Assembly (NCBI GenBank): GCA_963969395.1
Contig: OZ017805.1
Location: 992,001-1,056,000 of the forward strand
Direction of reading: 5' to 3'
Origin: Pseudoscleropodium purum
Taxonomy: Eukaryota > Streptophyta > Bryopsida > Hypnales > Brachytheciaceae
DNA length: 64,000 nucleotides
The position numbers were made by a program, and so were the translations under genes. The notes under the pieces are model-generated. The model saw only the letters and a list, made by a program, of their open reading frames with translations, had not been told where the DNA came from and searched no databases. Positions 1 through 64,000 of this stretch are shown one piece after another. Numbering within the stretch: position 1 is the first letter of the stretch; every line of letters starts with the position of its first letter.

Positions 1-663
1 GAAATCGGGAGAAGCATCTATGTCTCTCAATGATGGAGGTCACACGACAACAAGTATTTCAAGCCTTTAGTCTCTGAAGACAATGACACAAGAGGATTTT
101 GGAGCAAAGTTTCAGGAGGCTATTGTTTGTGCCTTGATGCAATCAATGGGCTTGTTGCTTGGACCATCTTCAAGCATTCGTAGTTTTGTAGAAGGTCGTT
201 CAACTAGTGGTGTTCAAACATCAGTATAAAATTCTTTTCCAAGCACTTGGAACGAAGTGACAAACAATAAATCTAAAGCTTGATGCAACATGAAGCCACC
301 AATGACAATAACATCAACAAGAAAAGACATTGACTCACAAGAAGATTTCCCAATTTTGAAAAACAAGAGTCCTCAACAAAGGTCATTGCATAATCGAAGG
401 CTTAATTGATCACAAGCAAGGAAAGCAAAAGATCTCAATAGCAATCAAAAAGCAATGAAGAAACTACCTTATGTAATCCATGTTGATGATATAGATAGAG
501 CAAAAAGCATTCATAAGTACTTGTGGCATATTGTTGTGCAAGGTTAGTGCGGGTGTCTAGATCCAAGTATGGACAATTTCAATCACCACTCAAAACATAT
601 TGTTGATAGTATGTGGCATGCTCTAGAGAAGAAGTGGGAGCTTAGGGATATGCACACAAAGTG
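1..663 (+). pseudogene. Decayed coding fragment, repeat-associated, related to the fragment at 58.9 kb
   Basis: Seen: the plus strand reads as protein-like sequence broken by several stops, including the stretch KKLPYVIHVDD, then KSIHKYLWH and a C-terminal part with DPSMDNFNHHSKHIVD. The same order (KKVPYVIYVDE, then GIHRHVWKK) recurs at about 59.18-59.28 kb, so this is a dispersed family and not a single-copy gene. The pattern of a short conserved block, a VDE-like motif and a helical tail loosely resembles the second protein of plant CACTA elements (Transposase_24 / Ptta-En-Spm type), but that link is a weak inference. The 5' end lies outside the window. No intact frame remains, and the function is unknown. 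Confidence 0.45.
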
Positions 664-3600
664 AGGAAGATGTTTGAGAGGTCTGCCACAAAGTATATGA
701 AGAACAAAAAAATGCAATTAAAAAAGGAAAAGTAAAAAAGAAAAAGATGCATCGAAACCAACCAATGTTTTTGGCTCTTATTAGATTAGGATTGTCTAGT
801 TGTCGAAGAAGCCATCAAAGCAAATAATTTCAACTACCTCCATTCAAAGCATGGGAGAGGGAAAGCTAGGAACTCCACTAGTTCTACAAGAACAAATGAC
901 CAAATGCTAGAGTTGCACGTAAGTGCATTGATGAATGCTTAAAATTGCATGTGACAATGTTTTTATTTTTTGGTTAAAATTTTAAGGTAACAAAAAGAAA
1001 AATAGATGCACTTGAGTTTGTAATATATGAGCATTGTGCATTTGTAAAATTATTGACAAGTAGTGCATTGGATCCTATGAAAACCGGATTCATTCACGGT
1101 CAAGAAGTGCTACACCAAAACAATGAATATAATCTTAAGAGAGAAGGTTTATTCTTATTTTTACTTGTAAATTATTGTGAGTATGTAGAATATTGGTTCA
1201 AAAAGTCAAAATTTATAACAAAATGGTATGTGGAGTTGTTTACTAGATTTTACATTTGGCATCATGTTTGTTGTGTCATATGTTCATGTGCTAGGGGAGT
1301 GAACAATACAGTTGTAGCCGAAGTCCACTACCATAGTTGCTAGTCACTAATTATTTTGCTATGGATGAAGACAATGAAGATGAGAAAATTTGGAATCTCA
1401 GAAGTGAATTAATTTGCTTAGAGAAGTCAAAGAAAGTGCCTTCTTCATTGTTATGTTGTTTTTTTATATGTATAAAGAAAACAAAGACTTTCGTTAGTTA
1501 ATGAATTTCATATTGTTCACTTATGTGTATGTAAGATTTTGTGTAGTGAATGCAAGGTCTAGTGTAGTTTGAGTTCATGTTGTTGTAGGAGAAGTTGAAT
1601 TTCAATTGAATGAAAGACAATTGGAATTCAATTGAATGTTGTTATATACGTCCTACTGTCATGCATGGATTGACAAATTTGGATAGTCTATTTGATGATG
1701 ATAGTGATTGTTGTCATTGTTGAGTTCAAGAATATGTTTGCAAACCCTGCATGTAAAGGTAAAGCACCGTAGAAGGAAAAAGGGGGCTCAATCCATATTG
1801 TAGAGGAAGGTCTATATTACCGAACTGTCTCTTGTATATGGTAGGATTCACATTGGCTTTCAAAAACATAACAGTTAAAGAAAATTTTCTTCATAAGTTA
1901 AGAAATGCAAGGGGTTCATCACGCCTTAGGGTAAGAAAATGCACAAGTGCAAACATTGGTATGTGAGAAAGTAATTGAAATTGTTGTTCAGTAAAGCAAT
2001 GTGTGATATGTAGAACATTCAAAACAAACCATGACAGGAATAGGGTATGCATATTTCACATTAACAATAACAATCGTTTAGAGTCGAATATCATTGAAGA
2101 GCATCATGTACTGTTAATTTAAGTGTCATGTGCCTTTGTAGTCTTTATTTTAAATCACATGAAGAGAAGTGATGAGAGTAATCACTTGTTTGCATGTGCA
2201 ACAAAAATGAAGAGGGAAAGAAGTTATCAAAGTGTCAACAAGGTAATTAGAAAAATTAAGTTGTCTAGATATTGCTTTATGTTGAAGTGAAAATGTATTG
2301 GAAGGCACATTATAGGAAAAAAAATCCCATGCTACTTTGGATTTAGTGGATTGCAAAAGATGAAGGAACATTGAACTAAGACCATCATCAATTGGGACTT
2401 CTTAGGAAAACCAAAATTCATGCTTACAATGGACAAATTTGTATTCAAAGTTATACTTGTAGGTTGTTGGTCACTATGACTTCTACAAATTATTGAAAAG
2501 TTGTCCATGACATGTGAAATGAGAATAAGTAGAGCCTAAAGCAAAAGGGCAATCATCATTAGGCATGAGTAAAAAATAATCTACCAAAGAAAATTTTGAC
2601 TTTGTTGTGCATTCAAATGTTTCGTATTTAATTTGCACATGTGTAGATTATTATAGGATTAAAGAGAATATGATTCCCCTCACTATGAAAGGAAGTGCAT
2701 GCACAAGAGAAGAAGATGTATAGAGGATGTAGTCTTATGCATTAGGGAGGAACAAAACGTTTGAAGGAGTGCATGCTAAATTGCATGTGAACAAACAAAA
2801 AGGAAGATAGAGCTTAAGCAACACAAAGGTAAACTTTCCCTTACAATCCTAAAAGCAATAGGGATGCCTAATTGAAAAAGAGCATCACGACATTCTGCAA
2901 AAAGACAATGTAATAAGTGTGTCTATCCCTAGGAGGAAATCAAAGAATTTTTTGGCAATGAATTTATTATTTCACTTGCTTCAACATCATGTCTACAATA
3001 TCAATGCAAAAAATATGTGGTCATTGTAATTGTTCAAACCTAAATTGATGATGCTAAGCAGAAGTACACAATGTAGCTTGAAGCATCTTAAAGAAAATAT
3101 TGTTGAATTTTTTTGTGGCCGTAATCAAGGTTGACAAAATGGATGTGAGGAAAGTCAATCTTTTTGTAACAAACAACTACATTTCTAATGATATGACATT
3201 TTTCTATAAATATCTGTGAATATATTTTAAAAAGGCCAATATACATTTCTAATGTTCTAAAGCAAGGGTTCTAAGATTTTCTTTCTTTAAATCAAGTAGA
3301 GTGCAGGGATCTCATTTCCCTTCCAGACCATCAATGTAGGAAAAATTGAAGAAATTAGGAAGGCCGTAGTTATGATTTTGGTAGATTCGAAGTATGCCAA
3401 AAAAGTAATTTCCAAAGGTTGGTGCCTAGTCAAAATCTACACATACATAGAAGCTAGTACTTGGGAATTTTGTTCGTTTCCAACAGCATGATTTGACCAA
3501 GTTAAGTGCAAGACTTTGAAAGATGTAGAAGGACGTAACATCATTTGGTCGAACAATCTTCTTCGAATGTAGCTAGTAAACTGTAATTTGGCTTTAAGGT

Positions 3601-4360
3601 TGAAATTATTTTGCAATTTAAGGTTGTGTAGGCACTTGTTTTGTAATTCCAAGTGTATATAGAAGGCATTAGAAGTACCTAAAGCATATGAAGTTCAAGA
3701 GTGTGTATGTAGTTAATAGTGTTTGCAGCTATTCTAGAAGTATGCAATGCATTTGTAGAGATAGCCAACACAAATTGAAATAAAGAGTGCAGGAAGAGGA
3801 TGAGAAGCCAATGCAAGTGGCAAGAGGAGATTTAGGTCACTTGTACATCAATTTGGTGAAATAAAACGTCATTGGACTACGAAAAGTTTGAAGCACCACA
3901 TGTATGAGTAAGTGGAAATTTTCTTGTCAAGAAATAGTGAAAAATGAAAGGCCATAATAACATGAACATGGATTATAGAATTTGCTCTATATAGGATGTG
4001 GGTACATGCAAACATCACTTTATGATTAGTTTAAATTCACGAGCAACTAGATTCACTACAAGCCAAATGGCACCACCGCATTTGTTCTTCATTTCTAAAG
4101 TCAAAGCAAAGCATGACAAGAAAGTTTGCCAAATGTCAAGAGTGATAACAAATAGAAATTACTTCTACAATGTTGGGTAATGAAAGTAATAACCAACAAG
4201 TAAATTAGGCACTTGCAATCCAGAGTGGAAATTTGAAATAGAAAAGTCACATTATTCTTCCTAAATGGACAAGTGGTAGTCATTTAGAAAGGTATAATAA
4301 AGTAAAACCTAGACACAAGATATTAAGCAATTTGTACTTACAACACAAGGCCCTTCAATA
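664..4360. other. AT-rich stretch without a recognisable gene
   Basis: Only short open frames occur here, none with a recognised motif or supporting homologous copy in the window. I see no tRNA, rRNA or clear transposon terminus. Weak protein-like stretches may be leftovers of old repeats. Confidence 0.5.
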
Positions 4361-4369
4361 TGCATTTTT

Positions 4370-5410
4370 TAACTAAAAATCACATTGAAAACACCCTTAT
4401 CTCTTGTAATGAATGTTGGATACCTTTTTGAACTCCATGGCCATTTGCTTGCTTTGATCCGTTGTAAACACACATGCCAACTTCCATTGATAGTATTGTG
4501 ACGCCATTGCATCCAATTTACTTTGGAGATTTGCATTTTTGAAACACAAATCTCCAACTTCTTTGTTGGTTGGTCCCATGTTGTTTCCCTCTGCTAAATT
4601 TCCAGTAGCAATTTGAAGAGCGTGGCGAAGTTCTGGTATATCACATTCTTGCTTTGCAATCAAGTCATTCTTTTCTTTCAATTTGTTAAGGAATTTGGCA
4701 ATATCTTCATACAATTCATTGATGTGTAGATTTTTTCCATCGACAGTTGCAATTAAAGCAATAGTTGTCTCTACATTGGCATTGACATCTTCTCTTATTG
4801 CCATGCCATCTTCAACCATTGCCATGTCGTGTTCAGTGTTACATGGCTCATTTTCTTGAGCCTTCTATTTCTTAGCCTATAGTTGTGCCCTATAATTCAA
4901 TAGATGTGGTAGAGTACAAGTTCCATTCGAGTCACTATCTAGATCTAAATTCGTGGTTTGGTAGTTATCAAACAACTTGACCATCATTCTGATGGTGCCT
5001 AATCCACCCCATGGATACTTTTGCATCCCCATTGGAATAAATCCATTTGCAAATCGTGGAACTTTGACAAGTTCGCCAACACCTTTCAACATCAACCAAT
5101 CTACCCATTTTTGAAGCTTCAACTTCGCATGTACACCTCTTATAATGAAGAGATTGACTTCATTTCATTTAACTTTGAGTTGGTTGTACAAGAGTTGGTA
5201 CCCCTCAATGCAATCATTCTTGAATGCTTCATAGGTGTAGTATTTCAATTTAGCTTTGTGGAAGTGTCAATAGAAATTGTAACGTTCTTTGGAGAAGGCC
5301 CCGTCAATGTGACACCACTCTATGTAGTGAGCACATTGATTTGCGGTCCATGGATCCAATATTGCCTCCCAACCTCAAAAGGCAAGCTTAGTTGGATTTC
5401 TCAAATCGTG
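4370..5410 (-). pseudogene. Decayed coding sequence of unknown family with helical C-terminal part
   Basis: Two minus-strand segments in different frames (about 5,410-4,880 and 4,825-4,397) each read as protein-like sequence. The first contains NQCAHYIEWCHIDGAF, KNDCIEGYQLLYNQLK and a hydrophobic/basic block near KLQKWVDWLMLKGVG. The second is a 142-codon open frame, charged and heptad-like (LYEDIAKFLNKLKEKNDLI), consistent with a coiled coil. In-frame stops at about 5,160 and near 4,877 and a frame change show that it is broken. No domain is recognised. A transposon-derived protein is the most likely source given the surroundings, but this is inference. Confidence 0.4.
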
Positions 5411-5779
5411 TAGAATACTCTATTCATTGAAATGAAAGTTTACCAAATAAATGAGAGTTCCAAAATACACAATTCTTGATAAATGTAGCAAATTTTATTC
5501 TTTAATAAAGATTGAAAAGCAATGCACTAATGCAAAAAGCACGTATGCGAGTGTAAGTTCTTTTTCTAAACGATGGAATTTATAGAAAATAGCCATCATA
5601 TATACAAGTATTAGTATGTACACTATAGAATGACAATTTGTAGAGACATTGAAATCTATATAGTAGATATTATTGATAGCATTGCACATGGTGCTTGAAG
5701 ACTATGCTAGAGGCATCACCATTACTGCAAGTGGATTGCATTGAATGAAGTGGCCATAACGTCCAAAGAATGAAGCCTT

Positions 5780-6036
5780 GGTGATAAAAAGGTCTTGGAA
5801 CCACGTGAATCAATAGAGGAGACTAAAATAAAATAGTAATAAGAGTGCAAAAATTGAATAATCTTACTCTACCTTCTTCTTGAGAAGTACTCTCACACAC
5901 CACTATGTGCATAGAGTAATGTGTGAGTGTACTTAAGGAGGAGGTCACAGTTTGATTATACAATTTTTGCACTATTGTTGCTTTCCAATTTTGTCTCCAC
6001 TATTGACTCAGGTAGTTCCAAGACCTTTTGGGCACC
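5780..6036. mobile_element. Palindromic foldback MITE, copy 1
   Basis: The 257-bp segment is an almost complete inverted repeat. It starts ggtgataaaaaggtcttgg, and the reverse complement of its end reads ggtgcccaaaaggtcttgg. The two arms remain complementary inward through caatagagg and through a central arm pair around gagaagtactctcacacacc / gtgtgagtgtactt. It therefore folds into one long hairpin and has no coding capacity. It abuts a second copy of the same family. Confidence 0.8.
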
Positions 6037-6288
6037 TTGATAATAATAAGGTCTTCAAACCACTTGAGTCAGCAGAGGAGAGAATCAAGAGAACATAAGT
6101 ACAACCTTTGTAGAACCTAACTCATCTTCCCCCTTAAGTACTCTCACTCACCACAATGTGTAAAGAACAATGTATGCGTGTACTTCTTGAGAGGAAGGAA
6201 CGAGTTGAGTTCTACAAAGGTTGAACTTATATTCCCCTAATTCTCTCTCTTCTATTGACCCAGGTGGTTCAAAGACCTTATTATCACC
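6037..6288. mobile_element. Palindromic foldback MITE, copy 2, abutting copy 1
   Basis: This is a second hairpin of about 250 bp of the same family. The left arm reads taataaggtcttcaaaccac, and the reverse complement of the right end reads ggtgataataaggtctttga. The central arms (aagtactctcactcacc and gcgtgtacttcttgag) pair in the same way as in copy 1. The inner sequence differs from copy 1 (it carries acaacctttgtagaacc and its complement), so the two are related but not a fresh duplication. Confidence 0.8.
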
Positions 6289-8172
6289 TTCACTTTGTAG
6301 ACACCATGGTTTCTTCTTTCTAACGTCCTACTTACAATGGTGGTAATGCCTCCAACACTTTCTCTACACAATCTATACTTTGCTAAGACATCTATTGTCA
6401 TTCAAAATTTACATTTTGATTCTAGAATTTACAATAGCCTCGTATAAGGAATCCAGAATGTTTTAATGCTCAAAAATATCCAATATTATATTCTACATCT
6501 CCATTGTAATGGATAAAAAAAGACCTAGCTCATGCCTGATATCAAATGCATGCACTATTGTACTACAAGTGTGAACTACTCTTCAATTGACCCAAAGCCT
6601 TGAATATTTCTAGTCCTTAATTGTACCCACTACTACTCATGGACCTTTGGCACTAATCTTTTGCATTTGTTTCGTTCAGGACCTTTCCTCCCAAGCATCC
6701 TATGAATAGTGGCTACCTTCAAGCCGCGCCTCTCTAACATGAGTTTGGCACTAGCACCTTGCAACATTCAACAATCTACATTTGGAAATTGGAGGCAATA
6801 GGTCCTCGGATGTGGTCACCTTTGCTTCATATATGCAAGAATTCCAAGATTGCTTCATTCAGACACCTTCTAATGATGAAGGCTAATGGGGAAGGAAGGA
6901 AGCACTTGGCATATCCCACTTGGGATCTTTAACCTTAGCCATGCTTGAGTGCTTGGACATCTGTCCTTCTCATAAAGATTTCTTTGAGGAATTCTATGGG
7001 AATTAGATAGCAAAGTAGCTTGGCCAATGGATCGCAATGGTGAAGGAGAGCAAGAAAGCAATAGATGTGGTCTCCCACTCGGAGGATTATTGACCACACT
7101 GTCTTCAATAGGCTTGGTAAAAAAATCCATGGTTGAATTTGCTATAACTGCCAAACAAAAGAAATTTCCAGTGTTCAAAATTATAAATTGCCCATAGTCT
7201 AGGATGGAGTTTGCAGATTCCACACAAGTCAATCCACCTTTTGAATCATGGGTCGCTAAGGTGCTCATCATCTAACAAGAAAGACTAGCTAAGAAGAAGA
7301 CCAAAACTCATATGCAAAAATACTAGACTAAACACATATAATGCAAGAACTAATACAAAAAACACTACTTAGCCAAAACCTCAAAAAGATTCTATATATA
7401 TGTAAGTTTGTAAAACAAAGATATGCACTTTAGGTCGGACTAAGTTAAAATGCACAAATCTAAACATATCATTTACGAAACAAATATGTGCACTTTAGGT
7501 TGGACTAAGCTGAAACGCATAAGTTCAAACATATCACATGAAAAATAGATTTTTACACTTTAAAACAAAGTCCGCTAAAATCCACTAGTCAACGGATATC
7601 ACTTTAAAAAATAGATAGGTACAATTTGGGTCAAAGTGAGCTAAAATGCATAGATTGCAAATGGAATTTCACCTTCTCTAAACATCCAAAAACCATTAGC
7701 TAGAGCTTTACCTAACTCAAATTTGGTCTTGAGCAATATGCAAACATTCAAACCAAAGAAACAAAACATCAAGAAGAAACAAGTCTTGCAGACCACTCCT
7801 TGTATAACTCCAAGGATAAAAAAGTATGACATTATGAGGCTTGCTCATTATATGCTTCATGGAACTGTCATCTACAATGATGGTATTGGTAGTCAAGAAG
7901 CTTCTTTAGGAGCCATTGAACAACATGTCTATATTCTTTAGGAACAAGTCCTTGTTTGTCCCAAGCACTTTGAAAGAGTTCAACCTTCCCAATCTATCTC
8001 TTCCTTTCAATGTTTAGCAAGAGTCTTGCCCAAGTATTTGGAAGGATGGCATCATGTCTTAGAAAAGATATTGAGAAATCATTTTAGTGGTGGACTTCTT
8101 CATAGAGTTCCACACTAAAACGATTGCAAATTTTCCAAGCTCTAAGAGGAAATAAGAGCAATTAGGCTACAC
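6289..8172. other. No supported gene; minus-strand 133-codon open frame of doubtful status
   Basis: A minus-strand open frame at 7,271-6,870 has no recognised domain and no second copy in the window. It could be chance or an old gene fragment. The rest is AT-rich DNA with the short tandem array listed separately. Confidence 0.4.
7425..7650. repeat. Degenerate tandem array, about 70-bp unit, about 3-4 copies
   Basis: The phrase cactttaggtcggactaag ... aaaatgcaca recurs at about 7,428, 7,492, 7,556 and 7,626 with growing divergence (cactttaggttggactaag, cactttaaaacaaagtccg, and a last variant with gggtcaaagtgagctaaaat). The core resembles the dispersed ttcaggt-ggtcca-cctgaa palindrome seen elsewhere in the window. 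Confidence 0.6.
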
Positions 8173-10613
8173 CTACACTACTTTAGGTTCGACTAGCACA
8201 GGTTTGGTTACAGAATGTGGTTGCAAGAAGTCCCTCAATTTTTTGTGTGACAATCCCTTAGACTTCCAATCTTTGCAGACACATAGAATGCCATTCAGGT
8301 CCACGACAACATTGATTCGCTTGTCCGCCACCCTCAACTTGCATAGACGAATGACGCCCTTCAAAGTTCCTCTACAACCAAATGGAAGACCGGATCCCTA
8401 CTATCAAATGGAATAGAGCGTAGAAAATTATGATTCTGCACTACTCCTTTACAATCAAGAATAGAATAATACAAATGTGAGAATCAACAATTATTGGAGT
8501 AATAGAAATACGAAATTATACTTGATGCTAAGAGGATTAAATAGGAATTCCAGAGACATCAAGCTCTTCATTAGGACGGATATGACTTGTAACCGCCTTT
8601 TTTGTTTCACTTTATGGGCTTGCAAGCACTAGGATTTCATAAATGTCAACATACTTAGGAAGCAATGCAGGAATTGATTGTAGCATAGGAATAGACTACA
8701 TTGTAAAGACAATGTGCGATTTTCATAACCCTACAATACAAGAATTGAGACATGATGTTTTGCAAGAAGTCAATATATTATAGCCTCAACAACTGAGTGT
8801 TAAAATATAAAATTGATTGAAAATCTAGAACTCCACGGTTCAATCCACTACAAGTTCACGTTGGCAAGTAGAGCTACAACAAATGACATTATGTGATTAT
8901 TTGGCAGAATTTGTAGGTGGATCATTGGCACTTCTAGATACTACCTCTTGAGGATCCATGGGCAAGTTGTGCCCACTACTAGATTGTTGCTCCTTCCTTA
9001 TTTTTGCTTGGATGGCAATGTGTGTACCCTCTAAAGCCAAGCTGACTCTTTGAGGCAACAACAAACTTTGGCCTACAGGAATTTCCCTGGCAAGAAGAAA
9101 AGGAGGGTTAGATTCGGAAGTCTCACAAGAAGAGGTGGAGGTGCAATAGCATTTTTCTAAGAAATTGAGACAATGCTATCATTGGATTTGAAGGGGTTGT
9201 TTCCAATTAGGAGTTGCTGCAAAGTCGATGCCAATGGAAGTACAACGATTGGCTAGGCTTGATTCTTGGTCAAGTATTCTTGCCACATTATTCAATTTGA
9301 TTGGCACTCCTCCCTATTCAACCTCTAGTCCTCTAAGAAGGCCTATACTTGACTTGTAAAATTTTGGGTTGAAGCTTCCTAGAACTACCTATTGTCCAAT
9401 CCATCTTGTTCTTGCGTGGCTTTGATTTTCTCTTGCTCCTTCAGGACATAAGCTAATGATTCTGATATGGCCTCTAGAAGGTCAACCTTCTTCTTCGAAG
9501 GTCAACTTTATGAGGATGAATTGTGAAGAGTGCTGATTTAGACCCTTGATGGATTTAATCTCGATGAACTAGACAACCTCAGAATAGTTTGAGATGCACG
9601 AGCACTTGGCATCGCAATGTCCTCAAGGCCGCCAACATCCTCTTAGGTCTCTTCCTTTTCATCTTTGTCGTCCTCATCGTCCTCTACCTCTTCATCCTCC
9701 TCCTCTTTGATGAGCCTTTTCCCTTGTCAAATGCTAGGCAAGGCAACAATCGTTAATTGAGTCCTCATCCTTGCCAAATTGGGCATCAATTGTGATCCAG
9801 GTTGCGTTTGAAGTAGCTCTTCATCCACTATGTACAACAAGTCTAGAAAGTTATCTTTGTCAAGTGACAATCCTCTAGTGGCAATGTTTTGCTAGAAGTC
9901 AGATTTACAATTTGGGACCCCTATGAAGACGCCAACAGAGCTCATCTATAGTCAAGTAGATTACAAAAATCTCAATATTATGGGATTGGATTTAGGTTGG
10001 TCCAATCTAAATTGTAACACAAAAAGAACAGACTAAAGAATTACAATGTCAATGACAACATAAGAATTCTGAAACATCAAGGCTATGTTTGCAATTCAAG
10101 TTGAACTGGCCTGAATTGCAATGCTTCATTTACCAATATAGTGCAAGTCAGCTTACTTCCAACAAAAATAGAGAGAATACTTGACCCTAGAAGATAGAAC
10201 TTCTTAATGATCTTTAGAAAACTCCATCTGAAGCTCCATAGTGTATATTCTAAATGGTAGCTCATTGTACTTCTTTGAATCTCTATATACAATTATATCT
10301 AAAGCTTAGAATTTTGATTCAATCTGGGTCTAAAAAAACTATCCTTGGTCTAGAAAAAGATGAGTGGACTTTCTTGAGCGCCTTTGCCAAATTTGTAAGT
10401 AGATCATAGAGGCGCTCATTTTTTGCTAGGTAGTAGTTTGCAAAACTTCAATTGAGGGTGTTCAACACCTCATTCTTCTTGAGGAATGCCAAAATATGCA
10501 ATTGATTTGTCTTATCTTTGACAATGAACAACCACATTTTGATTTCTTCACGCAAAGGTTATTTCATTTTCTGTTGAGGCATTAATACCTCGTAGAAAAA
10601 TGGCTTCTTGATC
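8173..10613 (-). pseudogene. 3' part of an old coding sequence interrupted by the gypsy element
   Basis: Two coding-like parts are visible. Next to the gypsy insertion (10,613-10,370) the frame reads through PFFYEVLMPQQKMK and RLYDLLTNLAKALKKVHSS. Joined to the other flank (20,216 upward), with one copy of the 4-bp duplication removed, the frame continues without a break. Further down, at about 9,800-9,440, a frame includes RMRTQLTIVALPSI, a strongly acidic run (EEEDEEVEDDEDDKDEKEE) and then KKKVDLLEAISESLAYVLK. Several stops and probable frameshifts or introns are present. The family is not recognised; a transposon-related or plant-specific protein is possible. An acidic region followed by a helical tail is all that can be described. 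Confidence 0.5.
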
Positions 10614-10617
10614 GTTG
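10614..10617. other. Target-site duplication (gttg), left side of the gypsy element
   Basis: gttg directly precedes the first TG of the left LTR and is repeated at 20,216-20,219 directly after the final CA of the right LTR. Joining the flanks through one gttg restores an open frame in the host sequence. Confidence 0.75.
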
Positions 10618-11083
10618 TGTCGTGTAAAGAAAGATCGATAATCACAATAGATCGAGAGTCTCAACCAAAATCAAACAAACGAAAAGCATAGTCAAATACA
10701 ACTATGCTAAGTATACCCTTGAGGAGTATGTTGCAAATCACAAGAGTAGTCAAGCGGCACGCACTCCACAAAGGGAGAATCAACGAGTGTAAGAAGTATG
10801 AGAGAATGCGGAGCCTTCACTAATGACAAACAATCACTTACAACCAACGGTAATCACTAACACTCTCTAACTCACTCACAAAGCTTGACTTGACAAAGAT
10901 GTCAAGCCAAGCACGTGTGCGCCACTATACACACACACACACAAAACTCTAACGGATTAAACTCCTTCGTAGGATGAATGAGGTGTGCCGGCCACACGTC
11001 ACACACACACGTAGATTAGCAACAACTAACCTACGCTAAAACACTATGATGTGGAGAGGCCCCCAACGCCACCTCTCATGACA
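10618..11083 (-). repeat. 3' LTR of the gypsy element (466 bp)
   Basis: On the plus strand it begins tgtcgtgtaaagaaagatcg and ends cctctcatgaca, giving TG...CA ends. Bases 10,724-11,083 match the right LTR (19,856-20,215) over the same 360-bp length. The first 106 bases (10,618-10,723) are absent from the right LTR but occur a second time at 11,086-11,191, just inside the element. Confidence 0.8.
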
Positions 11084-11085
11084 GC

Positions 11086-11191
11086 TGTCGTGTAAAGAAA
11101 GATCGATAACCACAATAGATCGAGAGTCTCAATCAACATCAAACAAACGAAAAGCATAGTCAAACACAACTATACTAAGTATACCCTTGAG
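11086..11191 (-). repeat. Extra 106-bp copy of the LTR end, inside the 3' LTR
   Basis: This is a direct repeat of 10,618-10,723 at about 95% identity by eye, separated from the LTR by only two bases (gc). It lies between the LTR and the G-rich tract, so the 3' end of the element reads A'-gc-B-A on the coding strand. It may be the remnant of a tandem LTR-LTR junction; see findings. Confidence 0.75.
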
Positions 11192-11203
11192 TGCCCCCCC
11201 TAG
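11192..11203 (-). other. Probable polypurine tract
   Basis: On the element's coding strand this reads ctagggggggca, a G-rich run of the kind that primes plus-strand DNA synthesis just upstream of the 3' LTR. It adjoins the extra 106-bp repeat, not the canonical TG start of the LTR, which is odd. Confidence 0.5.
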
Positions 11204-11547
11204 TGGATAAAGAGCCCCTCTAATTCGCTAGGACCAAACAACACAACATAGACTATCGCCACGGTGATGTCGCTGCAACAACTATACGCATCTAGTCAAA
11301 AGGTAATCCATCGCCGAATCAATAAGCACATGGAGAAGTAACAAAGAGAGGGTAGGCCGGGTGCAATGTGAGCCCCATCTTTAATTGCCTTAGGCAACTT
11401 TGTTGCCAATCCCTTGGTTAATCTTCACGTTGCCTATGTCTGAAACAAAACCAAGAACTCTAACTAGATGGCAACGCACCACACTAGTGAAAGTGCACGA
11501 GAAAGTCAAGCCAGTTCACTATGTGAAACATGGTTAGAAGACCCCCT

Positions 11548-11682
11548 ACAACGAGGGCAAGTTCAATCCCCGAACGGTAGAGTAGAAAGAGGCGGCGTCA
11601 AGCAAGCCATATGTCATCCACGCTGGCAATGATTGCACAATAACATGATAGCAGTGCCCTTCTTCTCACCACACACAAAACA
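11548..11682 (-). pseudogene. PHD finger at the C-terminus of the integrase
   Basis: After the integrase tail the frame reads CFVCGEKKGTAIMLLCNHC, then QRG-stop-HMACLTPPLSTLPFGD, then stop-TCPRC. The ligands fit Cys4-His-Cys3: C-x2-C, C-x2-C with LL before it, H-x2-C, C-x2-C. The CLTPPL and P-x-G-D motifs are the hallmark PHD spacing. The two in-frame TGA codons (11,614 and 11,563) fall where PHD fingers usually have an aromatic residue (Tyr or Trp before the His, and the conserved Trp two residues before the last Cys pair), so TGG-to-TGA is the simplest explanation. PHD fingers usually bind histone H3 tails, methylated or unmodified at K4. Chromoviral integrases carry a chromodomain at this place; here a PHD finger takes that position. 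It may direct integration to certain chromatin. Confidence 0.82.
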
Positions 11683-11685
11683 TGG

Positions 11686-12990
11686 AAGGCCCTCTGGCAC
11701 AACGGCCAACTCAGGATGAACGGAGCCATCAATGGGTAAATGGCAAGGAGCACAATTTTTAGAGTGCTCCCGACACTCCTGGCCATCCATGCCTTCCAAC
11801 AATAAAATACCACTGGGCAACACATTCTTCATGCGAAGAATGGTCCGTCCAGCCTTGATGTCCAACGTCGTGGGTGCCTCACGCTGCAAATAAACGTAAT
11901 CCCCCGTGGAAAAACGTCGCAACTGAGGTCGGTAGGCGCCACTACGAATGCGAGCGTACCGTAGCTTGTCGCAATGCTGAGCAATGGATAAATTCTCCAT
12001 GGCCATCGGCATGGCCCGCTTGAAGAACTCCGCTCGGTCACGCAAACACTGGATCCACACCTCTGGATCATCCAAATCCACAACAGGAGCCAACTTCTCC
12101 CGTACAGAACAGGGTACAATGGGCTCCCGTCTGTATAACAACTGATACGGACTGAAAGCAGCTAGTGAAGCCTGTCGACTAAACCGATACCCCATGGCGA
12201 TCCATGGTATCATCAGATCCCAATCACGGTGGCCACCTTGGAGTAATCCATACTTCCGTAGGCCTTGTTTCACGGTTTGAACCACACGCTCCGCCAAACC
12301 ATTTGCTTCCGGATGATCCCGAGAAGTGGTACGATGGTCAATCAAAGCCTTGGTACACAAAGCTTCAAAAGCCCCAAGGAACTCTCGCCCCTAATCAGTC
12401 AAAACCGCAGCTGGGGCTCCAAAACGAGCCAACACTCGATCGAGGAATGCCATGGCCGCCAACTCTGAAGAGTTCTGTGGAAGAGCCACAAGCTCAATCC
12501 ACTTACTGAAATGCTCCACCATCACCAAGACATACTTGGCTCCATGTGGAGTCACGACAAGTGGACCAGCAAAGTCCAAGGACCAACGATAGCCCAATCC
12601 CATAATGGGCAAAGGTTGCAACTGCGGTGATAAAGTGTTGAAGCTGGATCGTACCCGATCACACACCTCACATCGTGAAATTTAAGTGGCGACCTGCTGA
12701 TACATGCCAGTCCACCAATACTGGCTGCGCAACATCGAATGAGTCTGTCGCACACCTAAATGACCAAGGTCTTCGTGTACTTGCCGTACCAACGAAGCCC
12801 TCTGATCTGGCCTGGGAACTATGCGCCTAGTCCCATCCGGCCACACCCAAAATAGAAGGCCGTTCTCCCAACGAAACCTTGTTATTCGGTGTCCAACTCG
12901 ATCGCGCTCCATAGCCAAAAGTGCGGGTGGAAGCATCCCATGTTGTAGCTTGTGCAAGACTGGAATGTCTTCCCACACATCGCTAACAAC
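11686..12990 (-). pseudogene. INT: Integrase (HHCC zinc domain, DDE core, C-terminal domain)
   Basis: The HHCC zinc-binding domain reads HEDLGHLGVRQTHSML ... then SRCEVCDR, with a TAA at 12,682 just before it. The catalytic core has Asp in WSLDFAGPL (about 12,576), the second Asp at 12,396 followed directly by a TAG at 12,391 where the family has TDQG or TDRG, and Glu in HPEANGLAERV (about 12,291). The spacing is 34 residues, one fewer than the classical D-35-E. The C-terminal domain (RRFSTGDYVYLQRE ... TILRMKNVLPSGILLLEG) has the small beta-rich look of the gypsy integrase C-terminal domain. It would insert the cDNA into the genome. It runs on in frame into the PHD finger. Confidence 0.92.
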
Positions 12991-13099
12991 TTGGGCCTTG
13001 TCTGGTTCCTCATCCGTTGTCAAGTCAACCAACGTCGATGTGGAGCCAAACATCAAGGTGAGATAAGCCGCTGCATGCCACCCCGGAACTGACTCCCTA

Positions 13100-14634
13100 T
13101 CACAATCCCCATGCCACCTAGCACCAGTCACATCCTCTTCTGAAGGACTTGGATTGCGAGAAAGACCATCTGCATCCAAGTTGGTGATGCCGACCCGATG
13201 TACAACCTCAAAATCATACTCTTGAAGCAACAAAGCCCACCTGGCAAGCTTGCCAGTGAGCTTGTTAGACTCCATGAGCCACTTCAAAGGCTGGTGGTCG
13301 GTCACCAACGTAAAATGTTGCCCATACAAATAAGGCCTGAAATGAGCTATGGCCCAAACCGCTGCCAAAGCCTCCCCCTCATAGGATGAATAGTTGGACT
13401 CCGCATTGTTGTTGCTCCTAGAAGCAAAAGCAACAACATACTCCCATCCTTTCTCATCCTTCTGAGTCAATACTGCACCCAATCCCACCGCACTCCAATC
13501 TGTGTACAATTGAAAGGGCCGTGTTGCATCCGGACACTGCAATACAAGAGCTGAACCGAGCTTCAGCTTCAAGGTAGCAAATGCATGCTCCTGCTCGCGC
13601 CCCCAAGTCCATGGTTGATCCTTTCCTGTGAGAATAGTCAACGGTTTAGCAATCAAGCTAAAGTTCTTGACAAATCGGCGATAGTAATTTGCCAAGCCAA
13701 GAAAAGCTCAAAGCTGTGACACGTCGGTTGGGGCAAGAATCTTTTGCAATGCATCCACCTTGGCCTGCTGTACGCCAAGACCCCCTGGAAAAATCATGTG
13801 TCCCAAATATGGCAACTGGTCGTGGAAGAACTTGCACTTGCCATGGTGCAAACGCAATCCCCACTGTCGTAATCTCTCAAATACCTCCTGAAGATGCCTC
13901 ACATGCTCTTGTGGGTTGCTACTAAAAATGATAACATCATCGATATAGCATCGAGCAAACGGTAAACCGGTCAACACCCAGTCCATCACCCTCTGAAACT
14001 CAGCGGGTGCATTCTTAAGGCCAAATGGGAGAAACTTCCAATGGTAGAGTTGATCTCTCCCATCCAGATCAACTCCCCAGAATGCAATCTTCACTCGGTC
14101 ATCCACCATCAATGGTAACTGATGATAACCAGACCGCAAATCTAGAGTACTAAATACTCTAGCATGGCCCACCGCATCAAATAACTCCTCTGGCGTGGGC
14201 ATGGGATACCGGTCTGACTTGGTCTTGCGGTTGACCGGTCTATAATCGCCACACATCTGTTTCTCCGTCCAGTTGCCAAAGATATCCTTCTTCAATGGCA
14301 TAACTATGGCACAAGCATATTCACCTTTAGAGAGCTCAATCAAGCTGGCGGCCAACAACTCCTGACGAGTCTGCATGCCAACTTTCTCTGAAAGACTGAG
14401 CTTGTACGGGCGTCGGAAGATTGGGTGGTCGTCCTCCAACTCAACGTGAATGGGTTTGCCTTTATAGCCCTCCAAATCATGGAGACTAAAGGCAAAACAG
14501 CTGCGATGCGAACGTATGAATGCTCGCACCCTTCGTGCCTCGGCACTGGTAAGATGTGGCCCTAACTCCAAAGGCCAATCATCAAACTCCGTGGTCTCCT
14601 TCTCCACCGTAGAAGACTCACTGCGTACCGGCAC
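13100..14634 (-). pseudogene. RT-RH: Reverse transcriptase and RNase H
   Basis: RT shows CGDYRPVNRKT, the first catalytic Asp in FSTLDLRSGYHQ (residue 165 of the segment starting at 14,634), FLPFGLKNAPAEFQ, and the catalytic YIDD at about 13,947-13,936. A TGA at 13,708 interrupts the family-typical block just before FLGLANYYRRF. RNase H follows, with Asp in LYTDWSAVGLG (about 13,500; the usual TDAS has become TDWS), Glu in YEGEALA, Asp in VTDHQPL and Asp in LDADGLSR. A linker of about 90 codons between the methyltransferase and RT carries the TAGs at 14,884 and 14,647. It would copy element RNA into DNA and remove the RNA strand. Confidence 0.93.
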
Positions 14635-14934
14635 GACCGATGATTGCTACTTAGTAGCAGAGAGGGCATTCATGCCCCCAACCTTCTCACTCACGGGATC
14701 CACATAAAATCCCATATTGTGATGATAAAACCGGAAAAAGATATCCCCAGCATCCTCTCTACCAAAGTCCTCGGCCAAGGCTACAAAGACACGCTGAGCA
14801 TGAAGCTCTTCATCTACGTGCCTCTCCAAACGAAAAAGCAACTCCGCTTCCTTGCTCTCTGTGAGATGTGGCACCGCTGCCCCCTAACCATCAGAGTCTA
14901 CCCCCAGCACGTGTGGCTGGTCACGTGAACAGTG

Positions 14935-15987
14935 CTAAAAGGCGAAACAGAGGCCACAAACCCAAACAAGAGTGTTAAGGTCAATAGCTTGACCCAACAA
15001 ATAATGACGTTGGCCCTCAGAGAGATCCGGTGCCGTAGTGGTGCCTATCAAAAAGCCCATGGCCCGCTCCCTCTCATTGGTAGAAGGCTCCTCGTAAGTT
15101 TGGGAAGTAGAGTCCCAAACCATACCCGGACCGCGTGTCCTAAAGGCAAAAGACCCAGGGTAGCACATCAATGTGGGAAATGCCCCCCATGTGAAACCAA
15201 CGCGGTTCACCACAGCCAAAGGTGGCTCATCATCCTTGGTAACCTCTATGGAAACACGATGGTTGTCCAAGATGTCATCCACCTCACGCCGCACGGGTCG
15301 TTGCACTTGTGCAAGTGCAAAGGTGAGCGTTGCCGATGATGCCAAGTTGGTCCAAATCCAACGTGGCCGATGGGCGTAAGAGCCCAACGCCGCGGCATCA
15401 ACATACAGGGGGGGACCAAGAAGGTGATGGATGTATGCCCCATCCTCACACACCTTCGTCCGTGTATCCCCCAATGGAGGTACATTCTCAAAGATGTACC
15501 CCAGTGGCATCGATTGGTGGGTAATCCACCACTGGATGAGCCTAAGCAAATCCGCAAAGAGCCCCGACCGTGGATCATCCAAGCCACGTCCACTACCTGC
15601 CCGTGAATGGCCTTGGCAAGGCCATCCGGCAATCACCAAGTCCACGTGACCCAATCGGCGAAGATCATCTTCACTAATCATGGTCACATTACGTGGCAAT
15701 TTATCAAAACACCCTTGAATCACAGAAGGTGGTAACTGCTCTGGATACAACGCCAAAAGACGTTGGATGTGATGGTGAGCGGCACGGTTGGCCGCAAAGC
15801 CACTATCCACATGAATGTACCGTCGTACTTTGAGCCCGGCTTCTAACACCGCCGCTAGCCCTCTACCAATGCCGGCAAAGAGCTCCACAAGGGTAATACC
15901 CTCATCTGGTGGACGCCATTGAATAGTGCGAGCCAACAACGGGGTAGAAGAATACTCTGAGTAATGCGAAACATCCAAAGCATCCAC
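14935..15987 (-). CDS. Cytosine-5 DNA methyltransferase domain (DNMT3-like) inside gypsy pol
   Basis: This 350-codon stretch without a stop sits between protease and reverse transcriptase, in frame with both. Motifs occur in canonical order: motif I (SAM binding) LVELFAGIGRG at residues 33-43; motif IV VIAGWPCQGHSRAG with the catalytic Cys at 124; motif VI FENVPP with the ENV Glu at 167; motif VIII AHRPRWIWTN at 205-214; and a C-terminal motif IX/X block ending RERAMGF ... RHYLLGQAIDLN at 307-338. The target-recognition region lies between about 216 and 300. The order is not permuted, unlike plant DRM enzymes, and the AHRPRWIWTN and MGF...LLG blocks most resemble DNMT3. It would transfer methyl groups from SAM to cytosine C5. 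All key residues seem intact. The nearest stops are a TAG at 16,066 and a TAG at 14,935. Target context cannot be read from sequence. Confidence 0.9.
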   Translation of the reverse strand: MDALDVSHYSEYSSTPLLARTIQWRPPDEGITLVELFAGIGRGLAAVLEAGLKVRRYIHVDSGFAANRAAHHHIQRLLALYPEQLPPSVIQGCFDKLPRNVTMISEDDLRRLGHVDLVIAGWPCQGHSRAGSGRGLDDPRSGLFADLLRLIQWWITHQSMPLGYIFENVPPLGDTRTKVCEDGAYIHHLLGPPLYVDAAALGSYAHRPRWIWTNLASSATLTFALAQVQRPVRREVDDILDNHRVSIEVTKDDEPPLAVVNRVGFTWGAFPTLMCYPGSFAFRTRGPGMVWDSTSQTYEEPSTNERERAMGFLIGTTTAPDLSEGQRHYLLGQAIDLNTLVWVCGLCFAF

Positions 15988-16065
15988 AATCTCCCGACTA
16001 CAGCGAGTGAGCTCTAATTGAGTCCCCCAAGGTGGAACCGGATCCTTGCAATGACGTGGAGGGAT

Positions 16066-16860
16066 CTATGGTGGTACGTGCTCCCGTGATTCGGCTACCC
16101 CTGACATAAAAGCATATGTCTCCTCTAGAAGCGTAGAACCATATGGCAAATCGAATGCCAAAGCACTGCACCCAAACATAGCATTCGCCGTAGGAGTCAC
16201 TGTACAAGATGCGAAGACAATGGGGATGAGCTCTTTGCTGCCATTACCGGCACACCACCCAGGCCTAATCCAAGCCTCCTCTGTCCAGTTATCCACCCCA
16301 AAGCCGAGTGGATAAAGTGCCTGCTGACCCACCAAAATGTCGTAGTTGGTGGCACCAGTCACAACGCACTGAAGAGAGACATGTGAAAACAATGGACCAG
16401 ATCCCATGCCAAACATCAACTGTAATGGATGTCGGGTGTACCCTGTGGCCTTCTCCGTTCCCCCAACCGATGTGACAATGGTGAATGGGCAAGGCTCGAG
16501 GTCTAAAGCACCTAGATCCAAATCTTGGGCTAGCTGTTTGCCAATCATCACTAGCTGAGCCCCGGAATCCAACATAACACGTAGGGGGGTAGCTCGAGTG
16601 GGGTTGCCATCCGTACGGCCAACCACCATGACTCCGTCGTCATTCACCAAACGTATCACCCCTGGACGTACACTACGTTGCTCCCGTGCCGACCGGGCTG
16701 CAACATCAAACAAATAAGCCATTCCAAAGACCAAGGACTGATCCTTGGATGACTGCTCCATAGGTATGGAAGTGGCATTGGCCTCAAACGCAGAAATAGC
16801 CTCTGCCGCCAACTTGGCCCGCATTGCCACCAAATCCTCCTTAGTGGATGGAGCCGTCAT
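16066..16860 (-). pseudogene. PR: Retropepsin-like aspartic protease region
   Basis: The 264-codon open segment contains RVMLDSGAQLVMIG, in which DSGA (Asp at about 16,569-16,567) is the catalytic motif of retroviral-type aspartic proteases. The downstream hydrophobic strand pattern and NYDILVGQQALYPLGFG match the usual protease C-terminal half. The segment upstream (17,385-16,864), with Ala/Ser/Pro-rich linkers, joins it to Gag. It would cleave the polyprotein, including, presumably, the methyltransferase from its neighbours. It is closed by a TAG at 16,066, after which the same frame continues into the methyltransferase through PPRHCKDPVPPWGTQLELTR. Confidence 0.88.
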
Positions 16861-17439
16861 TGCCTATGACACCTCCAACGACGGAATGGGCACCTTGCCT
16901 TCCAACATACTACCCGCCAAGTGGAATACACCGGATGGTTGAAAATCCGGTGTGAGAAAGTCCACGCCAGCAAACACCGGCAACTGCAACACCTTATACG
17001 CCAAGGTGTGTGCAGCATCTCCACGATTAGAAGAAACCGGTGGGACCGGATTCGATGTGGGAGCGGTAGTAGAAGAAGCCGCATCTGCGATGCTGAACGA
17101 AAGAGGTAGCCCGGACTGACCAATGTGGTCCGGCAAACCCAAATGGCGTGAACGATTACTACTACCCGGCACAATGGAAGAGGGTGCCACTGCCTATGCA
17201 ATGGTTTGAGCACGAGTGGCAACCGCTGCCACCACCTCCCCTGAAGCACCATACAAGTAGTGATCTAGGGCTAAAGATGAGCCCTGACCCCTCACCACAG
17301 GCCGTGTGTCTGCCACTTGCCCCAAAGAAGCCATCGCACTCATCTGCTTTTTTAGCTCCGCCAATTCGGCTTGAAGTGATTTCACAGCCTCTGATCCGCC
17401 ACCTAAAGATGTCGGGCGCTTCTCAGGATGAAGAATGAA

Positions 17440-18645
17440 TCAATTCTCATCATTGTGGCCGATCTTGCCACAATGAGAGCATGTCACAAGCTTCTTCCCC
17501 TTGCCCCCAGTCTTCTCCGCAGATTTGTCCGCCTCGGTCTTGGGCTTGGTCTTTCCCGCCCTTGTCCCCTTCTTTTTAGGACAATTGGGGTCCCCTTTGG
17601 TGTGACCGGCCTCTCCACAAGCCCAACAATACACAACCTTTTCAGGTTGTGCCTTCGCCAAACTACCTGTAGCTGTAGCAAGCTTCTTGGGCTTGAGAGC
17701 CTCTAAAAGCGACATGACCAAGTCTGTGGCCTCGCTCACGCCTAATGCCCGGTCAAGCACTTCCACCTCAGCAAACGCCTGAGCCAAGGTCGCGTTGCCG
17801 CCGTATTGGAAAAGGAGGTGCGGGCTAATCAATTCAACCATCCGCTTGTCTAGCTTGGAGATAAAAATCTTCACAAGCTGACGTTCCGTGAACACATCAC
17901 CAGCCTCCGTTGCCAACCGTGACAATCAAGTATATATAGTGCGTGGGGTATCTTCCTTCTCACAGCGGAAATCCTGGATGCGACGCATCTAATCACGCCG
18001 AAAACCCCCATACTCCATCTCCAAATGCGCCATAAAATGCACCAGAGGATTGAAGCGAGGCGGAGGACCGACTGCCTCCAATGCCGCCCGTGTGGCTTGA
18101 GCCAAACGTGACATGGCCCCCAAGCCGGAACCCTCCTCATCCTTAGGCGGATCGCCAAAAGAAGGAGCTCGGGCAACCGCAGCCTCCTTAAGTGCAATCA
18201 CCAACTCCACACGATCGAGCCAATAGTCCTCAACTGGGCGCAATTCCTCTGCGTGCAATGCAATCCACCTCTCGTATGTCTAAAGCACCTCCAGCTCCAA
18301 ATGCTGTGGCAACAACTCAAACGCGTACCAGTCGTTGAACGACGGTGTCCGCTGGCGCTTCTCCTTCATCCATGTTTGGAATCGGAGTTGCCAATCGGGC
18401 AAAGAGATACCCCCAGCCCGTCCCAAGAACCTGTCTTGCACAACATGACGAAAATCATCCTCCATGTCGCCAAACGTGCCCACACTCCAAACTCGAAGCC
18501 TACGATCGGTATCCAACGCCGAAATAGGCTCAAAAGCCTGGTCGGTATCCGACCCTGGCCCAAAGTCTACGGTGGAAACACTTTCCGGGTGGTCTGGTGA
18601 GGGGGAGCGATAATACCGACTCCTGGTACTCACCATAGACAACAA
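17440..18645 (-). pseudogene. gag: Gag region with two zinc-knuckle-like motifs
   Basis: The region begins MVSTRSRYYRSP, followed by an acidic linker, then a helical capsid-like stretch (RWIALHAEELRPVEDYWLDR, FNPLVHFMAHLEMEYGGFRR, RLATEAGDVFTERQLVKIF) typical of retrotransposon Gag. Two nucleic-acid-binding motifs follow: CWACGEAGHTKGDPNC (about 17,628-17,581), a C-x2-C-x4-H-x6-C variant of the CCHC knuckle, and CSHCGKIGH (about 17,481), whose fourth ligand position is now at or near the TGA at 17,440. Between them is a Lys-rich linker. Stops at 18,280, 17,989, 17,926 and 17,440 break this part. Gag would form the virus-like particle and package the element RNA. Confidence 0.85.
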
Positions 18646-19855
18646 CCACCAAGGAAACTATCTACGGGTACTATCTAAAAGGTAAGGGTACGGACGGGCA
18701 ACCTGCACTTGCAAAATCACCAAGCTATGTGGATCACCGGTCATCACCTTCGGCTACCACAGGTCCAACCACAACCCCCCACATAAAAAGGTCTTGTTGG
18801 CCATTAACCCGACTTCACCCCTACAGTACCCTATCACAATCTGAGACAACAAGAAATGGGGCCACCGGAAAACACCGGCAACAAGCCCGCAATACGGGGG
18901 AGGTACCGCATAAGAATCCAGAAATCAAAACCGGATCCTCTCCCCCAACAACATAAAAGCAGAATTGACAAAAGAATTAGAGCCACTAGCACGCACCTGT
19001 AGTGGATAATCCCAAGTTGCAATATCTGCAAAGCAAAAGAAACACCAAAGATGTTCCCCAAATGTCTAAAACTAAGGAGGAGATGGAATCCTACAGTCGC
19101 GGTGTTCACAAACACTAATCCCCCATTACTTAGCAAAACAATGGGTGATAACGCGATAAAATGTCAATCCAACACTAGAATTGGATAAATGACGAGATAC
19201 TCAAACTATGGGCACAAATTTCACTCACAAGCGAGTAAAATTGCCCTCACAAACGACCTCCAAAGTTTGACACTAAACTTTTTTTTTTTTTTTTCCGAAC
19301 CACTTACAGTGTGAACACGGCTAAAATGAAACCGGTTCATAAAATAACTCGAACCACTTACAGTGTGAACACGGATAAAATGAAATCGGTTTAGTAAATA
19401 ACTCGAACCACTTACAGTGTGAACACGGATAAAATGAAATCGGTTTAGTAAATAACTCGAACCACTTACAGTGTGAACACGGATAAAATGAAACCGGTTC
19501 AGTAAATAACTCGAACCACTTATAGTGTGAACACGGATAGAATGAAACCGGTTCAGAAAATAACTCGAACCACTTACAGTGTGAACGCGCTATCGGATGG
19601 ATGAAAAATCGCCGCGGATGAGACTGCGGGAACTCCAGGAACTCCAGAAACTCCAGAAACTCCAGAACTTCTTGCTCCACAACTTCGAATCTTCACAACT
19701 TCTCCAAAAATCGTCCGATTTGAGCGCCGTCGGTGGCGTTGGCTTTGTCTCCGCGCGCTCTATAACAAAATCTAAACTACCCACAATTTTTTTTGAATCA
19801 CTCAATATCAAATTTGAGAACTATTGCAAGAAACGTGGGAGGGTCTTTGTCAAGT
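18646..19855 (-). other. 5' leader of the gypsy element
   Basis: About 1.2 kb between the 5' LTR and Gag. It holds the 54-bp tandem array, a 17-T run (19,278-19,294 on the plus strand, A-run on the coding strand) and many stops in the gag frame, so it is presumably untranslated. No convincing primer-binding site (TGG-type tRNA 3' complement) follows the end of the 360-bp LTR at 19,855. Confidence 0.6.
19296..19588. repeat. 54-bp tandem repeat, about 5.4 copies, in the gypsy leader
   Basis: Units start at 19,296, 19,350, 19,404, 19,458, 19,512 and 19,566, exactly 54 bases apart, each beginning cgaaccacttacagtgtgaa. Units differ by only a few substitutions (for example accggttc versus atcggttt). 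The length is a multiple of three, and the minus strand is open through most of the array as an 18-residue repeat containing HCKWFELF, but this probably reflects the repeat rather than coding use. Confidence 0.92.
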
Positions 19856-20215
19856 GAGTATGTTGCAAATCACAAGAGTAGTCAAGCGGCACGCACTCCA
19901 CAAAGGGAGAATCAACGAGTGTAAGAAGTATGAGAGAATGCGGAGCCTTCACTAATGACAAACAATCACTTACAAGCAACGGTAATCACTAACACTCTCT
20001 AACTCACTCACAAAGCTTGACTTGACAAAGATGTCAAGCCAAGCACGTGTGCGCCACTATACACACACACACACAAAACTCTAACGGATTAAACTCCTCC
20101 GTAGGATGAATGAGGTGTGCCGACCGCACGTCGCACACACACGTAGATTAGCAACAACTAACCTACACTAAAACACTATGATGTGGAGAGGCCCCCGACG
20201 CCACCTCCCGTGACA
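19856..20215 (-). repeat. 5' LTR of the gypsy element (360 bp, lacks the terminal 106 bp)
   Basis: It matches 10,724-11,083 end to end and finishes in cctcccgtgaca before the target duplication gttg. On the coding strand it starts TGTCACGGGAGGTGG and should contain the promoter. A run of cacacacacacacac and the string acaaagcttgacttgac are shared with the 3' LTR. Missing the 106-bp segment found at the corresponding end of the 3' LTR means its U5 end, and probably the primer-binding site, have been lost or replaced. Confidence 0.85.
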
Positions 20216-22707
20216 GTTGAATGCTCTATAACTAGTACTCCTAGAATCATTTGAAAGTCAATTACTCCCAAATTTATGAGGCTAGTTGTGTGTGGTCTCC
20301 AAACATCTTCCGGCCATAATATGTGCTTGTTTTCACCAATGCTATAGGCACGCATATAAGCCACTGTTGATGGTATTCAAAATTGGTTTTTATTCTCCAA
20401 GAAGACTTTAAAGAAGGTTGCAGTTTTTGGATTGATGGTGACCATTGTTTTGTATTTTTCCCTTCATTGCTTGCCTATAGAAAAGTAGGCTTCACTCGAC
20501 CTCTCCGTAAGCAAGTTCATTGTTGTGCTTGTAAAACAATGACTTTTCTTTAATGCTCTCTAGTTCTTGATGATGAGTTCATTCCTCGCATTGAAGAGGC
20601 CAAGTTCAAGATCAATGAGGTGGAGTTCTTTCTTAACCATCTTCTTTTGCTTGACCCTCTCTACCCAATCCTTCGAGTTGTAGTAGTCTTCTATGACTCC
20701 AACGACTGGCTTGATAGTCACTTTTGGATAGATATGTTTGCATTTTGGGCTAGACCAATTCAAAGTGTGTTTGACCATCATCTTCATATCATCACAGGTT
20801 AAGTTCCCAAGAGGCCTAAAGAAGTCTTGGTTGAGAGCGCACCTTTCCTACTTCTAGTTTTTTTTCTCATTAAACTTCATTTTGGTTTCAAAATCAATCA
20901 GCTTTCCATATGCAACATTAACAATTACTTTGCTCCACACTTTGTAAACATCATTGAGTGTAGAAATAACCTTTAGCTCATTGATAAGTTTCAACTTCTC
21001 ATCTCCACCTTTCTTCTTTGAGAGTATGTAATTTTTGTACATATTAATCATAGCAAACCTTTGATAAATTATCTTCTCAAATTTTTGCAATGCAATCAAC
21101 CAAAATGTTATAGTCTATAATACATGAACAAGATCTATTCAAAATGAACTCAATCAGCTAATTCATACAAATGATTCTAAACACGTGCAATTCTAGTTGG
21201 TCCGATCTGAATTACTCACCCTAAACTTTTGTATCACACTAGCCGATTCTTGGTTTCATGGCAACAAACTACTAGTGCCATATCCTTTTGGATGCTTTGG
21301 TTTGCCTGTAGCTATCCATTATAGTCCTTGTGTCCAAAATGTTTGTCACCCATGATGGCTAAACAATCTGAAAATGGTTTGTGTGGTTGTAGTAGGTGGA
21401 AATAGCCCTCAGTATCATCGAGTTTCGTAACCAAACTACAAAGTAGTTCCAAATCTTAAAGTGTTCCTTGACTTACTTGCTTACACCACTTCCTCCCTCC
21501 ATCATCAACCTACTTGTAGCTACATTGTATTAGCCATTGATGATGTAAAAAAACCAATCCTTTACTTCATCCCAATTGATAGGTGAATTCTTGTTGCCAT
21601 GTGCCATGTTGGACATGACGGAGAGAGTCTACTTTGTACTCTTGTTTGGCATATTGACAAGGTAGTGCATCATCTTCTGAACAATTATGTCTTCCTTGAT
21701 ACAAGTGTTGAGCTTCGCAAGTGCATCCATCAAATTTTCAATGAGGAGCTCCTTCTTCTCATTTAGCCCGAAAATGTAAGCATTCAAGTATGTCTCCCAA
21801 AAGTTCTTGTACATGGCGCTTATGACTTTATAGTCAAGTTTTCAATTTGTCTTGAGTGCTTCAAAGATAGCATTCATTTCTTTGAGATAACTCAACGACT
21901 CTAGACCTGACTAGTCTAGTGCTCTTTTAGTGGGCTTCTTGGTTGACACTAATACTAGCAAACTACTTCGAGCTACTAATGTTGGAGTTTGGGGCGACTT
22001 CTTGTTTCTCATGCTCCGACTTTGCGACTCGATTGTTTTACACCTTATAGACAACTACTCTTCACTTTGACTACTCTGCTCCATAGATATAGTGCGAGCA
22101 ACCAAGAATGATTTTTGCATCTTATGTTTCTCCTTGAAGACTTCAAAAGAGTTCATGAGAACTGTCAATTTTATACAAAGTTGCTTTCCAGTTAAAGGGG
22201 ATCCGTCCTGATTGTAGTATTCCCCTTCATCCACTTTCTTCTCTACCTGCTTCAATTCTACATTGTATGGAGTGGGTTCTAAACTTGCTAGAAATAGCGA
22301 AATGTTAAAGTGAATTTTCTCTCTATTCACAAGAAGAATAAAGTGATATTGTTGGTCTACTACAAGTTCATTCTTTTTCGTCACCAAGTGTACTTTAATA
22401 GATGGATAGACGTCATTAGTTATTCTCTTCATCCTTTCGTCAAAGGAAATTGGGAGGTATGCGTTTGTTTTTTTGTACTTCATGTTGAAGTGCATGTTGT
22501 CCATGTGTAGCACCATTTTTAGACACCACATTTCAACCTCCTTGGGGTTGGTAAACTTCCAATAGTTCCTTCAATCATCATTTTGTTCCCAATGACATCT
22601 TCAAATTCAAGATTGTCAATTTTTGTGAAGTGAACTTTGAGCAAATTAATGAACTCTTCCATTCTAGAAAGGGACAAACATTTTGTGAGATGGGTGATGC
22701 GATTCAA
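20216..22707 (-). pseudogene. 5' part of the coding sequence interrupted by the gypsy element
   Basis: Minus-strand protein-like segments occur at 22,707-22,519, 22,531-22,055 (158 codons, with YLPISFDERMKRITNDVYP and EYYNQDGSPLTGKQLCIKL), 21,814-21,629, 21,099-20,854, 20,787-20,560 (TIKPVVGVIEDYYNSKDWV) and 20,364-20,220 (ILWPEDVWRPHTTSLINLG, then LGVLVIEHST at the insertion point). The frame at the last segment continues in the left flank (PFFYEVLMPQQKMK) once the gypsy element and one duplication copy are removed. Frame changes and stops between segments could be introns, decay, or both. No family is recognised. The change of frames argues for an old pseudogene. Confidence 0.5.
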
Positions 22708-22879
22708 GATAGACTGACTTGAAATTCATTTTTAGATGACTTTGTTTAGTTAAATGAATGAATGGCACTAGTCATTTATTATAGTTACATTTTTGTGTTT
22801 CTAAAATACATGATTAGGATGAGATTATGTTTCATTACATGATGTTATTTGACATATGCAATTCAGTTCTCACCGATTT

Positions 22880-23460
22880 GTTTTGCATTTGCGTTCTACT
22901 TTAGGCAGGTGTGTATTTCAAGTTGCTCTACCCTAAATTGCATATTTGTCCATTGACAAACATCATTTGCTTTAGAGTGAATGGATATCATACCTATAAT
23001 ATTGATCAACAAATTTGTATATTTACCTCTACTAGAAGTGCAATTTAGGTTAGTCCACCCTAAATTACATATTTGTGTATTGTGAAATATTATTTTCTTT
23101 AAGGGTTCATAGGTCTTTTACCTATGAATAAATCAAAAGGTTTGTATATTTACTTCTAATAGGTGTGCAATTCATGATGGTCCGCCTTAATTGCATGTTC
23201 TTGGATCATCAATTGTTATTTTCTTTAGGTTGAATAGCAATCACAAGTACAATAAAATCAGTAAGTTTGTATATTTTCTTCTACTAGGTGTACAATTCAA
23301 GGCAATCCATCCTAAACTGCATATTTGTGTACTATCAATTGTCATTTTCTTTAGGGTGAATAGGAAGCACAATTAGAATAGAACTTGCAAGTTTATCTAT
23401 TTTCTTTTGGTAGGAGTGTAATTCAAAGTGGTTTGCCTTGAATTGCATATGGTTCACAAA
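22880..23460. repeat. Diverged tandem array, about 120-130-bp unit, about 4-5 copies
   Basis: A repeated order of phrases is visible: agg(t/a)gtgcaattcaggttggtc, ccctaaattgcatatttgtg, attttctttagggtgaatag, then aagtttgtatattttcttct. Copies begin near 22,905, 23,035, 23,162, 23,287 and 23,412. Each unit carries the dispersed imperfect palindrome discussed in findings. Confidence 0.7.
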
Positions 23461-24100
23461 GAATGAGGTGATCTAAGTAGGTTTCTTTAAGATGATATCC
23501 ACTTGAGACTTGGCAATATCTGACTTATATTCGTCTCAAACTCTATTGATATCCCAATGAGAATCCAATCGTTTGGTATCCTTGGGATTTGTTGTTGTAA
23601 GCCCCAAACTTTGTTCCCAAGACCGTAAATTGACAACCTAAATCCTATATCCGAAATGTAAAGTTGTAAACTCTAAATCCTAGGACTTGAAAAAATTAAT
23701 TGAATTTGAAACTAACCTGGAAATTTACCAACAATAGCAATTGACAACCTTTTTGAACTTGAAATACCAAACTCAAAATCCTGAAAGAATTTATACATTT
23801 GATACAATTTCAGGAATTGCAAAAGCCACATATGCAATGACAGATGACTTTATAGAATATGCAAGTCCAAAAATGCTAAAATATCCACCAAATACCAGTT
23901 CAATACTCTGAACTGTAAATAATGAATAAAAAGACTTAGAACAATACATGGAATCAAGCTCCAATATTAGAACAATACCATCAGAACAATAGCTCAAATG
24001 AAGCTCTAATATTAGAATAATTTCAATGCAACAATATTAGAATAATATCTCAAATGAGCCTAGAGACATTTACTAGAAAGAAAAGAAAAGAATGACCAAT
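23461..24100. other. AT-rich stretch, nothing recognised
   Basis: Short open frames only. Repeated words such as gaagctctaatattagaata occur, but no gene or element end is supported. Confidence 0.45.
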
Positions 24101-24119
24101 TCAAGTAGTGAGATTTGTC

Positions 24120-24720
24120 AAAGAATCTAAACAATCTAAACAACCTCTCAAACAATCTAAACAACCAGCCTACTTCTTAGAAACCATACTTACAACAATC
24201 CTAAACCTGATTCCCACCTCCAAAACAACCAAAGCCTCTAGGACTTCATGAAAATGGAGCCAGACCATAACACAAATGGAGAAGTTGAAGCCAAAACTCA
24301 GAAAAAGAGGAAACAAAGAATAAGAACCTTGCACCTATTCAACCCTAAATCCAAGAGTCCTATTTTCTCTTGTTCTTCCAACTAAACAAGAACCCTAAAC
24401 CTCATTTCCAACCTTACATGAAATCGACAAAACAAAATGCAACTATTTTTTCTTATTCTTCCAACCTAAACAACCTCTCAAACAATCTAAACAACTAATT
24501 TGCTCCTGGGAAATCCTACTCACAACAATCCTAAACCTGATTTCCACCTACAAAACAACCAAAGCCTCCAGAACTTTATGAAAATGGAACCAAACTACAA
24601 CAAAAACGGAGAAATTGCTCAAAGAAATTGAAGCCAAAACTAAAGAAAAGAGGAAATGAAGAACAAGAACCTTGTTTTTTCTTATTCTTCCAACTGAATG
24701 AAAACCCTGATTCCAGGTCC
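24120..24720. repeat. Tandem duplication, about 350-bp unit, two diverged copies
   Basis: caacctctcaaacaatctaa followed by aacaatcctaaacctgatt, aacaaccaaagcctc and atgaaaatggaacca occurs from about 24,140 and again from about 24,472. The copies differ by scattered substitutions and small gaps. Noncoding as far as can be seen. Confidence 0.7.
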
Positions 24721-25219
24721 TCTACAAAAACAAAAAAACAAAATGCAATTGGGCCTTGAAAACAAAATGCAAAACCATTTCTTGAATTCATTAACTACAC
24801 CTAGAAAACAAATCTCAAGGACGCCTGCTACTTAGGTGAAAAGTGCTCCTCCACACTCGTCTCCGTTCCTTGGATGACAAATGCTCTTCTACACTCGTCT
24901 CTATTCTCCAACCCTTTTCTTCAAGCCCTCAATCGCTTATAACTCATCTACTTCCAAAGGAAGAAAACAAAAAACTATGTCTAATTACTTCGAAGAAGCA
25001 ACTACAACAAGAGAGAAGAAATCAACCACAATGAGGGGAGAGAAACGAAGTAGTTAGGACAAAGTAGAGAAAACTAATCAGCCACATAATGGAGAAAATC
25101 GAAATTAGCCACAAAAAGTGAGACAAACAAGTAGTGATGATGAGGAAAGAAGACAAAAGCAACATAAACCAAAAGCAACATAGAAAGAAGAAAGCAAGTG
25201 GACACTAGACCCTAAGGAC

Positions 25220-25560
25220 AACTCTATTGCTTCCACTTAATACTTAGACCCGCCCATGTTACTGTTACTCAGACTCGTCCCCATTATTTTTGCTAGTACC
25301 CGCTCGGTATTCAAACCTATCCATAATTGCCCCCATTATTATTAGTAGTACCTGCCGAATACTCAGACCCACCTATACCCTCCCAATACTTAGACCTATT
25401 CATACCCTCTCAATATTCAAACCCAATCATATTGAACCCATCTATACTTGATACTAAGACCCATCTATAATGGATCCACCTACATCCAATACTCAAACCT
25501 AATTTTATTGGTATCGACTTGATACTCAGATCCACCCATACCTACCTACTATTATTATTA
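25220..25560. repeat. Degenerate short-unit repeat (tactcagacccacc-like)
   Basis: Variants of atactcagacccacctatacc recur many times with irregular spacing of about 20-30 bases, e.g. near 25,255, 25,305, 25,362, 25,395, 25,455 and 25,520. It is a decayed minisatellite with no coding evidence. Confidence 0.55.
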
Positions 25561-26200
25561 TTGTTGAAGTGCATGTTTTTTTATCATCATTTAATAGCTA
25601 AGCACTTGCAAAAATGAAGGCATCAATTAATTAGTTTGAGGTCATATAATTATTTAAAACTTAGAGGACCTTGTCATTTGAAACCATTTAAAAATCTAAA
25701 TCCACATTCTTTTTAAGGGAATCTATTAAATATAACAATAGTTATAGACTTCTAGAATAGAATTAAGAAGTGGATTGACACTCTGGCAAAAAATCCATGC
25801 AATGATTCAATGATGTTTTTAAAAATATAGATGTCCTAGGTGTCTACTTTGTTCCATCAAATTAGCATTGTATATCTCAATTTTTTGGAATGTAGTGTAT
25901 TAAATGCAAAGAGAATTAAAAGTCATTTTTTCATGAATTTTGGAGTTGATCCTATTTTTTGCAAACACCAATGCCATAAAAATTTAAGAAAATTTATAGA
26001 ATTGTTTGCAACCAAAGTATCCACTTGCTTAACTTAAGTAAAAAATATTGACATTTCAATAAATGCACACCATTACAATACAACAAGTACAAGAGTGGTT
26101 CACTTATTTCAATATTGATTCAAATGATTTAGATATTGTATTGCATAAATCAATACAATAGACACTTATAATTTATGAAATTATTTGCATGGCAATTCTT
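25561..26200. other. AT-rich stretch, nothing recognised
   Basis: A 65-codon plus-strand open frame near 25,840 has no support. No other signal is visible. Confidence 0.4.
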
Positions 26201-27640
26201 TGCAATACTAAGAACTTGTTTGGGATCTATTTCCATTCATTTTTCATGACATTGTAGGACTACTATTAATTTGGTTTCTTTAAACATATTGCATGACTAA
26301 TTTAACTTAAATCTCAAAGAACAACTAAAGGAAAAATAAGGTATACATATAGTTGCTATAAATTCTAACAATTCCAATTATTTAGAACCTATTTCGCTAT
26401 TTTTTTCCATGGTTTTATGTACAAATCCTATAAACTTTGTGGATTTAGAGCCATAAAGTATAGCCAAGTCAAAAGGAATGTTTAAATGTCTATACAAAAA
26501 TATTTAAAAAATTCATTTTTTTGATGGATGCCAATTCCTTAAAATATTTACAACTTGTTGAGGGATTTTTTTTTGCATTTTGCATAGCATTATAGGTCAA
26601 TCAAATATTATGTTCTATAAAACATATTGTATGACTAATTTGACTTCATTATCAAATTACATGTAAATAAGAAAATAAGTAATCCTAAAATTGTTCAATG
26701 ATTTGATGGATGTCAAGTTTTATTGAGATAGACAACTTGTTTTGAGTTTTTTTGACTCCATTTTGTAAAAAATTGTAGGAGTAATATTCATTTCATTCTT
26801 TAAAACATAATTACTACAACATTCATTCACTTCATTTTCAAAATAGAACTAAAAAAAATCAATTTTTAATATAGGTGCCATGAATTGTAACACATTCAAT
26901 TATTAAGAATCTTTTTGATCAATTGCCACAAATTGTAATAAGTTTTTAATTATAACCCTAAACTCTTTTATGTACAAATTCTATGACATTGTAGACTTAC
27001 AATAATAGACTATAATAGAGTGAAATTTGAAGGGTTAATTTGTAGAAAACAGTGATGATTCTATGCCATGACATGTATTAAGTATAGTCAATAATTTTAT
27101 ATGAATATTATGATTTTTTTTGTTTACTCCAACTCAAGACTATTCATTTAAAAAATCATTTTTATGTAAAAGAATTATTTAAGACTTGCTTATCTAGAAC
27201 TCCTCACAAAATAAAAATAAAAACTGTTGAATGATTCTATTCCATGAAGTCATAAAATATAGTCATTAATTCATATGGGCTTCATGATTTCTTTTAATTA
27301 CATGAACTCATTAGTGGTCATTTCAAAAATCATTTTAATGTCAAAAATTTATTTTCGACTTACATGTCTCCTATTCATCATCAACAAAAATACAAAAGGT
27401 ATTCATTCTATACTATGAGATTCATAAGGTACAATCATTAATTTCATATGAATTTGATGAGTTCTTTAAACTTTGTGAACTCTAGAGTAGTCAATTCATA
27501 AATGTATTCTATATGAACAAATGATTTAGAAGTTGTGTGTCTACCATTTTCAACCAAAAAATATATAAAAATGTTCATTTTATTTCATAACATCTATAAA
27601 AAAATACAATAATTCATTTCCTATGAGTTTGATGATTTGG
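26200..27640. repeat. Old, strongly diverged tandem repeats
   Basis: Two sets are visible. At about 26,215, 26,560 and 26,728 the order cttgttt, ttgcatttt, attgtagg, ttaaaacatatt, catgactaattt recurs. From about 27,050 to 27,640 a unit of about 180 bp with gattctatgccatga, aagtatagtcattaatt, atatgaatttgatga and agtagtcaattcat recurs about four times. Divergence is high enough that alignment would be needed to fix borders. Confidence 0.5.
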
Positions 27641-28064
27641 GGTATTTCAAGAAATCAAGCGTGCTGATTTCACAAATTAATTACTGCACAGAAAGTATTT
27701 AAAACTTCCATGACTACTATACCTCAAAATTAATATTCCACGAAGTTAATTTTCCCAATTCATTAAACTTTATGGGACAAAATGCCTCAAAATCATGCAA
27801 TTTCAACTTAAATATGTTCCAAATAAACACCAATAAGTTCTAAAAAATCTTTATCATCTATAAGAAGTTGTTTATCAGTGGTTGTAAATTATAAAAAACT
27901 TAGAAAATTATAAAAAAGTAATGGAATTTTTATGTTGTTCTGTGTAAAAAAAATTGTAGAAGTAGCAAGAATTTGGTTTTCCATCACCTCTTAAGAAGTA
28001 TCTAATTTGCAACTTCTACAAATTTTTTCTTCCATATTTTAAATTTATTTCAGGACTTTTGAGA

Positions 28065-28715
28065 TTTTATATTTTGCACCATATGCAAGGGTAATTATTT
28101 TGGTAATTATTTTGGATTTTGAGAAGGACATTCATTGTTTTTAATGTATGTGTTCAATTGCATCCTACACATAAAAAAAGGAGTAATACAAAATAATCAT
28201 AAATAGTTGATGTTGAGACAATTTCCAACTTGTACCTATTCTTTTTACAAAGGTGTTATGTCCAAGTCTATGACTTTTGCATGAGTGGTTCATTAAAGTA
28301 CAAGACCTTCTTTTTCAATTCCTTTTTTACAGTGTGGTCCATTCCAAGAAGATCACCCCACCATAAATTTTTATAGCCTTCCAATTCTAACTTAAAGTTC
28401 AAGGCGTTTCTTATTTCAACATTTTTTTTCATTTTTTATTTTCTACCACGTGCATAGATAATTATTTTGGTAATTTTTTGGATTTTACCAAAGACATTCA
28501 TTTTCTTAGTGTGTGTTTTCAATTGTGTCCTAAACGTACGTAAAGGAATAATAAAAAATAATCATGAATAGTTGATATTGAAACAATGTCCATCTTGTAT
28601 AAATTTATTTTCATATAGGTATTATGCCCAAATCCATGAGTTTTGTGTAAGTGGTTCATTAACGCATAGGACCTTTTTAAAAAAAAATTTGATGACATGG
28701 TCCATTCTAAGAAGA
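28065..28715. repeat. Tandem pair of a 300-370-bp repeat
   Basis: The first copy starts gcaagggtaattattttggt near 28,085 and the second gcatagataattattttggt near 28,451. Each then contains gacattcattg, caattg-tcc, aatcatgaatagttgat, tatg-ccaagtccatga, gtggttcatta and ggtccattccaagaaga in the same order. The same pair occurs again at 32.0-32.6 kb. Confidence 0.75.
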
Positions 28716-28859
28716 GTCCTTGGTCTAAATATTTTTTTAAGGAGTAGTTATATTTCTTTGGTTCATACCAATTTTCCAGAAAGGACTATTGCCAATTTTT
28801 TTACTTGCTTACACTGTAGATAACCAAATAGGATTGAGATTTGTCCATTTTTGGAGTTA

Positions 28860-30330
28860 ATTGGAGGGCATTTTGAGGCTTTTTGGTGTTATATTGTCTT
28901 TTTTGTCGTCCAATTGAGTAGTTTGGTCATTGGTTTTGTTCCTAATGGGAGTCGTTTTGTTGTGTAGTAATTGGTGTTTTAGTTAGAGTCCCAATTTGAT
29001 AGGCTAGTGAATGCATAGTTGGTGGGATGGTGGTGAATTCCAATTTGGTAGGTGGTGATTGTTGGAGTTGGTAGTGAGTCAACCAAATTAGATGAGCCGC
29101 ATGTTAGTTGAGTTAATTGATTTTGGATCATACATTTGTCTTGTGAAATCCCAATTGGTAGTGGATTTCAATGGCCATCTCTCCGAGTTGCTAACCATCG
29201 TCAGCAAGTCTATTAGAGTCCAATTTGTATTTCAATTTCTTTTATTTGTTGTTAAGTGAAAGTTCAGTGTAAGTCCCAACCAAATTGTGTTGTGTAATCT
29301 TGTTTGTTTTTTGTGTTTGCATGTGTAATTAAGTGAGTGAGAGAATGTGTATGTCTAAATTGGAATGTTGTTTGTGTATTTGAGATGGAATGGTTGTATA
29401 TGGGAGTTGATTAATTTATGATAGTGTGATAGAGCTAGAAGTTTATGTAATCGATGGAAGTCTTAATTGGAAATTGTGAAGTGATGGGAATGGAAGTACT
29501 AATTGGAAAAGATGATTAGAGCTTAATTGATAGTATGGAAATTTTGATTGTGAGTAGAATATTAGTACATTGTTATAATGATTATAACTGTAGATTTTGT
29601 AATGGTGATTTAATCACTAATTTGAATTTATATGAAATTGCATTTTTAGCCGAGTTAGTATTGATTGTGATTTATATGATGAATGGCAAATTTGAATGTT
29701 GGTGGAGTTTTAATGTTGAATCCTAATTGTGTGAATGATATAAGCTTGTTATGTTGTTGAGAATTGTCGATGTATCCAATTGGAAATTATTTGCAAATTG
29801 TGTGTGCTTGATTGATTCGAATTCTATTTGTAAATGTTATTGTAGTATACTTATAATGCACCCAAGTTGTAAATCAATTGAGTAATTTGTATTTATGCTT
29901 GCATGTGTACTTACCAAATGAAATTAGTTGTATGTTTAAATCCAAGTTGGGATGTTTGAAGTTCAATTTGTAACAGTCCAAGTCGGTGTTTAAGTAAAGG
30001 CTGAATGTTGTGTCTATAACTTCCAATTTGATGTATGGTCTCCGAATGGAATCATAAAATTGGAATATAATTGTGCAATGTTTGTAAGTGGTCCAAATTG
30101 TGTTTGTGAATGTGCTTGACATATATCGAATAGAAGAGTAAGTTTGATGTATATGAAGTAGTAATTTGAGGGAACAAGTTAGAAAAGTCAGATGCCCTGG
30201 TTCTCCATTTGGAGACAAAGATCAAATCAATAAGATCCAGCCCAATTTGGTAGTACAAGGCTCATCAGCTGATTCTTGTTTGAGTCCAATTTGGAATTAG
30301 GCGAAGCCTAGCTGACATGCTGCAATGTTG
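28860..30330. other. T/G-rich stretch with frequent caatttgg/aattgga words, no gene
   Basis: Words such as ccaatttgg, aattggaa and caattgag recur dozens of times without a regular period. Short open frames on both strands lack any recognised motif. It may be an old degenerate repeat. Confidence 0.45.
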
Positions 30331-30639
30331 TGGCAGCAACAATTTACAATTCGGGATTAAAAGCATTGATTCCGAGTTAGAGATAAAGATTAAAATTGAT
30401 AAAAAGATAAAGATAAAAAGAATTAAAAAGAACCAAATTGGAAGATCATCTTAACCCTTGTGGCCTTTAAAAAGGGAGTGAAGTTGCAATTAGGCCTAGT
30501 GAGAGGATTATATTGCAAAATCTATTGGTTGTGCTTATTAGTAGGATTGATAAAAACTAATTGTTCAATCCCTATTTTGAGTTATCCTAAAAAAAAAATC
30601 TTTTATACTAAGGGTGAATTGCCCATAGGTAATAATTAA

Positions 30640-31190
30640 AACTCCAAGCTACATGCATGTAAATTTTTCCTGACTTTGGGACCATGCCCTCTTTAAAGTA
30701 TAGGGCACATTATTTTTTAATTACTTTGGTTTCCAAAGTAAATTATTAAAAACAAGTACAAATTAATTATGGTCATGAATTTTTATCTTTGGTGGATTTT
30801 CAACTTCTACATTTTTTTTTACTTGCTTGCACATAGATTTTTCATGACTTTGGGGCCATGCCCTCTTTAAAGTATAGAACACAGGATTTTTTTAATTATT
30901 TTGGTTCTCAAAATAAATTATTAAAAGCAAGCACAAATTAAATATGATCTTGAAATTTTCATCTTTGGGGGATTTTCAACTTCTACATGTTTTTTTGCTT
31001 ACTTGTACGTACATTTTGCATGACTTTGGAACCATGCCCTCTTTATAATACATGGTAGTTTATCTTTTATTGAATACTTTGGTTCTCAAAACAAATCATT
31101 GAAAACAAGAACAAATAAAATATAGTCATGAATTTTTTATGTTTGGAGGATTTTCAACTTCTACATTTTTTTTTGCTTGATTGCATTTAA
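30640..31190. repeat. Tandem array, about 175-bp unit, three copies
   Basis: The phrase ccatgccctctttaaagtat occurs at 30,682, 30,856 and 31,032 (the last as ccatgccctctttataatac). Each is followed by ttactttggttctcaaa, aacaagtacaaatta and ggattttcaacttctacat. Noncoding. Confidence 0.8.
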
Positions 31191-31999
31191 TAAGTTATCT
31201 ATGAGACACTATTAGCACTTTTAAAAGGTACTTGTTGCATCATAGTAAAAGAAAGTAATGAAAGTGTAAAACCATGCTCATAAATGATTCATCATGGCAG
31301 CTTGTGAACAAAACGTTCATTGAATTCTTCCACCACTTCAAGCTCTATTCAAAATGAAATTAATTATGTTTAATATTATGATGATTTGAGTTCTAATTAC
31401 ATTTGTACAAGTCTAATGTCATCATATTTAGTAATTATGACTTAGTGAGTGCCTCTTGTAGAATGAGTGTTTCATAGAATAGTATAGAAAATAGACCTCA
31501 TTAGTGCTTCAAACCATCTATTGATTGGCTTTCTTGCAACCACTTCAATGATCTAAATACAATTTTTCCACGGTTTTATTACTGACACCTACTTAGTTTC
31601 CATTCCACAATTTCACATTCCTTATTATTGTCTTCTTAGCCAAACTAAAGAAATATCCATTGTGAATGTATCTTAGTTACATGTACATATAATCTATATG
31701 TATGACCTATATAATTTAAAGTAAAATACCATGAACTTATACAATTGGCAACTTACTAATAGTGTTTATAGAATTGTACTTGAATTATAAAATAATGGAC
31801 CATATAATTTAGTAAGTAATTTTGGAAAAAAAATGAATGAACAGAAATTCTAAATATTTTTATAATATATATTATTTTGTAAATGCTGAGAATGACAACA
31901 ATTTCTAAGAACTAAATTATTCATGTACTTCTAAGAATATACAATATGAATGAAAAAATAAAAAGTCAATTTTATAATTATAATAAGTTCTTTTATTTA
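31191..31999. other. AT-rich stretch, nothing recognised
   Basis: No open frame of note, no repeat structure and no RNA gene seen. Confidence 0.45.
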
Positions 32000-32610
32000 A
32001 TCATTGTGTTTGCCAAAGACATTCACTTTTTAGGGGAGTTGTTCAATTGTGTCCTATATGTATTTAAACAAAAAAGAATAATACAAAATAATCATGAATA
32101 GAAGACCTTGATGTAATTTACAACTTGTCTAAACTCTTGTTACGTAGGTTATGTCTAAGTCCATGACTTTTGGGTGAGTAGTTTATTAAAACATAAGAAT
32201 TCTTTTTTTATTTTTATTTTTAAGAAGTGGTCTATTCCAAGAAGATCACTCCACCCTAAATTTTTTATAGCCTTCAAATTATAACTTAAAGTTCAAGGTG
32301 TTTCTTATCTCAACATTTTTTTCCATTTTTTTTCCACCACGTGCATGGGTAATTATTTTGGTAATTATTTTGGGTTTTGCCAAGGACATTCGTTGTTTTT
32401 AGTGTGTGTGTTCAATTGCGTCACACACATAAAAAAAGATTAATAAAAAAAATCATGAATAGTCGATGTTTAGACAATTTCCAACTTGTACCAATTTTTT
32501 TCACGTGGGTGTTATGTCCAAGTCCATGACTTTTGTGTAAGCGGGTCATTAAAGTACAAGATCTTTTTTAAAATTATTTTTTTGATGATGTGGTCCATTC
32601 CTAAAAGATA
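32000..32610. repeat. Second tandem pair of the 300-370-bp repeat
   Basis: Copies from about 32,000 and from about 32,340 (ccaccacgtgcatgggtaat) match the pair at 28.07-28.72 kb in content, order and even in truncation of the second unit after ggtccattcc. This suggests the whole pair was duplicated. Confidence 0.75.
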
Positions 32611-32611
32611 A

Positions 32612-33545
32612 CTTCTCCACAAAGTTATATGAGTCTACTCTAGTTGAATCTAAAATATTTTACAAACCAGCCATTTAGTTCAAATAGGTCCACCTTGAAT
32701 TGCAATTCGACAATTTAATGTTTCAAATCAAAAGTTATATGAAACCACTCTTGTTGAATCTAAAATATTTCATAGTCTAGTCGTGCAGTTCAAGTAGGTC
32801 CACCTTAAATTACTATCCAACAATTTAATGTTTCAGACCAAAAGTTATATGAAACCGCTTTTGTTGAATCTAAAATATTTCATAGTCTAATTGTGCAATT
32901 TAGGTAGGTTTGCCTTGAATTACATTCTAACAATTTAATGTTTCTGACCAAAAGTCATATAAAACCGCTCTTGTTGAATCTAAAATGTTTCACAATCTAG
33001 TCATGCACTTCAGGTAGGTCTATTCTTGTTGAATCTAAAATGTTTTACAGTCTAGTCATCTAATTCAAGTAGGTCTGCCCTAAATTGCAATCCAACAATT
33101 TAATGTTTCAAATCAAATGTCATATGAAACCGTTGTAATTGAATCTAAAGTATTGAACATTGTAGTCATATAGATTAAGTAGGTCTGCCTTGAATTGCAA
33201 TCCGACAATTTAATGTTTTTGACCAAAAGTCGTATGAAATTGCTCTAGTTGAATTTAAAATATTTCATTGTCTAGTTGTGTAGTTCAAGTAGGTCCTTCC
33301 TAAATTCCAATCTGACAATTTAATGTTTGTGTCTAAGAGTCATATGAGACCACTGTAATTGAATCTAAAGATTAGAATAGTGTAGTTGTGCAGTTTAGGT
33401 CGGTCCACCCTGAATTGCAGTTTGACAATTGTATGTTTCTAACCAAAAGTTATATAAATCCTTTCTAATTGATTCTTAAATATTGCACAATGTAGTCATG
33501 TAGTTCAGGTAGGTCCACCCTCAATTGCTATGCAAGGATTTGGCA
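32612..33545. repeat. 110-bp satellite-like array, about 8 copies
   Basis: Units start aaaagttatatgaaaccact at 32,730, 32,840 and 32,950, exactly 110 bases apart, and continue with variants to about 33,545. Each holds ttgttgaatctaaaatattt, catagtctagtc, gttcaagtaggtccacctt, gaattgcaatccgac and aatttaatgttt. One unit near 33,020 carries an internal deletion. The central part is the dispersed imperfect palindrome. Confidence 0.85.
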
Positions 33546-34099
33546 ATTTATACCTCTCAGAGAGTTTGAGCCATTTGGAGGTGGCTCTGAAATATTTCTA
33601 GAATTCAAGTCTGTTCTATCTGAATTGTTATCTTCAAATTGGTCACTCTATTTTTGCAGTACAAGGCAAATCGACTTGAATTGTCACCCATAACTTCTAT
33701 GCTACAATGCTTTGTTTTATACAAGTACAACCTGTAATGCTATACAAAACTCATCTATATGCTAGTACAATTCAAGTTAGACCGATAAGTAAATTTCATC
33801 GATAAATTCATTAATTTATTAGAACAATTAATGTCGATGAAGAATATATTAATGTATACAAAGTTCAAACCCCTCTAATGCAATTCAAGTAGGACTAATC
33901 TAAAATGTCATCTAATAATTTTTGATTCAAATGAGAAAGTCATACCAATCCAACGTCAATCAACATTCTTGATGTCTTGAAAATCCGAATGCAATTCGGG
34001 GTAGACCTACCTGACTTATATATGTTATGAGCCTGATGGTTTTCTCTACTATTTGTCTCTAAGCTCATGCTTCTTAGTATTTTGATTTTGATTTATAAA

Positions 34100-36930
34100 T
34101 AAGATGAGCTCCAATGCTATACAAGTTGATCTTATGGACTCATCAGATGATGAGTTTCAGGTTCTTGAACAAATGAATGTTGGCATTCCTGAGTGTGAAG
34201 GACTTCTTCATTGGATGTAGAACACAAAGTGTATTACTTTGTATAATGGTGAGGGCATACTTGTTGGAGAAGGTATTGTCATAGTGTAAACTCTAAACTT
34301 GTACTTGGTGCCAATGGACCTCTGGAAGACACTCATGTGTAAGTGCACATTTCAAAGTTACATTCTGAAGTAGACGTTCTTGAGAAAAGTGTTTATTCTC
34401 TAGTAGCTTGGCCTATTCAATTGGTCCACTGTCGTGGGGCGAGTATGAAGCTAGGGACAATTTCAACTATTTGCAAGTAGCCCTTTTGAACTTACCTTCT
34501 TTCGAATCTGCAAGACTGTATGCAAGTGCCATCCAAAACCCGCCTTGTGAAACTGTTGTCAAAACAAAAGACTTCCTCACATAAGAATCAATCAACGTGG
34601 TGTCCAGCAAAGTGTGTTGTAGTAAGAATTTCATTCAACTATTTCTTAGGGAGAAACTTCAAGCTTTTTGAGAATGCATGTATCGAAATTCAACTTTCAA
34701 GTACAAATCTTTCATGAAGACTGATGTACATAGACATATTTATCGCCATGAATCCAGAAAGAAGATGGTCACAATTGAAGAAATAACTGTGTGTTTGTAT
34801 GCATAGATACATATAGTAAGGGTCGTAGAGTCTACATTCTATTGCTACCTGAAATACATGAAGGATGATCAGGAAGCAAGGGATCACGGTAATACATGAT
34901 TGTTGAAGCCAAGAGAGCATACCCAACAAGTCATTGCTTCGTTGAAGTGCATTCTAGACAAAGAAGCTGATCACATGCGACATTGTACACGGACTTTGAA
35001 GGTAGGTGACAAGGTTGTGTTCAAGATTCTTTTGGCATCATTTCAATGGAAGGACTAGTTAAAAAAACTCAATGAAACCAATGCAACTTTTGTTTTGAAG
35101 GAGATTTCAAATTCAAACTTGAATAAGATAAGATCCACAAAGTATTCAAAGTTCAATGTGAAAAAGCTAGGAGATAATTTTGCTTGGTACTCTACTAATG
35201 ACAAATATAATGAGCTCATCAAGGGTGCTATTGATGGATCCCAAGCTGCTATGAAGTGGTCAAAGAAGTTGGATAAACATCTGGTCATTGCTTGTGCCCT
35301 TAGGAATGTGTATTATGTAAACAGAAATTTGTTGTTTAATTCTTTGCATGAATGTGTTACAATCATACACAATAAGATGGATCACGCAAATACCGCTTTT
35401 CTAGTCTTTTCTCACAAGAATAGAAAACTTGATGGCCTCATGAAGCTATCCGTTTGTGTGATGGGCATAATTGCACAAGATTATGCTAATGTGTGCTACA
35501 CATTATGGTTTGGATGTCTTTGTGCATGACTTGGATTGATTCCAACCATACCATTGGTTCAATGGCAAAGTTGGTGCAAGATTTGGAGTTGGAACCAAAG
35601 TCTTTTTCTCGACAGTTATTCAAGAATTCAAAGTCTACAAATTTATTTAAGGCCATGCTAGAGGGTGCGGACATGTGCAAAGTGTCGTTATTGCCGTTGC
35701 CAATTACCTTAACTCCGTCTACGCGATTACCATCTATTGTGAATGTGCAAATGGACAATTCTATTGGAGACAATAAGAATAGATATGTTTTTTTATTTTT
35801 GGTCTCTTCTTATTGCAAACAAGATCTTCCAGGAAGTTTGTGAGCTTCATGATTGTTGATCATATGCATGATAACATTGATGAGCTATTTGGAAGATGGA
35901 GCATGGATTTGAAGAAGGGGAACTTCCCTACTCCTTGTGTTGATGAAGTCGTTCATGAATGTGGATTCTATCTCTACTATCCTTCATTTCATTGAAGAAG
36001 TACCCAATTTCAAGAGTTTCATAGCAAGGTCATTTGTAGATGGCAATGATATCCTTATTGGACACACAAGACCACATCAATTGAAGTTCTACCTAGATTC
36101 AACGGGGGGCTTTGTTATGAAGTACAAACTTTTGTGTACTAATGTTGATTGGTTAGGGAAGATGGAAGAGGCATTAAGTTGTGGAAAGAAGATGCTGAAG
36201 GGCGAAATTTGTGGACACGTAGTGCACCGTTGCCTATTTCACTAAAGCCTTTGAAAGGTTTAGAAGAAATTGTGAAAGGTGTGTTGGGGTATGTGAAGTA
36301 TTATGACAATTTATGCAATGCAGACGTCACCAAGGAGTATCAAAGACGTTACAAACATTTGGTGAAGTATTGGCGTGGCATGAAGGTAGTGTTGATGGAA
36401 CCATTACCTACCTTTCATGTTCTAAAGGACGGTTTTTGACCAACTACTTGTGTTCAAGTAAGTCAAGTGGATGAATTAGACGATGACAGTGAGGATTGCG
36501 AAGAGTTTAGGGAGGATGACCCATATGTTGAGCCATTGATTGGTCGTCCAAATCCATCCTTCAGAGTGGCTTGAGATTTCTTTGAAGGCTATTTTGTTGC
36601 AGTTCACCCCGTTGATGGTGACTCCCATCCAATTTGGATTGCAAGGGCATTGTCTAATTAAAACTCCAACCCAGAGAATCTAAATTGTATCTTCATTTAA
36701 TACTTCTGTCCAACATCAAGGGATCAAGATGTTCACAACTTCTACACCAGATGGGACAACAAAAGAAGTCTGTTTTGGAGAGTTGATGAAATTGAATCTT
36801 CAATTTGGTAGCACACAGATGTTCTTATGACAACGTGGAAGTCGAGGATCTAGAAAGACACTATGGAGAATATAATCAAGGTCCCTGCTATACAAATTGA
36901 AGTCATCAATCAAAGTTTGACTTTGTATAA
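34100..36930 (+). pseudogene. Decayed transposon-like coding sequence, plus strand
   Basis: From an ATG near 34,104 the frame reads SSNAIQVDLMDSSDDEFQVL, then a block with LYNGEGILVGEGIVIV and VYSLVAWPIQLV that resembles the plant transposon-associated DUF8039 fold (G..L.G....V.V ... V.WP..L). Further on are NSNLNKIRSTKYSKFNVKKL and KWSKKLDKHLVIACALRN in a 144-codon open frame (35,095-35,529), then LVQDLELEPKSFSRQLF, RPHQLKFYLDSTGGFV and RRYKHLVKYWRGMKVVLMEP. The tail includes FFEGYFVAVHPVDGDSHP and FYTRWDNKRSLFW. Frame shifts at about 34,700, 35,520 and 36,150 and several stops break it. The DUF8039 match is tentative and the rest is unrecognised. Confidence 0.5.
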
Positions 36931-37739
36931 TTGAGAAGCCATAACCACATATCTGTATATGTGGCATGTTTTAATTTGTATTTAACATCCTTGTATTGTG
37001 TGTAATAGATGGTATTTATGTATTGCAATAGATGGTATAGGTTTGAATTTTGTTGGTTTGGATTTATAATTTGGTATTGTTTATATGTTTTGAAATGTAT
37101 GTCTTGTTTTCACAAAACAAGAGTATTCAATTTCAATTTTAATATAGTTTTAATATAGTTTTGAGTTTTATTTTTATTTTTATTTTCCATATTTTTACTT
37201 TATTTTCTAGACGCACTTACGTTATAATATCTATAATCATTAAAATTGAAAGTGTGAGGTAATTGAAAAAAATGGGTAGTGGGTATAACCACTGTTTTTT
37301 TTATAACCATATTAAACACTTGTCACATTTGGGATAGGGGCCTAGTTGGTTGTTACAACTTTTTTGGCTACGTGTATAAGTCATAAGGCAATACCAATTC
37401 ATACATGTCTCTCAAATGCTCATATGAATTCAATGGGAATCAAACTTGGATTGCTTGAATGAGATAAACAAACCCTTACAACCAACCGCAGAGCTCATGA
37501 CTTGGTGTTCAATATGGCATGATTTTATGTATATTAATGAAAACATTGATCTCCAAATTCTAACTCATGTTAATTAAGGACTTTATATGTCATTATACTC
37601 TCATTTTAATGGAAATTGCACTCAAAAACTAATAATTTTAGTATTTGTAAGTCTAAATTATCTATAGAAAATCCCTTTGTATGGGTACCAAAATCAACAA
37701 TATTTTTTGGGAGGGTCCAATATTCCTAAAATTTTGAAT
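36931..37739. other. AT-rich stretch, nothing recognised
   Basis: Follows the decayed gene; only short frames are present. Confidence 0.4.
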
Positions 37740-37939
37740 ATGATGTTGTAGGCACTTGCATTGTATTTGCCTTGGCCTTAATCATGTCTTGTCTCATTAT
37801 TCTTTCCTGAATGATCCCGATGTCGACATATTGATGAAGATCAAAAAAACCTATGTGAATGTAGCAAAGTTGACCCTATACATGCACCCTTGCAACCAAT
37901 TCAAAAAGATGTGGAGGACTAGGGAGGTTGTGGGGTGAC

Positions 37940-38240
37940 TTGTAATGGGCGGAAACGGTCTTTTATATCCATTAATGGCACAAACATTGGGCACTCGTGC
38001 ACACAATTGGGACAAAAATGTTGTTTAGTATGGGCACGGAATTGTTGCTAAGGCACGAACATTGTCAGAACTGGGTAGGAACATTATCAGAACTGGGTAG
38101 GAACATTATCAATATAGGACACAAACATTGTCACATCTGAGCTCGGACGTTGTGGCAACTAGTTGGAGACTTTATTTTATGGGCGGAGATGTCATTAAGT
38201 CAGGTGGGAATGTCACCAACTTGGGCGGGACCTATATATT
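37940..38240. repeat. Minisatellite, about 24-27-bp unit
   Basis: Variants of gggcacgaacattgtcagaa-ctg recur about ten times (gggcacggaattgttgcta, gtaggaacattatcagaact twice almost exactly, gacacaaacattgtcacatc, gggcggagatgtcattaag, gtgggaatgtcaccaactt). The two most similar units are adjacent, near 38,080-38,125. Confidence 0.75.
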
Positions 38241-38339
38241 TTCTGGCCCCAGCTTTTGTCATTTACCAAGTTTGCTTTTCCTTCCCTCATGTGCTAGCTT
38301 GCTTTGCAATCTATGCTTTATGAGTTGGATGGAAGTTAG

Positions 38340-39066
38340 GGCTTGGCCCTAACAATATATTTGTTTATTTTGGGGGGTTTTCTAACAAATACTATTTGGA
38401 TTTATATCACATATACAGAGTTCAAATGGTTGCGGAAAGGAGTGGTTTGGTTGGGAAGCGTCCCTTGTTTATGGACTTGGATAGGCCGGTTGAGGAAGGA
38501 CCTCCGTCAATGGGCACATCTATGGCCATTGGTTCATTAGACCCTTTGTTATCAAGTTGAAAGAAGCAGAAGAAGCCTCCTAATCCAAATTGGCCCCTTG
38601 TAGACTATTTGTATGAATGTAGGGCAATAGGAATGGAGTTCTATAAGCGACAAAGTTTTGAAATGTTGAAGAGCGAGACATGAATAATGAAAAAAGAGAT
38701 TATTACAAGCTCACTTACGATTTATGGCGCTAGCTTGAGTTGAAGTTGGAAGCATCTCAGAATTTCAACAATTACTTGAATTATTGGTTACACTAAAATT
38801 TTCTTGATAAATTGGTTATTGCATTGACCACTCATGTAGTGCCAAGCTATTTTTACCTTGTGAAGAAAGAAGAAGGTGCAAGCAACTTGGATGACAAAGA
38901 TAGAGAGGCACTTTCAAAACTTCAAATGGCTCTAAAGTGGTCTCAACAGTTTTCTACCAACTGCAATAAAACAAAATCACTACAGAAAGATATAATCAAA
39001 AAACATGTATTGGATCAATGTGAGTGGATTCATAGATTGGCTTCCACCTTTAGTGAAAGTGGTACC
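38340..39066 (+). pseudogene. Decayed coding fragment, plus strand
   Basis: Protein-like segments include PPNPNWPLVDYLYECRAIGM near 38,580 and DKDREALSKLQMALKWSQQF near 38,900. Stops and frame changes are present. A Lys/Gln-rich helical end is cut at the left border of the 3.5-kb element at 39,072. Family not recognised. Confidence 0.35.
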
Positions 39067-39071
39067 AATGC

Positions 39072-42000
39072 TATGGGAGCACGAAAACTCAAATTAGATA
39101 AGTTAGTTTAGAATTTAGATTAGATAGACTTGCAAATTTCAATTTTTTTGATACCTTCTAGAGATTTACGCTACACTATGACTATAATAGAAATAGTTAG
39201 TTTTCGGGTTGCTAAAACCTTTAGTAACATTACGGAATCAAGTTCGATATGGATCCAGAATCTAGAAAAGTACCAGATTCCCCAAACCTACGTTCTAGAC
39301 ATTTGGTCTAAAAAATGAGGAGACCGTTAGGGGAACGGTCATCTACCTGTTCTCCATCAGGAACTATCGATCGCACACTAAGTACTTAAACCCACCGCCA
39401 CTCTTCTTTTTCTCCCTCTCTGCTAGTTAAACTTGATGAATGTATAGTTGAGGGAAAGAGTGGTGAGTGAGCGATCAAGATAGGATGAGACAAAAGGAGT
39501 AATACTGGATTAGGTTTGCAAATTGTCGGTGATTCATGGCGGCAGCTGCCGATTCGGCTACATGAAGGTCTGGAATTATAACCCGATTGGTTTGTCCGGT
39601 TATCCCTTCCGATGCGGGTCACCGAGCACAGTTAGAGGAGGATCTCATGTGTATCGGATGTGTCGCGTTGTTAGATAGGCCGTGGAGCAAGAAGAATAAG
39701 GAGATGATTCAAAAACTCATTTATGGAGTTCCAATTCAGTACGAGTTGATAGTGAGAGGTTGACTCGTAGCTTGGATGGAAGACATTTGGGCGGATTTAG
39801 AGTTTAGGAAGAATGGGCTTGGACTAGCCGAAAGAGCAAACAAGTACGTGACCGGAAAGTTCCGGAGTCAAGCCCACTCAAAGGAGGGATTTGCCATTAA
39901 CGATTGTAAAAATGAAAAGCATAGACGAGTATTGAATTTCCTTATTCCAATTCTATATTTGGAAAAGCCTACCTACGTTACAATCACGGTGGCGAACACT
40001 ATTTTCGAGGCCTTCAAGGATCGGATTATCTATTGGGGAAGAGTGATTCAGAGAATTGTGGACAAGTTGGCAAAGCACGTAGGCCGAGCAAAGCACAGCC
40101 CTATCACGCCATATCTGTTCCACTTCTATCACTACAAGGAGGTTTTGAGTGCCAGGGAGATGATTGAGTACAATACTAGAGTCAAGATTCTAAAATACGG
40201 CTTAACAAAAGAGTTGGAGAAGGGGGAGAATAAATCCGAAGAAGAGCAACTAGAAGAGGAAGAAGAAGTAGTGGACCGGAAACGAAGGAAGTCCACAAAT
40301 TCGACGGCAAGGAGGAAGGCGTCAACATCGAAATAGGAGGAATCGATACCCGATCCAGAACCTCCCTAAGAGCTCGAATTCTTTGAAGCCGGAATTTAGT
40401 GGATGTAGCAGGCTAAATAGATGTACGGCGACTTGGAGGATCACATCCTTCTTATCGCAAACGAACTCAAGGTAGAGCCGGAGTAAATTTTGGAGGAAAT
40501 CTGGAAACGCCCGAATTTAGAGGAGTTTTGACAAAAGGAGGAACAAATCTAGAAGCTAGACGAGGAAAGGGATAACTTCAAGTCTCAACTTGAGTGGACA
40601 GAAAGGGAGCTGAATGCGGTGAGACGGAAAGAAACAGAGGCTCTTCGGCTCGTCCATGACCTCAAGGAACTCGTCATGGTTTCGGAACATATGGTGATTC
40701 AAACTGGGCTCTATACCGCCTGGTTGGCGAAGGAAGGGCATTTGACCGGATCTAGGATGGTGAAGATCCTGGTCAAGTTCGAAGCCTGGATGGGGATTAT
40801 GTTGAAAGACATGCAAAAGTTGTTGGGGTACTTGGATCCGGAACGGGCCATTGATTTAGAAGGGTTTCTGGAAATTTCAAGGAGCATATTCTGGGATACT
40901 TTGATTTGACAGACTCGATCTAGTAGGCTTCAAGTAGTTCGATCCAGCCCCAATTGGAGGGACTAAAGTCTATCCTCACTCTAGTTGTAGGACCTTCATG
41001 TAGCTAAGTACAGAGTCCATCAGGACCAACAAGACTTGAGTTGGAGAAAGGGACGAGTGGAAAGCTTGTTTCAGTAGAACAAGCACTTTTCGTTTTGATT
41101 TTCCCACCACTTGGGAATGTCATGACTGGAAAGTTAAGAGTACCTGAATTGACGGTCCACGGCAATCTTGACGTACGGATTGGAGTGATGACGAATTTGG
41201 CTTGATCTCATCCAGAAGACTTCTCTCATATGCAATAGTTGACTCCAAAACGGGATCATGCTGAGATTGCATTGAGTGAATTGCCGCAAGCCAAAGACTC
41301 GGAGATTGAGGAGTCAAAAGAAGAGGTTCTGAAGTCTGATTTGACGAAGAGACAAAATCGGAAGACTCGCCTCCCAAGGTTTCATGGAAGCCCCAAACTT
41401 GGTCATCAACGAAGAATACGCTAGTGAAGGTTTCAATGAAGACTATGGGTAGTCAAAGTGGGAGCAGCTCGAAGAAGGCACGGTGAGGTAGATAGAGCAT
41501 AGGTAGTTAGGTAGGATTTTTATCCGAAACGGGAATTCCAAGCGTGGATTTGGGATCCGGATTGTTTTGGAGATTCTGGACTTGTAAGGGTAGTTGGACT
41601 GTAAACATTCCAAATATCCCGGGTTGTTCACTGGTTGGTTGCCTTGATTTCTAGGATGCCTTTTTGGCTTTTTAAATGTTGACTTTGGTTTTGGTTTTTG
41701 GTTCTTAAAGGTGGGCAAGTTTATTGCTTTCTCATTCCATCCTAGCAGTTATTTTGTTGTATTTCATTCCCTTTTTTAAATTGAGTCACTTGGTGAATCT
41801 TCTAGTTTCAACCGTATCTTCGAATTGTGTTGGTTTGTTGTTTGAGTGTTGAGATGTGAGAAGGACAGGTGAGGAGGAATCCGAATTTTGGATAACTTGA
41901 TCGGATTGAGGGTGTACTATTGTAATGATGTTAGATACGAGACGAGGGAGCTGCGCATGGTGCCTTTGAACTACCGGAATGATAATCCAGTTTCTAGTGA

Positions 42001-42621
42001 AGAGTGGTGTGAGTGTAGATCCAAAATTGGAAACAATTCTATATGGAGATTAGCGACCGTTAGAAGAAACTCCCACTTAGCAAAAGGTGTGCCAACCTTA
42101 GGATCTATCTTACACCTAGAAAAATTACCCCCTTGTCGGTTCCAAGCATCTAAGATCTGTCGTTGTAGTAAAGAGGAGTGAACGTAGTTTTGAGTGACCT
42201 GCATTCCAGATCGGCCATCTAGGATGTTGTGAGGATCCGGATCTATCATGTGCACTACAACATCTTGAGTACTTGGGTGTTTGTTGTTTGTTTTTATCTG
42301 TGTAGTGAATAGACAAGAGTGGTGAAGTCCCTACCCCTTGAAAGATCAATAGCGAACCCTTTGATGGTAAAATCGAGGAATTGAAAACTAATTTGTTAAG
42401 GAACAAAACTGGAAAAACTGGGTGATACCGGAACCGGATTGGAATCCGGATAGTAGTGATTTTGGAAAAGAGAATGGAAGAGAGTAGTCGGAAGAAGAAG
42501 AAACGATCATTCGGATATTAGAGTTTGGAAAGGCATCTAGAATTCCTTGGGATGATAATTCGTGTCATCTTACTATGTTGTCGTGTGTAAAGATATTTAC
42601 GTCTAAACTACGTTTGCGACA
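39072..42621 (+). mobile_element. 3.5-kb TG...CA element, copy 1 (plus strand)
   Basis: The left end reads tatgggagcacgaaaactc (TGTGGGAGCACG in other copies) and the right end ...cgtttgcgaca. Both ends match copies 2 and 3. Inside, in order: about 310 bp of promoter-like sequence with tacttaaaccc in the TATA position, a gag-like coding region (39,536-41,491), about 1.1 kb of non-gag sequence, and a conserved terminal block containing gtcatcttac. I compared the first and last few hundred bases of this copy and of copy 2 by eye and found no long terminal repeat. The flanks (aatgc and ctagt) do not show a target duplication for this copy. Confidence 0.75.
39536..41491 (+). pseudogene. Gag-like coding region of copy 1
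   Basis: It starts at the ATG in gattcatggcggcagc. The longest open part (39,776-40,336) includes DIWADLEFRKNGLGLAERAN, PTYVTITVANTIFEAFKDRI and PITPYLFHFYHYKEVLS, ending in an acidic then basic tract (EEEEEVVDRKRRKS). A second helical part (40,560-40,909) includes FKSQLEWTERELNAVRRKE and HDLKELVMVSEHMVIQT and is probably coiled coil. The same order occurs in all five copies. Position as the only coding region after a promoter, plus helical and charged character, suggests a Gag or nucleic-acid-binding protein, but no known domain or zinc knuckle is visible. Many stops are TAG at positions where another copy has CAA or CAG. Confidence 0.6.
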
Positions 42622-44687
42622 CTAGTTCTACAAGGAATGTTGACAACCCCACTTCCCATTGACATTAGCAATACACATGCTAGTTTCACAAAGCATTCTT
42701 GCTCCAAGGTGCACTTTTCTTCTATAGTTCATCATATTCTATACATACCTCACAAACAATCTTTAGACTTCTAACTCCATTGTAGGTCAATCTTTGGCAA
42801 TGTGAATTCCCTCTAAAACTATCTAAAGTTGAGAACATCGTTTGCAACTTGTAAAACAAAGAGAATTTTGTCTTACCACTTCCTAATGCCTTCTATTTGA
42901 AAGAGGAATTTCCTTTTGAGGATTGGAAATTTCAATAGAGAGTAGAAAATTTTGGGAAGGGACACTCCAAGTACTTATTAAAGTAGATTCAAAACAAAAT
43001 TTCATATCTTCGCTAGTTCCACACGTTTATCTTCCAAAATTAGTGCAATTTCCTTAAATAATTTGCAAAATCAAATAATTTAGAAAACCAAATCTCCTTA
43101 TTACCATTGTTGCACCATATCATCAACTCTATGAGTACATTCCATTTTCACATTAAGTATGAAATGGACTTTTCATGAATGCAAAATAACTGTATTTATT
43201 ATAAACTAATCTAATTTTGATTTTTACCTTGCTTGGCACTCATATATTTTGAAATCTCCCCTTTTAGAAGCCTCCATTTTCTCATTGTACTTCCTCCCCA
43301 TTTTTAAGTGTATGCAAACTCCTTTATCGTTGAGTCAAAAATTGTCTCACTTCATATTACATCCAAGTTCACTTACTATCTCTCAAAATTTCTTACGAGT
43401 TGCCATTCTTGCATTCCTCTCCACACAAATTTCCTTCTCTCTCTCTAAACTTCTCTTACAATGGCGACAAGCTAAGGAACATGGCTAAGAACTTTCATTG
43501 GTGCTACATGTGACGGCTACAACAAGAATTATATGCAGACAATGAAAAAGACTTCTTACCAATCTCTCATTCGTCCCCTACCTTCCTTCGGTCCCCTTCT
43601 CTTCCTCAATTCTAAATTGCGGTTTAGGATTCAATTGTCATTTTCTCTTGCTTCTTGTGACTCACGTCTTAATCATGAGTATAGTCTACCCGATTGTACC
43701 TTTTAGTCATTGTTTTGCCCTTTGCGAAGGCATCACATGAGTGAAGTCATAAACCCTAAATATTCAATTCCAATTGATAACATGTAGCTCCATTAGTAAG
43801 TAATAAATTCCACAATAGTAGTAGTGTTTATTATTGTGCTTTAATGAAATTTTGCATTTTCTATTTTAATGATGCAACTTCTTAACATCTTCACATGAGG
43901 CATCCTAATCATACTTAAGTACTAATACAATGCTAGTTTTAGAAGATACCTACATGGTTTGTAAGCAACCACAGTGAAGAATTCTATACCACTATATGCA
44001 TTTCTTTCACAAGCGCCAAACTGATGTGGAAAATGAAGCTGAACATTAGCTGCATGAAGGAGAAGCCACACGTAGCTTTCGGCAAATGGTAGAAAGAATT
44101 TGCAGAATTTTACAACATCAACATTTGGGACAATCTTGTCTTCCATCTCGTTGTTGTGAACCATTCCATGGGCGAACTGGTAGGAGTGGCATCTACTCAT
44201 AGGTAAATATGGTCCTTCAATGGTTTTCTTGCTCATGCAGTGCAATATTGTTGGAAGACCTCCATCATCGTCATATGCACCTCATAAAATGTAACACTAC
44301 ACTACCCCTTAGCTATGAAGGTCAGTATGTTCTTACTTTGCTTGTACAGAATAACTTGCACTTTTTCAAAAATTTTAGAGGCCACATATACTGTATATAG
44401 CATGCTTCTTCATATGTGTGAATTTTCTTTATGTAAATTGAACACCTAGATCCAAAGTACTACTATAAGCTATTTTTCAAACTCTTTGAACTGCAATACA
44501 TTGAACAATACCAATGATGCAATTTTAGTTGTACTATACATGTGCATTGTATAGCATCATTTTTGAATTCACCAATGTTTATACATTCATTTCATCTTTC
44601 TTAAAAATAGAGCAACAGCACTAAATTCTATAAACTCTCAAATTTTAAAATCCATTATTTGTCAAATCTCATTTCCTTCTTTCTCCA
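42622..44687. other. No supported gene
   Basis: AT-rich DNA between copies 1 and 2. A minus-strand 107-codon open frame (44,245-43,922) and a plus-strand 79-codon frame (43,249-43,488) have no recognised motif and no second copy here. Confidence 0.4.
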
Positions 44688-45001
44688 ATAGCTGTAGGAG
44701 TACTGAAACTTAAATTGGATAGTGTTAGGCTAGAATAGGATTAGATAGATTTAAAATTTTTATTTTTAAACAATCCATAAGGATTCCGGCTCTATTAGGA
44801 CTATTCTTAGAATTGTCAGTTTTTGAATTGCTAGATCTATTACGGATGTCATGTTACAAGATTCAAGACGGATCCAAAATCCGAAAAAGTTCTAGATTTA
44901 GAGAATCTACGGCCTAAGGTTCCAATCTAGGGAATTAGGACACTGTTATGGGAATGGGCTCTTATCCATTCTCTGCCAAGAATTGTCTGCTGCTCGTCAA
45001 G

Positions 45002-45008
45002 TATATAA
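45002..45008 (+). promoter_or_regulatory. TATA box of the 3.5-kb element, copy 2
   Basis: TATATAA lies about 310 bp inside the element and about 155 bp before the gag-like ATG. The aligned place in copies 1 and 5 reads tacttaaa, followed in all by ccac(c/t)gcc(a/g)-like sequence, so the location is conserved although the box has decayed in those copies. Confidence 0.55.
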
Positions 45009-45162
45009 AGCCACTGCCATCCCATTTTTCTCCCTCTCCATTTTTTGAACTCCGTATGTATTTAGGTGAGTGAAAGAGTGGTGAGTTAGCAATCGTGCTA
45101 CGGAGAGAAAGAAAAGGTCGGTGTTATTTGTACCGAATTAAGTTTTTTGGTGTCGGTGCTTC

Positions 45163-47010
45163 ATGGCGGAGGTCAACGATCCGCGTCCCCGTCAACCAAT
45201 AGTTACGGCTTGGATGGTCTATCCTGTCATTCCTTTCAATCCAAAATTCCAAAAGCAGCTAGAGGAGGATCTCATGTATATCAGGTGCATCGGGCTTTTG
45301 TAAAAGCCGTGGAACATGAAGAACAAGAAGATGATTCAAGACTTTGTCTATATGGTTCTGAATCAGTACAAGTTGATGGTGAGAGGTCGACCCCTAGCTT
45401 AGACAAAGGATGTTTGGGCGGATGTATCCTTGCTTAAATAGATCAGGTTTGGATTAGCTTCCCTATAGAATAAGTATGTAAGTGGAAAGTTCTCAAGTTC
45501 GACTAATGCAAAGGAGGGTAATGCCATCAATGAGTGTAGGAACAAGAGACATAGTTGGATGCTGGAGTTTCTAATTGTGATCTTATATCTGGAAAAGCCT
45601 ACCCAAGTTACGATCACAGTGGCTAATACCATCTTGGAAGCATTGGAGGATTGGATTGTATAATGGAAGAGAGTGATTCAAGGCGTGGTCGCTAAACTAG
45701 CTAATCATGTGTTGAGGGGGAAACAAAGCCCTATCAATCCATATCTGTTCCACCTCTACCACTATAAGGAGGTCTTGAGTGGTTAGAAAACGATACAATA
45801 CAACATCGGAGTTAAGATTCTGGAGTATAGCCTTATGGATGAAGTGGAGGAGGATTAATTGAAATCCGGAGAGGGAGAATGATTGACAGAAGAAGAAGTT
45901 GCTGAGCGCAAGCGAAGGAAGTCCACAAATCCAGTTGCATGAGGGAAGTTGCCAACTTCTAAAAGAAGAGAGCCCAACTAATTTCCGAATCTACACGAAG
46001 AACCAAATTTTATTGAAACCAAACTCTAGTGGATGTAGCAAGCCCAATAGATGTAAGGCAATATGGCGGAACTCCTACTTAGCATTTCGAGCAATTGAAG
46101 GTGAATCCGGTCAAAATTTTGGACAAGATCCAATGATAGCCAAATCCGGAAGAATTAGGTGGAAAGGAAGAGCAGATCTGGAATTTGGAAAATGAATAGG
46201 TGACCTCTAGTCCCAATTAGATTGGATGGAAGGAGAGCTAAACATGGCAAGGCAACAGGAGATGGATGCTCTCCAACTTGTCCACGACCTAAAGGCATTG
46301 GTAGAGGCACTAGAGCATATTGTGATCAAATCAAACCTTTACAATGCTTGGTTGAAGAAGGAAGGCAATATAATTGGATCGAAGGTGGTGACAATTTTGG
46401 TTGACTTTAAAGCTCGGATGAGCGTTATCTTGAAGAAGATGCGTAGATTGTTAGGCAGACTTCTAGTGTTCTGGTTCAACCACAACTAGAAGGACTGAAG
46501 TCTATTTTGATTCCATCCACAGGTCCTTTAGTAAGTCGAGTATGGACCCCACCAATAGAACAGGTGGTACCCAAGCCTGAGAAAGAGTCAAGTGGGAAGT
46601 CTGTCTCGGTAGAGCAAGAAGTTCTTATTCCAACTCTTTCTCCACTTGGGTAAGTTATGGCTAGAAAGTTCAAGATCTTGGATTGAACGTCTACGACAAC
46701 CTCAATGACCAGATTGGTGCCTTGACGAATCCAGCTTAATCCCATTCGAAAGATTTCTCGCATGTGCAACATTCGCCATCCAAGTGGGACCGCGCAGAGA
46801 GAGTTGAGTGACTTGTCGCAAGTAAAAAAGTTGGGGATTAAGGAAATTGAGGATTCTAATGTTGAAAAACTGAAGACTGGAACTAAGACGAAAATGGAGG
46901 AAGAAGAGTCGCCTCTATTTGTTTAGCATAAGATTCAGACTCAGGTGGCATCCAAAACTACTTTAGTGAAGGCTTCTGCGAAGACACTAGGAAGTCAAAA
47001 CGGGAGCAAC
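45163..47010 (+). pseudogene. Gag-like coding region of copy 2
   Basis: Begins at the ATG in gcttcatggcggaggtc. Recognisable parts line up with copy 1: KPTQVTITVANTILEALEDW, PINPYLFHLYHYKEVLS and the helical region ELNMARQQEMDALQLVHDLK (46,226-46,489). Frame changes and numerous stops show strong decay. No additional domain is seen. Confidence 0.5.
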
Positions 47011-48162
47011 TCAAAAAAGGCATGTAGAGGTAGGTAGCTAGTAGGTTACCTTTAATTAGTTAGGATTTTTATTTTTAGATTCTGAAACGGGTTTTTCGTT
47101 TGTGGGCTTAAGTTCCGTATTTCTTGGGTTCATTAGCTTTTGCCTTTCCAAATTTTTGGGAGGCAGGTAGTTTTAGGGTTGCCTTAGATTTTTGGGTACC
47201 TTTTGCCTTTTTGGTGTTGATTTTGATTTCGGTTTTAAAGGCAAGTAGGTCTATTGCCCTCACATTCCATCCTAATGCTTATTCCATTGTATTTCATTCC
47301 TTTCTAAAATTTGAGCCACCAAGTAGACATTATGGCTCTAACTTTGTACAAAAATGTTGTTGGTTTGTTCATTTGCGTGTTGAGGTGTAAGAAGGATGGA
47401 TGAGGAGGAATCCGGATTTTTTGTCACACAGTCAAATTGAGAGTGTGTGTTTGTGATAGGATTGGACTTGTACATGAGGACTTGGGCGTGGTGCATTTAA
47501 ACTATTAGAACAATAATCTAGTTAAGCCCAAGAGTGGTATGAGAGCAGGTTTGGAATCGGATGCAATTCTGTGCAGATATTAGCAACCGCCATTGGAAAT
47601 CCAGACTCATCGAAAAGTCTACCAACCTCTGAATCCATCTAATAGCCAGGAAAACTATCCCTTGTCAGTTCCAAGTGTCTTTGATCTGTCGTTGTAGTTG
47701 AAGGAATTAGAAGTAATCCTAAGTGACTTGCTTGCTGAATCGGCCATCCGGAAAGTTCTGAGGATGTCAACTATCTTTCTCTACTACAACCTAATGAGTT
47801 GCTTGGGTGTTTGTTTGTTTCAATAAGATTAGAGAAAGAAAGAAAGAGAAAGACTTGAATGGTATAGTCCTTATCTTTCTGAAGATCAATAGTAGATCCT
47901 TTGATGGTAAAACAAAGGAATAGAAACTAGTGAACTGAAGATACGGAACCAGAAACCGAGTGAGGATGAATCCAAATTAGATTTCAAAAAATAATTAGAA
48001 TAGGAAGAAGAGAAAGGAAGTAGAGGGATTAGAAATTGAAGAAATCTAAATACCGTAGTTTGCAACAACATCCTAGAATCCCCCAGGACGATAGTTCATG
48101 TCATCTTACCACATTTTGGTGTGTAAAAATACTTACGCTTAGATTGTGTGTACAACGATAGC

Positions 48163-48643
48163 ATATCGTCAAAACAATCATAAACAAAAGACATATAGGA
48201 CGTAGTATAGGGATGAAAAACATACCTTGTCTCAATGATTGATATCCATTGCTATAGTCAATTACACATGGCCTCTACAATGTAATGTATTTTGCTTTCC
48301 ATATCAAATATCCATACTTCTATAAATTTAAAGACAATTGCTCTAATTTTCTTAAATTTCCTTGTGCGAACTCATTCCAACCTTATTTCATGATTTCATT
48401 TCAATTTCCTCACTTATTTTAATTAGATTTTCATATTCAAGTCACAAAAATAGTAGACATTCTAAAGCAAAAGATGTTGAAGGTAAAGTAATAGTCAATG
48501 TAGACACTACTCTGTTTTTATTTTGACCATTGTACAATGTGTAAAACATTCAATATATATACCATAATGATTACAAGGTGAAAGAATTCAACTCAAAATT
48601 CATCTATGCCAATGACAATTGTTTGAACTTTGAATATGAAACA
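48163..48643. other. No gene; flank between copies 2 and 3
   Basis: AT-rich, without a notable frame or repeat. The last bases before the next element contain its target duplication. Confidence 0.4.
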
Positions 48644-51600
48644 ACCATTATCGCATGCACAGTCTAGGCATAAGTATCTTTATACATGACAACGTGGTAA
48701 GATGACACGAATTATTGTCCTAGGGAATTCTGGATGCCTTTCCAAACTCCAATATCTGGATGATCGTTTCCTCCTCTTTTGACTACTCTCTTCCAGTTTC
48801 TTTTCCAAAATCACTACTATCCGGATTCCAATCTGGATCCGGTATCACCCGATTTTTCTAGTTTTGCCCCTAAACAAATCGGTTTTCAAATCTTCTATTT
48901 TACCATTAGAGGGTCCGCTATTGATCTTTCAAGGGGTAGGGACTTCACCACTCTTGTCTATTCACTACACAGATAAAAACAAACAAACAACAAACACCCA
49001 AGTACTCAAGATGTTGTAATGCACATGATAGATTCGGATCCTCACAACATCCTAGATGGCCGATCTGGAATGCAGGTCACTCAAAACTACGTTCACTCCT
49101 CTTTACTACAACGACAGATCTCAGACGCTTGGAACCGACAAGGGGGTAATTTTTCTAGGTGTAAGATAGATCCTAAGGTTGGCAATCCTTTTGCTAAGTG
49201 GGATTTTCTTCTAACGGTCGCTAAACTCCGTACAGAATTGTTTCCAATTCTGGATCTACACTCACACCACTCTTCACTAAAAAACGGATTATCGTTTTGG
49301 TAGTTCATAGGCACCATGCGCAGTTCCCTCGTCTTGTACCTAACACAATTACAATAATACTCCCTTAGTCTGATCAAGTTATCCAAGATTCGGATTCCTC
49401 CTCACCTGTCCTTTTCACATCTCAACACTAAAAACAATAAGCCAACACAATCCAAAGACGCGGTTGGAGCTAGAAGGTTCACCAAGTGACTCAATTTAAA
49501 GAAGGGAATGAAATACAACAAAATAACTACTAGGATGGACTGAAAGGACAACAAACTTATCCACCTTTAAAAATCAAAATCAAAACCAAAGTCAACGTCT
49601 AAAAACCAAAAAGGCATCTCGGAAATCAAAGCAACCAATTAGTGAACAACTCGAGATATCCGGAACATCCATAGCCCAATTGTCTCGACAAATACGGAAC
49701 CACTAAAATGATCCGGAACCCGGATCCACGCTTGGAAATCCCATTCCGGATATAAATACTATCTACCTACCTACACTCTATTTACCTCACCGTACCTTTT
49801 TGGAGATGCTCCTACTTTGACTGCCCGGAGTCTTCATCAAAACCTTCACTAGCGTATTCTTCGTTGATGACCGAGTTTGGGGCTTCCGTAAAACCTTGGG
49901 AGGCGAGTCTTCCGATTTTGTCTCTTTCTCAGATCCGGACTTCAATACCTCTTCTTCCAACTCCTCAATTTCCAAAATCCCTACGTCTTTGGCTTGCGGC
50001 AATTCACTTAGTGCAATCTCAGCACGATCCCGTTTCAGAGTCGATTGCTGCATATGAGAGAAGTCTTCCGGGTGAGATCAAGCCAAATTTGTCATCACTC
50101 CAATTTGTGCGTCGAGATTGCCACAAACCATCAATTCGGATACTCTAAACTTTCCCGTCATGACATTCCCAAGTGGTGGGAAAATCAGGACGGAAAGTGT
50201 TTGTTCTACTGGAACAGACTTTCCACTCGTCCCTTTTTCCAATTCGAGTCTCGCTGGTCGTGATGGACTCCGTGCTTGGCTACATAAAGGTCCTACAATA
50301 GGGGGGGAGGATAGACTTGAATTCCTTTGATTGGAGTTGGATCAAGCTACTTGAAGCCTATCGGATCGGAGTTTATAGAATCAGAGTATCCCAAAATATG
50401 TTCCTTGGAACCTTTGGAAACCCTTCTAAATCGATGGCCTGTTCCGGATCCAAGTACTCCAACAACTTTCACATGTCTTTCAACATAATCTACATCCCGA
50501 TTTTGAAGTCGACCAAGATCTTCACCATCTTAGATTCGGTCATATGCCCTTCTTTTGCCAACCGGGCGGTGTAGAGCTCAACTCAGATCAAAGTATGTCT
50601 TGGAACCATGACGAGTTCCTTAAGGTTGTGGACGAGCTGGAGAGCCTTTTTCTCCTTTCGTCTCATCGCGTTCAACTCCCCCTCCGTCCACTCGAGTTGT
50701 GACTTGAAGCTATCCCTTTCTTCATCCAGCTTCCAGATTTGTTCCTCTTTTTGTTAGAACTCCTCTAGATTTGGGCATTTCTGGATTTCCTCCAAAATTT
50801 TCTCCCACTCTACCTTGAGTTCGTTTGTGATAAGAAGTATGTGATCCTCCAAGTCGCCATACATTTGTTTGGCCTGCTACATCCACTAGATTCTGGCTTC
50901 AAAGAATTTGAGCTCTTGGGCAGGTTCCAGATCGGGTATTGGTTCCTCTTGTTTCGATATTGGCGCCTTCCCTTTTACTGCCAAATTTTTGGACTTCCTC
51001 CATTTCCTGTCTACTACTTCTTCTTCCTCTTCTGGTTTCTCTTCTTTGGATTCCTTCTCCTCCTTCTCCAGCTTTTTTGTCAGGCTGTATTTTAGGATCT
51101 TGACTTTAGTGTTGTACTCAATCGTCTCCCCAACATTCAAGACCTCCTTGTGGTGATAGAAGTGGAATAGATACGGCGTGATAGGGCTATGTTTTGCTCG
51201 GCCTACGTGCTTTGCCAACTTGCCCACGACTCTTTGAATCACTCTTCCTCAATGGATAATCCAGTCTTCCAAGGCCCCGAAAATAGTATTTGCCACTGTG
51301 ACCGTAACGTGTGTAGACTTTTCCAGATATAGAATTGGAATAAGGAAATCCAATACTTGTCTATGCCTTTCGTTTTTACAGTCGCTAATGGCAAATCCTT
51401 CCTTTGAGTGGGTTTGACTCTAGAACTTTCTGGTCACGTACTTGTTTGTTCTTTCGACTAGTCCGAACCCATTCTTCTTAAGCGAATAAACATTCGCCTA
51501 GATGTCTTCTGTCCAAGCTACGGGTCAACTCTCACTATCAACTTGTACTGATTCAAAACTCCATAAATGAATTCTTGAATCATTTCCTTGTTCTTCATGT

Positions 51601-52222
51601 TCCACGACCTATCTAACAACCCGACACACCCGATACACATGAGGTCCTCCTCTAACTGTGCTCAGTGATCAAGATCAGAAGGGATAACCCGACAAACCAT
51701 CTAGGCTATAACTCCAGACCTTCGTGTAGCTGGATTGGCAGCCACCACCATGAATCACTGACAACTCGCAAGCCTAATCTGGTACTACTCCTTCCATCTT
51801 TTCCTATCTCGATCGCTCATTCACTACTCTTTCTCTCAACTATACGTTCATCAAATTTAGCAAGCAGAGAGGGAGAAAAAGAAGAGTGGTGATAGGTTTA
51901 ATTACTTGGTGCACGGTCAACAATTCCCGGTAGAGAACAAGTAGATGACCATTCCCCTAACAATCTCCTAGTTTCTTAAACTGGAAGTCTAGAACGTAGG
52001 TTTGGAGAATCCTGTACTTTTTCGGATCCCAGATCCATATCGGATTTGTTTCCATAACATTACTAATGGTTTTAGCAACTCAAAAACTGACTATTTCTAT
52101 TATAGTCGTAGTGTAGTGGAAATCTTTAGAAGTTATTTTTAAAAAATTGAAATTTGTAACTCTATCTAATCCAAATTGTAGACTAATTTATCCAATTTGA
52201 GTTTTCGTGCTCCCACAACCAT
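48644..52222 (-). mobile_element. 3.5-kb TG...CA element, copy 3 (minus strand), with 5-bp target duplication
   Basis: The body is 48,649-52,217 (3,569 bp), flanked on both sides by accat (48,644-48,648 and 52,218-52,222). On its own strand it starts tgtgggagcacgaaaactc and ends ...gactgtgcatgcgata. Copy 3 is very similar to copy 1 throughout and is the best-defined member. It is in inverted orientation relative to copies 1 and 2, so copies 1 and 3 form a widely spaced inverted pair about 6 kb apart. Confidence 0.82.
49800..51753 (-). pseudogene. Gag-like coding region of copy 3
   Basis: Begins at the ATG in gattcatggtggtggctg. The open segment 51,242-50,886 includes HVGRAKHSPITPYLFHFYHH and KLEKEEKESKEEKPEEEEEV. 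Another open segment (50,053-49,787) gives the C-terminal part with KRDRAEIALSELPQAKDVG and KPQTRSSTKNTLVKVLMKTP, matching the end of the copy 1 region (HAEIALSELPQAKDSE). It shows that the coding region continues past the coiled coil for about 200 codons, to a basic Ser/Lys-rich end. Stops interrupt it repeatedly. Confidence 0.55.
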
Positions 52223-52689
52223 GTCATTGTCTACAACAGTGGAAGGCAATGACAAGGTACAATAATTCTAATCCTTCTTTAATTTTCCCCTTTTCACCAA
52301 TAATCAATAAGAAGAGATTGCTTAATCATTAAAGTCATCAACAATGCACTACATACTGAAAATTACTAACTTTCCAATGTGAATTTTCTGTTGCATCACA
52401 TCAATGACAACCACTTCATAGAGGAAAAACAAAATTTGGGAAACATTCATTAAGTTCTTGATAAATATACTTTCTTTTTTGCCCTATACTTAAAGAAAGT
52501 GGAGCCATTGCAACTTTGCTCTATGACAGAATCATCCTCCGAAGCAATTACAATCATCTACTATGTCACGTATAGTCAAACAAATAACATAATTACCTGT
52601 AATAATAATATAAACTCATACAATGAAGCTTCTTCATAAAATTGACTATACTATCAGAGTTAATCAATTCCTTCTCTAATTTAATTTTA
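52223..52689. other. No gene; AT-rich spacer
   Basis: Between copy 3 and the CACTA pseudogene. No clear CACTA terminus (CACTA...TAGTG) was found here. Confidence 0.4.
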
Positions 52690-55600
52690 AGAAAATGGAA
52701 GCAAACAATGTGGATGAAATTTTATGCAAACCTTTGCATTCAACGGCTTCATTCAAGGATTTTCCAAACTTTCTTCCTCCATCCCATCTTCTATGAACAT
52801 GTCAACCTTTGAGCCTTTTTCCTCTCTCTTCTATGCTTCATTCTCTATCACATGTGCTCGGATGATATCATTGTCTGTTACCATTTCTCCTTTTGTTGAG
52901 TCGACATCATAATCTAAATCCATATCCATCTCTTCTTGTTCTGCCACCCCATGCATGAACAAGTTGCCATTTCCCTCGAATGACAATAGAAACATGGTTC
53001 CTAGGAGATTATGCTAAATTCAAGTAGACTACGAGTCTACATGTAAAACTGCATGCTAGCCCTATTTATGAAGTCCGTCGTAGAAAAATATTTGAAACAC
53101 TTGCATTGGAAACACAAAAGAATTAGAGGACCTCCTCATCAACCTACTTAACCTCACAAAAAAGTACCCATACTTGTTTTCCTTTATAGAGGTAGCTACG
53201 CCTCTGGAAACAAGTTCTATCCAATCGTACAACAAGACAATGGGTTTCAGTCTTCTATAGTCGAACTCCAAAATCTCAAGAATTTTACTATAGTAAGTTA
53301 CCATTCCAAAAATTGTATTTCTATTAAGACGACTAGTTTGCTGAATTGTTTCACATGTCATTGTGATTCCACTATTTGTAGTCACCAAGTTTGTTTCTAC
53401 TAAGACACATATAAGTGCATGCCATAAGCTCTTATGGATTTGAAAGAATAGACTTTGACACTAGGTGGCATGGAGAGGTTGACGAGGTCATCTTTGAATT
53501 TTGTTTGTCCTCCTTGGACCACAATCTTAAGCCAATCAACAAAGTCAGGAATTCATGTCAAGTGAGTGGGATATTGCATACTTCTTCTTTGCCGAGGATG
53601 GACTAATAGTCAATAAGTGTCTCTCAATTCCTCACTTCTCAAATTGAATTCTATATAAGTCCTGTTAGCATAGAGTCATGTATTTACGAAAATTAATATG
53701 AAAGCTTATGTTATGCAATTTTAAGAACTCTATTGAAAATTCAAAATCATGGTGCTCTGGAATGGAATATTTAAAAGAATGCAAGCATACTAAGGAAAAA
53801 TAGAAAAGAAGAAAGTTATCAATAAAAACACACTTTCGTTATTCTACAAGGTAGGTGGAGTTGCTCAACACACACACATGAGGCCACATTCGCTCTTCTT
53901 CTGTCAATTTCCTAATACTTAAAAAGCGCAAGTAACTTCCTCGTTGTTGTCAGGCTCTTTTTTTGCATCCTAAACTCGTTGTCGTATTGACTCACGCTCT
54001 AAGATGTACTCTATGCACAAACCTAGCCCTAGCTCCATAGCATTTTTAGTGGCCATGCATCTTTTAGATCTAGCTTTGTTTCTGACATAAGACTTCAAGT
54101 ATTTTATGTACCTCTCCAAAAAATACATCCAACAATTTGGGATAGGACCACAATGGTATAGTTCTTCTACTAGATCTATAAGCAAATGAATCATCGGATC
54201 AAGTAAAGGAGGGAATTCTCTTTCAACCAAACACAAAGCAAATGCAACTTCCTCCGTCACAAGGTTCACAGATGACGGGTCCACTATCTTCACACATAGT
54301 TTTCTAAAAACAAAACTTAAATGCTTGATTGTTTTTTCTATTTGTGGTGGAAGTAAGCCACTTACGCAAACATGAAGCACTTGTTGCATGAGGACATGAA
54401 AATCATGACTCTTAAGGCCATAAAGATTATCGTCTAGGAAAATATGGGTCTTCATGTTCGACATGTATCCCGTTGGATATTTCAATTTCGTCAATATCTT
54501 TGTAGACTTTTTTTCCTTCTTCTAATAAAATATAAGGCACCTTTGAAATATGGAATTTCTTGTCAGAAGTATGCATCTTTTGAATATTCAAAGACTATTC
54601 ACAAACCGCTTCCCTCACATCTTCATAAACAGCTAGGCCATCTTTGAATCAAAAAATTGTTTTCAATAAGTTTTCTACGAAATTCTTTTCATAGTGTATA
54701 GTATCCAGAATGTGCTTAATGAGAAGCTTCTACAAGTTTATAAATACAGACAAATTCAAATATCAATGAAAAAAAAATTAAAATTAAATGTTGGATTATA
54801 GAGGCCAAATGCAAAGGAAATGTAAAAAACTTCTTCATTTCATGTCTTGTGCTAACAAACAAATTACAAGTACTATAAAATGAACATGAAGTCATAGCAT
54901 GAAAGAACTATTATTGTCTTACATTCCAATAAGGAAGCTTGAAGAGAATAGAATGTCATTTAACTCCATGATGCTGAATAGGATCACTTTGACTTTCGAA
55001 CATTCCTCTTGTAGCTATCCATCATTCCCTACCTTCACCACGTCTTCTGTAATTACTTCCAGAAACTTGACCCGGCTTATGGCGATGCTCTTGTTTGCCA
55101 TTGAATGACTAAGACATGAATCTAAAAGGATGTCCATTAGGTAGATAATGACGATGGCCTTGAAATACATTTTCCTTCAGACTTCTAGAGAATCTAGAGT
55201 TTGCTTGTAGTCTACACATTAGGCATCCTTAGTATCCCTTAGTTGCACATCCAAATATCAAACCATATCCTAGATAGTCATGAATAGTCTATAGAAGAAT
55301 ACCTTTCGATGTAAATCTCCTAGCTTGTGGACTTTCTGACATGTCAATAGCTAGAATTCCATTCTATAAGAGGTGTAGTTCATGGACAAGAGGCTCCAAA
55401 TACACATCTATATTAGTTGATTTAATAGCTTCCTTTCTAGGAATAGTCAATGACAGCCTGACAAAAAAACGCTTTATAACCATCTAGCCAAGTAAGTTGT
55501 ACTTCAGTAAAAATACAAGCCACGTTGAATGTCTTATTGACATGTCTGCAACTAGATTCATCCCATCTAAGGCTAACTCCAACTTCACATTTCTAAAGTT

Positions 55601-57090
55601 GTTGAAGAAGTTTTCATCTATGTCTTTCATTTTCAACCAAGTAGGACTATCCAAAGTAGAACACATCTTTCCATTGACGGAAGGATTTCTCTCATGCCAC
55701 CTCATCAAAGATGCAATATCATGACAACAATACATTTACAATAATTTAGGAATTAAAGGAAAATGATGTAAAACTTTGACAAGAATAGTTTGGCTTCCCT
55801 CAATAAATCTAGACATTCCGTACTTTCGACATTTTGTGAGGTGGGATTTGTCTTTCTAGAATAAAACACATCCATTTTGGCATTAGTGTATGGATTTGAA
55901 AGATAGGCCTAGTATGTCAATATACCACCAAGCTCCATGCCTAGTCTTCGGTGGTCCATTAGGTTTGGAAAGCACATCAAGAGTTAGAAATGAGAATAAT
56001 TCATCCATATACAAATTGCTTACATTGTGGAGGTGAGCTAAGTTCATCAAAACCAGAACACACTAACATCGATATTTTTGTTCCACCGTAAAGAAGCTCT
56101 TGAATTCTCTACAACCATTCTTCCATGTCTATATTAGGAATGTCGGAGAAAATGTCTTCGTTTTCCACAACTACGTCGTTTTCTTCTTCTCCATCCGTAT
56201 GAAATCCCTCCTACAATTGTCCATTCTCTGGGACCATTCAATTGCAAGTTTGTGGAAAACAATACCTTTGTCAAATTTGTCTTCAAGTGGTTTCATGAAG
56301 TTCTCATTATCGCATGCTTCAGGTCCTCTAAATTGTTGTTGATGTATGAAATCATTTATTGTGTCTTCAAATTGTTAGCATTGTTAAAAAAATATCAGAC
56401 AATATAAGTACAATTGGTGACACTAAAAGTGAAATTGAATTATTGAAGTAGTGAAAGGGCACATTAAAATGCAATCTAGTGAAGGAGAGTGTGAATGAGT
56501 TGTAACATATCTATGGCATTAGGTTTAACTATATACACAAAAGAAGGAAGTAAAAAAGAATGAACTGCTTTAATATCATGAGTATAGTTATTCAATAATT
56601 TCCATTTGAAATTGTAAAAACGTGATAGTTTTAATGTCGCATCTATATACCCATGTCTTTAAGAACTCCTATGAAGCAAAAATTTGTAATTCGATTCTAA
56701 AATGCTACTTCCTTTAATACAAAAATCAAAATAGCAAAATGCAATTAGGAGAAGTGAAAATGATGAAGGAGCACCCACTGCAATTTGTTAGAAATTCACT
56801 CTTAATGAAGAATAGGCATTGAAATATGCAAGAAGAAGTTCACAAAATGAAATGGAAATCAGTGAACAGAATATAGTCACTTACGAGCTTTGATTGTGTA
56901 AGCAATGGATCTTTACCATCCCTCGGAAATGCAACTCAATGGTACTTCTTAGAATGGGATGACCTCCACCCTTGCAAATAACACAAGGGCATTCGTAGCT
57001 TCTAAAGAGATGCTGGTCTATCTTTGAACATTCTAGTGCATTCACTGTCGACGCCAAATCAAAAGTTGCATTACACTCCATCAAAAAACA
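52690..57090 (-). pseudogene. CACTA (En/Spm-type) transposase TNP2 pseudogene
   Basis: Minus-strand fragments follow the order of plant TNP2 proteins. 57,084-56,881: transposase-associated N-terminal domain with CPCVICKGGGHPI. 56.4-55.8 kb: degraded middle part. 55,735-55,260: Tnp2 domain (NVKLELALDGMNLVADMSIRHSTW, abbreviated here as LELALDGMN..., then IDVYLEPLVHEL and TKGY). 54,494-53,970: DUF4218-like block with LYGLKSHDFHVLMQQVL and MYFLERYIKYLKSYVRNKAR. 53,388-53,062: DUF4216-like block with GMVTYYSKILEILEF and LLYDWIELVSRG. A charged C-terminal tail runs to about 52,700. The protein would catalyse cut-and-paste transposition. Frame changes and stops make it inactive. Element ends were not located. 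Confidence 0.85.
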
Positions 57091-58870
57091 CGTTCAAATC
57101 CAAAAGCAAAATCTATTGAAGACACAAAAAGAGAGATTGTTAATGCAAACTCCTAATTGTTGAGTAATAATTTTGAGACCCTAATGTTTGCCGTTGTCAA
57201 TGTGGCGGAATGTGGGAACATTGAAGTGTGCATGCTAATGTAGGTAAAAACTAGACCTCACCTTTGGAAGGCTAAGGGTATAGTGGATTACGGATTTTTA
57301 TCATTGAAAGGGTTCTAGTGTAGAAGTTGAGGTAGACAAGATGAGGGGATGCATTTGTTGTAGAATTTACAAAGAAGACAGTTGTATCATTCTAGAAGAC
57401 GTTAGGTTTGATTTTAAAATACTAGCAATGACGTAAATGAAACATTCATCTACTGTGTGCAAGTCATTCAAAGGCAAAACTTAGCATGCATTGGAGTTAT
57501 AAGTATGGCATTAGGTCAAAACTCAATTGAATAAAAATAAGTAATTTTTGCTAAGTTGCTTACATAATTATGTAGAATTTGCATCAGTGAATTGAAGAAG
57601 AGTATATTCAAGATAAGGTTTTAGTGTTTCCTTCATCATCGGGAGAGTTGGAAAACAGGGAATGGAAGATTGTAATTTCAATGGGGAATATATCTTCATT
57701 TTTAAAATTATGGTGAAATTGAATTTACTGCATTACGATAAGTGAATGGATTCCAATGTATTGCTATTCTTGAAGAATTCAATTGTGTCCAGTTATCAAA
57801 GCTCTGTAAGTCAAAATTGTTTTACTACAATTGGTTACTTATTTAAGCTCACAAATGGATGATTGCGAGGCGGAAATATTAGGTTCACTATTCTTGCTAT
57901 GTGGAAGTCGTTCTTTTTTTCGAATGAGACATAGTAAGAGGACAATGGATACTCCATTCTTATAAAAGAGAGTCATGATCTTATATTTAGGTGCCATGGA
58001 AGTAGTAAGGGGCAGCTACTACAATTAATTTTAGATATTAAATTAGAAAACTATATTTATGTCTTTCTAGTACCCAAGAAAGATCAAAGGATCTAGAAAT
58101 TAGAAGTTTGTGGCACGAAAAAGTTGGAAGATTGAATAGAGCACACTACGAAGAAGGGCATAAAGTTATTTGGATAGGAAATGGTCATGTTCTTTGTTCA
58201 ATGCAATGATATATGTTATTAAGGTATGTTTCTTGAATTGTTATAGTATCTATGCATCCTCATTTGAAAATTCATTTGTGTTAGACTATATTGTAGAATT
58301 TTTTTTATTTTTTCAAATCTTTCAAAAATTGAGAAGCAATGATTGTAGATATACACTTGAACTAGAGTTGAAAATTGTGTAGGCATTTTATACACATTGT
58401 TGGCATTGTCAAATTTGGAGCTCTTGTTGGCTACAAAAAGTGCACTCTATAAGTTATCTAATGTGAATTATCATGTCAAATGAATATGAATGTATTCATG
58501 TATTCTCTGTTTCTTATCATAGTAGAGAGCTGATAATATATTTGCACAATTGAATTGTAGGTTACGTACTAGAGAAGTTGACGCCTCTTAATTTTCAACA
58601 TTTGGTTTGTGACATTTGTTGTGTTGCGCCAACATCATGTAGTCTAAAAGTCAATCTAAAGAAGAATACTACTCCAATGCTTCATCTCATCCATATTTTT
58701 TTAAAAGAGTTGATCTTTAACGGAAAAGAGACATGGAAAGCAAACATGAAGCAAAAATTGTGAATACCTTTCAAAGCAAGAGTGATGTCATGCCAATTCT
58801 AGGAGGGTTAGTTGGAGAGAGAAGTAGCGTCAAATTTGTGCTGGAGAAGCATATTCACAAAATTTTCTCA
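57091..58870. other. No supported gene
   Basis: AT-rich DNA with a 70-codon plus-strand frame near 58,170 and a 61-codon frame near 58,578, neither recognised. Might be internal to a CACTA element, but no borders were seen. Confidence 0.4.
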
Positions 58871-58879
58871 CGAGGACTA

Positions 58880-59308
58880 CAGTAGATGACCGCCTCATTG
58901 GTTGGCTCGTCATCTGGGTTGCTTCATTTTGAAGGGGAGGTAACAATTGATTTTCCAGACATGAGCATTGCACAACTTGGTGATGGAAGTACTTGGAATG
59001 AACTAGAGTTTTGGAAAGCTGAAGTGAAACATAGGAAAAAGATGAACACAATAAGCACCTTAGCAAAGGAGGAGTCACACTTGGAAGCAAACTTTCCTAT
59101 GCCTCCAAATTCGACTATAGAGCAGCGAGCACTGTGCACAAGGAGGTTAAACAGGTGGTGCGCTAAAAAGGCAAGTGATCTAACAAATAATCGCAAAGTA
59201 GTGAAGAAAGTTCCATATGTGATTTATGTTGACGAAACTTGCAAATCAAGAGGTATTCATAGACATGTTTGGAAAAAGGCTATGCATGGATAGTGGGGTA
59301 GACTAGAC
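58880..59308 (+). pseudogene. Coding fragment related to the one at 1-663, cut by element copy 4
   Basis: A 135-codon open frame (58,886-59,293) includes GDGSTWNELEFWKAEVKHRK, MPPNSTIEQRALCTRRLNRW and VKKVPYVIYVDETCKSRGIH. The last part aligns with PYVIHVDDIDRAKSIHKYLW in the fragment at the window start. The frame runs past a TAG (where the other copy also has a stop after QG) to WGRLD, where the copy at the window start continues CGCLDPSMDN; here the 3.5-kb element begins at about 59,309. So the element landed inside this sequence. It may be a second CACTA protein of the neighbouring element; that is inference. Confidence 0.5.
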
Positions 59309-62202
59309 TTTTATACGTGCAATCTAGGTGTAGGTATTTTTACACACAAAAACGTGGTAAGATGACTCAAATTATTGTCCCAAGGAATTCCGGAAGTTCT
59401 TCCAAACTTTAGTATCTAGATGATTTCTTTCTCCTCTTCCAACTACTCTCTTCCTCTCTTTTTCTGGATCCAATTACTATCCAGATTCCAATCTAGATCC
59501 AGTATCACCTAGTTTCCGATGACAACTCCTTAATATATTTATTTTCAATTCCTCTATTTTTACCATCAAAGGGTTTGTTGTTGATCTTTCAAGGGGTAGG
59601 GACTTCACTACTCTGGTCTCTCCCATTTACTAAATTGACTAAAACACACTAAACACCCAAGTAATCAAGGTGTTGTGGCAAAGAAGGAAGATCCAGATCC
59701 TCACAACTTTCTGGATGGTCTATTCGACAAGTAGGTCACTTAGAATTTCACACACTCCCTTCTACTACAACAATAGATCATAGGCACTAAAAATCGACAA
59801 AGAGAAGTTTTTCTGAATGTTTAGACGGATTCTAAGGTTAGCAGACCTTCTAGTGAGTGGGAATTACCATTAGCACTCACTAATCTTTACACGAAATCAA
59901 ACATGATTCCGGACTTGCACTCACACCACTCTTTAGTTGAATTGGATTACTATTCCATCAGTTTAAAGGCACCACGTGCAACTCTTCAATCACAAATCCA
60001 ACACTATTACAGTAGTACTCCCTCAATTTGACCTTGTTACCCAAGAGTCCAGATTCCTCCTCACCCGTCCTTTTCACATTCCAACACTCTAAGTAACAAA
60101 TCAAAACAATCTGAACACAAAGTTAGAGCCAAAATGTCCACGAAGTGACTTAGATTACAGAAGGAAATGAAATACAATGGAATAATCGCTAGGATGGAAT
60201 GAAAAAGCAACAAAATTGCCCCCCTTTTAAAACCAAAACCAAAACCATAGTCAACACCTAAAAAGCCAAAAGGCACCCTAAAAATTAGGATAACCATTCA
60301 ATGATCACTTCGGAATATCTGAAAAATTCACAACCCAATTGTTCCTAAAAGTCCAGAATCCAAACCCATGCTTGGGAATTCCATTTTGGAATCTAAAAAT
60401 CCTAATTAACTACTTGCTATCTACCTACCCCGCCTTGCCTTCTTCGTACTACTCTAGCTTTGCTTACCTGGAGTCTTCATCAAAGCCTTCACCAATGTAT
60501 TCTTCACTATCAATCGGGTCTAAGCCTTCTATTGAATTTTCGAGGGTGAGTCTTCATCATTCGTCTCCTCCTCAAATCTAGACATCAATACATCCTCTTC
60601 CAATTCCTCAATCTCTGTAATCTCCGGCTTCTTTGTTTGCTCCGAATCACTTAGCTCAATCTCCATACGATTTCGCTTAGGTGACTCTTGTTGTATGTGT
60701 GCAAAGTCTTTTAGATGAGACCAAGCTGATTTCTCTAAGACACCTATCCGGTCATTAAGGTTCCCTCGAACCTTCAATCTTGCATTTTTGGTCTTTTTGA
60801 CTACAACCCGTCTAGATGGTGGAAGAGTTGGGACGAGAAGTTCTTGTTGTATTGAAATGGGTTCTTCTCTTAGCTCCCTCACCGGCCCTAATACTCCCTC
60901 TTCTACTGGAATCTATACCTAACCCACTTCTATCCCTGTAGTTGAAGTCAAAATAGCCTTCAGTCCTTTTGGTTGTGGTTGAACCAGAACACTAGCAGCC
61001 GGCTGAATCAGAGTCTAACGAGTCGAAGTCTAATTAGCTAAAGTATTCCAGGATATATCTCTAGGAACTTCCGAAAACTCTACCAAGTTTAGGGCCCTAT
61101 TTAGATCTAGGTGTCCCAATAACTTACGCATGTCTTTCAAAATAATTCCCATCCAAGCTTCATAGTCCACAAGGATCTACACCATTTTGGATCCAGTTTG
61201 GTGGCCTTCTTTCTTCATCTAGTCGTTGTACAGATTGGATCTGATCGCCATGTGCTTTGGCATCTTGGCTAATTTTTTCAGATTGTGGATGAGTTGAAGG
61301 GCATCTGTCTCCCTTTGCCTTGCCATGTTGAACTCTTGCTTTGCCCAGTTCAATTAGAATTTGAGGTCAATTCTTTCCTCTTCCAATTTTCAAATCTACT
61401 CTACCTTCCGCTTAAACTCCTCCGGATTTAGCCGCTTTTGGATCACGTCCAAAATCTAGTCCGGTTTCACTTTGAGTTCTCCCACAATAATAAGTATGAT
61501 GTCCGTTGCATTAGCGTACATCTACTTGGCTTGCAGCATCCACTAGAACTTGGAATCAAAGAAGTCAAGCTCTTCTAATTGATCTAGAAGTTGATTGGGC
61601 TCTCTTCAATCCAAAGTTGGCACCTTCCTTTGTGTAGCTAGATTCGTGGACTTCCATTGCTTTTGGTCAACCAACTCTTCTTTCAGTTATCCTTTTTCTT
61701 CAAATTCTTTCGTTTTCTTTTTGAATTCATCCATCAATCCATACTTCAAGATCTCGACCCTAGTGTGATACTAGATTGTTTCTTGCCTACTCAAAATCTC
61801 CTTGTGATGATAGAGGTGGAAGAAGTATGAGGTGACAAGATTGTCTTGGTCACGTGATCAGCTAGTTTGATAACTCCAATCTAAATCACTCTTTCTTAGT
61901 GTACAATCTGGTCCTCTAAGGCTCCAAAGATGGTGTTAGCCACCATGACTATAACCCGAGTAGGCTTTTCCGGATACAAAATCGGAATTAGAAATTCTAA
62001 TACTCTTCTATACCTCTCATCTTTGTAGTCACTAATGGCAAAACCCTCCTTCGTTAGTGTGAGCTAGATTCTGGAACTTTCTGGTCATATACTTATTTGA
62101 CCTTCCAGCTAACCTAAGTCCACTCTTCTTGAACAAATACACATCCGCCCAAATGTCTTCCATCCACGCTACAAGTCAATCCTTCACTGTTAACTCGTAC
62201 TA
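59309..62202 (-). mobile_element. 3.5-kb element, copy 4 (minus strand), interrupted by copy 5
   Basis: On the plus strand the left (3') end reads atacgtgcaatctaggtgta, then cacaaaaacgtggtaagatg, as in copy 3. The body follows copy 3 in order up to the gag-like region and stops at about 62,202 within sequence that in copy 3 continues cttgtactgattc. The first base of copy 5 lies at 62,203. The missing 5' part of copy 4 is predicted beyond the right edge of the window. Confidence 0.7.
60460..62200 (-). pseudogene. Gag-like coding region of copy 4 (5' part missing)
   Basis: The open part 60,882-60,529 reads NRMEIELSDSEQTKKPEITE and EELEEDVLMSRFEEETNDED, equivalent to the C-terminal region of copy 3. 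Upstream, decayed sequence matching ITVANTIFEALEDW-type and LFHLYHH-type blocks is visible at about 61.9-61.8 kb. Interrupted at 62,202 by copy 5. Confidence 0.5.
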
Positions 62203-64000
62203 TGTGGAAACAAGGAAACTCAAATTGGATATGATTAGTCTAGAATAATTAAATAGACTTACAAATTTTAATTTTTTTTTGGTAATCCATAGGGATTTTA
62301 GCTACCTTAAGACTATTTTGGAAATAGTCAATTTCCGGATTGCTAGAATTGTTATTAGTATTATGAAAATGAATCCAACACAGATCCAAAATCCAAAAAA
62401 GTTCCGGATTTCGAAAACCTTCTTTTTTCTTTGATTCCAATTTAGAAAATAAGGGTACTTTTAAGAAAATAGTCTTCTATCTGTTCTTCACCAGGAACTA
62501 TCAACTGTAACTCGGGTACTTAAATCCACCACCACTTCACTTTTCTTCCTTTCTAGTTGCTGAACCTTATGAACGTATAGTTCAGAGAAAGAGTAGTGAG
62601 TGAGCAACCGAGATAAGGAGAGGATAGAAAAGTTGGTGCCGTTTGCACTGGATTCAATTGTTGGATGTCAGTGATTCATGGCAGCGGTTGGCAATTCGAT
62701 TGCACAAAAGTCCATAGTAGCAATCCAGATGGTTTGTCTAGTCATTCTTTTTGATCCGGCCCACTAAATGCAACTAGAAGAGGACCTCTTGTATATCGGG
62801 TGTGCCGGATTTTCAGATAGACCTTGGAGTATGAAGAACAAGGAGATGATCCAAGAATTCAATTATAGAGTTCCAAACAGGTACGAGTTGACGGTGAAGG
62901 ATCAACTCATAGCTTGGACGGAAGACATTTGGGCGGAAGACATTTGGGCGGATGTATATTCATTCAAAAAAAGCAGATTCAAGTAAGCCAAAAGGGTGGA
63001 CAAGTACGTAACTAAAAGTTTCGGAGTCTAGCTCACATAAAGGAAGGTTTTGTCATTAGTAATTGTAAGAATGAGAGGCATAAATGAATACTAGAATTCC
63101 TCATTTTGATCCTCTACCTGGAGAAGCCTACCTAGGTTACGATCACAATGGCTAACACCATCTTTGAGGCCTTAGAGGATTGGATTGTGCATTAGGGGAG
63201 AGTGATTCAAAGCATAGCGGGGAAACTAGTTGATCACATGGCTAGGGCAAAATACAACCCTATCACCCTCTATTTATTTCACCTCTACCATCACAAAGAA
63301 GTTTTGAGTGCTCAAGAAACAATTCAATACAACATCGAAGTTGAGATTTTGAAGTACAACCTAACAGATGAACTAAAAAAGGGTTAAAAGAAATCCAAAG
63401 AAGAACAACAACTGGAAGAAGAAGAAGTTGCTGACTGGAAACGAAGGAAGTCCACAGATCCAGCTGCACGGGGAAAGGCACCAATGTCAAATAGAGGAGA
63501 GCCAAGTCTAGATCCGAAACAGCATGAAGACCTGGATTTCTTTGAAGCCGAAATCCAATGGATGTAGTAGGCCACACAAATGTATGGCGACCTAGAGGAT
63601 CACATACTCCTCAGCTTGGGTAAACTCAAAGTGGAGCTAGATAAGATTTTGGAAGAGATCTGAAAACGGCTAGATCCAGAAGAATTCCAACACAAAGAAG
63701 AGCAAATCCAGAAATTGGAAGAAGAAAAGGATAGCCTCAAATCCCAATTGGAGTGGACAGAAGGGGAGCTGAATGTGACAAGACAAAAAGAGACGGATGC
63801 TCTTTGACTCGTCTACAACCTGAAGGAACTTGTAATAGTTTTAGAACATACGGTGATCAAAGCTACCCCTCTATACTGCCTAATAAGAGAAGAAAGGTCA
63901 TATCACTGGATCAAGGATGGATAAGATTCTAGTCGATTTCAAAGTCCGGATGGAAGTTGTCTTAGGGGACATGGGCAAGTTACTGTGGTACTTGGATCCA
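62203..64000 (+). mobile_element. 3.5-kb element, copy 5 (plus strand), nested in copy 4, runs off the window
   Basis: The start tgtggaaacaaggaaactc matches the family 5' end. It continues with the promoter-like part (tacttaaatccacc at about 62,517), the gag-like ATG at 62,678 and the coding region to the window end. The five bases before it are tacta; the matching duplication and the rest of copy 4 should lie to the right of 64,000. Confidence 0.75.
62678..64000 (+). pseudogene. Gag-like coding region of copy 5 (3' end outside the window)
   Basis: Frame from the ATG in gattcatggcagcggttg. Parts such as YRVPNRYELTVKDQLIAWTE, KYNPITLYLFHLYHHKEVLS and YNIEVEILKYNLTDELKK match copy 1. A 15-bp tandem duplication (gaagacatttgggcg twice, at about 62,921-62,950) is private to this copy. 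At 63.55 kb it keeps CAA codons where copy 1 has TAG, which supports Gln as the original residue. Several stops remain. Confidence 0.55.

What the first reader, a model, noticed from the sequence alone, without database searches (positions are those of the whole stretch)
14935..15987. DNMT3-like cytosine-5 DNA methyltransferase inserted between protease and reverse transcriptase of a Ty3/gypsy polyprotein
Seen: motifs I (FAGIGRG), IV (GWPCQ), VI (FENV), VIII (HRPRW) and a C-terminal MGF...LLG block in canonical order in an uninterrupted 350-codon stretch, in frame with protease upstream and RT downstream. Known: from memory, retrotransposon-borne cytosine methyltransferases have been reported in streptophyte algae and dinoflagellates; ordinary plant gypsy elements lack one. 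Inference: the element may methylate its own cDNA or its host, either to hide from expression-based silencing or to pace its own activity. All catalytic motifs survive although the rest of the polyprotein has stops, but a 350-codon stop-free stretch may be chance.
Basis: partly seen in the sequence, partly recalled or inferred. Interest (0 to 1): 0.93.

Follow-up and report, generated by a model that had tools for sequence, protein, structure and literature searches.

The report
Retrotransposon carrying a DNA methyltransferase gene
This stretch of a plant-like genome is one decayed copy of a jumping element that carries its own DNA-methylating enzyme, and the layout of its ends suggests it inserts by cutting open a DNA circle rather than by joining a linear molecule, which would be unusual for this class of element.

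Summary
A DNMT3-like methyltransferase sits between protease and RT of a 9.6-kb Ty3/Gypsy element (20215-10618). It is no private chimera: the window's 313-Mb genome gives 113 matching stretches; carriers occur in Marchantia, Calypogeia, Klebsormidium and Closterium. The capture is known from K. nitens (PMC5890265). New here: (1) one RT clade holds all 30 informative carriers; (2) the enzyme ends ORF1 before a conserved leaky-stop motif (TAG CAA YYA); (3) the ends are DIRS-like split repeats (A-int-B-A-B), yet with a DDE integrase and perfect 4-bp target duplications in 14 of 17 copies (control 0 of 272); (4) a self-complementary primer site follows A1 and a purine tract precedes B1, so the reverse-transcription LTR would be B-A and the integrated form equals a 2-LTR circle cut at an internal palindrome (ACAGCTGT). 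Three of 14 LTR-LTR junctions carry extra primer-site-like bases. The enzyme most likely methylates the element's own cDNA; that is inference. This copy is dead: 14 premature stops and CG/CHG-biased C-to-T decay.

The parts
10618..20215 (-). whole element, 9598 bp, TG...CA ends
   Evidence: repeats and ends
20216..20219 (.). target-site duplication CAAC, 5' side
   Evidence: read; rule tested on other copies
10614..10617 (.). target-site duplication CAAC, 3' side
   Evidence: read
19856..20215 (-). repeat A1 (360 bp)
   Evidence: 97.5% to A2
20020..20031 (-). inferred self-primer sequence in A1 (TCTTTGTCAAGT)
   Evidence: perfect 12-nt complement of the site after A1
19844..19855 (-). inferred primer-binding site ACTTGACAAAGA directly after A1
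19242..19643 (-). 54-bp tandem repeat in the leader
14647..18636 (-). ORF1 frame gag-PR-MTase ending at the conserved TAG; 9 private premature stops
17554..17631 (-). zinc knuckle of gag
   Evidence: Pfam zf-CCHC_6 E 5e-5
16444..16590 (-). aspartic protease
   Evidence: Pfam Asp_protease_2 E 1e-4, just under the curated cut-off in this copy; over it in relatives P0112 and P0116
14938..16065 (-). DNMT3-like cytosine-5 methyltransferase (Pfam match 15454-15891)
14647..14649 (-). conserved TAG followed by CAATCA (inferred readthrough stop)
11506..14646 (-). ORF2 frame RT-RNaseH-IN-PHD with its terminal TGA; 5 private premature stops
13792..14256 (-). reverse transcriptase
   Evidence: RVT_1 E 1.3e-30
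13216..13530 (-). RNase H
   Evidence: RT_RNaseH E 5e-39
11900..12810 (-). integrase: H2C2 zinc site and DDE core (broken by stops here; bounds approximate)
   Evidence: H2C2 E 4e-11 in window; rve E 1e-13 in L001
11545..11685 (-). PHD finger at the integrase C-terminus (bounds approximate)
   Evidence: PHD E 4e-10 in L001; window place by alignment
11192..11203 (-). purine tract CTAGGGGGGGCA directly before B1
11086..11191 (-). repeat B1 (106 bp)
   Evidence: 95% to B2
11081..11088 (.). B1|A2 palindromic junction ACA-GC-TGT (GC at 11085-11084), inferred integrase cut site
   Evidence: same place in other copies
10724..11083 (-). repeat A2
10618..10723 (-). repeat B2

Best explanation
It is a Ty3/Gypsy-type retrotransposon of an old plant lineage that captured a DNMT3-type gene. 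Its RNA self-primes at the site after A1 (inferred). Reverse transcription gives a linear copy with LTR = B-A (inferred from primer site and purine tract). The cDNA ends are joined into circles (inferred from junctions). The DDE integrase cuts a circle at the internal palindrome CA/GC/TG (inferred) and inserts it with a 4-bp target duplication (shown), which leaves A-int-B-A-B (shown). Gag-PR-MTase is made in bulk and RT-IN by readthrough of a UAG (sequence shown, translation inferred). So the MTase enters the particle with Gag and most likely methylates the element's own cDNA or circle before insertion (inferred).
For: MTase identity. Selection: MTase 0.093, RT 0.112; 8 copies 0.061-0.093. 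RT clade of 103 rows, SH-aLRT 98: 30 of 30 informative rows in it carry MTase, 5 of 5 informative rows outside lack it. Split repeats: A without B at the 5' side of 19 of 20 copies, none found in the 20th; 26 B-A-B 3' ends. Target duplication perfect in 14 of 17, control 0 of 272. Self-complement of 12, 13, 13 and 20 nt in the window, L001 and two divergent subfamilies. A2|B2 exact in 10 of 14; in 3 of 14 extra bases that begin like the primer site. Palindrome also in subfamily 2. TAG CAA TCA in 20 of 21 loci, CCA and TTA versions in the other subfamilies. L001 assembles as a closed A-int-B circle. HIV-1 integrase cuts its palindromic 2-LTR junction after CA in vitro (PMC1905944, abstract and one results section read).
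Against: No methylation, translation or circle was measured. The closed contig L001 may be an assembly collapse. [quoted passage not shown] Copies of the forms A-int-B and A-B can also arise by recombination between repeats after insertion. One of the three primer-like junction inserts is only 3 nt, and the 243-nt one is otherwise rearranged. In K. nitens the isolated domain showed no activity in yeast, which the authors call inconclusive. The stop is not general: P0176, P0191, P0203, P0207 and P0212 run from MTase into RT, and one of six subfamily-2 copies has TAA. Three of 17 copies have 3 of 4 matching target bases only; 4 of 19 copies start TA instead of TG and 1 of 17 ends TA instead of CA.
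Confidence: 0.66

Rival explanations
1. The split repeats arise as in DIRS/PAT elements: copying at the circle junction is templated, and a tyrosine recombinase supplied by another element opens and inserts the circle.
For: A1-[ORFs]-B1A2B2 is the arrangement described for Ngaro (PMC8547959, passages); de Mendoza et al. note DIRS-like repeats for KnitGypsy-Dnmt3.
Against: L001's ORFs match rve integrase and show no tyrosine recombinase at E 1e-3; 4-bp duplications (read by eye) and TG...CA ends point to DDE strand transfer; extra bases at A2|B2 fit end joining better than templating.
Confidence: 0.12
2. The MTase acts mainly on host chromatin: with the PHD finger it marks or selects insertion sites, or provokes early silencing that keeps the element harmless.
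For: PHD finger on the integrase. The window copy was methylated at some time: C in L001 is T in the window at CG 142 of 844, CHG 116 of 710, CHH 182 of 2348; reverse direction 57 of 662, 42 of 553, 159 of 2488.
Against: Host enzymes also methylate plant elements in these contexts (established knowledge), so the decay does not name the enzyme; the MTase lies on the Gag side, which would go into particles.
Confidence: 0.2
3. The MTase is passenger DNA without a function for the element.
For: Many copies hold stops; 28 within-genome pairs give dN/dS 0.26-1.09; in those 8 copies GWPCQ is intact in 7 and an ELF-GI motif was found in 6.
Against: 0.061-0.093 against L001, like RT; kept by all 30 informative members of the clade; catalytic motifs nearly invariant among 27 relatives down to 38% identity.
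Confidence: 0.03
4. A private chimera of this copy, or chance motifs in a stop-free stretch.
Against: 113 matching stretches in the same genome; profile E 1e-22.
Confidence: 0

Closest known systems
KnitGypsy-Dnmt3 of Klebsormidium nitens (de Mendoza et al. 2018, PMC5890265)
   Same: DNMT3 domain in a Gypsy polyprotein, between protease and RT in the K. nitens protein P0212; DIRS-like repeats, intronless, purifying selection; same RT clade.
   Different: Here a UAG with readthrough context parts MTase from RT; P0212 runs through. Target duplication, self-primer, palindrome and PHD are not in the parts of that paper that I read (terms 'target site' and 'PHD' found 0 times in its main text). The host here is unnamed.
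SymbioDIRS-Dnmt3 of dinoflagellates (same paper)
   Same: DNMT3 in pol; A-coding-B-A-B repeats.
   Different: Tyrosine recombinase instead of DDE integrase; the authors describe the two acquisitions as independent.
DIRS/PAT/Ngaro elements
   Same: Split direct repeats; DIRS-class elements with Dam-like adenine methyltransferases are cited in PMC5890265.
   Different: DDE integrase, target duplication and TG...CA ends here.
Tf1-type self-primed LTR retrotransposons (mechanism recalled; seen here only as titles and abstracts)
   Same: Sequence next to the LTR is complementary to a stretch inside it.
   Different: Split repeats and inferred circle opening; RNA 5' end not mapped here.

Membership tests
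DNMT3 cytosine-5 methyltransferases | best profile and fold match to DNMT3 over other C5 enzymes | tested here: met
   DNMT3A E 1.4e-22; entries named only DNA methyltransferase (4onj, recalled as a plant DRM) 1.7e-12; DRM2 1e-9; HaeIII 2.5e-7. All 50 listed Foldseek rows are DNMT3 entries
DNMT3 cytosine-5 methyltransferases | PCN in motif IV | tested here: not met
   family has GWPCQG, DNMT3A GSPCND; hence DNMT3-like, divergent
DNMT3 cytosine-5 methyltransferases | place in a tree with host DNMT3, DRM, CMT, MET1 | tested here: inconclusive
   only joined DNMT3A fragments and three bacterial-type rows as references; long branches
KnitGypsy-Dnmt3 lineage | RT clade shared with K. nitens MTase elements | tested here: met
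   P0212 lies in the 103-row clade, SH-aLRT 98, quick search with long-branch warnings
KnitGypsy-Dnmt3 lineage | split repeats A-coding-B-A-B | tested here: met
KnitGypsy-Dnmt3 lineage | purifying selection on the MTase | tested here: met
Ty3/Gypsy LTR retrotransposons | PR-RT-RH-IN order with DDE integrase | tested here: met
Ty3/Gypsy LTR retrotransposons | identical LTRs flush with both ends | tested here: not met
   5' side A only, 3' side B-A-B
Ty3/Gypsy LTR retrotransposons | short target duplication next to TG...CA | tested here: met
   14 of 17, control 0 of 272; TG in 15 of 19, CA in 16 of 17
DIRS order | tyrosine recombinase | tested here: not met
   rve found, no phage-integrase match in L001's ORFs
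DIRS order | no target duplication (recalled) | tested here: not met
Self-primed (Tf1-like) elements | site next to the repeat complementary to a stretch of that repeat | tested here: met
   12, 13, 13, 20 nt
Self-primed (Tf1-like) elements | that stretch is the RNA 5' end | not testable with these tools
   no RNA data
UAG-CAR-YYA readthrough (motif recalled) | conserved TAG CAR YYA between two in-frame ORFs | tested here: met
   20 of 21 loci and L001; subfamily 2 TAG CAA CCA in 5 of 6, TAA in 1; subfamily 3 TAG CAA TTA in 1 of 1

The most novel reading that the evidence does not exclude
A whole lineage of plant Gypsy elements normally integrates from end-joined DNA circles: its DDE integrase opens the circle at an internal palindrome instead of using LTR ends. 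DNA methyltransferases recur in split-repeat retrotransposons (this lineage, SymbioDIRS with DNMT3, DIRS with Dam) because their circular cDNA must be methylated to survive or to be cut at one site only.
Probability: 0.45. Interest if true: 0.88.

Novelty: new variant of a known kind. Interest (0 to 1): 0.74.

Why it matters
DNMT capture by a Gypsy element was known from one alga. Here it looks like an old, kept part of a lineage that also reaches liverworts and the window's unnamed plant-like host, with copies numerous and intact enough at their ends to read the integration route. That makes two questions testable: can a retroviral-type integrase use a DNA circle as its normal substrate, and what does a retroelement gain by methylating its own cDNA.

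Tried and rejected
Chance or chimera: rejected. Ordinary LTR ends: rejected, no B beside A at any of the 19 detected 5' sides. Tyrosine-recombinase element: no match in L001's ORFs. tRNA-type primer site: none seen by eye next to A1; not searched further. Viral-contig scans: the MTase found nothing; A1 gave 28 loci at 28-52% identity, set aside as probable phage dcm genes without further test; ORF2 gave no relative. Genome contigs gave 1 relative, L001. Rfam and tRNA scans of the window: nothing. Literature: ten searches; among papers I opened, only PMC5890265 describes such elements. PMC12344493 (passages) mentions DNMT3 in retrotransposons citing it, but calls the LTR ones Copia. PMC6317226 and PMC8616336 (passages) gave nothing on them. 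Rows dropped: RT tree, hits with under 330 matched residues (drawn from the best 120 of 2905 hits plus earlier hits); 75 of 110 rows do not tell MTase state. MTase tree, rows under 260 residues, and P0095-P0111 except P0095 and P0110. Target-duplication count, 3 of 20 copies without a 3' end in the fetched stretch.

Full report
Observation. The methyltransferase is on the minus strand, in a 376-codon open frame 16065-14938. It matches Pfam DNA_methylase (E 7.4e-12). A profile of 27 relatives finds DNMT3A at E 1.4e-22, DRM2 at 1e-9 (entry 4onj, recalled as a plant DRM, at 1.7e-12) and bacterial enzymes from 2.5e-7. An AlphaFold model (mean pLDDT 82, but under 50 around motif IV) matches DNMT3 structures in all 50 listed rows. 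Motif IV is PCQ where DNMT3A has PCN, so I call it DNMT3-like.

The element. It runs 20215 to 10618. Reading 5' to 3': repeat A1, primer site, leader with 54-bp tandem repeats, gag with zinc knuckle, protease, MTase, TAG, RT, RNase H, integrase, PHD finger, purine tract, B1, A2, B2. A relative, L001, lies in a contig binned as a cyanobacterium (a eukaryotic contaminant, I infer). It is 86% alike over 7.4 kb; its ORF1 has 1346 and its ORF2 1047 codons, with one TAG between them in the same frame. Against L001 the window copy has 14 premature stops: 7 CAG to TAG, 2 CGA to TGA, 2 TGG to TGA, 1 CAA to TAG (two changes), 1 TGT to TGA and 1 TAT to TAA. So 11 of 14 are single C-to-T or G-to-A changes. 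C-to-T differences are about twice as frequent as the reverse at CG and CHG and little raised at CHH, the mark of once-methylated DNA.

Leaky stop. TAG CAA TCA follows the MTase part in 20 of 21 loci of the family, the window's own among them (in L090 the pattern was not found), and in L001. In a subfamily with 49-51% MTase identity it is TAG CAA CCA in 5 of 6 copies and TAA CAA CCA in one; in one copy of a third subfamily (55%) it is TAG CAA TTA. All but the TAA fit UAG-CAR-YYA, a readthrough context that I recall from plant viruses. The second codon after the stop means Ser, Pro or Leu, so the base pattern rather than the amino acid is kept. Other relatives have no stop there (P0176, P0191, P0203, P0207, P0212).

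Copies. The window's genome (G000, 313 Mb, 52 contigs) gives 113 matching stretches; some are pieces of one copy, and only 109 of 184 candidates were scored. I fetched both sides of 20 copies. A without B lies at the 5' side in 19 of 20; the 3' side shows B-A-B in 14, a single B in 3, nothing in 3. A DNA search (40 of 140 candidates scored) lists 41 matches: 26 B-A-B, 5 A-B, 8 lone A, 1 B-A and 1 short piece; for two of the three copies without a 3' end a B-A-B lies just beyond the fetched stretch. The 5' end starts TG in 15 of 19 and TA in 4; the 3' end is CA in 16 of 17. A perfect 4-bp target duplication flanks 14 of 17 copies with both ends, the other three match 3 of 4; in 272 mismatched pairings 0 agree. 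All three single-B copies have it. Of five A-B solos four have it, the fifth 3 of 4.

Two further subfamilies have the same plan with different sequence. Subfamily 2: one copy ends in B1-A2-B2 with ACAGCTGT at B1|A2 (its A1 was not found in the fetched stretch); another is A-int-B with the duplication AGGG, read by eye; the self-complement is 20 nt. Subfamily 3, one copy: A1/A2 and B1/B2 at 88%, self-complement 13 nt, duplication TATT read by eye; its 5' end starts CG and its B1|A2 junction reads ACA-AG-TGT.

Reading the mechanism. The site after A1 (ACTTGACAAAGA) is perfectly complementary to a stretch in A1: 12 nt in the window, 13 in L001; 1 of 20000 shuffles of A1 does as well. It is identical in 15 of 19 copies. 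A purine tract precedes B1. By the usual rules of reverse transcription (established knowledge) the LTR is then B-A, and linear cDNA would be BA-int-BA. The integrated form A-int-BA-B is what a 2-LTR circle gives when opened at one internal B|A junction. At that junction all 14 copies read CA-NN-TG, with NN = GC, GT, AC or AT; these two bases are absent at the outer ends, as after 3' processing. The LTR-LTR junction A2|B2 is exact in 10 of 14, lacks 3 bases in one, and carries 3, 8 or 243 extra bases in three; these begin ACT, ACGTGACC (its own primer site reads ACTTGACC) and ACTTGACAAAGAC. That is how end-joined cDNA would look; the 3-nt case is weak and the 243-nt case is otherwise rearranged. 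A circle with one LTR would give A-int-B, which exists, though B1 x B2 recombination gives it too. HIV-1 integrase cuts its palindromic LTR-LTR junction symmetrically after CA in vitro, and the same paper says foamy-virus integrase cuts its own six-base one (PMC1905944). So the step is chemically plausible; in this element it is inferred.

History. In an RT tree of 110 rows (quick search, long-branch warnings, one distant outgroup row) a clade of 103 (SH-aLRT 98) holds all 30 informative MTase carriers; the 5 informative rows without MTase fall outside. 75 rows do not tell, and only the best 120 of 2905 hits were at hand, so losses inside the clade cannot be excluded. Three rows have MTase after RNase H; the MTase tree groups four such rows (support 91). 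Source labels name Marchantia, Calypogeia, Klebsormidium and Closterium for MTase carriers; the label Tetstr1, which I read as Tetraselmis, has partial MTase matches (P0254, P0272); Riccia is seen by RT-integrase similarity alone (P0226). One relative of ORF2, P0168, bears a transcript-assembly label.

Selection. Window against L001: MTase core 0.093 (bootstrap 0.055-0.149), RT 0.112 (0.064-0.173); seven other copies 0.061-0.088. 28 pairs inside the genome run 0.26-1.09, as copies drift after insertion.

Function. Sequence puts the MTase in the Gag-PR product. Inference: it is packaged with cDNA and methylates it. The 2018 paper showed de novo CG methylation in yeast by SymbioDIRS domains and an inconclusive result for the K. 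nitens one. What methylation buys is open: protection, masking, or control of which palindrome is cut.

Known and new. Gene capture, purifying selection and DIRS-like repeats were published for K. nitens. In ten searches of the held library, and in the parts of papers that I opened, I found no report of the target duplications, self-primer, palindrome, leaky stop or PHD finger for these elements, nor of this family in liverworts; the library misses most subscription papers.

Noticed in passing
window 53970-54521 (-): ORF with Pfam DUF4218 (E 1e-20), which I recall from plant CACTA-type transposons; supports a plant-like host.
   Followed up: partly
window 39074-42609 and 48661-52215: A 3.5-kb inverted pair, 85% alike, with related pieces at 59-64 kb; probably another repeat family. 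One ORF in it (39764-40336) has no Pfam match.
   Followed up: partly
L001 1-9285: Retrotransposon assembled as a closed circle (exact 127-bp end overlap) in a record named as a cyanobacterium; also P0004 labelled as an Obscuribacterales protein. Likely eukaryotic contamination of MAGs.
   Followed up: partly
proteins P0216, P0227, P0231, P0257: Relatives with the MTase between RNase H and integrase instead of before RT.
   Followed up: partly
proteins P0271, P0273, P0274, P0280, P0281: Gypsy proteins outside the clade with the PHD finger between RT and integrase; none shows an MTase match, but only P0271, P0280 and P0281 have an N-terminus long enough to tell.
   Followed up: no
G000: Eleven large contigs (C1, C40-C49) seem to make up nearly all 313 Mb; my guess is a moss with 11 chromosomes, not shown.
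   Followed up: no
window 22878-23436 and 7413-7607: Degenerate tandem repeats of about 126 and 65 bp.
   Followed up: no
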